Origin: Asparagopsis taxiformis
Taxonomy: Eukaryota > Rhodophyta > Florideophyceae > Bonnemaisoniales > Bonnemaisoniaceae
Length of the DNA stretch: 64,000 nt
Direction: 5' to 3'
Assembly (NCBI GenBank): GCA_030407315.1
Contig: JALQPE010000749.1
Coordinates: forward strand, 1 to 64,000
The notes under the pieces are model-generated. The model had not been told where the DNA came from and searched no databases. It worked only from the letters and a program-made list of their open reading frames with translations. This document shows positions 1 to 64,000 of the stretch, piece by piece; positions within the stretch are counted from its first letter, which is position 1, and each line of letters starts with the position of its first letter. The translations under genes were made by a program, and so were the position numbers.

Positions 1-1851
1 AATAGAGAATCCTTGACATTCTGAAATGCCTTCCGCTGTTCATCCACCCCACCAAGCTATCAAGCTTAATTTTTGGCAAACCGCGTGCCTCGTGCGCTTG
101 CCCGCCATCTTGGTACACATCCTCAAGAGTCGCATGAAGTGATGCTACAACTGTAGTGAATGATGGAATCGAATGTTTCATCCATGTTGCTGCACACAGG
201 AACTGTTGCAGATCTGCACCAGTGATGGGGTGAGACATATTCAGAAGGCCGTTTAGACGGTTTGGGTCCATTCGAATTCCATCCTTTGCTTATTGAGCGG
301 CCACACACACAACGCACTGTCTCCAGATAAAGTCTACACTTTTTCGCATGCAGTTTCAAATTGTACTCTCTGCAGATACCAAAAAAAAGTGCGAAGAATA
401 GTGAGTAGTTGAACTACTGTTCTACAGTGAATCAGTATGTCATCTAGCCATTGTAGCAGAGAGTCGCGAATATCTCGGCAAAGAATCTGTACATTGCTTT
501 GCAGGTATGACACTGCATTTGTTTTGCCCATGCATTACTCGTGTAGGTGTGAATACTCCATCGGCTGTAATGAAACTTTGGCATTCTTGTGAACTAGGGT
601 CCAGTGGTAATTGCCAATACCCTTGACACAAGTCTAAAGTGGCAAAACAGGTGTCATTGGTTAGTTTCGCAGGTGCAAGATTCCAGGTCTGGCATGGCCA
701 GACGAACGGAATTGTCTGTGAATTGACCGGTCTGAGATCAACCGTGAAGCGGAAGCCCTCTGGTCCTGTCTTGGGAACAACCAATGGTGCGCAAGCCCAT
801 TGACTGCTATTGTTAGGGAATATTAGTCCCAATTGTAACAGTTCATCCACCTTCCGTCTTAAAAATTCAGTTTGTTGTTCTGAATAGCGTCGGACTCGAA
901 CCCTTACTGGTTTTGCGTCTTCCTTTAGGAGAACCTTCATAGGAGGAAGACGTGCCGGTGGATCTGCACCAAGCTTGGTTCGAAAAATATCTGAGTATTC
1001 TCGAACAAGAGCAGACATATCATTATGATACTCTTCTGGTAAGCCCTCTTTTATGCAGTCTTCCAGCATCAAAGAAATTCCATCTGCCGATTCCTTGTCA
1101 TTATCTACACCCACAGGTAGGCTGTGCTCCGAACCATCGTCCATTGACTTTGCATATTCTGAACTCTTGTGGATTTTAGATACTACCACCTTGTCAACAG
1201 AATATTCAGGGCATTCATCAATTGGTAGTGTATCACTACTCTGATCCGTCGGTGTAAGAAGCAATTCAGCCAATTTTCCCTTCTCTGCCCCCGTTTCTTG
1301 GCCATGAAAACTGTCTTCTATCCCATTGAAACCTATGTGTGAGAAGTCCGCATCATGATAGAGGTGCCTTACTGTAGAAAGGTGATTCTCCAAATCGAAT
1401 CCTATGGATTGGAGCAAGGGGCGCGAAAGTAAAACCTCATCCATATCTTCATCAAACACGAGATACTCAACATTCCGTAGCCGTAAAGGTCCTGTAAGCA
1501 AATGGATTGTAGTAGATATACGTGCCTTACGTTTCGCAGTATACAACTTCTCTTTCCCACCTCGTCACGTTCGTTCAGAGCAAGGCCCATAGAAATTGGT
1601 TCTGCGAGCGGTAAAACATTGATAAACACACCAGCTTGATATAACTCTTCCAAATGTCTCCCAGAGAGCGAGGCATGATCTGATCCATAGTCGCCATTGA
1701 CAGTAACCAGTACCTTGTCTGCCAGTAAGGCCTTGAACCGCCCTGCCGGGATTTCTCGAGTAGAATCATTCAATCGACTAGAGCTAGTGATGGATTCGTT
1801 TAACATACTAAGCCGTCCGCTCTTGGTCTTTTTGTCTCGGTATAGCTTCAA
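1..1851 (-). pseudogene. Protease-reverse transcriptase region of Ty3/gypsy pol
   Basis: The upstream part (1402-1851) contains VTVNGDYGSDHASLSG, a variant of the retroviral-type aspartic protease active site in which the usual D-S/T-G is degraded. The next frame (440-1546) carries RT fingers and palm motifs: a conserved proline-rich entry, FTVDLRPVN, and FATLDLCQGYWQLPL with the first catalytic Asp. The catalytic motif C appears as WLDDILIH in a third frame (334-531), and the RT thumb (KLHAKKC ... CGRSISKGW) in a fourth (123-359). The string DEQRKAFQNVK near the window start is typical of the RT-RNase H connection. These motifs are standard for Ty3/gypsy pol; the frame breaks make it non-functional. 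Confidence 0.8.
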
Positions 1852-1855
1852 ATAC

Positions 1856-2745
1856 CTATCCTTTTCCTCCTGGGAAGTGTTTGGACATGATCTTATAAAT
1901 GTTTGCCGCTACAGGACGGATTGAGACAGTTCTGGCAGTGCTTTGGATGGCGAGCAAGAGACTGAAGATACATGAGACCTTCTCAGAAGTATCCTTATTC
2001 TTGTGCGTGCTGGAGTTCGGAGGTACGCAAGGAGAATTCATAGAACTCCTTACAGTGACATTATCGCGTCTTTGTGGTTTGCTTTTTTCATGCTGATGAG
2101 GTGGCGTGGACTTTATCGGGACGTACTCTTCACAAGCTACAGCACGTTTCATAACCTGCTTGTAAAACTTCATCCAATTATCTTCCAGATCGTGTATTCC
2201 TAGTTCAAGATCTTGCTGTATCCTGGTCTTCAGGACATTGGGCTTCAGCATTTCGCATATATGTCGAATAGAGAGAGCTGGTTTGTCTTCAATCAGCCTT
2301 TCCCATTTCTTGTTCCTCAGCAAAGTTTGATAGTCGGTAAACAGAGCTTGAATTCGAAGTTCTGGATCTGGTTCATTTACATTGATCTTGACTGACGTCT
2401 TTATCGCTGACTCGAGGTCCTCTAGCGATATGGACTCCAGCTTTATTTCTTCTTTGCTCTTTAGAAATTCTTCAGTATATCATCTGTCAATTCCTTGAAC
2501 TCGGATACACCTGGAAATGTCTCAAATGCAATTAAGGATAGCAGAAGATCACGATCGACAGATGAGATTATCGATACCGGCTTCATATTGCTCCCTGAAG
2601 AATTTGCATCTTGTATACGCAGTAGATAGTTTTCACGGTTCCGGAGGAAGGTGTGGATGGCTTTGCGTCCAAGTTTCTTCAGCTCCGGGGTGCAATTGCA
2701 TGAAAACTGGTTGCCCAGTAGATGACGATGTACCTTGATCGTCCA
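1856..2745 (-). pseudogene. gag-like region of Ty3/gypsy element
   Basis: A start codon at about 2743 opens a short frame (MDDQGTSSSTG) that stops within about 40 codons. A second frame then reads a typical gag-like helical segment (FLRNRENYLLRIQD ... SSVDRDLLLSLIAFE), with a stop near 2445. A third frame (1856-2323) continues with a Lys/Arg-rich region. The segments line up as one protein broken by small indels. No CCHC zinc knuckle survives. Position directly before the protease-RT frame supports gag; the sequence alone would not be diagnostic. Confidence 0.5.
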
Positions 2746-4239
2746 TACTAGAGAGCTTAAGAGAGATGAAGCTCAGATAGGCCTCACGATGATTGCTCAG
2801 AAGCTAAGTGATCACTTTGGCTAACAGTAGGGCAATAGTAAACTGCCGCTAGTGTGCTGGCTCCTTTTGTTTATTTCCCCTGCCAGTCGGATTATATGTA
2901 CATCATGACCTCCTTTCTAATCCAGATTCTTGTACCACATCAGTAGAAATTACACTAGTGACGATGCCGCTCATCCTTTCTCTCTAAAGGTTCGATGTAT
3001 CGATATCGCAGTGATTCAATCACAAGACTCCCGGAACGTTCACTTCTGTACTGTAATCAGTGCGTACCACTATTAATCAGTAATAATGGTAGCCGGGGAA
3101 AGTGCACAATATATTGCAGACGGTGATACGTACTGTCTTCGCGTGCGTGCACCACGACTAAGCTGCAGATTGACGCGCCTGTGGGTGGCGCTCCGTCAAC
3201 AACTTGCCTTCTGGCAGCGAAGCAGTGTGTTGATACCTCGCAGGCCGGCTGCTTTGCACTTGCGCATGCGTATTCGAGGCTGGATTGCCTCCACATAGTT
3301 GGCTTCCAGCTACTGCCCGCCGCGCGCTCTCTGCTTAGGAATATGCGCGCAGTGCCACCGAGACTGCGCGATAACAGTGCCGGCTGCACGACAAATCGTT
3401 TTCACCGGGTCAATTTCGCGTTTGTGCTTCTACTAGCACTTGTGAAAGTAAAAAGCAGGTTCTGCATTCCTTGACATCCTATTTTTATAAATTGTTGAAT
3501 TGAGATGGTCTGTTTCAACCTCCACTTGTCGGCCTCAGTGTGGAGACCTCTTGAGGTATCTGCTTCACTGTGAGTGGCCACAAGTACCCTTCTCAACTCG
3601 ACGTGCTCGATAACCAGACAGCGCATCCAGTCGCTACAAATTTCCGCCATTTGACGCCGTGATTTCTCCACTCGAACGACTCTCGATCATCCTGTCATCA
3701 ACGCCCTGGATCCAGTCACAATACATCTGTGTAAACTCATCCAAGTGTATACGCCCGCCAGTAGCAATGCACTATTTCACCTATCCACGCACAATATTTA
3801 ACACGTGGACAAATGGAACTTACGATGGATGGTTTTCATTTGATGACAATGCAGCCCTCAGCTCATTGCTGCAACACAACACTTGACCTCCGTCTTGGAA
3901 GTGCCCTTAAGGGTACCCAAGGGTACCAAGCCAGCTCTCTCACAGCCATTGTGCAAACTGCGCGTCAACGTCAAACAATTTCTGCTATCCGACTCCTCCA
4001 CTCTCACATTATCGAACCGCTCCCTGCCACTGTTTCCCACCTTGCCTTTCCATCCGCTCCGCCCATCTGCCGTCTGTGTCCATAGTTAGCAATCTTCGAG
4101 TTTTTCTCTCCGCCCGCTTGTTAAACGTGCAAACCCATCGCTTCCTCCCAGTCCTCTCCATCTGTTCCATCCATCCACTATCCGAATCCACAACTGACCC
4201 TCTTCCTCCCCTCTTCTCTCTCCGCACACTTGTCTAGCC
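2746..4239. other. Intergenic region upstream of NLR-like copy 1
   Basis: No supported gene. The left part may hold the unrecognised LTR of the gypsy relic. The right part (about 3950-4239) becomes pyrimidine-rich on the plus strand up to the ATG at 4240, as do the leaders of the two paralogous genes. The ten bases before the ATG (CACTTGTCTAG) resemble the leaders of copies 2 and 3 (CACTTCTAGTA), so this is likely the copy 1 promoter and leader. All reading frames here are short and lack recognisable motifs. Confidence 0.5.
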
Positions 4240-7200
4240 ATGGGAAATTGCTGCGCCATATCTAACCGCTCCAACTCCAATCATGTCTCTCTCTCCAGCA
4301 CATCATCACCTCACCAACCTCCTCAATCTACCCACTCTGACAGTCCGATACCTCAATCTCCTGCCGAACATTCCCTCACATCCCCCACGTCACTTGCTTC
4401 GTCTGAACCGCCGACTACCCCCCCGTCCCCACATCCGTCTCCACTCCAATCATCTCCCTCACCTACTTGCCTTGTTCCCAACATTAAAGCCGATACAAAA
4501 CCTGCTTTCAACGTCCCCTCCGCCGAAGATGCCATACTTGACTTCCTGCTAGACTCCAACTCGCCAGAGAACATGACCTATCGACACCTTTTGTCTGATG
4601 ATGCCACAAAGAAAAGCATTGCTCTTTCGGCATGGGTGGCATAGGGAAATCCACGATTCTGTGCGCCCTCGGAAGGAAAGACGAATTCGGTACAAATTCA
4701 AAGACGGTGTGTGGTTGTTTCGACTCGGTCATGACATCACGATGCCGTCGTTCATTCACCAGCTCGAAAGACTAGTCAAAAGTGCATTTCCATACTTTTT
4801 GGAACACTTCAAGGAGCTGGCTGCCTCTGAGGATTCGCACCGCCAGATGATCACTGACCTCACAAACCGTCTGACGCAGAAGCGATTGCTGCTGCTCTTC
4901 AATGACATTTGGGATATCAATTCAAACGTTTACAAGTTGGTGTGTGCCATGTGCAAAAATGTGCGCGGAAATGAGAGTACATCGATGAAAGTGTTGTCGT
5001 CCACGCGCAATAGAAATGTTGCAGATGCCGTCGCACCTAACTGTTGTATTCCAATCAGCACTGGAGACTCCGACGCTTCGAAATGTCTTGAAATATTCTG
5101 TCGTAAGGCAGGCATTAGCTCATCCGATATTTCTTCTCTTTCTGATCAGAATCAAACTGCCCTAGCCCACATCCTCCGAACATGTGGAGGACTGCCGCTT
5201 GCACTGAGCGTCGCTGGATCTGCAGTGAAGCAGTTGATGGACCCAAACTCAAATCACTGCGACCACAATGCAATCAGTGTATTCTGGGGTCGTTTGCAAA
5301 AGAATACCAGGCGACTTGCACAGGCAGAAGTCGGAGATGGACACAGTGGCTTGGCTTATGCGCTTGAGACAAGTCTAGAGTTTGTGGAGGAGAAATGGGA
5401 GTCGGAGAAGGAAACAGAAGAGCTTAAGGATGAGCTGAGAGCCGGAGAGATGTTTGCATCATTGTGCGTCATACAGAAGCAGATGTGTCTGCCGGTGAGT
5501 GCGCTAGAGAAGCTATGGGGTGTGAGGGAGGCGGAGGCTGGAGTGAGAATGTTATCACGAAACAGCCTTGTGTCTGTGGTTCGAGACGAGAACAAGATTA
5601 TTGTTGGAGTGGATGTGCACGATTTGTGTGCTGGACATGAGTACGGAGATGGCGAAGAGCGTGGGTGGAGCCGCAAAGTGGCACGCGAGGCTACTGGATG
5701 GATATCGGGGGTCATTGAATAGAAGTGGAGGGGCGGAGGACGGTGGTGAGGATGAAGGAGTAGAATGGTGGAATCTAGATAGCAATGACAAGTATATAGT
5801 TGATAATGTAGTACGGCACCTACTCGGTGCTGGAGAGGTTACCGAGGCCATGGGACTGCTCAGCGACTATCGGTGGGTGGAGCGAATGAATGAGGACGAG
5901 GACCGTGCTCCATTCCAGAAGGTCATTGCTGAACTGCGGCTGTTGCAATCGTATATAGTTCAACATGAGAAGATGGAAATGGCGAACAAGGTTACTGAGG
6001 ATATCGAAGTTATAATCAAGGCGATGGGACTGTGCATGGTACCGTATTGCATGAAGAATCGGGACGAATGCCCTTTCCAGTTGTTTGGACGATTGCGAGA
6101 TGTGAAAAGCGAGAGCGGTATGGTAGAGCAGCTAGTGAGTAGTATCGAACGGTATGGGCGTGTGCCCTGGGCTCGAGCTGGGCCTGGGGTGTTGACTAGT
6201 GGAAGAAGTATACTGAAACGTGTGCTAGACATTAAGGGACATGGATTTTGTATATGTGTTGTTGCGGGAGGAGAGGAGGTGGTTGTGGGAGGGTGGGATG
6301 GGGAGGTGGGGGTGTACAATGGGTGGGATGGATCGAAGAAGATGTCGCTCGTCGGACAAGAAGAAGAAGACAGCGTAGTGGATGTGTACTATGACCGTTC
6401 GTCAAGCAGGATACATTCGTGCAGTTCAAGAGGAAGGGTAGTAGTATGGGAGGAGTACAAGATAAGCTATTGTGTCCAGGCCGCAGAATTGCAAGAAGAT
6501 GAGAATATCTGGTGCATGCAGGTATTACCGAATCGAAGGAGAGTTGTTCTTGGTACTACCGAAGGACGACTGTTGGTGATGGACATAGAAGACGGGGGCA
6601 GAAGTGCTCAGAATGCATTCCAAATTGTCGATGCGCATGACAGCTCTGTGAGGTCGCTAACGGCAGGACCGAGCGAAGATATTGTAGTGTCTGGGTCAGA
6701 AGACGGAAGGATTCGGGTATGGGACGCGGAGAATTTCGCCGACACTGAAAATGAGTTGGAAGGGCACGAAGATTGGGTGAACAGTGTAGCGTTAAGCGGT
6801 GATGGGCGACTGCTGGCATCCGGATCGGATGATCGAACTGTACGAATATTCGATTTGGAGAGACGCGAGCAACTGTGGTCGTCTTCTACTGATCTAAACA
6901 GTTCGGTGAGTTGTGTTTTGTTCAGCGAAGATGCAAGTTTGTTGTATTCTGCGTATTCTGCAGATGCAGGCGGTATGATACATGTTTGGAAATTGAGCAG
7001 TGATGGTCTAAACGTGTCACTGTTGCGTACGCTCCGCCATTCGACAATGACAGATATCCGATCGCTGTGCATTGGAGATGAGTCGGAATTGTTCGCGCTG
7101 GACGGATGGCAAGTACATGTTTGGGACGCGCGACATGTGGAGAACGGTGACGATCAAGTTGCTACATTTCTACCCGACGTGAACACATTCGAATTCTCTG

Positions 7201-8196
7201 CAGATGAGGCGACCATGTTGACATTGAATAAGCGTTCGGATTGTTTGGAGATACGCGACATGTGTGACGTGTCGGAGTGTATCGATCGCGTTGTTTCAAG
7301 TGTCGACATTTCAAATTGTGTATTTAGGCCATCAAAATTCACTGTGTCGAATGATCGTAAATATGTCGCTGTCTCTGAGCGTCGGCTTCAATTGCATATC
7401 TATGACGCAAGCGAAGGAGTTTTGCTGCGCACACTATCAGATGTGAAACAATTGGCATTGGCTTCAATCGGCAATCAACGAGGAAATTCGGCATATGATG
7501 GAGGGTCGGGAGATTCCAATGATTCAACAAGTTACAAGCCACATGTAGAAATTGATTCATTGTGGTTCAGCGCAGATGGGTCCACTATCTCTGTTGTCGC
7601 ACAGGATCGGAGATGGGGAGAAGATGGTGGGTGGAATTGGATGAAGAGCAAACCCATATGCTGGAATGTGCGTTCAGGAGCAGTTCTGGACGAGTCACAA
7701 GTTGATGGCGAGACGAAGGCATCGAACAGCTCTGCCAGCTCGGGAACAAATGGTGGAGAGCACTCTTCAGCTCTCAGCGTTGACTCGGATGACGTGGTGA
7801 GGTGTGAGCATGACCGTAAATGTTTCACCATAGCCACCCTGGAAAATGAGGCCGAACATTGGCGTTATTGCTGCGATACATCTCGCCTGTGGTTTTTCGA
7901 GTTGGAGTAGAGGTGTATTTTACATTGATCTCATAACTGACAACAATCAACTCCAATTATGCAACAATCGCTCACCTCTCCCACCCCTCCCACAACTGGA
8001 TCCACCCCATCAGAAGACGACCCTAAACACAAAGTCCAAGACAAGGATACCGAAGTATAGGGGTGGGGTAACGAATGGTCGTAGCGCTGAAGAGATCGCC
8101 GAGCGGAAAGAGTATGTCGAGAGTATCAGGGATGCGGTCGAAAAGGCGAATAGGCGATTAGAGAGCGGACGAGCTGCTGGACCCAGCGGTTCGTGA
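4240..8196 (+). pseudogene. NB-ARC/WD40 STAND (NLR-like) gene, copy 1, frameshifted, TIR domain lost
   Basis: Collinear over its length with the genes at 21844-26264 and 31184-35606. The start MGNCCAISN has Gly2 and Cys4-Cys5, a typical signal for N-myristoylation plus palmitoylation. A Pro/Ser-rich linker follows, then an NB-ARC domain. Its P-loop (GMGGIGKSTIL, about 4631-4663) is intact but lies in a different frame from both neighbours. Kinase-2 reads LLLLFNDIW, with Asn for the first conserved Asp; the GLPLAL motif is present. A helical region and about ten WD40 blades follow, to about 7850. Breaks lie near 4630, 4680, 5630 and 7850. The paralogues end in a TIR domain; here the frame passes from the propeller (FYIDLITDN) through a short linker to the tail (IRDAVEKANRRLESG ... 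AAGPSGS), so the TIR is cleanly missing. STAND proteins are nucleotide-switched signalling platforms; this copy is probably inactive. Confidence 0.82.
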
Positions 8197-8612
8197 GAGT
8201 GAGAGTTTAGGAGATCGTAGTTTAATAAACACATTGAGTGATTTATGATGATTATTAGTTGATTGCACGGCAGGGAACTGCGGTGACCAGCCAGCACTAC
8301 TGAATTTTGCAGAACACGAGATATGCCGTTTGAGCATCGGCCAACGCGAATACATAGTACCATGGAGATGTGTGCAAGACGGCAGGGACGATCTGGACGC
8401 AAGCGGTCGGCAGGGACAAGAATATATTGACGCCGATCGCGACGCTGTTGGTGCGCAGCACATGGAAGGTGTGCTTCTGCTTCTGTGCGCCGCAGCGGTG
8501 AGTGTTTGCAAGGCGACCATGATTTGCTTGATTCACAGCGTCTCGAAGTGAGTGGACTCGAGTATCGGAGGGAGGCTGATCGCACGCAAGTGATGTGAAT
8601 GTTGCGACGGCT
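8197..8612. other. 3' flank of NLR-like copy 1
   Basis: Contains AATAAA-like TTTAATAAAC about 20 bases after the stop, a plausible polyadenylation region. No gene or repeat recognised in the rest. Confidence 0.4.
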
Positions 8613-9132
8613 GAAACGACAGGATTTCAAGGCACGAAGAAGATATTTCTACTTGAGAACGATAGCTGAGGCACGGCTCGATTTCCGCGCGTCAAAATTT
8701 CGACATCGCATACGCTTTCCGACAACGTATGCAGCCAAGATTATTAGGACGAAACTATCCAAGTCGGATGCAATCAAAACGCATCATGCGGCGGGGGCGA
8801 CGGTGATCGTATGTGAAAAGTTGTGCGCCACCCCATGCGTCATTACCCAGCAGATCACTGGCACGGGTTTGTCTTGTCGAAGATACAAGCGCATTGCAAG
8901 ATCGTAACTGCGTTCCGGATCGCTCCTCAGGTATTGTTCTGCAACGCGGTTTTTCTATTCGCATTGGCAGACTAATTTACCCGAAGGAATACGTACTGCT
9001 ACCCCCGGGTTGAGCCTGGATAATTTTCAGCCAGCCCTGCAGTGAAAACTGCGTTGTTCTCATCTCCGGTTCCTTGTTACTTTTGATACCAATATCAAGC
9101 TCTGGAGCCAAGGAAGTAGTGTGTGAGATGTC
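8613..9132 (-). mobile_element. Diverged member of the TTAACATCC element family (about 520 bp)
   Basis: Read on the minus strand, the interior AACGCAGTTTT-CACTGCAGGG and the following AACCCGGGGGTAG segment match the family member at 9160-14438. The far end (AAATATCTTCTTCG..CTTGAAAT at about 8613-8650) matches the shared right end AAATATCTTCTGCGCGTCTTGAAAT. The left end is diverged (GACATCTC instead of TTAACATCC). No coding capacity. It lies head to head with the next member. Confidence 0.6.
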
Positions 9133-9219
9133 AAAAATTGTAAAAATTATAAAATTCTCTTAACATCCTTTCCACTACCGTTCTCGGCCCAGAACACCAC
9201 TTAACAATTTGAGACGAAG

Positions 9220-9331
9220 TAACAAATAACTTTCATATTCAATATGCATTACAGTACACAACCAGTACTTAGATCATCCGCCGTCGCTCCTGCTCAGTAA
9301 ACTGAACCAAGAGACATTGATCCTCTTCACA
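9220..9331 (+). repeat. 5' LTR of copia A
   Basis: 112 bp, TAACAAATAAC ... CTCTTCACA, identical by eye to 13812-13923. It directly follows the target duplication CGAAG. It ends in CA but begins TA rather than the usual TG. Confidence 0.9.
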
Positions 9332-9345
9332 GGTTATGGACCCAG
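9332..9345 (+). promoter_or_regulatory. Primer-binding site of copia A (half initiator-tRNA-Met type)
   Basis: GGTTATGGACCCAG lies immediately after the 5' LTR. It is complementary to the anticodon-arm region of initiator tRNA-Met and matches the primer site of Drosophila copia (GGTTATGGGCCCAG) with one difference. It is not the 3'-end PBS used by most LTR elements. The ATG inside this site is also the first codon of the gag frame. Confidence 0.75.
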
Positions 9346-12300
9346 ACGCACACTGCGAAAGCCCACCCGCCGTCATCCACATTCAGATCACCAATCCCCC
9401 TGACAGCATATCTGCCTTTTCCGGCTCTTTACCATCCGGCGACGACAACTCCCGCCACACTTTACCATCCGGCGACGACAACTCCCGCCACACTTTACCA
9501 TCCGGCGACGACAACTCCCGCCACACTCTACCATCCGGCGACGACAACTCCCGCCAACTCCCCACTCACCCGACGCCGTCCGTGCCCATTATCTCGCTTG
9601 TTCCGATGTCTACCCCTTCGTTCCCTTCCCAACATCAGGTCGACATTCCCCTCCTCACCTTCTCCAACTATATCCCTTGGCGAATCAGTGTTGAACACCA
9701 TGCGCGAATGCACAAGGTACTCGACTATCTCCTCCAAGCTGTACCGAACACTAGCATACCGGAGGAAGCTGCGTTGCATCGTGACAAACACTCACAAGCT
9801 CAGCTCCTCGTTCTCCCATCCCTGTCCACGGAAGTCATGGCACTCTTTACGGATGCCGAACTTTCTGGCTCCGTGCACACTCTTTTCTCCAAGATCCACA
9901 GTCACCTAACCGCTCGAAATCCGGAACACACTGATGACAACCTTCGCGGAAAAGCACAAAGCATCAAATGGGACTCCACGTTCACTGTCTCTGATTACGT
10001 GGCGCAACACAACGAAATACGCGCGTTGATGATTCGTGCTAACTACCCTGATATATCCAATGAACAAACTACCGTAAAATTTCTCCTTGAAGGTCTGGAA
10101 CACCATCCTGACTGGACAGTGTTTCTACAGACAATCGCAACACATAATGCTCTCCATCCTTGCTCCCCCTTATCCAAAGACCACATCGTTGCTATGATGG
10201 TCAGGCACGACGAGATCACTAAGCGTACAGCTACTGTCACGCGCGCAGCACACCACCCTTCTCCCTCGCTCCGTACAGCCCCGCCATTCACCTCGCCACC
10301 GTACCCGCAAATCACCCTTGCCACGGCGCACTAACCCGCAAAATCACATCAAACCCCCTCCTGGTCATTCCGGACCATGGTGCACTGTGCACGGCTCCTT
10401 CTACCACTCCACCTCCGAATGTCGTTTGCGCAATTCATACCTATCTTCCATCTCCCGAATTCCTACAGCCACCAAGAAGATACCCAGGAGCAAGGCCAAC
10501 CTCTCTAATCCCGTGTACAATGACTCCCCGTATCAGGATCCAAACACCTCCGATGACGATGAACCAGACGACAACGTACGTTGTGGCACCACTCTCTGTA
10601 CATCCTATATTTTAGATTCCGGTGCTGACCCGTCGCATCTCATCCATCCTGTACCAGGAATGAAAAAATTCTCATCCCGCACGCGCACCGCCGATGGACA
10701 CACATCTCGTATCACCCACCGTGACAATGTACACATTCCTATTGATGACAACATCCTACTTCCCTCTCATACGGCTATCGTCGGACCAGACCTTCACTCC
10801 AACCTCCTTTCAGTTGCCCAAGTGACCAAGTCTCACGATGTTGTATTCCAACATGACAAAGCATACATCACAAGACCGTCATCCCCCCCGTCCCCCAGGA
10901 ATGTCCTAGCTACTGCCACCAAGGATAAGGGCCTATACATTCTATCCAGCACCGCTTCTCCTCGCAAGTCACTCTCCTTCCACAAAGCACATACTGCACG
11001 CACCATCCCCTCCAAATTGGCCATTCGAAGACAACTACGCGATGGAATTAAAATGAAACGTCTCTCCTCCATACCCCCTGCTAGACGATCACTCCAGAAA
11101 TCTGCCCGCTCTCACATTGTCAACAAACCACGACGGCATCGCAAACGGGATCGCAATGAACGGGTCAGAATCTCCCGTACCAAACCCAAAATCAAAGTTC
11201 CTTTCTCTTCCATCCTGCGCGACTACCATCACTGGCATCTTAAACTGAATCATGCACACCCCACCAAAATTCATCATATGGCCAAACACCACCTAGTGCC
11301 CAACATGCCGCGATCCCTACTCTATTCCCCTCCTAAACTATCTTGTTCAGGTTGTGCAATCGGCAAAATGAAGGCTGCACCATTCCGCCGACATCCACGC
11401 TCAGCTCCAGTTGGCTCTCACCTCCATACCGACATATGCGGTCCCTTCCCTTGCACTTCCCTTGACGGCAACAAATACTTCTCCACCTTTCTTGACGAAG
11501 GAAGTCGCTACTTAACCGTTCACTGCAGCCCTACCAAATCTGCTGCAGCTTCTTTCATCAAAACCCACATCCATCACACACATCAACACACACCGCACGT
11601 CATTCGCCATATCACGTCAGACAATGCTCGGGAATATTACTCTTCAGACCTAAAAAGGCTATACGCACAGCTCGACATCAGCACACATCCTTCTATTCCT
11701 CACACTCCACAGGAGAACTCTCTGGCAGAACGTATCAATCGCACCCTATTAGATGCCACCCGCGCCAGCCTCCTTACTTCTGGTCTCCCTCACTCCCTTT
11801 TTGACTATGCACTTCTCAACGCTACTGATGCGTACAACCACACCCCCCACACTGCCCATGGGTCACTTCCGGCAGCACTTTGGCTGGGCACCACACCGGA
11901 CGTCACCACTCTCCTGCCCTTTGGCACTCAAGGTTATGTCTACGATCGTTCGCCCCATCACAAACTCGAGCCCCGAGCCATTCTCATGTACTATCTTGCC
12001 CGCCAAGACTATCGGCATTATTTAGTCTTCAATCCACTCAAGAACACAGTACATCGATGCCGCGCTGCTGATTTTGCAGAATACCACCCAAGTATGGATC
12101 CCACCCGCACCTACTTTGATCCACATGACCCCTCCTCTAACACAGCCCACCCAAGTCTTCCCGCCATACACACCGAACCCAGAAACCTCTCCCAAGCGCG
12201 CAAAGCACCAGACGCCCATGAATGGGAACTGGCTTGGAATACGGAGATCAACAACTTGGAATCCCGCGGCATCCTCACATACGTCCCACGCACTCAAGTT

Positions 12301-13764
12301 CCTCCTAAAACCAAAATACTTCCTTTAACCACGGTCTTCAAGTTGAAGCGCAACAGCGATGGTACTCCCACCAGTCGCAAAGTTCGCTGCACAATACGCG
12401 GTGATAAACAAGTCCCAGGCGTTCATTACGATCCGTACAATCTCTCCAGCCCCGTCACTCATCGAGACACCATCCGCTCGGCTCTTGCTTGCCGCAGCAA
12501 ACTCCTACCATGCTCTTCATTGGGACATCGAAGCCGCCTTCTTGCATGAAAAATTCAACGATAACCGCACCATATTCGTACAGCAACCCACTAGGTTTGA
12601 TGGCTCTCTGCGCCACCCTCACCATGTCGCCCAACTCACTGGGAACATGTATGGCAGCAAACAGGCTTGCCGAATTTTCACAGAAGGCCTTGCCACCTTC
12701 CTGGAGTCGCATGATTTTCAACGGCTCCATTCTGATCCCTGCTCATTCATACGTCATGATCCTTCCCGCCCAGAGCTATTTATCCTGCTCATCATAACAG
12801 TGGATGACTTCCTGGTCATTTCCAACTCCACTGCACTCATTTCCCACACCAAATCCACACTCCTTTGCAAATACTCGGTTAAAGACCTCGGCCCTGTGTC
12901 TGCCATCCTCGGCTGGAAAGTGACTCAATCTCAGTCGGGTATCACAATCTCCCAACCTGGATACATCAATTCCTGCTTGAAAAATACAGACACACCACTG
13001 CCAAACCGTCACCCTCTCCCATAGCTTCCGAGCTCCTGGCCCCGAACAATCGTGACTCTAAACCCCTCGACACATCCCTGTATGACTATACTGGCCTCAT
13101 CGGCTCTCTGCGATACCTTGCCGATTGCACTCGCCCCGATATCTCATACATCGTCGGCTTCCTGGGCCGATACTCACGTTGTCCAACCACACACCACTGG
13201 TTAGCTGCCCTTCGCGTGTTACGATATCTACGCGGCACATCCGACGTTGGTATCACATACTCCAGGACATTTACCTCCTCTATTGTGGCCTACTCAGATT
13301 CTGATCACGCCTCCTGCCCCACAACACGCCGTTCCACGACAGGCAGCCTCATCTTTTACAATGGCGCTCCTGTCTCTTGGCAGTCCAAACGTCAACGCAC
13401 GGTATCACCGTCTACTCATGCCGCTGAATATGTTGCAACATTTCATACTACTCAACTACTCCGAACCGTTGCCAACTTTCTCACTGAAATCCAACATCTT
13501 CCCCGCACACCTATCCCTCTTTACATAGACAATGCGGCTGCAATTGCTACTGCCAAAGCGTCATACCCTACTCCTAATGCTCGGCACATTGACGTGAAGT
13601 ATCACTGGCTCAAAGAACAAGTACACAACGGCCTCATTGAGCCTATTCATATTTCCTCGAATGCAAACCCCGCTGATGTCTTAACGAAAACGCTCAAACC
13701 GGCGCAGTTCAAACTCAAACTCCCATTACTTCGTCTCTCAGCGTCCACGGCGCGCGGCGACTAA
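9336..13764 (+). pseudogene. gag-pol of copia A, three frameshifts
   Basis: Aligned with the intact polyprotein of copia B. Gag (9336-10330) includes the conserved NYIPWRISVEHHAR segment and a fourfold 11-residue repeat. A first frameshift near 10325 separates it from the knuckle-like WCTVHGSFYHSTSEC, the protease YILDSGAD, the integrase HHCC and DDE motifs (HTDICGPF, SDNAREYY, ENSLAERINR) and the start of RT. Further breaks occur near 12480 and 12990-13025, inside RT. The active-site region VITVDDFLVI is present, and the last frame carries RNase H (AYSDSDHASC ... STHAAEYVA). Pol ends TARGD at 13764. As it stands it cannot make a complete polyprotein. Confidence 0.88.
9428..9560 (+). repeat. 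Fourfold 33-bp tandem repeat within gag of copia A
   Basis: Four in-frame copies of a 33-bp unit encode LPSGDDNSRHT four times, with only minor variation (TTTACC/CTACC). Copia B lacks this, so it is a lineage-specific expansion near the gag N terminus. Confidence 0.9.
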
Positions 13765-13811
13765 CAAATAACTTTCCTTCCTTTCCGCACCGTGTCCACT
13801 TCTCCACAAAT

Positions 13812-13923
13812 TAACAAATAACTTTCATATTCAATATGCATTACAGTACACAACCAGTACTTAGATCATCCGCCGTCGCTCCTGCTCAGTAAACTGAACC
13901 AAGAGACATTGATCCTCTTCACA
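13812..13923 (+). repeat. 3' LTR of copia A
   Basis: 112 bp, identical by eye to the 5' LTR and followed by CGAAG. A second copy of the LTR's first 15 bases (TAACAAATAACTTTC) lies at 13762-13776 and contains the pol stop codon. No polypurine tract is visible directly upstream of 13812. Confidence 0.85.
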
Positions 13924-15017
13924 CGAAGGAATTAAAGAACGCAGTTTTACTGCAAGGTTTGCGGGAAATTCACCTGGCCGAACCTGGGGGGTAGGAGTGC
14001 TGTAGTCCTTCAGGTGTAACCCTGCCTGCGCATGTAGCAAATGGCCCCCCAGAGGTGCCCAGGGTGACTATAAATTCTACAAGGTCAGCGGGATGGAGGG
14101 AGGGTTTTCAACGGAAACGGAAGACGGATGTATGGGGGGAGCGCGATGCAGTCCGGGTCGTTGGAGCTGGGAAGCGAGTCTGCTTGCTCCTTGACCTGGC
14201 TTCAGTGATCGGGTGCTGCTTGGCGATTGCCTCAGTCCTGTTATGTCGCCGTCGATAGTTTCCATTGCAGTTTCAGCCGGTGATTCAATCAATCCCAGTC
14301 CAGCCCCGGTACAGGGGATGCCCCTCCAATTTTGGGTTGCGTACTGTACCCTATACAGAAAGAGTCCCCGCCAACTACTCATCGTGCCTGCACTATCGTT
14401 TTGATGTTAAAATATCTTCTGCGCGTCTTGAAATTCTAATCCGCTTGTCGATCTCAAAACATCGATCATCGACTTGAAGCGACAGTGCACACAAGCATTT
14501 GATTGCATCGTTGCGACTCACAACTCATTCATCCCGACAATTCGCGTTCGACATCTGCGTGCGTGTTGCACAGTCTGCTGTCGGTCGCAATGCCGCCAAC
14601 CACCTGACCTGCTCTGAAACGCAGTTCATCGCCCCATATCGCGCATATCCCGCACAGCGTCGCGACAGCTTGGTTGTGTCGCCGTATGACTTGAATGGAT
14701 ACTCCAATAGATGATGATGTACGCGTTGAAAGACCATTTCCATACGTCCGTAGCGCTCTGTGTAGGCGTGACGTGCACAATGAGGCATCTAAAGTGGCGT
14801 TTGCACTGGCTGAATGGCATGCGTTGGTGCGTTCGTAGGTGACATGTCCATCAATGCAGACCACTATGGTTGTGGAACCGTTTTCTGGCTCTGAATGTAG
14901 GTACGGGGAAGATACAGTTTATGTTGGCAATCATCCCTCGCGTACGTCGCACATGAACGAGCACAGTGAGCGAGCGGGCAGCGCACATCCCATCTTGCAA
15001 ACATCGCTAGGGATGAG

Positions 15018-15129
15018 TGACGAATAACTTACACATTTACAGTACTTACAGTCATCACAACACATAGATAAACCTCCGCCGACGATCTCGGGGAGGAATA
15101 AACGGTCAAGCAACCACGTTTGTTTCACA
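15018..15129 (+). repeat. 5' LTR of copia B
   Basis: 112 bp, TGACGAATAAC ... TTTGTTTCACA (TG...CA). From base 15021 it matches 19779-19887 exactly by eye. Its first three bases (TGA) match the copy at the pol stop codon (19731) rather than 19776-19778 (TTC). Confidence 0.88.
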
Positions 15130-15143
15130 GGTTATGAGCCCAG
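15130..15143 (+). promoter_or_regulatory. Primer-binding site of copia B (half initiator-tRNA-Met type)
   Basis: GGTTATGAGCCCAG directly follows the LTR and differs by one base from the Drosophila copia site. It would anneal to an internal fragment of initiator tRNA-Met. The ATG inside opens only a 17-codon frame here, unlike copia A. Confidence 0.75.
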
Positions 15144-15204
15144 ACGCTACAATCTGCTTCCCTCCACCCGCCCATTCTTCCTAATCACCGATCTCACGGC
15201 TGCA

Positions 15205-15395
15205 CACTACCCGTGCCTCTCTTACGGCACCATCTAGCTCCACGCCTCTCTTACGGCGACACTCCCAGCCCGTTATCACGCCTCTTTTACGGCAGTAACT
15301 GATCACACGCCTCTTTTACGGCGATATCTACATTTCACAATCTCGCCTCTGTCCACGGCGACCCTCACCTCTCAATATCACGCCTCTTTTACGGC
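15205..15395 (+). repeat. Leader repeat array of copia B
   Basis: Six imperfect copies of CGCCTCTTTTACGGC, spaced about 29-37 bases apart, lie between the PBS and the gag-pol ATG (near 15213, 15242, 15277, 15306, 15343, 15379). Some have CTCTTAC or TGTCCAC in the middle while the flanks GCCTCT and ACGGC are kept. They could be packaging or translation signals; this is inference. Confidence 0.75.
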
Positions 15396-15515
15396 TATAT
15401 TTTCGACGTGTTTCCCACACACACTTACTCATCCACTACCTCATTTTTCCGGCGACCTTTCCCCAATTTCTGTTGACTTTCTACTTCTATTCCAGAAACA
15501 CTCAAACTTCACAAC

Positions 15516-18500
15516 ATGGCTGACCATGAACATTCCACCCCCGTTCCGCCTACTCCACAGATCCAGCACCAATTGGAAATACCAGAACTCAACAATGGGA
15601 ATTACATTCCATGGAAAATAACGGTGGAACATTTTGCTCGAGCCCAAGGTGTCTACGACCACTTGACCAACAACATACCTGTTCCGTCTGACCCTATTAT
15701 GGCGACCGAGCACTTCACCAAACACACACAAGCCCAATTGCTTGTACTATCCACTTTATCTCAAGACATCATGAAACACTACACCGACTCGGAACTCCAC
15801 GGACCTATTAGTGTTTTATACAACAAAATTCATCACCGAATGACCACCGTGAGTCCGGAAAAATCCCCTGAGAACCTACGCCGAAAAGCTCGTTCCATAC
15901 ATTGGTCACATTCTACCCCCATTTCTAATTTCATCAATCAGCACCTTGAACTTCGGACAGTCATGATCAGATCCAACTACCCCGAAATTTCCAACGAGCA
16001 AACCACCATTCGTTTCATGCTGGAAGCCTTAGAAGGTCATTCCGAATGGACAACATTCCTACAAACCGTGTCAGCACACATGGATTTGAATCCTGACCGA
16101 CCACCCTCTCTTCATCACATCACTGCCATGATGCTCAAACACGATGACCTCCGCTCATGCTCTTCTATCTCCAACCAACCCACCAACCATTCTACTCCTC
16201 CTCCCTTCATCCGAAACCCTCAACGATACTACCAACGCCGCAGCTATACTCGCCGCACACCCAAACCTCATCCCTTTCACCCCGAAAACCACATACCAAG
16301 GCCACATGGCCACTCTGGCAGATGGTGCACCATGCATGGTACGAGCTCCCATGATACTTCCCACTGCAAAATGCGCAAGCGGCTTGAACGTCTTCCGCAT
16401 ACTTCCGACCACAAACAATTCCGCCGCACGCCGCCGCAAAACATTGGTCACCAAGCTATTGACCCCTCCGAAGGATATGATTCTCCTGCTCCACACTCTG
16501 ACTCCGATGACGTAAGTTCCAGTCAACATACAACTTACATTCTCGATTCCGGAGCAAATCGTACTCACCTCACTTCTCCCTCCACAGACATCCCCGTGAA
16601 ACTGTCTTCCACAATATGCGCAGATGGCAGACGTGCACAAGTAACACATGGTGGACGAGCGTCAATTCCTGCGCTACAACACACTCCCCTCCCGGCACAC
16701 GACGTCGTCGTGGCTCCCTCACTGCAGCATAATCTGCTATCCGTGGGCCAAATAGCCAAAACACACGACGTCATATTCCAACGGAAAACAGCTTTCATTA
16801 AAACACCATCTCCTCCCCCACCCAGCGACCAAATCGTAGCCACTGCTTCCAAGACGCGCGAAGGACTCTATCGTCTACGATATCCTAACCCACACAAGTC
16901 GCAATTACGCCGCTTAAGAAGGAACAACAGGCAAAAAACGCTTGCCAATGGCGCACGAGCACTCCCTACCATACGAAAATCAAAACAAATCAAACTATCC
17001 TCTACAAACAAGCCACCAGCTCAAACGCCAAATATAATTCCCAAGCGCCTTCGCAAATCGCGCTCACAGAAACGTTCTCAACCTATTACATTTCTCAAAA
17101 AGGTCATTTCCAAGAAGCCCCAATCTCAAAAACCTCGTATCCCTCCACGAACGCACCCAAGACTCAAGGCGGATCTACCGTCCACTATCAGAGACTACCA
17201 CAAGTGGCATCTTAAACTGAACCACATTCATCCAAACAAGATTCACTACATGGCTAAGAATGGCCTTGTTTCCAACATGCCTTCAACACTGCTCCGCACA
17301 CCCCCTCGTGATTTCATCTGCTCTGGCTGTGCACAAGGAAAAATGCACGCAGCTCCATTCCGCCGCAAAGTACGCCTTGCCCCTATCGGTTCTCACCTAC
17401 ACACCGATGTCTGCGGTCCCATGCCTCATAATTCCTTTTCCCGCAATCGTTTCTTCATTACCTTCCTTGACGAAGGCAGCAGATTCCTCACTCTGATACC
17501 CATCAAATCAAAAGCGGACGTAGGCTCCACCCTATCTCAACACATCACTGACACACTCACTCATACCCCACACCGCATCACACAGCTCACCTCAGACAAT
17601 GCCAAAGAATACCACACACATTCCCTCACATCCTTTTACAAACAACACAACATCCACCTTCACCCTACCATACCTCACACCCCGCAAGAAAATTCTCTTG
17701 CCGAGCGAGTGAATCGTACAATCATGAACACAACCCGTACCACACTCCTATCCGCCAATTTACCATTAGAACTGTGGGACTACGCTGCCATTGCCGCAGC
17801 TGACACGTACAACCACACCCCGCATGCAGCACATGGCCAGCTCCCAGCTGCCCTTTGGCACAATATTCACCCACAAGTCGACTCACTCCTCCCATTCGGT
17901 ACCGACGGCTACATCCATGACCCATCCCCACATAACAAACTGCAGTCCCGTTCCAAACTCGTCACATACATTGGACGATGCGACTACAACCACTACTTTG
18001 TTTACGATCGCAACTCACACAAGATATCACGATGCCGCACACGAGATTTCACCATTTACGACCCCCTGCATGATCCCATTTGTACCACATCTCCCTCATC
18101 GATGACACTAACTGCCAAAACACCGTCGTTAACCTTTACGGAGCCCAAAAACGTAAAGCAAGCTCGATCCGCTCCAGACGCCAGGGAATGGGAAATTGCA
18201 TGGAACGCAGAACTCGACAATTTGGAAGAGCGTGGTGTACTGACGTACATACCCAAGACCGATGTCCCACCCAATACGAAGCTCCTCCCGGTTCAAACTG
18301 TCATAAAACTCAAAACTGACAGTGATGGTTCACCCACTACCCGCAAAGTTCGCTGTACTATACGAGGTGACCGCCAAATTTCCGGCCTACACTACGATCC
18401 GGATGATTTATCTAGTCCAGTTGCCAGCCGCGAAGCGATACGAACGGCCCTAGCACTTGCGGCTGCTCATAATTGGCACACCTTTCACTGGGACCTTGAA

Positions 18501-19733
18501 GCCGCATTCTTACATGAGCTGTTTACAGAAGATCGACACATCTTCCTCCACCAACCGCGCCGTTTCGATGGCACTTTAAAATATCCAAATCATGTAGCCA
18601 AACTGACTGGAAACATGTATGGCAGTCGCCAGGCTTGTAAGATATTCACTGAAGGCCTGGCAGACTTTCTCAACGTCTCCGACTTCTCCCGCCTTACATC
18701 TGACACCTGCTCTTTTCTTCTCCGTCACCAAATTAACCCATCCCACTTCGTCTTACTCGTCATCACGGTGGATGACTTCCTCGTGGTCTCTAACCATATT
18801 CCCCTTGTCAATAAGGTTAAAACAAGACTTCAACAGAAATATACTCTCAAAGATCTCGGACAAGTAACAAACATACTTGGCTGGAAAGTAGAACACTCAA
18901 AAGAAGGCATCAAGATTTCACAGCCTGGATACATCCAAAATCTCATCGATCGCTTTGGACAAACTGATGCCAAACCCTTCCCGTCTCCCATCGCTTCAGA
19001 AATCGTTGCCGACTTAAACAGTGAAAGCAAACCACTGGACACATCCACTTATGAATACAAAAGCCTTATAGGATCCCTTCGATACCTATGTGATTCCACC
19101 CGCCCCGACTTATCCTACATTGTAGGCTTCCTCGGCCGTTACTCACATGCTCCGACACAACACCATTGGAAGGCCGCCATCCGTATTTTACGCCATCTCA
19201 AAACCTCCTCATCCAAAGGAATTCTATACCCTCGCGGATTCTCCACCGGCTTACAAGCTTATTCGGATTCCGACTTTGCTGCTTGCCCTGATACGCGCCG
19301 CTCTACCTCTGGATCCATCATATTTTACAACAGTGCACCCATATCATGGCAGTCTCGCCGACAACGCAACGTTGTCACCTCTACACACGCAGCTGAATAT
19401 ATCGCTGCTTTCCAAACAACCTTACTACTCAAATCGATTTCTAACTTTCTCACAGAACTGGGACACGCGCAAACAGACCCAATTCCTCTCTATATGGACA
19501 ACGCAGCTGCCATCAGTACTGCTAAAGCCAAATACCCCACACCAACCTCACGTCACATTGACGTCAAATTCCATTGGCTACGAGAACAGGTCAAACAAAA
19601 GTTTATACTCCCTACACATATCCCTTCTGCGCAAAACCCAGCAGACCTATTAACTAAGGCTCTCAAGCCTGCACAATTCACTGCCAAGGTACAACTCCTT
19701 CGTCTGAATCCACTCACAGCGCGCGGCGACTGA
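15516..19733 (+). CDS. gag-pol polyprotein of copia B, 1405 residues, intact
   Basis: A single frame encodes all functions needed for retrotransposition. Gag lies at about 1-330, with a His/Cys knuckle-like WCTMHG..SHDTSHC near 270. An aspartic protease follows (YILDSGAN, about 342). Integrase has an HHCC zinc motif (WHLKLNHIH ... CSGC, about 560-610) and the DDE triad in HTDVCGP, TSDNAKEY and ENSLAERVNR (about 630-730). Reverse transcriptase has HWDLEAAFLHE and the active site ITVDDFLVV (about 990-1090). RNase H has YSDSDFAACPDTRRST and STHAAEYIAA (about 1250-1300). It ends TARGD, and the stop codon lies in a copy of the LTR start. The ATG at 15516 follows the leader repeats. Gag and pol are fused without a frameshift, as in copia and GalEa-type elements; protease must cut it into parts. 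Confidence 0.95.
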   Translation: MADHEHSTPVPPTPQIQHQLEIPELNNGNYIPWKITVEHFARAQGVYDHLTNNIPVPSDPIMATEHFTKHTQAQLLVLSTLSQDIMKHYTDSELHGPISVLYNKIHHRMTTVSPEKSPENLRRKARSIHWSHSTPISNFINQHLELRTVMIRSNYPEISNEQTTIRFMLEALEGHSEWTTFLQTVSAHMDLNPDRPPSLHHITAMMLKHDDLRSCSSISNQPTNHSTPPPFIRNPQRYYQRRSYTRRTPKPHPFHPENHIPRPHGHSGRWCTMHGTSSHDTSHCKMRKRLERLPHTSDHKQFRRTPPQNIGHQAIDPSEGYDSPAPHSDSDDVSSSQHTTYILDSGANRTHLTSPSTDIPVKLSSTICADGRRAQVTHGGRASIPALQHTPLPAHDVVVAPSLQHNLLSVGQIAKTHDVIFQRKTAFIKTPSPPPPSDQIVATASKTREGLYRLRYPNPHKSQLRRLRRNNRQKTLANGARALPTIRKSKQIKLSSTNKPPAQTPNIIPKRLRKSRSQKRSQPITFLKKVISKKPQSQKPRIPPRTHPRLKADLPSTIRDYHKWHLKLNHIHPNKIHYMAKNGLVSNMPSTLLRTPPRDFICSGCAQGKMHAAPFRRKVRLAPIGSHLHTDVCGPMPHNSFSRNRFFITFLDEGSRFLTLIPIKSKADVGSTLSQHITDTLTHTPHRITQLTSDNAKEYHTHSLTSFYKQHNIHLHPTIPHTPQENSLAERVNRTIMNTTRTTLLSANLPLELWDYAAIAAADTYNHTPHAAHGQLPAALWHNIHPQVDSLLPFGTDGYIHDPSPHNKLQSRSKLVTYIGRCDYNHYFVYDRNSHKISRCRTRDFTIYDPLHDPICTTSPSSMTLTAKTPSLTFTEPKNVKQARSAPDAREWEIAWNAELDNLEERGVLTYIPKTDVPPNTKLLPVQTVIKLKTDSDGSPTTRKVRCTIRGDRQISGLHYDPDDLSSPVASREAIRTALALAAAHNWHTFHWDLEAAFLHELFTEDRHIFLHQPRRFDGTLKYPNHVAKLTGNMYGSRQACKIFTEGLADFLNVSDFSRLTSDTCSFLLRHQINPSHFVLLVITVDDFLVVSNHIPLVNKVKTRLQQKYTLKDLGQVTNILGWKVEHSKEGIKISQPGYIQNLIDRFGQTDAKPFPSPIASEIVADLNSESKPLDTSTYEYKSLIGSLRYLCDSTRPDLSYIVGFLGRYSHAPTQHHWKAAIRILRHLKTSSSKGILYPRGFSTGLQAYSDSDFAACPDTRRSTSGSIIFYNSAPISWQSRRQRNVVTSTHAAEYIAAFQTTLLLKSISNFLTELGHAQTDPIPLYMDNAAAISTAKAKYPTPTSRHIDVKFHWLREQVKQKFILPTHIPSAQNPADLLTKALKPAQFTAKVQLLRLNPLTARGD

Positions 19734-19887
19734 CGAATAACTTCTCTTTTTCCGCGCTGTGACTACATCCAGCCTTTCCGAATAACTTACACATTTACAG
19801 TACTTACAGTCATCACAACACATAGATAAACCTCCGCCGACGATCTCGGGGAGGAATAAACGGTCAAGCAACCACGTTTGTTTCACA
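19731..19887 (+). repeat. 3' LTR region of copia B
   Basis: The segment matching the 5' LTR is 19779-19887. A first copy of the LTR start (TGACGAATAACTT) begins at the pol stop codon at 19731, followed by about 35 extra bases before the second CGAATAACTT. The 3' LTR may thus be longer than the 5' one and begin at the stop codon. Confidence 0.75.
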
Positions 19888-20950
19888 ATGAGAGGAAGAA
19901 AAATGCCCATTGGGCGTGTCCACGGTTCGGGGATGGGTTTTGAGTAGCAGATATTGAATAGGGAAGGGTGTGATGATGGAGTAAGCGGATGCACCTGATT
20001 AGTTGGTTACGTGGTTGTGTTCCACCGCAATGGAGATGTACCTACATCGAGATGGGTAGAAGGGGTAGGGTGGCGAGGGTAGAAGCGATGAGACGGCCAT
20101 GTAGTGTGTACGTACGATGGCCATACGAGCATGGAACTGGGGTGTTGAAGAAGTTTAGGATGGACTGGAACCTGTCATCATTACACATGGTTATGGATTG
20201 CACTGCAGTACCATCATGCGCAGTATTTGTATGGATACTGGGAAGAAATCGATGCTAGCGCAGTGTGAGTAAATTATTCGTTCCCGAGGAACAACGATGC
20301 GTATATTAAGATTGTGCTGTTGGATCCATATCAACCAGCGCTGAAAGTAGAAACGAGTGAGCACAGCGCATGTGCAACAAGTTGACAAGTGGATGCGTCT
20401 AACGATACGTTGATGGATGTAGTGCGCAGTGTGGAACAGACAATGAACCAGCAAGTGTTGCAGTGCAAACGCTGACAAACGCATGTATCAGCACAATGAC
20501 ACCGAACGACACACATGACCATCATGGTCACGTGACGCAATCGGCATCCGCCCTCACACGCAGTTGCAACAATGTACCCAGCGCCTTGCTCACCTACTAT
20601 CCGCACATACCACATGCTGCTGGGAACGGCGCGCGACGGGCGGATGGATGCACACACTTTTCGCCTGTTCACCGGTATCGCACATCCACTAGCAACAAGT
20701 TCAATCATCGCTCACGAGCACAGCGCGAGTCAGCGTCCATCGCCACGACATTGCCAGCCGCAGTCCAGTCTGCAGCGCACTCATCGATCGCGCCCAGCAC
20801 CGACACGTGTCATATCAATGAAAGTGCGAATGGCCGATTGAAGCGTCGAGTGTCACGCTGAACTGTTCGACACTCTCCGGCCATTCAGTAGTGTATATGT
20901 TGATTCCAGTGTCTCAGCTGATGCGCCTGTCAGGTGATCATACAGCATTA

Positions 20951-21843
20951 CACCATTAGATTTACAGTACCATACAAATTGTACCTCAACCGGACGCAGA
21001 ACTGGCGGAGACCGCGATCAGTACAAGCGCCTCCAGCGATTACACCAAAACATTTCTCATATTTCCACGCAGCTCTACGCCGATTTTCGCTCCCATTCGC
21101 TCAGGCACCTCACATGCACAACTCGCAATCTTGGTCATTGCGCAGACCGCTGTCGAGTTCGATTCGCCGTCACCGCCGCCCATCCGCCATGCTCCGACAA
21201 AGTCCACGCGATTTCCCATCCATGCCCCATCCGGAGTGAACATCCATCCTCCGCCAACATCCCAATCACCCCATCATCGCCAGTTGCCTTTGGCCAGCAG
21301 CCCATACATCTTGCGTGGGCGAGTCTTCTCTACCTCATGTGTGCCACTTCATGTCTAACTGTTGGTTGTTCCACACGTCGGACATATTGATGCACCCAGA
21401 GTAGAAGTGGGCATCGTGTCGAGCGCACGTCGATTCGACCGAGTTGGTTCGACGCTTGCAGCTGCCATTTTCGAAGCTGTCTGCTGTGGCCCGCGCGTCG
21501 CCTTTCGTGTATGGAATGTGAACGAGTGTGTGTGAATTGCGAAACGTTGCGAGATGCGCTGTATAGACTTCCTCCATTTTGTCAGCCTCCCTGTGAATTC
21601 ACCAAATGCGCTTACCAGTCTCCTTGGGCCACATCAAAAAGGTTGCACATTATTCTCGCAAGTCGAAATCCACTTATCAGTTCGTCTTGCACATCTCACT
21701 CCATTTCGAAATATATTATCTGTGTCGCCCGCCGCCATCACAGCACGTCCGTTTCAATTGTAGCCTAATAAACTCCAACACCATGACTCCTACCTATATC
21801 TTTAGTCACCCAGTTTCAATCTCATCATCTTTTTACCATCATT
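20951..21843. other. 3' flank of NLR-like copy 2
   Basis: No gene supported. The stretch from about 21050 to 21440 is homologous to 41990-42310, which ends at the fourth TIR relic in the same way (for example GCGCAGACTGCTCTC/GCGCAGACCGCTGTC and GGCAGCCCATAC/CAGCAGCCCATAC). This marks it as the 3' part of the duplicated unit. Confidence 0.6.
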
Positions 21844-24800
21844 CTACCGTGCACTACTAGGACCTACAGCCCGCCTATTATTCTGACGATTCTTCGCCTC
21901 CACCACAGCATCCCGGATCTTCTCGGCAAATTGCATCTGCCCCGCTTTCTCCTCTTCACTTTCTCCATTCGTCACTTTCGCCTCGTTCTCGATACCAGTC
22001 ACTCCGCTCAGCGACTGTAGAACTTGCAATACATCACGAACTTCATATTCCCGCTCACTCACCATTCGCTCCAGAAACCCTTCAGCAAAAAACACATTAT
22101 CTCCCTTGTCGTTCTTGACCCCAAACAGCGATTTTTCGTCTCGGCAGTCATTCAGGGTCAATCGGTAGAACACCGGAATAATGATTATCTCTCTCTCCCC
22201 ACCAGCACGGAATCGCTCCAAAAAGCACATCAGCTCCTTCAGCGTCCATTTCCGTGCAGCATACTCTGGCGACAGTATCACAACTGCAATCTTCGCTGTT
22301 CGCATCGCCTTGATCATCTTTTCGGGTGCAATCTCCCCGGGCCGCAGCTCTGCCCGGTCCAGAAATACCTTGAAACCAAGTGTGACCAGTAGCTTGTACA
22401 ACAGCAATGCGATGGTGAACTTGTCGGTGCCGGCGTGGCTTATGAAGACGTCGTATACTTCATCTGGTTCAGAACCTGTGATTGTGTGCTGTGATGGGAG
22501 TGGATGAGGATGAGGTTTGAGGAGTGGAAGAGGGGGTGTATTGCGTGGCGGGAGATTAGTGTTGTCAGTGATTAGATCCACATAGCACATACCCCTTCGC
22601 GATGTTGAAAGGAGTAATCGGCGTGTATTGGCGACGTAATGGGCTCCGTTCACATTATCCTCCATGGTGGCTATAGTGAAAGACGATTGGCCGTGTTCGT
22701 ACTTGACATTTCGTGGAAAATGGAAGGACCGTCCGTCAAACTGTTCATTGTAGACCAAGCGAGGGGATGCTGTGCCACTCGTTGCGGTACTATCGGCGTC
22801 CAGATGTGTTTCGTGGATGGGTTCTCCTGACGTTACATTCCAAGATATAGACTTTGTCCCAACAGTCGTTGTATTGTCGTCATTTGGGTTTGGGTTTGCG
22901 GCTGCGAAAGCTGAAATCACATTACCGTCTGAACTGAACGACAGTATTCCAACCTTTCGGGAAGGTCGAACTCCTGACGTGTTACTCAAATGGCCGGAAC
23001 TGGTCAGAGCTGATGCGTCATCCTGTTCATCACGTGTCGACAACAAAGCCCATTTCTCCAGATCAGAGAGCGAGTGCAAAACATTTCCATTCCGCGCGTC
23101 AACGATTTGCACAACACAACTGCCAGAAACAGAATAGGCGACGAATCGCTGGTTGTTTGATATGGCCAGTGATTGTGGCGGATGCAAAAAATCATAAACG
23201 GGTATTTCGAAACTGGAAATGACGCGATCGATGCGATCACACACGTCACACACGTTGCGTTTCTCCATCCGTTTCGACCTGGAATTGCACGTCAACATTG
23301 TTGTCCCATTCTCAGAAACTCCAAATCTCCAGACGCCCTGAAGAAATGCACCGACCGAATCGTCGCTGCAGTCGACTTGTCGCGCATCCCAACTTGTACC
23401 CCATCGCCACTCATTATGAATAGTTCCGGACCGTCTCCCAGACCGAACGAATCGAAAATTGAAGTTAGCGAAACAGGGAGAGTGTGCGCCAGTGACACGT
23501 CACGACCACCCTTCTCCACCCGCCATATCCTTGTTTCCTTGGGGCCCATAGAATACAACAAGCGTTTATCACTACTGAACAGGACACAAACCACAGGATT
23601 GTAATATCCGTCAGGTGATGTCCATAGTGGCTCACCACTTGGCACGTCCCAAAGCCGAACGCTTTTGTAATTCGACGACGACGCTGAGGCCAGTAGTCTC
23701 CCATCAGCGCTCAATGCCACGCTGGTCACCCGTCCTTTCTGGCGCTCGAACACAGTGCCGCTCTCGTCAAAGCTTGTCGTATCCCATGTACGAATCGTTC
23801 CATCCCACGATCCAGACACCATCACAGTTTCGCTTCCTCCCATTGCCAGCGAACTCACTGCTTTGGCATGCGCGGCGACAGTTTCAACTAATCTCCCGCT
23901 TGTTGTATCCATCACCAGTAGTCGCCCTTTCTTGGTTCCTAGAACCACTTTCTTCGACGACGGTAACACTTGCATACAACCGATCTTCTCTCTCCAGTCT
24001 TCTACTTCTGCATGCATTGATTGCAACTTCTTCTCTTTCCAGATTGTCACTTGTCCTCTTCTACTGCATGAATATATCAACCCCGAAGTGCGGTCGAAAA
24101 ACACACCCACGATAGCACTATCTTCTTCTTCAACCAGCATCCTCTTCACCCTCCCATCTCGACCATCCAACACCCAAATCTTCCCTCTCCACCCTCCCAC
24201 AATCACTTCTTCCCCTCCCCCACTCACACACATGCTTAGTCCACCACCCTCGACCTCCAGTACACGTCGCAACAAGCTTCTCCCACTCGTCAACACCCCA
24301 GGCCCACAACGAGCCCAAGGCCGCTCCGCATATCTCTCAATACTACACAATATTCGCTCTACCAACCCACTCTCGCTCACAACATCGCGCAATCGCCCAA
24401 ATAGTTGAAACGTACATTCTTCTCGATTCTTCATACAATACGGCGCCATACAACGCTCCATTGCCCTCATGATAACGTACAAGTCACGGACTATTCTTCT
24501 CCCAATATCTGTCTTCTCTTCTTCTAAATGCCTTCGTACCAGTTCCAGCTCGCTCATGACCTTCTGGAATGGTGCTCGCTCTTCATCCTTATTCATCTTC
24601 TCAGTCCATCGATAATCCGTCAACAGCTTCAGCGCAGCACTCACCCGCCCAGTTCCGAGCAGGTGTCGTACCACGTTCTCCCTCATGTACTTCTCCTCCG
24701 TCTTCAGTTCCCACCATTTGTCTTCTTCACTCTCGGTACTCCCTCCTACTTCATTCGATGCATGATCTTCAGCAGCCCCTTGACTTGTCCGTAGTGATCC

Positions 24801-26264
24801 CCGGTATCCATCCACGACCCGCCCATGCCACCCTCGTACTCCCTCCTTCCCCTCCGCCATTTCTACACACACATCGTGAACAAGATCATGAAGTCGGATC
24901 CCCCTCACTAGCCCTCCCTCATCTTCATCCAGGGATACTAGACTGTGTCTCGAAAACATCCTCACCCTTGCTAGCACATCTTCTACGCCCCACATCTTCT
25001 CGATCACACACAATGGAATACACATCTGCTTTTCCACTACGCAAAACGATCGAAACATCTCCCCCACTGTCATGCTTTTCCCCTTCCACCCTCTCTCCAG
25101 CGACCCTAAGCTCGTCTGGATAGCTGCATCCAGCCCCCCATGTCTACGACCACTCTCTGCATCACGAAGTTCTACACTACTCCGCTTCAGACTCTCCCAG
25201 TATTGCACAATTGCATTCGACCTACACGCATCTGTGCATCGACCAATCACTTCTTGCATCCCAGACCCTGCAATACTCAGTGCCAGTGGTAGTCCCGCAC
25301 ATAGGTCAACAATGTTGTCCAGTGCATCACGATTGCCCGATGACCACGACGCAAGCCTGGTACAGTTGATCCCAGCATATTTGCACAGAATCTCGACGCA
25401 TGTTTCCCTCCGCACATCTCCAGGACTCACTGCAATTGACACATCATGCGTAGGTACACGACCTATCGCCTCATTCCGAGTCGACGTCAGCACCTTGCAA
25501 CTTCCTCCATCCATTTCCTGGACACCTTTGCACGCTGTGTCTACCAGCTTGTAGACAGTGGGATCGAGATCCCACACGTCGTCAAAGATGAGGAGAAAGC
25601 GCTTCGGAACGAGTAGGTCAACAAGCTTCTCCATCATGTTCATATGAGTGTTGTCTTTTGCAGTGAGTTCAACGAATTTGGAGAGGAAATCTGGGAATGC
25701 GTCGGTGACAATCTGCTCCAGCTGGTCCAACAGCCTCTGCACTTTGGCGTCATGACCGAGTTCAATGAACCACACGCCGTCCGGGAACTTTTGCCAAACA
25801 TCTGGATGTCTGCCGAGGGCGCGCAAGATGGTTGTTTTGCCTGCACCACCCATGCCGGAGAGAGCTATGGCGTTTTTGTTCAGGTCATCGGACAGGAGTG
25901 CGTGCTTGGCCTTGCTTTCTGGAGTGCGGGAGTTTCGGGAAAAGTCTAGGACAGTCTGGCGGGAATTTCGGGGGACGTGGAAGACAGCGGACTGTGGGGT
26001 GCGTGCTGGTTGGGTGGGAGACGATGCGGGAGTGGAGTGGGGAAGCGGGTGAGATGGGTGGGACACTGGGTGGAGTGAGGGAGATGATGGGGGCTGCGGA
26101 GGTGGATGGGACTCGGTGGGCGTGGAATCAGCTACGGCGGGAGGGTCAGAAGTCGTTTGATGGGCGTGGTCAGATGCAGGGACAGGATGGGACGGTGGAG
26201 TGACGGTGTTGGAGCGGGTGGAGTCGGGAACAGAGTGGTCTGGTTGAGAGAAGGAATGATGCAT
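21844..26264 (-). pseudogene. NB-ARC/WD40/TIR (NLR-like) gene, copy 2, one 1-nt deletion
   Basis: Two frames, 23292-26264 (990 codons) and 21844-23298 (484 codons), form one protein of about 1,470 residues. Order: Pro/Ser/His-rich N terminus, NB-ARC (P-loop GMGGAGKTTIL, kinase-2 FLLIFDDVW, STRNEAIG, GLPLAL, LHD in place of MHD), helical linker, about ten WD40 blades (for example MVSGSWDGTIRTWD), then a C-terminal TIR (VYDVFISHAGTD) with the Glu of KWTLKEL, which is the catalytic NADase residue in many TIRs. Compared with copy 3, one A is missing near 23393 (CCCAACTTG versus CCCAAATTTG); this alone breaks the frame. The start is MHHSFSQPDH, where copy 3 has MGHSFSQPDH. Family knowledge suggests a nucleotide-gated immune or cell-death receptor. 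A sequencing error or a real pseudogene cannot be told apart. Confidence 0.85.
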
Positions 26265-26720
26265 GGTACTAGAAGTGTGCGCGGAGGGAAGACAGAGGAG
26301 ATTGTTAGTCGGCGAGCTGAACGGTACGGACGGAGAGGCGAGGATGGATGAGGTGAGCGGTGGGTGTATGGATGGTACAAGAAGGGAAGAGTTGCGAGTC
26401 GAGAAGTGGAGGAGTGGTGTGCGCTGTGTGCTGTAATGATCTGAGGTAGGGCGTTACGCGGTGTTGGTGTGAGGGTGGTTTGCAGAGCACAGTAACAGAA
26501 CTGAAGAGGATGGATTGATACGAATAGGTGAGGCTACTAGTGGGGAGAAGAATGTCAGTTGGCGAGGTGGATGGTACGGATGGGGCGGCAACGATCGAGA
26601 AGGTGATGGGCGGTGGGCGTATGGACGGTTCGAGCGTGGAAGAATTGTGAGTCGAGAAGTGGAAGAGTGGTGCGTGGTATGGGATGTGGTGCTGGTGAGA
26701 TGCGGTGCGGTGTTGGGCTG
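26265..26720 (-). promoter_or_regulatory. Conserved leader/promoter region of NLR-like copy 2, internally duplicated
   Basis: Strongly pyrimidine-rich on the coding strand and highly similar to 35607-36090 upstream of copy 3. It contains two tandem copies (period about 265 bp) of a segment including GTGTATGGATGGTAC and GAGTCGAGAAGTGGA. Conservation and position suggest a promoter and 5' leader; no TATA box is obvious. Confidence 0.5.
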
Positions 26721-26840
26721 CGCGGAGTTGATGCGAGTGTCGTGTGCTGCGCGAAGTAACGGAGTTCAAGTAGATGGATCGATAGGAACAGTTTATTCGG
26801 CAAGTTGCGAGACGGGGAACGGGGTCGCGCTTCGCTGTAA

Positions 26841-27394
26841 TAGAATTTCAAGACGCGCAGAAGATATTTTAACATCAAAACGATAGTGCAGGCACGATGA
26901 GTAATTGGCGGGGACTCTTTCTGTATAGGGTACAGTACGCAACCCAAAATTGGAGGGGCATCCCCTGTACCGGGGCTAGACTGGGATTGATTGAATCACC
27001 GGCTGAAACTGCAATGGAAACTATCGACGGCGGCAATCGCCAAGCAGCACCCCATCACTGACGCCAGGTCAAGGAGCAAGCAGACTCGCTTCCCAGCTCC
27101 AACGACCCGGACTGCATCGCGCTCCCCCCATACATCCGTCTTCCGTTTCCGTTGAAAACCCTCCCTCAATCCCGCTGACCTTGTAGAATTTATAGTTACC
27201 CTGGGCACCTCTGGGGGGCCATTTGCTACATGCGCAGGCAGGGTTACACCTGAAGGACTACAGCACTCCTACCCCCCAGGTTTGGCCAGGTGAATTTCCC
27301 GCAAACCTTGCAGTAAAACTGCGTTCTTTAATTCCTTCGTCTCAAATTGTTAAGTGGTGTTCTGGGCCGAGAACGGTAGTGGTAAGGATGTTAA
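26841..27394 (-). mobile_element. TTAACATCC-family element, uninterrupted copy (about 550 bp)
   Basis: The reverse complement of the element at 9160-14438, minus copia A, and almost identical to it. It sits in the spacer upstream of NLR-like copy 2 at a point where the homologous spacer of copy 3 (about 36145-36170) has no such sequence, so it is a true insertion. Starts (minus strand) TTAACATCCTTACC, ends CTTGAAATTCTA. No protein frame supported. Confidence 0.8.
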
Positions 27395-28974
27395 TCGAAT
27401 ATACTCTCGGGTACACCTGTACACGAGGGAGGAGGCTTATTAAAATTGAAGGCAGAGCTGCGAGTTTCGTAACATATCTCAGTTCCAACTCGTGCTGAAG
27501 GGCAATACGGCGTGTCGGGAGTCGTCCACGTGTCTGCACCCTGTTTGCGGAGATTGAACATTCTATATTTCTATTGGATGTATTGGGGTAGTAAGAAGTC
27601 GATGTATCATGCGGAAAGTACACCAGGACTATGGTTCGTGTACACTGCCTCACGGTGTATGGTACCCAGTGTATCGTATAACACACTTGCGCAAATTTCA
27701 TCCAGTAGTGTACTCATCTAATTTGAACTGTTGCACTCGGCCGATGAAAGACTTGATTCGACGCAGCACACAACACTGCCAACAAGCGAGATCAGGTCTT
27801 CCCGTTCCAAAGTCGCGTTCCAAGGGTGCAAATGTGACGCTGGTGTTATCGATCATGCCAAATCCGCTCCAATCGCCGCCGAAAAATCACGACATGTTGC
27901 GCTCGAAATCTGCGTCTGCAGGCAATCACGACAGCATCCATCACCCGATCGAGTCGAACTTCCCTTCTACTGCCTAGTAGCAACGGCTCCAGATTCCGCA
28001 CGTCAACTATAACGTCTGGAACTCTGGAATAGGAGCGATTGTTCATTGTGTGACTGCGCGCGCATATTGACACATTGTTTGCAATTGTGGTAGGCGTTCA
28101 GCTCGCGTGTCCGACACAACCTGTGAGGGTGTAGCCGTGGTAATTGTATGAGATGCGATATAGCTAGAACTCTGATCCCTACGTGCGTCGTCCACGACCT
28201 GTGTTGCCTTCATCTTCTGCGATGTTCCAATTCCACTATTGATTCTTTTCGGACTTCAAGTCGCACCCATTTCCACAATGCATGTTCTATTCGCTCTTCT
28301 CAAAATTTGGATACTAAACTGTTTCGCGACATTATTATTCCGCTAGCATGAGTATCCCTCGTAACCCGCAGCTGCTCAATCTAAGCATACCTACTCATAC
28401 GCACATCCACTTCCCCATAATCCTAAATGATCCAAACATATGTTGTAGCCCGGCATCATTCGCTAAATGCTCAGCTCCTCTATTCCACTTCCCAAATTTT
28501 AAATCACCTCGCAATCCATTGACAGACGCCCCTCTTCAATCTCCAGCTCTCTTCTTATGTACCAGTTCGCAGTTGATTATTCTTTCTCTATCGCACCGCA
28601 TTACACGCTATAGGATCGAAACATCTTTCCGCACCCATCCATCTGCCACAACTCGCCACTATTTCAGACATAATACGTCGCAGTGGTGTGCATGAGTTAC
28701 GCAGGACAACTCGCCCGTATCATGTGGCATTTCGACGGTTTCTCTACTTTCTCCTCCGAGGATTGGACTGATGCTGCCCGTCAGCGCCCGGAAACGGATT
28801 GATGACGCGCATTCTCACCACGTCTAGTCCGCATCGTGCGCCCCATGTTGCAAGACCCCAATCGGCGATAAATGCATATTTGTGCCACTCACCATTGCCG
28901 CTTTGGAGTTGGAATGTCTGCATCGCTGTAATGCTCAACTATAGTCGAGCGCATTCCGATACAAGTTGCTGAAA
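27395..28974. other. Spacer upstream of NLR-like copy 2
   Basis: Homologous to 36168-37020 upstream of copy 3. For example, GTGTCGGGAGTCGTCCACGTG, the GTGTACACTGCCTCACGGTGTA segment and TGCGCCCCATGTTGCAAGAC are shared in the same order. About 700 bases (roughly 27990-28710) have no counterpart there and may be another insertion. No gene supported. Confidence 0.5.
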
Positions 28975-29465
28975 TTAACATCCTCCCCACTTTCCGCTAG
29001 TCGACCCATAACTTCGGGAACCGAAAAGGCAATAGTCGTGCCTATTAGAACGCATGTTTAATGCAGGTTTTGCCAGTAAGAACTTGGCCAACCCAGGGCC
29101 TTGCGGCTCTTTCAACATCGCTTTGACCATCGCATGTGATGGGTGCCCCGGGGTAGCCAAACTATGTGAGATAAGGTAAGCTAGAGATGGAGGGAGGATG
29201 TCAAAAATAGTTACTTGTGGACGATGCGGACTGTGCTGCACTGCTCGGGAGGGCTGGAATGGCAACCTTGACGGGGTGATGCTTCCCGCCAGCAGAGCGT
29301 GGTGGCTGCAGTAAACTAATTTTTAACACGGGCATGGGTCAGTGTCTTTTCCCTTCTGAGCGGTTCCGGTGGCACCTATCATACAGGAACACTACTGCAC
29401 CTGCCAGACTTTCGTTGCTCAGCTGACGTTTCAAAGTTGAAATACTTTCTGCGTGTCTCGAAAAC
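28975..29465 (+). mobile_element. TTAACATCC-family element, second subfamily (about 490 bp)
   Basis: Starts TTAACATCCTCCCCAC and ends AAATACTTTCTGCGTGTCTCGAAAAC. Its left 180 bp match the left end of the tyrosine-recombinase element at 39499 (TCGACCCA.AACTTCGGG, GCATGTTTAATGCAGG, CTTTCAACATCGCTTTGACCATCGCAT), so it looks like an internally deleted derivative of that element. The homologous spacer of copy 3 lacks it at the equivalent point near 37020. Confidence 0.75.
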
Positions 29466-30559
29466 AAATCTTCTCAATCTGATTTCCGATCTCTACAAAT
29501 TTTCCAGACAGCTGTCCCAACACCGCTTGCCATTCGGCACCAAACGCTGCCAACACTGCACTCGCTTGAACGCAGCCGCCGCAATCCAGAGCCCAAGTAA
29601 CGAGACCTGAGCTCGAGCCACGACATCACCACCAATGTAGCACCCAACGCTCGCATCAACATCTCGCCGCCGCCACGCAATCAGCGCATCCGCTCCTTCA
29701 TGATTGATGCTTCATGACTTGACAACTTGCATCGCCAGACTCTGACCGTTTTCATTGCGCGCCGAACATATTGTGCATAGCTGTGTCGCAGCTGCATCGC
29801 GCGCCAATTGAAACTCTAACAGACCTATTAGAGGACGAAGCGCGTATGAATAGCCTTTCACCCTTTTCCATTTGTGCACGACTGTGTTCGACATAGTGGC
29901 ACACAACTAGACTGTGTGGGGTCTGTCCGCTGGTGGGCTCCCATGCCGATGCAGCGAGCGCGACGATCGGTAGCATGTCCACGTGGGGAGCAAACGTGAC
30001 CAGTTGGAGTTGAGCGCATGCAGTTGCCGTTTCTGAAGAAGAGTGCTGTCGAGGTAGGCGGTACATCGATTACCGATGCGCATACGTTGTGTCTGTGAAC
30101 TTGAGTGGAACACGGATGGCTGACCAAGAGCTAAATGATGTTTCCTGATGGGCGGTATCGATTTATCGTTTCCAGCATGGGTGCAACATCGTGACATTCG
30201 TTCACTGACATCGACGAGTCTTGAACAACCTCGGCATGAAGGTTGCTGTGAAATTTGAATTGGTTTTCGTCTGTCCACTCGGACGCGACCACATTTGACA
30301 GCAGCATCCGTTTCCCAAGTTCCATACCATCTGCACGACCTTTTGACAAATCCATACGGATGTCAATAAACTCAACGGCAACTTTTGCGGACATCGCGAT
30401 CACATGCGTCGCCAGTGTCACCAATGCTCTCTGTGTCTGGGAATCCTGCCGGCGCATGAGTCAGGCCTTATTCCCGGCGCATTACTATCACCTGAAATAA
30501 GATCCTCGAAAATTCTCCGCCACTACTCCCCATCTTGCCACTCTGCAGCTTCTGATCGT
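29466..30559. other. Spacer with no recognised gene
   Basis: Several overlapping short frames on the minus strand have no recognisable motif and no counterpart in the paralogous spacers. I see no gene here. Confidence 0.4.
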
Positions 30560-30690
30560 TGCGCAGTACTGCGACCCACAGGCTTCCCACTTTCCCTCTG
30601 CTCCAATATGGCGTCACTGATTTTATCGACATATTCCATATGCCCCACCTTGTCCGCGATGCTATCTCCGATGCCCCTTTTTTCTCGGCA
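30560..30690 (-). pseudogene. Relic of an NLR-like C-terminal tail
   Basis: On the minus strand the sequence reads DKVGHMEYVDKISDAILEQ, matching the tail of copy 2 (EKAGQMQFAEKIRDAVVEA). At base level the plus-strand pattern GAT.TT.TCG.CA.ATT.CAT.TGCCCC is shared with 21900-21945. The TIR domain before it is not recognisable. This is a remnant of a further duplicated gene, about 500 bp beyond the 3' end of copy 3. Confidence 0.5.
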
Positions 30691-31183
30691 CAACTACCCA
30701 ACGACTTTACTATCCTCAACTTGTACCCTCTTCTTTACTCTGCCATTTTGCCGGTCCCCGCAGACATCATCCCGCCTTAGATATTGTCAGCATCGGGCGC
30801 AGCGAAGAATTGCAATCCGGGGTTTCCACCGATGGCGCATTCATTGGAGCAAATAGCGAACGACTCGAAAGTGTTTCCTTGAGAAGAAATGCATGCTTCA
30901 GCGGAGTTGACGTCGTTTCACGTGTTGTGTTGCGATTGTCATGTACCCGACAGCGTTGGATTCGCTGTTGCGTAACGATGGTTGAATTATCGTGGTTGCA
31001 ATTCTGGGAACAAGTGTTGAGTTGAGTGCACCCACATCCACACTGCCACTTTTCCGCATCGCGTTATTGACGTTCTGTCATTCTGAATGGACCTGTATGT
31101 GCTCCCAATCACGCTGAACACATACTCTACATAGACCGATACACACAGAGACCTTCCAGAACACTTTTTACTGTAAAATATCT
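30691..31183. other. 3' flank of NLR-like copy 3
   Basis: No gene recognised. May contain decayed sequence belonging to the relic at 30560-30690 and the 3' untranslated region of copy 3. Confidence 0.35.
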
Positions 31184-34100
31184 TCAGCTCGTCGCTCTAC
31201 TCGGACCTGCAAGGTTTCCCGTTTCTATGCGTCCCATCGCCATCATCACTGCCTCTACAATCCTTCCGATAAACGTCTTCCGCTTCTCCGCAGCCTCGTT
31301 TCCGTCTTCGTTTGTCGCATTTTCAAAATTCTCAATTCCTGTAATGCCCCTCATTTCCCGAAGACCCTGTACAACGTCTGCAATCCCATATTCGCTGTTC
31401 CACGCCATTCGTTGCAGAAATTCTTCTGTCATCAGCACTTTGTTCCCATTTTCATCCGTGATCAACAGTGCATTTCTACAATCTTCCAGCGTTAATCGAT
31501 AGAACACAGGGATTATAATCACTCCCCTTTCACCAGCACTCCTGAAGCGTCGTAGGAAACACAGTAATTCCTTCATGGTCCATGGACGACCAGCGAATTG
31601 CGGTGACAGAATCACCACTGCTATCCTTGCTGTCTCCATTGCGCCGTCCATTTTCTGAGGAGCATTCTGCCCGGGATGTAGTTCCCTCTTGTCCAAGAAT
31701 ACTTTGAGACCATTTGCGACAAGTGCATCAAACAGTGGTTCGGCAATGAATAGTTTGTCGGGACCGGCATGACTTATGAAGACGTCGTAGACTTCTTCAG
31801 GTCCGGAATTTGTGATTTTGTTCTGTGGCGGGGATGGCAGAGGCTCGGGGAGGAGTGGAAGAGGAGGTGGATTGCGCGGCGGGAGATGGGTTTTCTCAGT
31901 GATTAGATCGACATAGCACATACCCCTGTACACTGATGAGAATATTAATCGGAATGTATCGGCGATATAATGGGCTCCAATCACATCATCCTCCATGGTG
32001 GCAATGGTGAATAACGATCGGCCGTGTTCGTACTTGACATTTCGTGGAAAACGGAAGGGCCGCCCGTTGTACTGCTCATTGTAGACCAAGCGAGGGGTTA
32101 CTGTGTTACTCATTGCGGTGCTATCGCCGTCCAGATGTGTTTCGTCCATGGGTTCTCCTGACGATACATTCCAAGACACAGACTTTGTCTCGACAGTCGG
32201 TGGATTCCCGTCAAATCGGTTCCAGTTCCGGTTCGGTTTTGCGGCTGCGAAAGCTGAAATAACTGTACTGTCTGAACTGAACGACAGTAGCCCAACTTTC
32301 TTGTACATTTGTTCAACTCGTGCCGTACTACTCGAGTCTCCAGAATTCGATGCGTCATCCTGTTCATCGCGTGTCAACGATAACTCCCATTTCTCAAGAT
32401 CAGAGAGCGAGTGCAAAATAGTTCCATTCTGCGCGTCAACGATGTGAACAACACAACTACCAAGAATAGAATAGGCGACGAGTCGCTGGTTGTTTGATAT
32501 GGCCAGTAATTGTGGCAGATGCCAACTATCATGCGTGGGTTTTTCGAAACTGGAAATGACGCGATCGATGCGATCACACGTCACACACGTTGCGTATCTC
32601 CATCCGTTCCGAACTGAGATTCAACGTCACCATTGATGTCCCATTCTCAGAAACTCCAAATTTCATGACGACCTGAAGAAATGCACCGACCGCATCGTCG
32701 CTGCAGTCGACTTGTCGCGCATCCCAAATTTGTACTCGACCGCCACTCATTATGAATAGTTCCGGGCCGTCTCCCAGATCGAACGAATCGAAAATGAAAG
32801 TTGACGAAATAGGGAGAGTGTGCGCCAGTGACACGTCACGACCACCGTTCCCCACCCGCCATACGTTTGTTCCCTTGAGGCCCACAGAATACAACAAGTG
32901 TTCATGGCCACTGAACAGGACGCCAACCACATCAGTGTCATGTTCGTGAGGTGATGTCCATAGTGGCTCACCACTCGGCACGTCCCAAAGCCGAACGCTT
33001 CTGTCATCCGACGACAACGCTGAGGCCAATAGTCTCCCATCAGCGCTCAATGCCACGCTGGTCACCAATCTTGTGAGCCCCTTGAATACAGTGCCACTGT
33101 CGTCGAAGCTTTTCGTATCCCATGCACGAATCGTCCCATCCCACGATCCAGACACCATCACAGTTTCGCTTCCTCCCATTGCCAGCGAAGTCACTAGATC
33201 AGAATGCGCGGCGACAGTTCGAATTACTCTTCTGCTCGTTGTATCTAGAACCAGTAGTCGCCCTTTCTTGGTTCCTAGAACCGCTTTCTTAGACGACGGT
33301 AACACTTGCATACAATGGATCTCCTCTTCTTCGTCTTCTACGTCTGCTTGCATTGATTGCAACTTCTTCTCCTCTTTCCAGATTGTCACTTGTCCTCTTC
33401 TACTGCATGAATACGTCAACCCCGAAGTGCGGTCGAAAAACACGCCCACGATAGCACTATTTTCTTCTCCATCCAGCGTCTTCTTCACCCTCCCATCTCG
33501 ACCATCCAACACCCATATCTTCCCACTCCGCCCTCCCACAATCACTTCTTCCCCTCCACCCCACACACACATGCATTCTCCATATCCCTCTACCAACAGT
33601 ACACGTCGCAACAAGCTTCTCCCACTCGTCAACACCCCAGGCCCACAACGAGCCCAAGGCCGCTCCGCATATTCCTCAATACTGCACACTATTCGCTCTA
33701 CCAACCCACTCTCGCTAACAACATCGCGCAATCGCCCAAATAGTTGAAACGTACATTCTTCTCGATTCTTCATACAATACGGTATCATACAAAGCCGCAT
33801 TGATCTTGCGATAACATCCAAATCACGGGCTATTCTTCTTCCAGCTTCTGTCTTCTCTTCTTCTTCTAAATGCTTTCGTACCAGTTCCAGCTCGCTCATG
33901 ACCTTCTGGAACGGTGCTCGCTCTTCATCCTTATTCATCTTCTCGGTCCACCGATAATCCGTCAACAACTTGAGCGTCGCACTCACCCGCCCAGCTCCGA
34001 GCAGGTGTCGTACCACGTTCTCCCTCATGTACTTCTCCTCCGTCTTCAGTTCCCACCATGTGTCTTCTCCACTCTCCGTACTCGCTCCTACTTCATTCGA

Positions 34101-35606
34101 TGCATGATCTTCAGCAGCCCCTTGACTAGTCCGTAGTGATCCCCGGTATCCATCCACGACCCGACAATGCCACTCTCGTACTCCCTCCTTCCCCTCTGCC
34201 ATTTCTACACACACATCGTGAACAAGATCATGAAGTCGGATCCCCCTCACTAGCCCTCCCTCATCTTCATCAAGTGATACTAGACTGTGTCTCGAAAACA
34301 TCCTCACCCTTGCTAGCCCATCGTCTACGCCCCACATCTTCTCGATCACACACAATGGAATACACATCTGCTTTTCCACTACGCAAAACGATCGAAACAT
34401 CTCCCCAATCGTCATGCTCTTCCCCTTCCACCCTCTCTCCAGCGACCCTAAGCTCGTCTGGATAGCTGCATCCAGCCCCCCATGTCTACGACCACTCTCT
34501 GCATCACGAAGTTCTACACTACTCCGCTTCAGACTCTCCCAGTATTGCACAATTGCATTCGACCTACACGCATCTGTGCATCGACCAATCACTTCTTGCA
34601 TCCCAGACCCTGCAATACTCAGTGCCAGTGGTAGTCCCGCACATAGGTCAACAATGTTGTCCAGTGCATCACGATTGCCCGATGACCACGACACAAGCCT
34701 GGTACAGTCGATCCCAGCATACCCGCACAGAATTGCGATGCATGTTTCCCTCCGCACATCTCCAGGACTCACTGCAATTGACACATCATGCGTAGGTACA
34801 CGGCCTATCGCCTCATTCCTCGTTGACGTCAGCACCTTGCAACTTCCTCCATCCATTTCCTGGACACCTTTGCAAGCAATGTCTACCAACTTGTAGACAG
34901 TGGGATCGAGATCCCACACGTCGTCAAAGATGAGGAGAAAGCGCTTCGGAACGAGTAGGTCAACAAGCTTCTCCATCATGTTCACATGAGTGTCGTCATT
35001 TGCAGTGAGTTCAACGAATTTGGGGAGGAAATCTGGGAATGCGTCGGTGACAATCTGCTTCAGCTGGTTCAACAGCCTCTGCACTTTGGCGTCATGACCG
35101 AGTTCAATGAACCACACGCCGTCCGGGAACCTTTGCCAAACATCTGCACATCTGCCGAGGGCGCGCAGGATGGTTGTTTTGCCTGCGCCACCCATGCCGA
35201 CGAGAGCTATGGCGTTATTGTTTGGGTCATCGGACAGGAGGGCGTGCTTGGCCTTGCTTTCTGGAGTGCAGGAGTTTCGGGAAAAGTCGAGGACAATCTG
35301 GCGGGAATTTCGGGGGACGTGGAAGACAGCGGGCTGTGGGGTACGTGATGGTTGGGCGAGAGACAATGCAGGAGTGGAGTGGGGAAGCGGGTGAGATGGG
35401 TGGGACACTGGGTGGAGTGGGGGAGATGATGGGGGCTGCGTCGGTGGATGGGAATCGGTGGGCGCGGAATCAGCTACAGCGGGAGGGGCAGAGGTCGTTT
35501 GATGGGCGTTGTCAGATGTAGGGACTGGATGGGACGGTGGAGGGATGGCGTTGGGGCGGGCGGAGGTGGGGACAGGGTGGTCTGGTTGAGAGAAGGAATG
35601 ACCCAT
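31184..35606 (-). pseudogene. NB-ARC/WD40/TIR (NLR-like) gene, copy 3, one 2-nt deletion
   Basis: Frames 32574-35606 (1010 codons) and 31184-32584 (466 codons) together give about 1,475 residues. MGHSFSQPDH fits the N-myristoylation rule (Gly2, Ser6). A low-complexity linker (to about 130) precedes NB-ARC: P-loop 137-145, kinase-2 FLLIFDDVW about 223-231, GLPL 324-327, LHD 458-460. A helical region follows, then WD40 blades from about 660 into the second frame. The TIR (VYDVFISHAGPD, WTMKEL) occupies about 264-400 of that frame, with Glu339 at the usual NADase position. The only break is loss of one GT unit near 32575: copy 2 has GACGTGTGTGATCGC, copy 3 GACGTGTGATCGC. Coding and upstream sequence are nearly identical to copy 2, so the duplication is recent. 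Function is inferred from family: innate immune or programmed-death receptor. Confidence 0.86.
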
Positions 35607-36120
35607 GATACTAGAAGTGTGCGCGGAGGGAAGAGAGAGAAGATTGTTAGTCGGAGAGCTGAATAGTACGGACGGAGAGGCAAAGATGGAGGTGGTGGGC
35701 GTTGGGTGTATGGATGGTACAAGAAGGGAAGAGTTGCGAGTCGAGAAGTGGAGGAGTGGCGCGAGCTGAGATGATTTGAGGTGCGGTGTTACGCGGTGTT
35801 GCTGCGAGGGTGGTTTGGAGAGCGAACTGAGTGGAAGAGGATGGATTGATACGAATAGTTGAGGCAGCTGGTGGGGAGAAGATTGTCAGTTGGCGAGGTG
35901 AATGGCACGAACGGGGAGGCAAGGAAGGATAGAGGCAATAGGCGGTGGGCGTATGGACGGTACGAACGCGGAAGAATTGTGAGCCGAGTTGTGGTGCGAT
36001 GTGTGATGTGGTGCTAGTGCGGTGCAGTGTTGGGCTGCGCGGTATTGTTGCGAGTGCTGTGTGCTGCGCAAATGGATCAGAAGTCGATGGATTGATTGGA
36101 ACAGTTTGCTCAGCAAGTTG
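35607..36120 (-). promoter_or_regulatory. Conserved leader/promoter region of NLR-like copy 3
   Basis: Matches 26265-26820 upstream of copy 2, including the tandem duplication of the GAGTCGAGAAGTGGA-containing segment. Pyrimidine-rich on the coding strand. Likely carries the shared promoter; no individual element can be named. Confidence 0.5.
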
Positions 36121-38237
36121 CGAGACAGGGAATGTGATAGCGCATTGCTGCCATCAAATATTCAGCTGCATACGAGGGAGGAGGCGTACTAAAATTATAG
36201 GTAGAACTGGGAATATCGTAAGATATCTTGGTTCCAACTCTTGCTGATAGGCCAATATGACGTGTCGGGAGTCGTCCACGTGTCCGCACCCTGTTTGCGG
36301 GGAGTGAACATACTACGTTTCTATTGGATGTATGCGGGTAGTCGTCCATGTATCATCCGGAACGTACACCGGGACTACGGTTCGTGTACACTGCCTCACG
36401 GTGTATGATACAAAGTGTACCATGGGGTACACTATCGCCAGATGCATAGAATAGTGTACTCATCTAATTTGAATTATTCCACTCGCGCGGATGCGGGACA
36501 TGAATTGACGTTGTCCCCTATTCATTGCCACGTTCCGACGACATTGCCAACGGTTGAGGTCAAGTCGTTCGAGTGTGTAGTCGCGTTGCGATTGTAGCAA
36601 ACATGTTGCTGGCGTTGCCGATCACGCCAAATCCCCTTGAATCGTAGCCAAAAGACTGTATCCGGCAATGATGCCTTGGGTGGGTGCGAGGTATGTAGTC
36701 CTTCAGCCCAAATGCGTGCAGCAGCTTTTACCGATGCGGCCCCCGGTAGCTGCTCGAATAATCTATGAACACTTGAGGATACAAGCACGATGGTGGGAGG
36801 GAAACGAGAAATTGGACTGATGCTACCCGTCGGCGCTCGGAGACAAGTCGATGAAGCGCACTCGGACCACATGTAATCTGCATTGTGCGCCCCATGTTGC
36901 AAGACACCGATCAGCGACAGATGCACACTCGTGCCACTCACCATTGCCTCTGAACATGCAATATCTACTTGGTTCCTTGAAATGCTCAACTGACTCAGTG
37001 CGTATTCCGATAGAAATTGCCAAAATTTCGAAGTTCCGTGCGCATTTCAAGCTCAACACGTCGGCATGATTGTTGGCTTTTGACCGACTCGACCGTCGCG
37101 TACAATCGCAGTCACGTCTCAACCGATTCCTGCCAACCTGTCGCACTCGATACCTGTGTGCGCATTGCGAAGTCTGCGGTTGATCGCGATGCGGCCAACA
37201 ACCTGATCTGCTTTGAAATGCAGTTCATTGCTGTGTATCGCGCACATCCAAGAGAGCGTCGCGACAGCTTGGTTGTATCGCCGTATGACTGGAAGGAATG
37301 CTTGAATAGATGACGGTGTACGTGGTGAAAGACTGTTTCCTTTCGTTCATGGCGTGAAGTGCACAGTGAGGCAGCAGGAGCGGCGTTTGTATTGGCTGGA
37401 TCGCATGAGTTGGTGCATGCAGGTACGACGTAGATACAGTTTATGTTGACATCCATCCCTCGCGCACGTTGCACATGAACGAGCGCAGTGAGCGAGAGGG
37501 CAGCGCACATCCCATCTTGCATGCATTGCTAGGGACGGGAGGAAGAAGAATGCATTGGACGTGTCCACGGTTCGGGGACGGGTTGTCTGCAACAGATATT
37601 AAGCTGAATACCGGGGGATGACGGAGCACGCCAATGCACCTGAACAGTTGGGTACGCGGATATGTTCTACCGCAATGAAACATTGGATCAATCGAGTTGG
37701 ATGGGAGGAAGTGAAGCAGCGAGGGTAGAAGCGATATGAATGTGGGTCTACAGAGTGGAGGAGCGGCGATGTCGAAGATTAAACGGTCATGTAGTGTGTA
37801 TGTACCGATGACCATACGAGCATGGAACTGGAGTGTTGTGGGAGTTTGGGACGCAGTGAAACCGATGACCAATTATAGACTACTTGTCCCACTATAGCAT
37901 TTATCATTAAACACGGTCATGGATACCATTTCAGTATCACGCTTCGTAGTACTTGAATGAGGTGCTAAGAAGAACAACGGTACTGACGCAGTCTGGATAA
38001 ACTATTCGTTCTCGAGGAACAACGATGCACGTGTTGAGATCATGCTGCGCAATGCATATCAACCAGCGCGGAGAGTACAAAAGAGCGAGCGAAGCGCATG
38101 TGGAACTAAATTAGCCCACAGATGTATGTGTCCAACGATACGCTGATGGAACGTATTGCGCAGCGTGGAATACACGATGCATCTGTGTAGTCCAGTAGGC
38201 GGTCAAGCTATCCCTGAGAAGTTGTGCAGTGCAGATG

Positions 38238-38455
38238 TCGGTAAGGAGTCCGGTACCTCCGATCCCAAAGGGACGTAGAGGAAGGGCTTTATATAGTGAA
38301 TATAATCCCTTGCTTTGTATCTTCTGTACTAATTATCAAAGGAGAGCAATTACGTGTCCTAATGATCCGCAGTACACGTAATTATACTCGATATTTTAGA
38401 GTGGGAGGATGAGACATTTCTCAGTATTGCACATTGTCTACAATCTGGAAAAACT
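38238..38455. mobile_element. Insertion relative to spacer block I, possibly a solo LTR or MITE
   Basis: About 220 bases are absent from the equivalent point of block I (near 20475). The stretch contains TTTATATAG and an inverted repeat AATTACGTGT ... ACACGTAATT. Ends and target duplication could not be fixed, so the class is open. Confidence 0.35.
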
Positions 38456-38804
38456 GCCAAACGCATGTATCCGCACAAGAACACACATAACAATTCTAGT
38501 CACGTGACGCAATCGGCATCTGCCGTCAGATGTAGTTGCAATAAATGCGTCGAGCGCATTGCTCTCACCTACTACCACCGCAGACCACATGTTGCTACGC
38601 TGCGCGACGGGCGGATGGATGCGCTCACTTTTGCATGCTGATCAGCGTCACACATCCGCTATCAACGTGCTCAACTATCGCAAACGAGCGCTGCCCAGGA
38701 CTCCGACCATCGCCTGAACTCCGCTGCGCACAAGGCGACTTCGCTCAACAGTGGCTCAAATCTCGTCAGCTTAAAGTACATACGGCCGAGTGAAGCGTCG
38801 TGTG

Positions 38805-39396
38805 TATTCTGCCTTGCAATGGAGAACGGTCTGAAACCGAGTCACCCATCATTCTATAATGCGACGTGGCAGCTGCTGCGCGAGTATGACGACGGGTGTG
38901 CTGACAATGTCCTGCATGGCGAGAGACAGTGTCTCTTAGCGGGCTGTGGGTCCCGAACGCGGGCCGCACTATTGCGAATTGTCTTCGATTACGACCCCTC
39001 TGGGAGGGGGAATTTTCCCTGGGCAGGTGACGACCCGCCCGGGGACACGCTGGCTCGAACAGGACGACCAGTAAAGCGACCGCCTCCTCTGGATGGGGGG
39101 ACGGGAGCCCTCCGAGGAAGGGAGAGCAGGTATCTAGAGGGAAGCCAGAGGTACTGTGATGTGCTCGGCGAAATCCTTACGTAGCTAGCTATCTCTAGAG
39201 AGCGTCTTAGGGTTTCTAGGGCGAGCTAGGCATAGACGCGATAATAGCTAGTCGATGGCCTACATAAAGGTGCGGTCCTCCCGGAGAAAAGAGAGGGAGG
39301 AACAGCGTACCGAATACAATCGCTTCAGGGGGCTGTAGTGGCACACAGGGCGCGCGGAAACCACAGGTAGAAACGGACTCCCTGCGAGGAAGAACA
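38805..39396. mobile_element. Solo-LTR-like insertion, 592 bp, with 5-bp target duplication
   Basis: TATTCTGCC ... GGAAGAACA is flanked by GTGTG on both sides (38800-38804, 39397-39401). Block I has the uninterrupted site near 20846-20860. Five-base duplications are typical of LTR elements; the lack of coding sequence suggests a solo LTR. A DNA transposon derivative is possible since no inverted ends were seen. Confidence 0.6.
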
Positions 39397-40064
39397 GTGT
39401 GTGACATTCAACGATCCGACACTCCCGCGATTCAGTAGTGTATATGTGGATCCCAGCTCTCAAATGTCGATCCCCCGAAATATTTGGCACTCATTTTTTT
39501 AACATCCTCCCCACTTTCCGCTTGTCGACCCAGAACTTCGGGGTCCCGAAGAAGAGTAAGAAGTAGAACGCATTTTTAATGCAGGGTTTGCCAGGTATTC
39601 GCTGGACTAAACATGGGGTTCGTGGCTCTTTCAGCGACGCTTTCACCATCGCATATGATGGATTCCCCCAAATTCCCATGCCCTTGTGGAACTGCTGGGT
39701 TCTACGAGGTCATGCTATGCAAATGTATAGATGGTCTCGTGTCCTTCCTAGCCCAAAAGGGCTACGGGATTCCACCTCGCCAACTATCTTAGTTTTTGTA
39801 GTTGACGAGACGTGACGTCACGTGTGGACAATAAACCTTGCGATCCCCGCAGGTCTTCTGCATTATGGCAACACATATTGCAGGTCAGCATGGTATCTCA
39901 TGCACTATGTAGCTCGAATTGGGGTCACCATGTAGTGCTTCCGCATGGGTTACCTTTCGATGCCTAGTTTCATCTGCAACATGGCGAGAAAGTGTGCAGG
40001 TACGCATGGCAGCACATGCGATTTATATACCAATTACATGGTAGCCATAGGGCGGTTAGCCGTT

Positions 40065-41504
40065 TCATAAATTTCTAGTCCTCAATGCAAGCTTCCATTC
40101 CCTCCGAGACCTCTTGAGAGCAATACAGGGGGTATCTACTGTCGGAGGGGAACAAATTTCTCGTTGTTTCCATGAATGGCGGTGATCCTTATGCAATCTG
40201 CAAGCCATCCTCCAATCTCTTCTTCGTGGAACGCTTTTGGGGCGCAGGGAGTAACCAATATTCCTACTCGTCGTAAGTGAAACGCTGCAAGAATTCCTTT
40301 CCATGTTCTGCACTGTGAATGGCTGGTTATGCGGGTGAGTTTCTCGACTCCGGGCCTTTCCGGGACTGTGAACAGTATAATCATAGAAAGATACTGAAGT
40401 GCTGTTCTGGAATGGGTTATTGGCATGATTCGGGCGGAATTTTGGGGCTGAACGGCTTTGTAATCGACCTGCAAAAGCCTGGGAAAAGAACGCTGTATCC
40501 GTTGACAGGAAGTCCGTGGTAGCTGACGCATATTCGTAGATTATTTTTTGTTGCTCATTGGTCAGCTGAATAGCTTGAATGAAGGCTCTTCCATTAGACA
40601 AATAGTGTCGCAGGGACTTTAGACTTTCCCACCTTCCATGAATGGCAATAGAAGCTGCTTCCATTCCGTTGCAATAGTCGTGTAGGGCGCCGCCAATCCG
40701 CGCTGAATGGGGTGTGAGACTTCCGGGAAGGCCGAAAAAGTGTGCTGCTTCCTTCAGTTTGCCCAAATATCTAGAGTATGTAATTGGAAAGGCTTTGCCA
40801 GTGCTCTGAGTCCCTAATGAATATCGGTGGAGAATGTCCTGAACAGCAGTATCTCGGACAGATATAAACTGAAGCGGACCAGTTTTGGCATCTTTGATGT
40901 TCAAGCCGATAATACACTCGGAAAGGTGACGAGTGCGAGTATCGCCCTTTAGTGCAATATCATTCCAGGAGAGATTAAGTACTTCGGATGCCCTGAGATA
41001 TCCTCCCCATGCAGTTGCGAGTGCTGCCGCCACGACTGGTTCCCTGATACATCGAAGGTAATGTACTATAGCCAGCATAACATGTCGGGTTAGAGGTAGC
41101 GCAGATTTGGAGGGCGTCAATTTGCTCCATCCTTTGAGTGCTCTCCTGGAACGGGGTAACATTCTTGAGAGCTCTGGTGCCACAAGAGTAAGGTGAGATA
41201 ACAGGTTTAGCATATCCTGTTTGCGTCCTGCGGACGAATTATCCATAGCTTGATCGTGGATGTAATCACGAAGAAGCAGATCTAGCTCGTATGGATCTGT
41301 GGGTATTTCAGGTGTGCTTTCTGCGAATCTGTTGAAGGCAGAGAGATATTTGGTGCGTGTACTGGGTTTAAGCGTGTCCCGGACTAAAGGGTAGTCATCG
41401 AAGAGAGTGGGGGCTGTTGTGGCGATGCTTTGGAGAAAACGGTGATTCAAGATGACAGTTTGTTGGTTTGCAGAAACAGCATATTCTTGAGCGCATTTCT
41501 GCAA
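40065..41504 (-). CDS. Tyrosine recombinase of a Crypton-like element, 479 residues
   Basis: The full catalytic set of a tyrosine recombinase is visible: Arg171 in GYLRASEVLNLSW, His266 and Arg269 in TPHSARIGGA, His289 and Trp292 in IHGRWES, and the nucleophile Tyr301 in LRHYLSNG. An N-terminal helical region with a SAM-like core-binding appearance (about 40-130) precedes it. A basic, Arg/Ser-rich tail of about 170 residues follows the catalytic domain. The HSxRIGGA signature occurs in eukaryotic YR elements. The protein would cut and rejoin DNA through a 3'-phosphotyrosine link. It is encoded antisense to the element's left-to-right orientation. The frame continues weakly upstream (to 41697) in a different phase, so a longer ancestral N terminus is possible. 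Confidence 0.82.
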   Translation of the reverse strand: MQKCAQEYAVSANQQTVILNHRFLQSIATTAPTLFDDYPLVRDTLKPSTRTKYLSAFNRFAESTPEIPTDPYELDLLLRDYIHDQAMDNSSAGRKQDMLNLLSHLTLVAPELSRMLPRSRRALKGWSKLTPSKSALPLTRHVMLAIVHYLRCIREPVVAAALATAWGGYLRASEVLNLSWNDIALKGDTRTRHLSECIIGLNIKDAKTGPLQFISVRDTAVQDILHRYSLGTQSTGKAFPITYSRYLGKLKEAAHFFGLPGSLTPHSARIGGALHDYCNGMEAASIAIHGRWESLKSLRHYLSNGRAFIQAIQLTNEQQKIIYEYASATTDFLSTDTAFFSQAFAGRLQSRSAPKFRPNHANNPFQNSTSVSFYDYTVHSPGKARSRETHPHNQPFTVQNMERNSCSVSLTTSRNIGYSLRPKSVPRRRDWRMACRLHKDHRHSWKQREICSPPTVDTPCIALKRSRREWKLALRTRNL

Positions 41505-41632
41505 CTATGTTTGCTTTCTGTAAGTAGGCCCATCCATACTTGCTTCTGTATCCGAGGTAATGCTTGGGGACGTTTTTGTGCGGGAGGTCTGTGTGGAAAC
41601 GTTTGATGGAAGGAGCGTGCCCGGGATCAAAT

Positions 41633-41706
41633 ATCAAAATAGTGTTCTTTCGCCGGCACTGAAAGTTGAAATCAAAATAGTGTTCTTTCGCCGGCACTGA
41701 AAGTTG
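41633..41706. repeat. Two-copy 38-bp tandem repeat inside the recombinase element
   Basis: ATCAAAATAGTGTTCTTTCG plus 18 bases occurs twice in a row without visible change. It lies upstream (minus strand) of the recombinase start. Confidence 0.8.
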
Positions 41707-41957
41707 CTGCGCTTCTCAAGGCATATGGTATCGATCTGACGAGTAGAGCAAGCCTCGGATGGAGGATGGGGTAGTGCGTGAACCGCCGGCGCTGCTCGGT
41801 GGCCGAGCTATACAGCCGCTAGCATAGATCAATTTCTTGTCACATCCAATCTGTTCATGCGGAGCGCATACTGTACCGAAATACAATTCCATCCGCCAAA
41901 TATTCGTTTCGAAGCTTGACGTTCCGAAGTTAAAATACTTTCTGCGTGCCTTGAAAA

Positions 41958-42330
41958 CCTATTGTTTTCAAACGCTTCCGTAGACACCTCAGCTCCTGAT
42001 CGCACTCTCCACCAATAGGCACATCTCGCATCCTCGATCATCGCGCAGACTGCTCTCCACTTCAGTCCTCGTTCTCCGCCGTGCGCCGGCCATGTTCCAA
42101 CAAAGTCCATGCCAAATCCAACCTACGTCGTCACCTCAATGACCCGTCATCTCGGATTTTCTTTGGTGGGCAGCCCATACGTCTCGCGTGACATGTCTCC
42201 TCAACCTCATTTTTACTACCTCATATCTAACAGTTGATTTTGTCACCTGTCGAGCATGTCATTGTGCTCAGTGCGGGGATGCGTATTTCGTTGGAGCATG
42301 TCGATTTGGCGGGGCGGACTCTCGAGACTT
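41958..42330. other. Spacer before the fourth TIR relic
   Basis: Homologous to 21050-21450 downstream of copy 2. No gene. Confidence 0.5.
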
Positions 42331-42640
42331 GTGTACCTGCTGTTTGTGGAGATGTCTTCTGTAGCCTTTGTCTTGTTTGATGCGTGTGATTTCCGAGTCA
42401 TTCCCAGATGACAGCAAATCCTCATCTCTGCAGTAATCCAATGCCAACCAGGAGAACATCGGGACAATGAGCAACTCCCACTGGCAGCAGGCACGGAACC
42501 ACGCCAAGAAAAAAGCTACATCAGCTCATTCAGCGTTTATCTCTGTGCCTCGTACTCTGCTAACAGCATCTCATTTGCAATCTTCGCTCTCAGCACTGTC
42601 TTGATCATCGACTTACACCTCCATGTGTTGTTGCAATGTT
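42331..42640 (-). pseudogene. TIR-domain relic of a fourth NLR-like gene
   Basis: The minus strand reads ELLIVPMFSWLALDYCRDED, matching the TIR segment of copy 2 (EIIIIPVFYRLTLNDCRDEK). The plus strand around 42575-42610 (GCAATCTTCGCTCTC...TTGATCATC) matches 22290-22315. The relic stops at about 42635, where the LTR of the divergent copia element begins. The rest of the gene is not found to the right. Confidence 0.7.
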
Positions 42641-42835
42641 TGCTATATAATTTTCTCACGGTGCTTCTGCGAGTAGACGTCAAGTTTGTGGGAAATACTG
42701 CTATTTATTATGCGGAACAGATGAGCGGTTGATGTGGGATTCTGAATTGTTTCTTTTGACGGTTGTGTGTCAGAAAGTGTTAGACACGTTTCCTATAATT
42801 CGGTTGCAGGCAGTGACGCACTGCGGTCAATTATT

Positions 42836-42967
42836 CTCCCTTGGGAGTGATGGGTGCCTCCTTGAAGGCGGTGGGTTGCCTCCTTGAAGGCGAGGTCGCT
42901 TCCTTGGAAGCAGGAGTGTTTCTCCCTTGGGAGAGTTAGAGGTTTTCTCTAATATTCGCCTTGGCGA
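42836..42967. repeat. Six short hairpins with variable stems in the copia C LTR
   Basis: CTCCCTTGGGAG (42836), GCCTCCTTGAAGGC (42856 and 42878), GCTTCCTTGGAAGC (42898), CTCCCTTGGGAG (42922) and TCGCCTTGGCGA (42956) are all perfect or near-perfect inverted repeats around a shared CCTTGG or CCTTGAAGG core. The outer stem bases differ from unit to unit but stay paired. The array lies in the presumed 3' LTR of copia C. Confidence 0.8.
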
Positions 42968-43044
42968 TTGGTGTGGTTTGGTTGATGTTTTCTTGTTGTT
43001 AATTGCCTTGCTTTAGTTGCTGGAGGATGTTCTACACCTACCAC

Positions 43045-46000
43045 TTAAATACTGAACTCGAAACTATCTCTAGATGCTTCCCTTTTGGGTTGCGAGCTCG
43101 CTGGCTTCCGCAATGGATCTATCTCTAGGGTTATCACTGTCTTGCGCTGTGTCGTACTTCGAAGGAGACAGCCACGTGGAGATTTTAGTGTCTCCTTCAC
43201 ACTGTCTTGGAGTTGACATGTTGTCATGGCTCTGTAAGCAGACAGTTGCGCAGTGAGTGTCGCACTGATCACTTTTTCATCAACACATGCCCCTTTTGGA
43301 AGACCGAACTGCGCTGGATCTCGTTGTAAATTGCTGGCGTGCAACTGGTTTTCTATCACATACTGGATGATGGGGTGTGATATGCGATGAGTGCGTAATA
43401 GATTTTGCAGCGCCGAATTGTGTCCGATTTTGGTGAGGGCGTCGGCTGGGTTATCAGCGGAATCTATGAGAGCAATGTTAGAGATGACGTGATCGTTGTA
43501 GGCTTCTCGGGCGGCGGCTATGTCAACCATTAACCGTTTTTTCTGTTGTATACTTTGCGCGAGTTAGCACGTCAGAGAATGATTTTGAGTCCGTCAACAT
43601 TATTATAGGGATTTTCATTCCTGTCATGAGTTCAATGTCATGTCTCAGGATGAATCCAGCGTCGAATCCCGCCGAAAATGCCAGTGTTTCTCCAGCCATA
43701 CTTGAGCGTACAATACTTTTTGCTCTTAATAGAGGCGTAATGTAGAATGCTGCACTTGTTAGAGGCATCAGACAAAATGATAATATATCCAAGTTGAGAG
43801 CGATTATCCGTGCGATTGTTGAAGCTTGAGTCTGTATAAATCAGTATTCTAAGCGTGTCCATGTCGAGCTTAGGATAATTCAGGGAGATCTCTTGAGTTT
43901 TCTGAAGGTGTTTGATAATTTTGTTCGCTTCGCGAATTGATTCCTGGCCAAAGTTTCTTTCCGTCACTTGGGTCAGCATTGAAACAGCGCACGCGATGTC
44001 CGGACGCGTGTTGGTTACCCATGCTAGCTTGTGTCGCATAGAGCGAAAAGTAGCGAAGTTGGTGTCTGACGTCAGTAGTTTTAGTCGGCCGATATAGTCA
44101 CGTTGTGTCATGGTTCGCAACAGACTGTCAGAAGTGCTGCATTGTATGCCGGTAAATGTGAAGTCCTTTTGGCCATTCAGCCTTTTGTCAAGTTTTCTTG
44201 CATCAATTTCTGTAGTTTCGGTTTGTCAGAGGGGAGTGATGCTTGGAGGATGTCATCAACATATGCACCTGACATTGAGATTAGCCGATTGGCTGCTTTG
44301 CGGAAGAAGAATGAGAAATCCCCAGCTAGTTGTTTCATGCGGAGTTCATTAAGGTGGAACTTGGTAATCGTTTCGTGCCAATAGTCACCAGAATCGGTGA
44401 GTCCGTAAAGGGGTAGTATAACTTGCAGTAGTTCGTTTTGTGCCAAATTGAGGATGTTGGGTCGGGTAAAGACTTTTCGCTGTAATTTCGCGCCAGCCTG
44501 AAGGTACGCTTGGGTGACGTCTGATGACCAGATGTCGAATCCCATTATGGTGGCAAGTGCCATCAAGACACGAACGGATGAATGTCTGAGCGTAGTAGAG
44601 TTGTGGACTATCGTGTTCTTGTCACGATCCTTGTGTCCGCCTAGTACAAACCTCGCTTTGTACTTTGTTATGCCGTCGTTTTCCTTGATGGTTAATACGA
44701 ATCTTGACGGGATAACGTTCAGATTATGTCCTTCTTTCTCCATGTCCTCTTTAAGTACAATCCGAAATGTGCCTTTCTCAATTAATCCGAGGAGCTCGTT
44801 GTGTTTCGCATCATCGAACAGGTACTCACGTGGGTCTCCTGCGGGCAAGGTTTCAGTGTGCATGATATTCGATTTCGGACGGGAGTGGTTTGTGTATCCA
44901 ATGGATGCTGCAGTGTCATCTCTTCGGCCGATAGGTGCCGGCTTGACTTGTGCTATATTGAATGGTCTCGGCCCCCTTTGACCGCCGACGTGTATTCTTA
45001 GTTCTTTTCCATTCGCTTCTGCGACAAGGTGAGGTCCTGTAAAGGCCTTGATTCGCTCGCGGTAGATGTACACAAAGTCGCCTGGCATAATGTCGTAATT
45101 TGCGGAAGGTGGTGGCCGTCTTGATATGCCGATTCTTACTCTGTTTCGTGCAACTATCTTCTCGTGTTCGTTTCGTGCCACTATCATGGCGCGCATACGT
45201 TCCTTGTGTGATGGATAGTCACGGGGCGATATGGTTGGTAATCGAGGAAGGGCGCCGAAGACTAGTAGTGACGGGACGAGTCCTTCCGGTCCGACGGTAT
45301 CATTCATCGCCTTCACTGATATCGCGAGTAGTGTAGCGTCGTCGACGGATGGGAAGTCGGCTTGGACTTTGAGATAGATTGTTCGCAGTGTGTGGTGATA
45401 TTTTTCACCTGCTCCCAATGAATTATGACTCTCTGTTCCTGTGTTGCGTAGTTCTATGTTCTGCACTTCGCATGCGTATTTCCATTCTGCTGATACGAAG
45501 ACTGATCCCTGGTCTGTCAACATGGATTCTGGGTATCCCACGTACATGGTAGACCAGTTCCTTAAGAAGGCGTTCCATACTGCTGAGACATTGACTTTGT
45601 GCAGCATACATGCAGCGCTGAAGCGGGTGGCGGCGTCCACCATATGTAGTACTGGTGTTTGTTTTCCATTTTTCGTTGGTAGGTACATGATGTCCAGCAT
45701 TAGTTCTTGGTTAAAGCGCAATTTTTCGTCGTCACGAACACGGAATGTGATCGGTCTGTTCGAGAGTCTGAAGCATTGTTTGCAATTACTCGTAATTTAT
45801 TGCAGAATTTCCTTATTATTCGGAGTCATATCTTCTGGTTTCGCTCGCTGAAGGAGGTTGTAAAGTTTCTGCACGCTTGGATGTAGTAAGTGTTGATGCA
45901 ACCTCAATAGTTGTGCCTTGTTGAACATCACGCTTGATATCGGTTCCCAACGTAGGTATCCGTGTCCACCGCGTCGTGTGACGGGCATTGTCCAGTCGTC

Positions 46001-46360
46001 ATGTACGCATTGAAGTTCATTTCTTACGGAGAGGAATTGCAAACCGTTTGTAGTATACGTGGCAATTCCGAATTGCAAATATTTACGTTTTTTCCGCGGA
46101 ATTCGAATCTCGGCGGACACGACCGGCGACAGCAATGCACGAACATTGCTGGCGCATGCGCGCGCGCAACCGGCACACGTGTGCAACGAACGTACTGGCA
46201 ACGGCCAACGGACCAACGGGTCCCTACGTGTGACCCACAAGGTCCTTTCCCATTCGGGGACGTTACGAACAGTGTTTACACTGTAAAGCGATGCCATCGT
46301 GGCCATATAGGTATTGGCATCGTGCCGGGAGGGAAAGGGGACAAGACAACGATCGAGCAA
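43045..46360 (-). pseudogene. pol of copia C: integrase, RT, RNase H, several lesions
   Basis: 45797-46360 carries a pre-integrase zinc motif (LHQHLLHPSVQ); an in-frame TAA (about 45797) precedes the cysteines (CKQC). 44177-45721 carries the integrase core (LMLDIMYL, LTDQGSVF, NSLGAGEKYHHTL) and RT (FDIWSSDVTQAYLQA, LPLYGLTDSGDYW, active site AYVDDIL). A frameshift near 44175 leads to 43638-44120 (TRPDIACAVS, YTDSSFNN). Further shifts lead to 43523-43792 and 43045-43530 (VDIAAAREAYNDHVIS, NPADALTK), the RNase H end. The motif set resembles copia lineages common in fungi and oomycetes; this is a recollection of motifs, not a search. Confidence 0.8.
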
Positions 46361-46812
46361 CGGCTCTAGTCTACGACTAACTTCTACGTTTTACGTTTAC
46401 GTTCTGCCTAACGAGGCTTCGTCTCCGTCGAGCTGCGTACTCCCTACCCATCGCCGCACGTAAGGCTGATTGCGTGTAGTGCCTCCGGGCTTGGTTGAGA
46501 GCGCCTCCGGTGACGTACCACCTCGTTTGCTAACGTAATCCTCGCGTGGATTGTTGCGTCGTGACGCTCGTGTCTACTCGCTAACCACTCTACCTTCTAC
46601 CGTTCTAACAATACAGTCAAACACCAGCGGGTGGACTGCTCGTTTCGTTTCGTAAGGACAGCGTGTCCGTAGCTCGTACCAGCTATCTAGAACTAACGTT
46701 GTTCCACACTGCTCTCTCGACCTAGAAGTTGCTACGAGCATAACGACAACCAACGAGGTTGAGCTCTTTTACGTTAACGAAAAGCTACGTGCTACGCTAC
46801 AGACGACGGTCT
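46361..46812. other. Non-coding stretch before the gag-like frame
   Basis: No gene recognised. It is rich in ACGTT and CTACG and differs in composition from the flanking copia element. It could be an LTR and leader for the frame that follows, but no second LTR copy was found in the window. Confidence 0.3.
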
Positions 46813-47253
46813 ATGAATTACGCTGTGTCGAATTCCAGCGCGTCGCCCAGGCAACCGTTGCCAACGTCAGCGGACGCCGAAGCCGACGTGGCCTTGTCAG
46901 CAGAAGCGATCTTCGCGACTGATCGATCTATCCCGCCGGATATCGAGGCGATCGGCCAGCTACCACGTACGGTAAGCCCGTTTGAGTCCGTGAGTATGGA
47001 CCCCGCAACGCGCGGTCAGCTCAACGAAGGGAACGTGACTCCCACGGCACTACGCGTAGTGTACGAAGACCTTCGAGGTCACATCGAAAGGGCGAGCGAC
47101 GCGGCCGTCGACGAAGCCGTAAGGCAGAGACTCGGAGTCTCGGAGCGCGAAGCTCGTGCGTTACGTGAACGCTCAGCGACCCTCGAACGGGAAACGAAGA
47201 TTTACGAAACCGTCTCTCCGCCGTGGAGGGAAGACTCGACTCGTTTGTCGTAG
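46813..47253 (+). CDS. Hypothetical coiled-coil protein, possibly truncated gag
   Basis: The frame from the ATG at 46813 (an earlier in-frame ATG is at 46759) gives about 146 residues. The C-terminal half is a charged heptad-like helix (VYEDLRGHIERASDAAVDEA, LERETKIYETV) typical of coiled coils. Near 47215 another frame continues smoothly (VEGRLDSFVVVFNEIVAGRS ...) to 47426, so a frameshift has probably split one protein of about 205 residues. No enzyme motif. A gag protein is suggested only by its setting among retroelements. Confidence 0.35.
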   Translation: MNYAVSNSSASPRQPLPTSADAEADVALSAEAIFATDRSIPPDIEAIGQLPRTVSPFESVSMDPATRGQLNEGNVTPTALRVVYEDLRGHIERASDAAVDEAVRQRLGVSEREARALRERSATLERETKIYETVSPPWREDSTRLS

Positions 47254-47403
47254 TATTCAACGAAATCGTCGCTGGACGTTCCGCTCCGCCGAGCGGAAGC
47301 GATCCGAATTACGAAGAAGGCTCGCGCGCCTATAACTCGCAATCCTCCCCGGCCGTTCCGGGAGGATACCCACGAACACCCACTACGGTGTTGGGAATGG
47401 AAA

Positions 47404-47640
47404 AAGACAGTAAATTTACTGTCTGAGACAGTAAAAATTACTGTCTGGCCAAGACAGTGCGCGGAGACAGTAAAATTTACTGTCTGGAAATTTCAGAATA
47501 CTGCTGCAGCAATAAACTGGCACGAAATCTGGACAGTACCAAAACAGTAAAATTTACTGTCCAGAACAGTAAATTTTACTGTCCGGAAGTGTTGCCGCCA
47601 GACAGTATGTGCAGACAGTACATTTTACTGTCTGAGGCAA
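47404..47640. repeat. Array of GACAGTAAA palindromes
   Basis: Six inverted repeats built on GACAGTAAATTTACTGTC, starting near 47406, 47427, 47466, 47545, 47565 and 47614, with perfect or one-mismatch arms of 8-10 bases. Extra half sites (GACAGT or ACTGTC) continue to about 47755. Spacing is irregular. It follows the gag-like frame and no confident gene overlaps it. Confidence 0.9.
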
Positions 47641-47844
47641 TGCATTGTATTGGATTACTGCACTGTCTGGGGAAATCTGTAGACAGTAGTGTAGATAGCA
47701 AATTATTGTCTGCGGGTAGAACAGTGCATTGGTTGACAAGACTGTCTGGTGGAGTGGACTTGAGAGGAAATAAACTGCGTATTGTGATTGTGAAGGTAGA
47801 TAATCTGGTACTAGGCCTGCGTAGTAAGATGGCTGAAACTAAAG

Positions 47845-48075
47845 TTGAAGTGCAGCATTGGAATTCAAGACTGGTTTCCTCATACTGCCTATCGACAAGT
47901 ACAAATGGAATTGAAAGAGACAAGGAAAAGAAAGAAGATTATGATTGATGGTACTACGGGACATCCAAGTTTTCGTGAGAGCGATGGAGAAATGTATACT
48001 ATATTGTGTGAGGAGGCACAAGAAGTGTGCATTAGAGCTGCACGGGAGAGTATGCGGCGTGAGGGAGTAGTTTAG
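47845..48075 (+). CDS. Small hypothetical frame, 76 residues
   Basis: The C-terminal 40 residues (TGHPSFRESDGEMYTILCEE ...) look protein-like, but there is no recognised family and the upstream part overlaps a different 163-residue frame. It may be a fragment of a decayed gene. Confidence 0.2.
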   Translation: MKCSIGIQDWFPHTAYRQVQMELKETRKRKKIMIDGTTGHPSFRESDGEMYTILCEEAQEVCIRAARESMRREGVV

Positions 48076-48544
48076 TCGAACGGCTGGTTTGGAGTATTGA
48101 GCTGTACGCGCATCGGCCATGGGCACGTGCAGAGCGTGGCTGTCACTTGCGAATAGAATCAAATGTAGTTCTGTAGTGATGGGAGATAACATTATTGTCC
48201 CTAGCACCACCGGTTTCAACCAAGAACACCAATTGACGCCTTGAGAGGAAAGAACAAAATTTTTACATGGCTGATTATTGTTCAGTTTGAGAGCCTTTTA
48301 CGATCACAGTTTTGATGCGCCGAGTGGATCAAACCGTAGATTGTTGGAGTCTGATCCAGTGCGGTCTTCACGTTGCGTCTGGTGAGGTGTACAAGTGGTG
48401 GAGATATGCTGACATTTAAAACATCACCAGCGTGTGGAACAGCCTATGCGCGAGCAGAATGTGTGTTGAGACAGGTGTACGGAAATTGGGGCGAGAGGCA
48501 CACAGAAAGGCTGAACGCAAGATAACGTCTGTGTTCTCGGAAAT

Positions 48545-48810
48545 GGACGCGGACGTCCACAACCTCTAGTACACCTAGTATTACTAGGCGGACGTCCATG
48601 TTCTCCAGTATTTTTGGATGTCCGCCTAGAACCGGACGTCCATGTGGTCTAGTACGTCTAGTATTACTAGGGCGACATTCATTGTTTCTAGTACCACGGA
48701 TGTCCCCCTCGGGATGGACTTCCGCCATGTCTATGTCCACCTAGGACGGGCGCCGGTTCAGAAATTCAAAAATTTCGAGCCCAGAAATTTCTGCCGCCGT
48801 GCTCGACATG
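48545..48810. repeat. Cluster of GGACGTCC / GGATGTCC motifs
   Basis: GGACGTCC occurs near 48552, 48590 and 48634, and GGATGTCC near 48616, 48705 and 48801. Two copies of the palindrome CTAGTATTACTAG (48575, 48658) and an inverted pair CTAGGCGGACGTCC / GGATGTCCGCCTAG lie among them. The same GGACGTCC box with CCGGACGTCCAT context recurs in the large repeats from 50150 on. Confidence 0.75.
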
Positions 48811-50149
48811 GATGTCCGCATCCATCACGGCGACCACTCTATTTTTCCTTGTCGGTCGACTCCAATTTCGTCTTTAATTTTTTCATCCTCTCGCTCACAC
48901 CCCCTTCCAGTTGGTGCTCACCTCCTCCGTACTGTACCTCAAACACCCCCAATACCACTCTAGCACGCATTTTTAGCTACCTATCCCCGCTTCCACGGTG
49001 CACACCTCCATTCCATACCTACTTTTCTGCTCTACCGTACAGATTTCGTATAACCAGTCCTCATAATACCTCAGAATAGGGCAAAAACACCCCTATCTCC
49101 TCGACCATGCTCTCCCCCATCACCTTTGCAACGTATTGTTCTTCAATACCCTCTCTCCTCTACCTTCAACCCCTCTCCTTCGCCCTCTCCACAAACTTCC
49201 CCTGCAGCTTACTCTTCCAAAACCTCTCACTCCCCATCCCGTACCCGACCTGCTCCACCCCTCCCTCCCTCAGCTGCTCCATGCCCCCACGCCATCCGCA
49301 TCTTCGATACCGTATACACCACCACAACTGGCCCACGCTCCCGCTCCCCCCGCCGTCTCCCCAGAAACCTCCCCGCTCTGAAACACATATCAACCCCCCA
49401 CTTCGCACCCTTCCTCCCACTCCCCTCCCTCCCCAAATACAATAACCCCCTTCTTCTCCATCACATCCCCACTCACCACAGCCAGAACAGACCTTCCCGC
49501 CTCTTTCTCCTCACTTTCCTAAAACCCCCTCCTCTCGGCGCCTTCAACCGCACCCTCCTACGGTCCCACCTAAACACCTCCTCCGCCCTCACTACCCCAA
49601 CACCCCGCAGCGTCTCCCAATCCCCATAATATGCTTTTCGGCACTCCTCTCCGAATCACACTCCATTCTAAACCCGCACTCCGTACATTTCCACCTCCCC
49701 CTGTACCATCCCAGGATTCCATCCCCCCTTAGAACACATCCTCATACCACAGAAGAATTTTCTTCCTCTCATACCTCATCCTTGAAACCTCCATCTCCTC
49801 CATGTAAATTTCGATGTAAATATTTTCTCCACTATGCAATCTCAAACATGTATGAGCCTATGACTTTCCGCTTTGTCAACCCTGAATATTGGTACTCATG
49901 TATTCATAAAATAGGGCCACCCACATCCCTATCCCGTTCTGCAAGCTTTACAAACCACTAGACGCATACTCCAGAACTATACAACAAACACTACTCGCTA
50001 TTTCAGACGACGCGGTACACAAGTAGCGTAGTCTCAACCTTCCGTGCAGCCTTCCCTGATGCGTACAAGTGCGAAACACGTCTAGACTACTACTACTACG
50101 ATATAGTATATCAGAAGTGACTGCTGGAATTTTCGGCACAGGAGATGCT
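48811..50149. other. Pyrimidine-rich region without supported gene
   Basis: From about 48880 to 49760 the plus strand is strongly C/T-rich. Long open frames on either strand here follow from composition (Pro/Ser/Leu on plus, Gly/Arg on minus) and overlap in several phases. No domain recognised. A decayed gene on the minus strand is possible but unproven. Confidence 0.4.
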
Positions 50150-52300
50150 GGGCCACCAAATTGATTTTTCGGAAATTTTAGAATTTCTGGGCTGGCCAGC
50201 AATGCAATCGAGCTGGACATCCACCGGACGTCCATTTCAGGTTGGTCGTGAGAGAGCGGGGCGGGACCATGATGGAACAAGGACCAAGACCTGTCCCTGG
50301 CGTATTGAGCCTGAAATGACCCTTCGTCAGACGCCATTTAGCCTTACAGTTGGTGCTTACAGAAGCCAGTGATGACCCCGCTCGGGGCGGCGGTCGGTTC
50401 CTGGGGCCGTTGTGGCCAAATTAGACACCCTGATTTGAATTAAAATTTGGGCTATTCTCAAAAACATGCACATGTGAACATGTTTTTGAGATGGGGGTGT
50501 GCCGTACGGCACAATCGACCGCCCAAATCGATGTTTTTGCAATTATTTTTTGTGCCCGAAATTGTAGAATTTCTGGGCTGGCCAGCAATGCAATCGAGCT
50601 GGACATCCACCGGACGTCCATTTCAGGTTGGTCGTGAGAGAGCGGGGCGGGACCATGATGGAACAAGGACCAAGACCTGTCCCTGGCGTATTGAGCCTGA
50701 AATTGACCCTTCGTCAGACGCCATTTAGCCTTACAGTTGGTGCTTACAGAAGCCAGTGATAGCCCCGATCGGGGCCGGTGGCCGGTGCCTGGGCCGTTGT
50801 GGCCAAATTAGACACCCTGATTTGAATTAAAATTTGGGCTATTCTCAAAAACATGCACATGTGAACATGTTTTTGAGATGGGGGTGTGCCGTACGGCACA
50901 ATCGACCGCCCAAATCGATGTTTTTGCAATATTTTTTGTGCCCGAAATTTTAGAATTTCTGGGCTGGCCAGCAATGCAATCGAGCTGGACATCCACCGGA
51001 CGTCCATTTCAGGTTGGTCGTGAGAGAGCGGGGCGGGACCATGATGGAACAAGGACCAAGACCTGTCCCTGGCGTATTGAGCCTGAATTGACCCTTCGTC
51101 AGACGCCATTTAGCCTTACAGTTGGTGCTTACAGAAGCCAGTGATGACCCCGCTCGGGGCGGCGGTCGGTTCCTGGGGCCGTTGTGGCCAAATTAGACAC
51201 CCTGATTTGAATTAAAATTTGGGCTATTCTCAAAAACATGCACATGTGAACATGTTTTTGAGATGGGGGTGTGCCGTACGGCACAATCGACCGCCCAAAT
51301 CGATGTTTTTTGCAATATTTTTCTGTGCCCGAAATTTTAGAATTTCTGGGCTGGCCAGCAATGCAATCGAGCTGGACATCCACCGGACGTCCATTTCAGG
51401 TTGGTCGTGAGAGAGCGGGGCGGGACCATGATGGAACAAGGACCAAGACCTGTCCCTGGCGTATTGAGCCTGAAATTGACCCTTCGTCAGACGCCATTTA
51501 GCCTTACAGTTGGTGCTTACAGAAGCCAGTGATAGCCCCGATCGGGGCCGGTGGCCGGTGCCTGGGGCCGTTGTGGCCAAATTAGACACCCTGATTTGAA
51601 TTAAAATTTGGGCTATTCTCAAAAACATGCACATGTGAACATGTTTTTGAGATGGGGGTGTGCCGTACGGCACAATCGACCCGCCCAAATCGTTGATTTT
51701 TGCAAGATTTTTTGTGCCCGAAATTGTAGAATTTCTGGGCTGGCCAGCAGTGCATCTGAGATGGACATCCACCGGACGTCCATTTCAGGTTGGTCGTGTG
51801 CTGCCTACATCCACGCATTGCAGCAACTAAGCAGGCGAGTTCACTACTCATACAAAGTGCACGGAATACGAGTAACGTGATGGGTGAGTAGTGTTTGTCG
51901 TGGAGGAGTAAGGCAGGACCATGATGGAACAGGGGAAACGATGTCACCCTAGCATAACTTAGGCTTGAAGCCTGGAATCGACCCATCGTTAGGCGCCATT
52001 TAGCCTTACAGTTAGTGCTTACAGAAGCCAGTGATGACCCCGCTCGGGGCGGCGGTTCCGGTGCCTGGGGCCGTTGTGGCCAAATTAGACACCCTGATTT
52101 GAATTAAAATTTGGGCTATTCTCAAAAACATGCACATGTGAACATGTTTTTGAGATGGGGGTGTGCCGTACGGCACAATCGACCGCCCAAATCGATGTTT
52201 TTTGCAATATTTTTTTGTGCCCGAAATTGTAGAATTTCTGGGCCGGCCAGGAATGCATCTGAGTTGGACATCCACCGGACGTCCATTTCAGGTGATCGTG
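50150..52300 (+). repeat. Left array of palindrome-rich 390-bp repeats
   Basis: A partial unit (50150-50425) is followed by units starting GACACCCTGATTTGAATT at about 50428, 50814, 51197, 51589 and 52090, the last partial. Three units are 380-392 bp; the unit at 51589 is about 500 bp, with a different inner segment that recurs at 57045-57240. Each unit contains a long inverted repeat CTCAAAAACATG ... CATGTTTTTGAG around CACATGTG, the palindrome GTGCCGTACGGCAC, and GGACATCC-ACC-GGACGTCC. Reading frames across it are repeats of themselves and are not taken as genes. It ends about 270 bp from the stop of the ParB/dioxygenase gene. Confidence 0.95.
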
Positions 52301-52567
52301 TATCGTGCACGTCCAGCCATTACCAGAAGCAAGTTGGCGATGAAGCACGTATAAACCCAATTGTTCTGCTATTTCTAGCATAGACCATCGAGTCTAGAGA
52401 TGTGAGGGAATCGTCCTGGAATCATGCTCCAACCCACTAGGGAATGGACAATCTAGTTTGAAAGCATGGAACGGAAGTGCATTATAGTAGGTTCATAGAT
52501 TGAAAGTGATAAAGGAGATGATTATATTCTCGATAATTGTTTGCTAAAGTAGTTGTTGTTAAGATAT

Positions 52568-55500
52568 CTAGCCGTCGGAAAACTGTTCTTCCTCTTCGTC
52601 CTCACTATGATAGTGAACTAGATATCCAGGTTGTCCCGGCAGAAGAGGCACTACCGGGGCCACACTCGGTGTGTGCATTACATCCTTGCGAGGTTCTGTC
52701 GTCTTCATCCGCATCATTCGGAGCTGCCCTGTCTTCGGCCTACCATCTTTCTTGACCGGGATGGGAACAACTGTCTTGTGGCGAACATTGACAGGTGCCG
52801 GTTGACTTTGCCTTGCAGACCGGCGCGGAGCATTGGCGATGACTTCTTCTTCGAATCCCAACCGCCTGATGAAACCAAACGAAACATTGTCGGGAATCGG
52901 ATACGACGCATTCCTGAAATACGTGTGATACCTCGTTGTCGTGTGTGACACAACTCTGTCGACATGCCCTGCCCCGGCATGTTGTACATGGCCGTGACCG
53001 ATGAAGACTGAACGTGGCGGAACGATTACCTTCTTCAGCTTCATCGTCTTGGCGTACATATCTAATTCCAGCGCTTTGGAAAAGACGTACTTGTGGGACC
53101 CTGGACACACCCAGATAGGGAATGGGTCATCTCCGTTGGCAATAACAAAGTAACCCGGAAGTTGATCTTTGCGGTCGCGAGGAGGAACAGGGAAATCATT
53201 GTGTGGGACCTGCCGAGGACACCCCTTTCCCGTTATCAAAAACCGTCCCCCAGATGCCGGCATGACAAGTTTTTCTCCCGGTAAACCGCACTCCTCCAGC
53301 CCTATCAGCCGGACAAGGATTCCCAACCACACATCCAGCAGGGCTCGCCGCGTCACAAACTTGAACCGGTCGATATGCGTCTCATCGTTCTCGGCATAGT
53401 CAACCAGGCAGTGGCGCGTAGACGTGAAGCGAGCCCTCCCCTCATTCCGGTTCTTCTCATCTGTTTCATCGTCCCCTGTATTGACAATGGGACTCCACAG
53501 CTGCCGGTTCCCAGGGTCCTTGTGCACCTCCTCACCCTCCCACGTTCCCAAAAAGTACCGAAACAATTCCTGGTTAGGAATTTCTTCCATGAGGCCCAAG
53601 TCAAAGGGGAACTTGTCCGACGCATCGAGGTAGCTTACATCCGCGAAATTGTGCATCACCGTATACCCTCGCTCGTTGATTTCCGTTCGGCAATTGTGGA
53701 AGTACGCCATACCAGTGCCGGCCTCATACGAATCCTTCCAGCTTGTAGACATTCGCGCAACCTGGGCGAAGTCCAGCCTCGAGGGTAGAAACGTCGATGT
53801 AGGCTCACACATCGCCTTGGCAGCCATCTTCCACGCTGCGAAGAACATCGGATAGACGTGATCGATTTCGAATAGCACACGAGCCCGATGTTCTTCCGGA
53901 ATATGCAGCCCCTCAAACACAGGGTCCATCGCCACTTGCTTCAAATACCTCACCTCTCTGCCCTCCTCATCGATTTCCACACTCTCCAATAACAACCTGA
54001 GCTCAATCGGGGGCAGACAGCCAACCCTCACCGATGCGATGACATCCGCGGGACGCTGCGCCAGATGATGCCCTTCGGCTCGGTCTTCGAAATCGTCAGG
54101 AAGAGACGGCATACGGTCGTCGAAGAGGAGGTCGTCTTCAGAAGGAGAGTCACGAACGATGTAACCGTCTTCATCGACTTCCACTCCTTCCGGAACAGTG
54201 AATGTAATTGTCACTTCGCGGACCCCCTTGCTTTCGACTTGGCCCTCGTCTGCACCCTGTTTGTCTTCCTCGTCCGAAGCGGTATGGACAGATTCTTGGT
54301 TGGAGGGAGTCGCACCAGCACGTTGGTTATCTTGGGGGACAATCTCAACGGCAGAATCGGGGGAACGGGCGGAGTCTTCGTCAACCTCATCACCGGAAGC
54401 AGTGGCTTGTTGTTGATCGGTGGGTTTATCAACAACGGCCTGCTCTTCTTCCCCGGCGGATTGTTGTACCACAACCGGCTCTTCTTCCTCGAGGCGTGTG
54501 CTCCCCGTCGAGCGAAGTCGCTGTGAACGGCGGCGGATGCCATGCGAAGCAGGCTCATGTTCGACATTCCGCTGCTTCTTGTGAGTGAGTCTCACATTGG
54601 CAGCAGAAGGGCGGCGTTTGCGTCGAGCCTTAGTCTTCTTCTTCAATGTCGGATTGAAAAACTCTTTCAAGTTCGTTTCCAAATCCTGTAAACGCGTGGT
54701 TCTCCGTCGCATTCGAACCTCACTGCTCCGGTCGTCCCCTCTATACATTGCAATGGCATTGGTGAGATGCCATTGCAACTCCTTCGGCTGCTTAACCGAC
54801 CCAATTGCCATCTCTGTGCTCAGAAATGACTTGCGCATAATACTCTTTGGGCGCCCAAACGCAGCGTACAGAGAATTTGCTATTGCAGTCACGCGACGGA
54901 CGTATGTATAAAAGTCGTTCACGTCAAAGCGTCCATCCGGACGTCCGCCATGAGCAGGGTTCAAGTACTCCGAAAGACCACGCAAGACGAAGACAAAGTT
55001 TTCTTCCAGCAACTCGCGCACTATCTTGTGGTCCAGGTGCGTTATCCCAATCTCGTTGCGGCGCTCGGAATTGTTCAGCTCACGCAACACGTCGTCGAGA
55101 ACAGGATGCTTCAGCGTTGCTATAGCCAAACGCGTCCACCGCCGAGCCGTGTTCGTCGAATTCATCATCCCCATGAACTGCGCCTCGAACAATGTTCGGA
55201 TGACATCAGACTCACGCAAGTCGCCAGCGTTTTCCACGTTGTTTGCAACAGCAATCGTACGGATGAACTGCTGGATGGACGACAAGATTCGAACCAGGGA
55301 GCGCTCCGTCAGTTGCGTCCCAGTCGTATGGTTCGACTCTGCACTCTTGTGGATGATCTCATGAGGCTGGAGATCACTGTCGTCCTTGCGGCGAAGGTAG
55401 TACACATCCAGAGGCTGAGTAACCCAGCGCAAGCGGTTTGCCTCCTGTGGCAGCTTGGTTCTGTGCATACGGGTGAGGCGCGTGAAGTCATCCGCAATGC

Positions 55501-56500
55501 TATGCATAGCATTGAGACGATGCAGTCCGTCGATCACGGTCACGTTCGCATTGGCATGGAATTTGCCATTCTGGAACAGACGCGTGTCGGCGGACAAATG
55601 CGTGTTCTGCGACCTCAGCACCGTCACAGTGATACGCGAAGAGCTCACATACCCCACCGCCAACATATTGTTGCGCAGGTCCTCCACGTGGTCTTCTTTG
55701 ACATCGCGAAGGGTCACGGCCGGTTCCACTAGCTGCCTCACCAACACAGTCGCTCCTTCTCCGACGTAATCCGACGTCACAAACTTGGGCACCATAATTT
55801 GCGTCCCCTGCTGCTCACGAATGCTTTCCGCCACCTCCGGTTCGTCGTCCACCTCGGTTACGTCCTGCGTAGTAGCTTCGGTGACGTTGGAGCGAGCAGG
55901 GTGCTTCGTGCCTCCACTGGAGGCTCTGGCAGAGCGAGCAGGGCGCTTCGTGCCTCCCGAAACCGGGACGGAGCGTGCTGGATGCTTCGTACCCCCCGAA
56001 CCAGTGATTTCGCCTGCTGGACCGGTACTGGGCATCCGTCCCGAGCTGGCCTGGTTCGTCGCTGCGTTGAAGTTTGACGCTGCAGCAGGGGTACGAATGT
56101 CGCTAGAGCCATCCTCCGCAGCGGGGCGCATCATCCGAGTATCCCAAGGGTAAAACGCCGCGGCGTATGCTCCACCCATCGTCTCCGGCGGTCCCTCGGC
56201 GCCATCAAACATGTACGGGAACGGGAGGTCCTTGAACTTGTCCTTAGTCGCAATGTTGCGCACGACGATATAGTCGGCCTCGTCGGTTTCCGGCAGCTTG
56301 TGGTTGTGCAGCGTGCGCGGAAGGCCAACATCGCCACCAGCAGTGCTCACCGAAGCCGTCCCAATATGCACAGCCGCACCGTCCACGTCCGCAAACAAGT
56401 CGACATCGACGCCGCGCTTGAGTCCGCGCGACTCCGCTGACGCGCTCACTTGATCGCCGCAAACCGTTGAAAACAAACTGCTGAAATGCGTATCCGCCAT
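52568..56500 (-). CDS. ParB-like domain fused to PhyH-like 2OG-Fe(II) dioxygenase, 1310 residues
   Basis: The start at 56500 (MADTHFSSLF) is preferred over the in-frame ATG at 56683, because the extension is unlike protein and overlaps a probable leader. Residues 180-215 hold three TK(H/R)PAR repeats. A ParB/sulfiredoxin-like domain follows (about 245-350), with the box VIDGLHRLNA (Asp324-Arg328), then a helical region and a basic stretch (KKKTKARRKRRP) likely to be a nuclear signal. A long acidic linker leads to a C-terminal double-stranded beta-helix: PHNDF gives the HxD iron ligands His1100 and Asp1102, VQHAGAG gives distal His1174, and Arg1190 in TTRYHTYF would bind 2-oxoglutarate. This is the pattern of PhyH-like dioxygenases. 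The substrate is unknown; a nucleic-acid base or a protein is possible, given the ParB part and the methyltransferase neighbour. The frame is fully intact. Confidence 0.75.
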   Translation of the reverse strand: MADTHFSSLFSTVCGDQVSASAESRGLKRGVDVDLFADVDGAAVHIGTASVSTAGGDVGLPRTLHNHKLPETDEADYIVVRNIATKDKFKDLPFPYMFDGAEGPPETMGGAYAAAFYPWDTRMMRPAAEDGSSDIRTPAAASNFNAATNQASSGRMPSTGPAGEITGSGGTKHPARSVPVSGGTKRPARSARASSGGTKHPARSNVTEATTQDVTEVDDEPEVAESIREQQGTQIMVPKFVTSDYVGEGATVLVRQLVEPAVTLRDVKEDHVEDLRNNMLAVGYVSSSRITVTVLRSQNTHLSADTRLFQNGKFHANANVTVIDGLHRLNAMHSIADDFTRLTRMHRTKLPQEANRLRWVTQPLDVYYLRRKDDSDLQPHEIIHKSAESNHTTGTQLTERSLVRILSSIQQFIRTIAVANNVENAGDLRESDVIRTLFEAQFMGMMNSTNTARRWTRLAIATLKHPVLDDVLRELNNSERRNEIGITHLDHKIVRELLEENFVFVLRGLSEYLNPAHGGRPDGRFDVNDFYTYVRRVTAIANSLYAAFGRPKSIMRKSFLSTEMAIGSVKQPKELQWHLTNAIAMYRGDDRSSEVRMRRRTTRLQDLETNLKEFFNPTLKKKTKARRKRRPSAANVRLTHKKQRNVEHEPASHGIRRRSQRLRSTGSTRLEEEEPVVVQQSAGEEEQAVVDKPTDQQQATASGDEVDEDSARSPDSAVEIVPQDNQRAGATPSNQESVHTASDEEDKQGADEGQVESKGVREVTITFTVPEGVEVDEDGYIVRDSPSEDDLLFDDRMPSLPDDFEDRAEGHHLAQRPADVIASVRVGCLPPIELRLLLESVEIDEEGREVRYLKQVAMDPVFEGLHIPEEHRARVLFEIDHVYPMFFAAWKMAAKAMCEPTSTFLPSRLDFAQVARMSTSWKDSYEAGTGMAYFHNCRTEINERGYTVMHNFADVSYLDASDKFPFDLGLMEEIPNQELFRYFLGTWEGEEVHKDPGNRQLWSPIVNTGDDETDEKNRNEGRARFTSTRHCLVDYAENDETHIDRFKFVTRRALLDVWLGILVRLIGLEECGLPGEKLVMPASGGRFLITGKGCPRQVPHNDFPVPPRDRKDQLPGYFVIANGDDPFPIWVCPGSHKYVFSKALELDMYAKTMKLKKVIVPPRSVFIGHGHVQHAGAGHVDRVVSHTTTRYHTYFRNASYPIPDNVSFGFIRRLGFEEEVIANAPRRSARQSQPAPVNVRHKTVVPIPVKKDGRPKTGQLRMMRMKTTEPRKDVMHTPSVAPVVPLLPGQPGYLVHYHSEDEEEEQFSDG

Positions 56501-56847
56501 GGTTGTTGAGTTGGAAAGGAAAAGAGATGGTTGACGTTGACGTATTCGAGTGATGTGGATGGTATGTTTCACGTTAAGTTGAAGAATGGTCGTGAACGCC
56601 AATCGCTGGAAATAATAACACAATACAACCGAAATTTTGTTAGGTACACACCTATCGTGACCGCTGGAATGCAAGACAGGCAATCGAGATGTGAGTGTCC
56701 GTTCAGAACGGGCCCGAGTCGGGCTCTCGAAACCTGACGAGGTGGCGTGAAGCAGGCAGTGTCCTTGATGTGTAATGTGTTAAAATTACAGCTGTCAAGC
56801 TAGGCGGCTTTTGGGGCGGCTGCGAGCACCCCTTTATCCGGGGAACA

Positions 56848-57930
56848 CCCTGATTTGAGTTAAAATTTGGGCTATTCTCAAAAACATGCACATGTGAACA
56901 TGTTTTTGAGATGGGGGTGTGCCGTACGGCACAATCGACCCGCCCAAATCGTTGATTTTTGCAAGATTTTTTGTGCCCGAAATTTTAGAATTTCTGGGCT
57001 GGCCAGCAGTGCATCTGAGATGGACATCCACCGGACGTCCATTTCAGGTTGGTCGTGTGCTGCCTACATCCACGCATTGCAGCAACTAAGCAGGCGGGTT
57101 CACTACTAATATAAAGTGCACGGAATATGAGTAACGTGATGGGTGAGTAGTGTTTCTGTTGAGGGAGTAAAACACGGAAGAAGATTTCTCCCTAGCATAA
57201 CTTAGGCTTGAAGCCTGCAATCGACCCATCTTCCGGCGCCATTTAGCCTCACAGTTAGTGCTTACAGAAGCCAGTGATGACCCCGCTCGGGGCGGCGGCC
57301 GGTTCCTGGGGCCGTTGTGGCCAAATTAGACACCCTGATTTGAATTAAAATTTGGGCTATTCTCAAAAACATGCACATGTGAACATGTTTTTGAAATGGG
57401 GGTGTGCCGTACGGCACAAACGACCCGCTGAAATCGTTGATTTTTTACAATTTTTTTGTGCCCGAAATTTTAGAATTTCCGGGCTGGCCAGCAGTGCAAT
57501 CGAGCTGGACATCCACCGGACGTGCATTTCAGGTTGGTCGTGAGAGAGTGGGGTGGGACCATGATGGAACAAGGACCAAGACCTGTCCCTGGCGTATTGA
57601 GCCTGAAATTGACCCTTTGTCAGACGCCATTTAGCCTTACAGTTAGTGCTTACAGAAGCCAGTGACAACCCCACTCGGGGCGGCGGTCGGTTCCTGGGGC
57701 CGTTGTGGCCAAATTAGACACCCTGATTTGAATTAAAATTTGGGCTATTCTCAAAAACATGCACATGTGAACATGTTTTTGAGATGGGGGTGTGCCGTAC
57801 GGCACAATCGACCCGCTGAAATCGATGTTTTTTGCAATATTTTTTCTGCCCTGAATTGTAGAATTTCTGGGCTGGACAGCAATGCAACTGAGCTGGACAT
57901 CCACCGGGCGTCCATTTCAACTTGGTCTTG
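56848..57930 (+). repeat. Middle array of palindrome-rich repeats
   Basis: Three units start at about 56848, 57332 and 57721, the last partial (diverging after GGGCGTCCATTTCAA). The first is the long variant and closely matches the unit at 51589. Orientation is the same as in the left array. It lies between the two long genes and upstream of the ParB/dioxygenase start. Confidence 0.95.
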
Positions 57931-58147
57931 TATTTTGCATCTGCACGCATAACAGCAACCAAGCAGTCAGGTTCACTGCTCGGACGAAGTGCACCTAGAG
58001 TGTGAACGATTGGTTTTTGACAGGCGAGTACTGCCGAATAGGTTTCACCCTGGACTAATGGTGGCTGGACATTCTGCATTATATGATATACTTCAACTCT
58101 GGAACGTAGCTTTATTTGTAGTCGAAATGAAAACATCTTTCGTGACC

Positions 58148-61100
58148 CTAATTCCATGCTCTAAACGCTGTCCCATAATGAACGTAGAGCTCCTGCCCCG
58201 GACGGATATCGCGGATTGCACGTACTACAATGATCTTCGGATTTTCTAGGTCCTTCGCCTTGAGCTTCTTCCCCGTCGAACCGCTGCTGTAGTTCTCGAC
58301 AAACTCGACGTTGGCCATCCGCCTGGTGTCTTCCGCCGGAGTGTCCTCACCTCGCAAATACCGCGGGTCGTTGATGAACTGCGCCGAACAGAACGGAGCC
58401 GGAACAATCCAAATTGGATGCTCGATGTTTTCGTCGTCCTCCGCTGTTGCATACAGCTTGATAGCATACATCAAGAATGTTTCCTTCGTTATCGCCATGT
58501 GACCCTCTCCGTACGCGAACCTCATCGACTCCTTGCTCATATCAGAGTACACAACAGTTCCGTAGTATGCACATACTTCGTCACCAACATTAAATGTCTG
58601 TTCAGCGAAGAGCCCTCTTCCTGCATTTGGATGCTTAATCAGCGATGGTCGAACGCTCAATTTTTTCGCAACACAATCGTGTGCCCGCATCACGCGAGGG
58701 TTTTCAGTTTGCAACCAGCGGCGCAGGGAAGGTGGCCAATAATGTACCGGTTTCTCCATGTGCTCGCGCGACGCAATCGACTCTGGGCACAGCTGCCAGA
58801 GGTACTGCCGAATATATTTCGGGAACCTCTGGTACAGGGGAAGGCCAGGTGGGGGTTCGATGATCCTGCGTTCCCTCTGCGTACGCATCGTGACAGAGGG
58901 GGACGCCAAGAACTTCTCAGCACTCTGTTTCGCTTCTGTCGTGACCCTCATGTCAGTGTTGTTTGAAAGAATTACACGTGACATGACTGCACACAGCTTT
59001 GGAAGCGATCGTACCACACACAATTTGTCCATGTCACTGCCGACGAAAACACGGTGCTCAGGCAAGCTCATAGCTGCTTTTCCCGTTGCGAAAGTGCCAG
59101 AGAATGGATCGACAACAATATCACCAGGCTGTGAATGCTGGCTGATCAACTCCATCATGAGAGCGACGCTCTTCTGCTCTGCACGAACTCTGACCGTAGC
59201 ACCGGTTGTGCTCCTTGTTCGCCACACCATCTCATTCGAATCGATGGCGGGCATATTGATGGTGACGTTGCACCACGCCGGGTACGTGCCGTCCATGTAT
59301 CCGTGGTTCCTATAGGCCACCATCTCGCTTCCGGTCTTGAACGGAACACCTCGCTTCCAGAAGTGGATAGCGACCTCTGCCATGTTCATGCGTTGGTACC
59401 TCTTCCGCCCCGGCATTTGATAGAGGTGCCCAGGTAGTCGGACAAACAACAGAGGTACCTCGTCAACGAAGAAAACTGAATTCCGAACGACGTCCTCCTC
59501 CTCCTCGTCCTCCTCCTCATCCGCACTTTCTTCGCCACTGTGCTGCGATGCTTCGGAGTCCGAATTCATGGACGTAACCTCTTCTTCATCCGACCCGTCA
59601 TCACTGGCAGCAGTATCGGTTGGGCCTTCTGACTGCGGTCCTTTGTACGTTTCCAAGTAATGGAACCATTCGTAGAACTGCAAAACCGAGCAGAACACGA
59701 TGCCGTGGCCACCGGGGCGCAACAGCTCGTCAAACACTTCGATGCTAGCCTGCATATCTTCTGCAGTTAGCCTGTCGTACGAAGAGTTGGAATCGTTCCT
59801 CTTACGACGAACATTGTAGGGCGGATCAGTCAGAATGAGCTGAACGTTGCCCGTGATGGGCACGTGTTCTCGGCTCTCGTCGGCACTGACCAAATCTTCG
59901 AAAGGGACGTCGTACACCCGGCAATACTGACTCATTTTCGAAAGAAAGTCCTTTGCGAGAGCCTGCCCTTCACTTTCCTGCTCTTCTGTCGCATGGGGTG
60001 ACGGTGACGGGGGAGACGGCCCTTGGGCAGTAAGACTGGTCCTCCCAGGTCCAAGTTGAAGCCTGGTTGTGTGTCTTGTCGACGGAACCAAACCTCTCCC
60101 TCCTGTGTTGCGACGAGTGGGAGTGTCATCAACCGGCTTGGGGACCTTTTCTGCGTCCGCGGCTTGTGGTGCCGGGCGGAGGACAGCCATAACGTCTTCG
60201 TCGAGGGTGTCAAAATACGCTGGCAGCTTGTCCGGATTTCCGCTTGAGAAGTATATTTCCAGTGCCCCCCAGCGGTCGGACTCCGGCCAGGTGTACAGGT
60301 CCGGGTTGACGATAAGAAACTGCAACCGGTCGAAGAACTTCCTCACAAGGTCCCTAAATGCACTGTGCTGCGCACTGGTTCTTGTCTCTACTTTTCCACC
60401 ATATCCATCAGGATGAGATAGGGGAGCTTTGTTGTGGTAGAGATCTAGCTTCTGCTCCATCGGTGCGAATAGACCTTCATCGAGCACGTCAAACCAATGC
60501 TCACTGCTGTCGAAAATGATGTACGGCGCCATCAACTCTTCGAAGCTGGAAAACTTTGCGGCGTAGGCCACATCGGTCCAAGCATGGTATAAAACTTGAA
60601 CCACGTAACAAGCTCGATTAGTGCTTTTCCGATGGGCTGGGACGCGTGCGGCTTCGTTCCCCTCTTCGGCCGCATCTCCTATTCGGCGACGCGGCAGGTT
60701 CTTGTTGTGATTTCGGATGATAGACAACGCTTGGAAATACATCAATACCTCGAACGTTTCCGGTGGAGCAAGAACGAAGGCGCTTGGTTCCCCGCGCTGC
60801 GGCGCCTGTAGTGGCGAAGGAAGCATGTTACATCCAATAAGGAAGGTCTGCGGCACGATCCCAGAAAGGATGCAGTGCTCAACCCATTGCCCGATACGCT
60901 CATCCTGTCTTGAAAACTCGGCAATGGGTAATGCCAGACGAACAATCTGCTTGGCTCGCTCAACGTTCATCTCTGCCATGACGATTTCGGCAACATCCGC
61001 CTCGACTCCAGCATTCTTCGAACGACCGCTGAAGGACATGCTGAGTCGACCTTGCAGCGCCACAAATTGTTCTTCCGTGCCCTGCGCAACCCAAGCGCCA

Positions 61101-61345
61101 AGGTCCGCGTATGTGAAACCTCCCGGCTTGTCCGTCAAGTCTGCGAAACTTGAGTGGGCGAATAAATCCAGCAAGAGGCGGAGGAAGTCTTTGCCAGCGA
61201 GAGTAGTTTCGCGGGCGGCGCGACCTACGTTTCGACGTGTACCCATGTCACTAGAATCCTCCCAAGGGCTAGCGGGTTCGCGCAGAATTGGCACGGTTGC
61301 GTCGTCAACGATCGGATTGCTGTTGCGCCTGCGCTTATTCGTCAT
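58148..61345 (-). CDS. Beta-group N4C/N6A-type DNA methyltransferase fused to SET domain, 1065 residues
   Basis: The start at 61345 (MTNKRRRNSNP) is chosen over an in-frame ATG at 61603, whose extension looks non-coding. Residues 1-480 are an unrecognised helical region. The methyltransferase has motif IV LTDPPYNV (Asp507-Tyr510), an acidic insertion, and motif I VVDPFSGTFATG (Asp746 onward). Motif IV before motif I is the beta-group order of prokaryotic and phage amino-methyltransferases, unlike eukaryotic METTL3-type or C5 enzymes. DPPY is typical of N6-adenine but also occurs in N4-cytosine enzymes. Residues about 898-1065 form a SET domain: AGRGLFAEQTF, AQFINDPRY in the place of the NHS/C motif, and ELYVHYG; no post-SET cysteines. 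It could methylate DNA and a histone or other protein. The gene sits inside inverted repeats, downstream of and parallel to the ParB/dioxygenase gene. No lesion. Confidence 0.85.
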   Translation of the reverse strand: MTNKRRRNSNPIVDDATVPILREPASPWEDSSDMGTRRNVGRAARETTLAGKDFLRLLLDLFAHSSFADLTDKPGGFTYADLGAWVAQGTEEQFVALQGRLSMSFSGRSKNAGVEADVAEIVMAEMNVERAKQIVRLALPIAEFSRQDERIGQWVEHCILSGIVPQTFLIGCNMLPSPLQAPQRGEPSAFVLAPPETFEVLMYFQALSIIRNHNKNLPRRRIGDAAEEGNEAARVPAHRKSTNRACYVVQVLYHAWTDVAYAAKFSSFEELMAPYIIFDSSEHWFDVLDEGLFAPMEQKLDLYHNKAPLSHPDGYGGKVETRTSAQHSAFRDLVRKFFDRLQFLIVNPDLYTWPESDRWGALEIYFSSGNPDKLPAYFDTLDEDVMAVLRPAPQAADAEKVPKPVDDTPTRRNTGGRGLVPSTRHTTRLQLGPGRTSLTAQGPSPPSPSPHATEEQESEGQALAKDFLSKMSQYCRVYDVPFEDLVSADESREHVPITGNVQLILTDPPYNVRRKRNDSNSSYDRLTAEDMQASIEVFDELLRPGGHGIVFCSVLQFYEWFHYLETYKGPQSEGPTDTAASDDGSDEEEVTSMNSDSEASQHSGEESADEEEDEEEEDVVRNSVFFVDEVPLLFVRLPGHLYQMPGRKRYQRMNMAEVAIHFWKRGVPFKTGSEMVAYRNHGYMDGTYPAWCNVTINMPAIDSNEMVWRTRSTTGATVRVRAEQKSVALMMELISQHSQPGDIVVDPFSGTFATGKAAMSLPEHRVFVGSDMDKLCVVRSLPKLCAVMSRVILSNNTDMRVTTEAKQSAEKFLASPSVTMRTQRERRIIEPPPGLPLYQRFPKYIRQYLWQLCPESIASREHMEKPVHYWPPSLRRWLQTENPRVMRAHDCVAKKLSVRPSLIKHPNAGRGLFAEQTFNVGDEVCAYYGTVVYSDMSKESMRFAYGEGHMAITKETFLMYAIKLYATAEDDENIEHPIWIVPAPFCSAQFINDPRYLRGEDTPAEDTRRMANVEFVENYSSGSTGKKLKAKDLENPKIIVVRAIRDIRPGQELYVHYGTAFRAWN

Positions 61346-61639
61346 AATGGAATGAGTGGAAAATTCGGTACAGGATGGCGACCGCTCGGCGAGACAGTCA
61401 AATTTGACGACGTATCTCGTGACGTTTGCACTCTTTCGTGAGGAACACTGGTTGATATCGAACGGAACAGAGTATACGGGTACACAGCACTGGAAAGGTC
61501 TTGAAACCCGTAACCGGTGTAGGTAATAAGTTGTGACGGATACGTGGTAGAGAAAAAATTTTAAAAAGATTGTGATTCCCTGCCTTTGAGTGTTGTACTG
61601 CAAGGCCGCCAGTCACATAGGTTGACACAGGTGCCTCAC

Positions 61640-61857
61640 GCTTACCAGGTGAGCGACATCCGGACGGCCACTGGACGTGGGGATGTCCGACTCAGATGCA
61701 TTGCTGGCCAGCCCAGAAATTCTACAATTTCGGGCAGAAAAAATATTGCAAAAAACATCGATTTCGGCGGTCGATTGTGCCGTACGGCACACCCCCATCT
61801 CAAAAACATGTTCACATGTGCATGTTTTTGAGAATAGCCCAAATTTTAATTCAAAGC
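61640..61857 (-). repeat. Inverted partial unit of the 390-bp repeat
   Basis: Read on the minus strand it contains the AAAATTTGGGCTATTC ... GTGCCGTACGGCAC part and diverges after GGCCAGCAATGCATC. Its GGACATCC box is rearranged (GGATGTCC, CCGGACGGCC). It lies upstream of the methyltransferase-SET start. Confidence 0.9.
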
Positions 61858-62126
61858 AGGATGCAGATATTCGTCTTCTACCATTGTCAGAACACATTCG
61901 TATAACCACATTTGGAGAACCTGAGCCCAGAGCTATCGGTTTTGGCGGGAGCTAAGCCATATCTCATATAATCAGTAACTACTTCCCGCCAGCTGAGTGG
62001 TGGAACCCCTGCTATTTCTACCAACGAGACATACGGGGTGTCAACTCGGCAATCGTATATGATTTGGGTGCTAAATTTATTCAAGAGACGAATGGGCTTC
62101 GAAAAGGAGCCCAACTACGTCTACTT
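61858..62126. other. Unassigned sequence inside the element
   Basis: No gene or repeat recognised. Confidence 0.3.
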
Positions 62127-62490
62127 GTGATCCATGGGTATAGGACTATTCTATTCTTCTCCAGGCTTCCACCGTAGCCGCCTCCTCCGCCTCCGTTAAT
62201 GGAAAGAATATCCGAACCGCACCTCAACATGTTCTTCATGTGATCCATGGGTACTGACATCTCACATGCTCTCCAGGCTTCCACCGTAGCCGCCTCCTCC
62301 GCCTCCGTTAATGGCAACAATATCCAAACTGGACCTCTACATGTTTTTCTTGTGATCCATGGGTACTGACATCTCACATGTTCTCCAGGCTTCCTCCAAA
62401 GCCGCCACCTCCACCTCCGTTAATGGAAAGAATACCCGAACCGCAGGCTTCCTCCATAGCCGCCTCCACCTCCGTTAATGGCAAAAACAT
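62127..62490. repeat. 112-113-bp minisatellite
   Basis: GTGATCCATGGGTA recurs at about 62127, 62240 and 62352. Each unit contains CTCCAGGCTTCC.CC and CCGCCTCC.CC.CCTCCGTTAATGG; a fourth unit is partial. On the minus strand the units can read INGGGGGGYGGSLE, glycine-rich, but the frame is not kept across units. Confidence 0.85.
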
Positions 62491-62954
62491 CTCACCGGGC
62501 TGAAAACGGACGGACGACATTGGGTTCGTTCCGCTGCGTAGACGTTTAGAATCTTGTTAGAAAAAAGTAAACGAAAGAGAATGACATCTCATCTCTGTCG
62601 CAATATGTTCCATTTTCAAGTTCTCGGGTTCCACACCCATCAAGGCCTGGATCGAACCCTCTTCGATGGATAGGACAAATAGTGGAAGGCTTTTAAGCCT
62701 GTGACCAAGCGGCTATTGATTGGTTGGAGGAAGGAAATTACAGAGGAGAATTTAGCTGAGTACGGTGCTCGCGATAGCTGTTAGGTTAAAGTCAAATATG
62801 TGTTTCGATTATTTTTCGTACGAAAATGTCTTGCAAAAGACGATGCTTTGTCGTTCTCCTGGAGGGAGTCCGTTGCATTGCACTCAATTCGAGAGCATCG
62901 TCATGAAGGAGAGGATTCTTTCTGCTTGTTAGAATCGGTTTAGAGCACATAGCT
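62491..62954. other. Unassigned sequence inside the element
   Basis: No gene or repeat recognised between the minisatellite and the right-hand array. Confidence 0.3.
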
Positions 62955-63510
62955 AATGCATTACTGGCCAGCCCAGAAATTGTAGAATTTCGGGCAGCAA
63001 AAATATTGTAAAAAACCTTGATTTGGGCGGCCGATTGTGCCGTACGGCACACCCCCATTTCAAAAACATGTTCACATGTGCATGTTTTTGAGAATAGCCC
63101 AAATTTTAATTCAAATCAGGGTGTCTAATTTGGCCACAACGGCCCCAGGAACCGACCGCCGCCCCGAGCGGGGTCATCACTGGCTTCTGTAAGCACCAAC
63201 TGTAAGGCTAAATGGCGTCTGACGAAGGGTCAATTTCAGGCTCAATACGCCAGGGACAGGTCTTGGTCCTTGTTCCATCATGGTCCCGCCCCGCTCTCTC
63301 ACGACCAACCTGAAATGGACGTCCGGTGGATGTCCAGCTCGATTGCATTGCTGGCCAGCCCAGAAATTCTAAAATTTCGGGCACAAAAAAATATTGCAAA
63401 AAACATCGATTTGGGCGGTCGATTGTGCCGTACGGCACACCCCCATCTCAAAAACATGTTCACATGTGCATGTTTTTGAGAATAGCCCAAATTTTAATTC
63501 AAATCAGGAC
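62955..63510 (-). repeat. Right-hand, inverted array of the 390-bp repeat
   Basis: On the minus strand a full unit runs from about 63507 to 63123, followed by a partial unit to about 62955. Both carry the same palindromes as the left arrays. The full unit is almost identical to those at 50428 and 51197 although they lie 12 kb away in opposite orientation. Confidence 0.95.
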
Positions 63511-63742
63511 GTCTTCCGGACATAGGGGTGCTCGCGGCCTAGCTCGACAGCTGTAATTGTACCTCATTAAATACTGTTGATGACTGCCTACCGTATACAA
63601 TCTGGGCTGTTGGCGTATTATCCGGTACTTGATTGACCTGACCTGACGTTCATCGCAGACCGTTGTGGTTACCGACACTATACAGCAATCTTTTTGTATC
63701 TCGTGCAACTCAATCGTTCCATCGCTTCCGGGAAAGCTTCAT

Positions 63743-63934
63743 TATGCCGCCGCGTATTGCGAAGAAGCTCCAAAGCCTCCGGGCCTCCAGAAAACCCGGT
63801 CAGCAGCTGCTGTATCGAGTGCCCGACAATCCCGTGCGAAGAAGCGGTCTGGGCCTACCGGCAGCATTGAACCGCGGTCCGGTAGTCGCAAGACGGACCG
63901 GCGCAGAACTGGGATCCGCAGCGAGAAAGTGAGG
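63743..63934 (+). CDS. Hypothetical basic frame near the window edge
   Basis: MPPRIAKKLQSLRASRKPG opens a 63-residue basic frame. A second overlapping frame (63665-63997, Arg/Lys/Ser-rich) stays open almost to the window end and may be the true continuation after a splice or frameshift. No domain recognised; flanks the right end of the putative element. Confidence 0.25.
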
Positions 63935-64000
63935 AAGGAGGAACGGCGCGGAGAGAGATGGGGCTTGACCGAGGCAAGCGTGCTCGCAGGGCAGTGAACA

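Follow-up and report, generated by a model that had tools for sequence, protein, structure and literature searches.

What kind of genetic system places a putative ParB-like dioxygenase beside a DNA methyltransferase fused to a SET domain in the genome of a red alga? The stretch of DNA analysed here (the window) comprises the first 64,000 nucleotides of contig C749 in the 141.5-Mb assembly of Asparagopsis taxiformis. Two minus-strand genes of 1310 and 1065 residues had been proposed in it. Both are real and have intact frames, ORF1 lying at 52568..56500 and ORF2 at 58148..61345. The original prediction treated them as a two-gene system. Instead, the window almost certainly contains the left and central portions of a large and recently active DNA transposon with a Plavaka transposase, which is about 23.4 kb long and has four genes. 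The proposal that the pair belongs to a selfish element thus holds, in the form of a transposon with terminal inverted repeats and its own transposase.

The genes of the element, designated ORF1, ORF2, ORF3 and ORF4, were read from other copies in the host genome, as the right part of the element lies beyond the window, and contig C749 ends at 64232. The reference copy, C436:158330-181714, is 23,385 bp long. Its left end is the position where similarity to the window starts, and its right end (181714) the position where similarity to copy C110 stops. In all three copies that were fetched (C110, C436 and C476), the DNA is approximately 99% identical to the window up to the window end, past which the identity extends by some 0.3 kb in C476 and by kilobases in C110 and C436. 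An ORF2-only element of 6.8 kb, with two of the internal arrays described below (arrays 2 and 3) as its terminal repeats, was also considered and rejected, because the identity between copies extends far beyond both.

The left terminal inverted repeat (CGTCTGTGTTCTCGGAAATGGACGCGGACGTCC..., 48526..48559, plus strand) is located where identity with C436 starts, and matches the right end of C436 in inverse orientation (window 48525-48559 against L107:6565-6531, 35 bp, 94%). All of 30 distinct ends have C first, followed by GTCTGTG, and the termini are accordingly CGTCTGTG..CACAGACG. These match neither of the fungal types, PlavakaA (TGT..ACA) and PlavakaB (CATCA..TGATG), and we have placed the element in neither lineage. 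Flanking dinucleotides are equal in four of the six copies tested (TA/TA in C436, AA/AA, TG/TG and AT/AT), consistent with a target-site duplication of 2-3 bp, and unequal in the other two (TG/TT and AC/TA). The five pairs other than C436 are facing ends picked by hand, and in the two unequal cases the ends may not belong to one element. Four matches out of six would arise by chance with a probability of 0.0002 at 1/16 each, or somewhat higher given the AT bias of the flanks. The genes had also been described as embedded in palindromic repeats. Such repeats are indeed found around them, but form internal arrays; the ends of the element are made by the terminal inverted repeat of about 34 bp that starts at 48526.

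ORF4 identifies the transposase. In C436 (L107:558-3665, minus strand) it is an intact frame of 1012 aa from the chosen Met, and matches the Plavaka profile PF18759 with E=1.7e-24 and 87.1 bits, against a cut-off of 26.3. At least 123 Plavaka matches were scored in the host genome from 1208 candidates, many of them in frames of about 1036 codons. The 5' part of ORF3 (MPPRIAKKAPKPPG...) occupies 63744..64000 on the plus strand and runs on past the window. In C436 the gene is on the plus strand and consists of two overlapping frames, which suggests an intron; its coiled-coil matches are all below threshold, and it is perhaps a coiled-coil protein.

Copy numbers were estimated using 36-mer searches that allow up to two mismatches, for which the reversed-pattern control was zero each time. 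There are about a thousand copies of each of the four genes in the host genome: 907 places for ORF1 (447+460), 971 for ORF2 (478+493), 1003 for ORF3 (517+486) and 971 for ORF4 (458+513). The terminal repeat, searched as a 32-mer in which two positions were ambiguous, occurs 1223 times per strand, again with no match for the reversed control. Were most copies full length, roughly one sixth of the assembly would consist of this element; this is an upper estimate, because a truncated copy (C476) and 10-11-kb members that share its ends also occur. Each of the 30 end loci fetched, which comprise 29 distinct ends, is related to the reference ends, with best matches of 86.9%-100%. From this range of identities, the element probably spread in several waves. 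Within the host genome ORF1 and ORF2 recur together with the same repeats in shared neighbourhoods, as had been anticipated. The similar counts of the four genes suggest that the cargo genes travel with the element and may help it to spread.

Judged from its sequence, ORF2 is a beta-class N6/N4 amino-DNA methyltransferase fused to a predicted SET lysine methyltransferase, preceded by an N-terminal helical region. The methyltransferase domain matches PF01555 (E=4.1e-15) and the C-terminal SET domain PF00856 (E=1.1e-6), in agreement with the original prediction. Within the single PF01555 domain, DPPYN at 507-511 precedes DPFSGT at 746-751; this is the beta-class order, with the DPPY motif before the SAM motif. 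A chromodomain was searched for in ORF2 and gave no match at E<=10. A search of 5.8 billion proteins, from which 8000 candidates were scored, found seven relatives, one at 98% identity and the others at 28-33%; six relatives of ORF1 were found in the same way, and both are therefore real protein families. All eight members of the ORF2 family match the DNA methyltransferase phrog_67, and the SET residues Y927, Y928, G929, N992, D993 and R995 are invariant in the eight aligned proteins. The DPPY motif is DPPYN in the window protein and in P0007 and P0008, and reads DPPQ, YPPY, APPQ, DPPL or DPPF in the other five. Its aromatic residue is lost in three of the seven relatives (P0009, P0011 and P0012), implying that methylation may not be needed everywhere. 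A viral origin of ORF2 was considered and rejected: 78 loci on viral contigs were found, but these are phage-type methyltransferases that match mostly over short parts. The ORF2 protein is identical (100%, no stops) in all of the 43 copies scored, including that in the window; this is a count of at least 43, drawn from 4133 candidates. DNA diversity among 21 copies is confined to five sites, all synonymous, which is no evidence of selection because the copies were chosen by protein identity.

ORF1 combines a predicted ParB-like region (DGLHR) with a predicted PhyH-type 2OG-Fe(II) dioxygenase fold (HND...H). Both assignments are based on motifs and the predicted fold, and that of the dioxygenase is the better supported. 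The dioxygenase part is modelled as a double-stranded beta-helix with HxD...H, and its structure matches are PhyH-type oxygenases, in a model that is weak overall (mean pLDDT 54.5). The VIA structure-match list for ORF1 was confined to the dioxygenase part. Phage ParB/Spo0J proteins are present in the fold-match list at E values of 1.4e-3 and weaker, for which the matched range of the model is not given. The six relatives have identities of 24-37%, and a second-round profile search gave no more. Across this range the HxD residues are kept and the DGxHR motif is invariant (7/7 including ORF1). The original assignment to ParB plus PhyH is thus backed for both parts by motifs and predicted fold, but by no sequence-profile match for either domain, a Pfam search included. 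For ParB, profile comparisons of ORF1 with PDB, PHROGs and NCBIfam gave nothing significant, and tblastn against phages and plasmids gave a best E of about 1 or more. Among 3396 frames of the 78 viral loci, hmmsearch ranked an unrelated one first (E=0.043), and a ParB-like frame scored E=0.28. One tblastn row, at E=2, carries the annotation ParB-like partition protein. Profile searches for Tet_JBP in ORF1 and its six relatives had no match at E<=10; the dioxygenase could still be a remote relative of TET/JBP. Searches of the host genome for Tet_JBP and MT-A70 gave no match, and as their controls gave none either, they carry no weight. No loci matching ORF1 were found on viral contigs. The first BFVD row in Foldseek is a nimavirus protein (E 5.2e-4, 652 columns, rmsd 44), which is a lead only, and a viral origin of ORF1 was not adopted.

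The internal arrays are built from 387-bp units. Array 1 (50172..52388, plus strand) lies 3' of ORF1. Array 2 with its head module (56773..58017, plus strand) is upstream of ORF1 and flanks ORF2. Array 3 is on the minus strand, and consists of a solitary partial unit upstream of ORF2 (61672..61863) and the array proper (62956..63569), which runs in the opposite direction to arrays 1 and 2. The head module, of about 96 bp, is found with its array about 275 bp upstream of the start of ORF1 and about 175 bp upstream of that of ORF3; from this placement they look like shared promoter modules. Within the window there are 12 copies of the palindrome GGACGTCC, none of them before 48551: three are at or beside the left end (48551..48641, at 48551, 48590 and 48634), eight are in the arrays and one is inside ORF1. 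Two more are present at the right end of C436, and the palindrome is thus common to ends and arrays. A perfect 16-bp palindrome, TGTGCCGTACGGCACA, is found at 11 places in the window, and a 23-mer of the unit palindrome (an extended form, up to one mismatch) at 6988 places in the genome (3525+3463; reversed control zero).

Arrays 2 and 3 lie in inverted orientation on either side of ORF2 (for example, 56773-57057 matches 63569-63300 inversely at 86.7%), and the segment between them occurs in two orientations in the assembly. Orientations were compared for pairs among the listed places (100 per search), on contigs up to C276. ORF3 and ORF4 are on opposite strands, 2292-2381 bp apart, in 76/76 listed pairs (from 98 listed ORF3 places). 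ORF2 shares the strand of ORF3 in 39 of 46 listed pairs (from 69 listed ORF2 places), with a spacing of 3334-3528 bp; in the remaining seven the two genes are on opposite strands, 4547-4942 bp apart. Seventeen listed ORF2 places have both ORF1 and ORF4 nearby, in orientations that are opposite/opposite for 12, same/same for four and mixed for one; near 15 of the 69, neither gene is among the listed places. The window copy carries the rarer orientation of ORF2. Long inverted repeats, which here reach 373 nt at 96%, are a known trap for assemblers, and the two forms might be assembly errors with no real isomers behind them. We consider this unlikely, given that both forms recur at such tight spacings.

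Selection had been suggested from the intact frames, and was compared between copies. ORF1 is intact in C436 and differs from the window by seven synonymous and two nonsynonymous changes; ORF4 of C436 and C110 differs by one synonymous and no nonsynonymous change over 932 codons. Taking these two comparisons together and leaving out the broken ORF1 of C110, two of ten changes are nonsynonymous, compared to an assumed neutral 75% (p=0.0004, a small sample). The mostly synonymous changes thus agree with the suggestion, but ORF1 is truncated in C110 by a stop at residue 1049. It is also cut in C476, and so is whole in only one of the three copies fetched.

The host setting bears on possible substrates. 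A search of the host for C5-DNA methyltransferases (PF00145) found none; it does not read through introns, and its control, run on 14 prokaryote genomes, was positive in 10. CpG is not depleted (observed/expected 0.96). Both observations make it unlikely that the enzymes act on host 5mC, and we infer that the element's own 6mA or 4mC, or protein marks, would be better candidate substrates.

Overall, the explanation that we favour, and hold to be fairly probable, is a Plavaka transposon whose enzymes set its own chromatin state. The anatomy and counts of the element are observed; all of the following biochemical steps are inferred. ORF2 would methylate DNA at amino groups, giving 6mA or 4mC, and chromatin at lysine residues. 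ORF1 would be a site-binding protein, whose ParB-like region would bind the palindromes of the ends and of the 387-bp arrays, and which would oxidise a methyl or other group at the bound palindromes. The arrays may be control sites, since they lie upstream of ORF1, ORF2 and ORF3, and recombination between arrays 2 and 3 would invert ORF2. Jointly the two proteins might set the chromatin state at the element's own promoters and ends, letting it escape or tune host silencing and time its transposition. For the parts of this proposal, the chance that ORF1 and ORF2 serve epigenetic control of the element is a little short of even, and that ORF1 reads the arrays is doubtful. The fullest version is quite unlikely: a complete 5mC-independent switch, with ORF2 as a DNA-plus-histone writer, ORF1 as a site-reading oxidiser and inversion of the ORF2 cassette changing the regulatory state, which would have let the transposon multiply to some thousand copies, perhaps a sixth of the genome.

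The enzymes could instead regulate the transposition reaction rather than silencing, with amino-methylated ends timing the cutting to replication and ORF1 as an end-binding accessory. Dam methylation of the ends acts in this way for IS10/Tn10, and GATC is the N6-adenine target of Dam. The presence of GGACGTCC at both ends of the element fits this proposal, as does the finding that no 4-mer is more depleted in the element than GATC (32 observed against 62.6 expected, arrays left out; z -3.9). However, the flanking DNA is short of GATC too (176 observed against 233 expected; z -3.7), so that this is no more than a weak hint, and the SET domain is left without a role. We regard regulation of the reaction as rather unlikely. 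Passive cargo, meaning genes that were captured and hitch-hike or are of use to the host, would account for ORF1 being broken or cut in two of three fetched copies and for the 10-11-kb members that share the same ends. It fits poorly with the similar counts of the four genes, the mainly synonymous changes in ORF1, and the retention of its DGxHR and HxD residues among distant relatives, and is very unlikely. Slightly less probable still is maintenance, in which ORF1 would act like ParB on parS-like palindromes of the arrays, for partition or centromere-like upkeep. The ParB/Spo0J proteins among the fold matches and the abundance of TGTGCCGTACGGCACA and its extended form agree with this, whereas the copies are spread over many contigs with matching flanks, the element has a transposase, and neither ORF4 nor the two pieces of ORF3 gave a ParA-like match. 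ParB-driven maintenance had been part of the original prediction, and for ORF1 itself nothing speaks for it beyond the motif and fold. A transposon setting its own chromatin state remains the reading that we prefer.

Epigenetic enzymes on transposons have precedent, being already known from fungi and oomycetes, while the cargo pair and the invertible cassette look new. No cargo pair like ORF1 and ORF2 was found in the passages surveyed from the literature, those of PMC12730594, PMC11244446 and PMC8885841 among them. TET/JBP dioxygenases are carried by fungal Plavaka and other DNA transposons (Kojima 2025, PMC12730594). The fungal TET/JBP Plavaka elements likewise have a Plavaka transposase, 2-3-bp target-site duplications and a 2OG-Fe(II) dioxygenase that is thought to counter epigenetic silencing. 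The algal element, by contrast, has a predicted dioxygenase of the PhyH-type fold joined to a ParB-like region, an additional amino-DNA methyltransferase-SET protein and different termini, and its host gave no match in the C5-methyltransferase search. SET histone methyltransferase genes are found on HarbingerS and MuDR elements in Phytophthora (cited in PMC12730594). These too are DNA transposons with a SET-domain protein, but they belong to other transposase superfamilies, and SET is here fused to a DNA methyltransferase. The giant Plavaka repeats of Amoebidium (PMC11244446) are similarly large (up to 50 kb), with several genes and a Plavaka transposase, but have tandem gene clusters, many tyrosine recombinases, a 5mC genome and a different cargo. 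N4CMT of bdelloid rotifers (PMC8885841) is likewise a bacterial-type beta-class amino-methyltransferase joined to chromatin machinery in a eukaryote without C5-methyltransferases; it is a host gene with a C-terminal chromodomain, whereas ORF2 is transposon-borne and has SET. What distinguishes the present element is its bacterial-type DNA methyltransferase-SET fusion and predicted ParB-like dioxygenase, in about a thousand copies, in a host where no C5-methyltransferase was detected. It would provide a natural high-copy system in which to ask whether marks on DNA apart from 5mC shield eukaryotic mobile elements or keep them silent.

The most depleted 4-mer in the Plavaka-transposase element is GATC, which occurs 32 times against 62.6 expected in the parts counted, among them window 52389-56784 and 58018-61671, and its depletion in the flanks is milder (176 observed, 233 expected). 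Between ORF2 and ORF3 lies a 112-bp tandem repeat of 2.6 copies (window 62158-62445).

Shorter members of 10-11 kb, recognised by the ends of the element and by matching flanking dinucleotides, are found in the host assembly at C12:264415-275482, C14:6194-17320 and C20:598-10639. On contig C476 the copy is cut inside ORF1 at the point matching window 55497 (L103:6934-7330), and what follows the cut is a 396-bp fragment that resembles window 47381-47773 in inverted orientation.

To the left of the element are NLR-like frames with NB-ARC, WD40 and TIR domains (window 4598-7910, 21844-26264 and 31184-35606). The last is a repeat of the second, about 9.3 kb apart at 84-95% identity, and takes its label from this similarity. 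A 479-aa frame (window 40065-41504) gives a weak tyrosine-recombinase (phage integrase) match, below the cut-off (E=3.1e-4).

When the ORF1 model was compared with BFVD, the top structural row was a Scv136-like protein of a nimavirus (Metapenaeus ensis), over 652 columns with an rmsd of 44. This protein possibly has the same two domains as proposed for ORF1.
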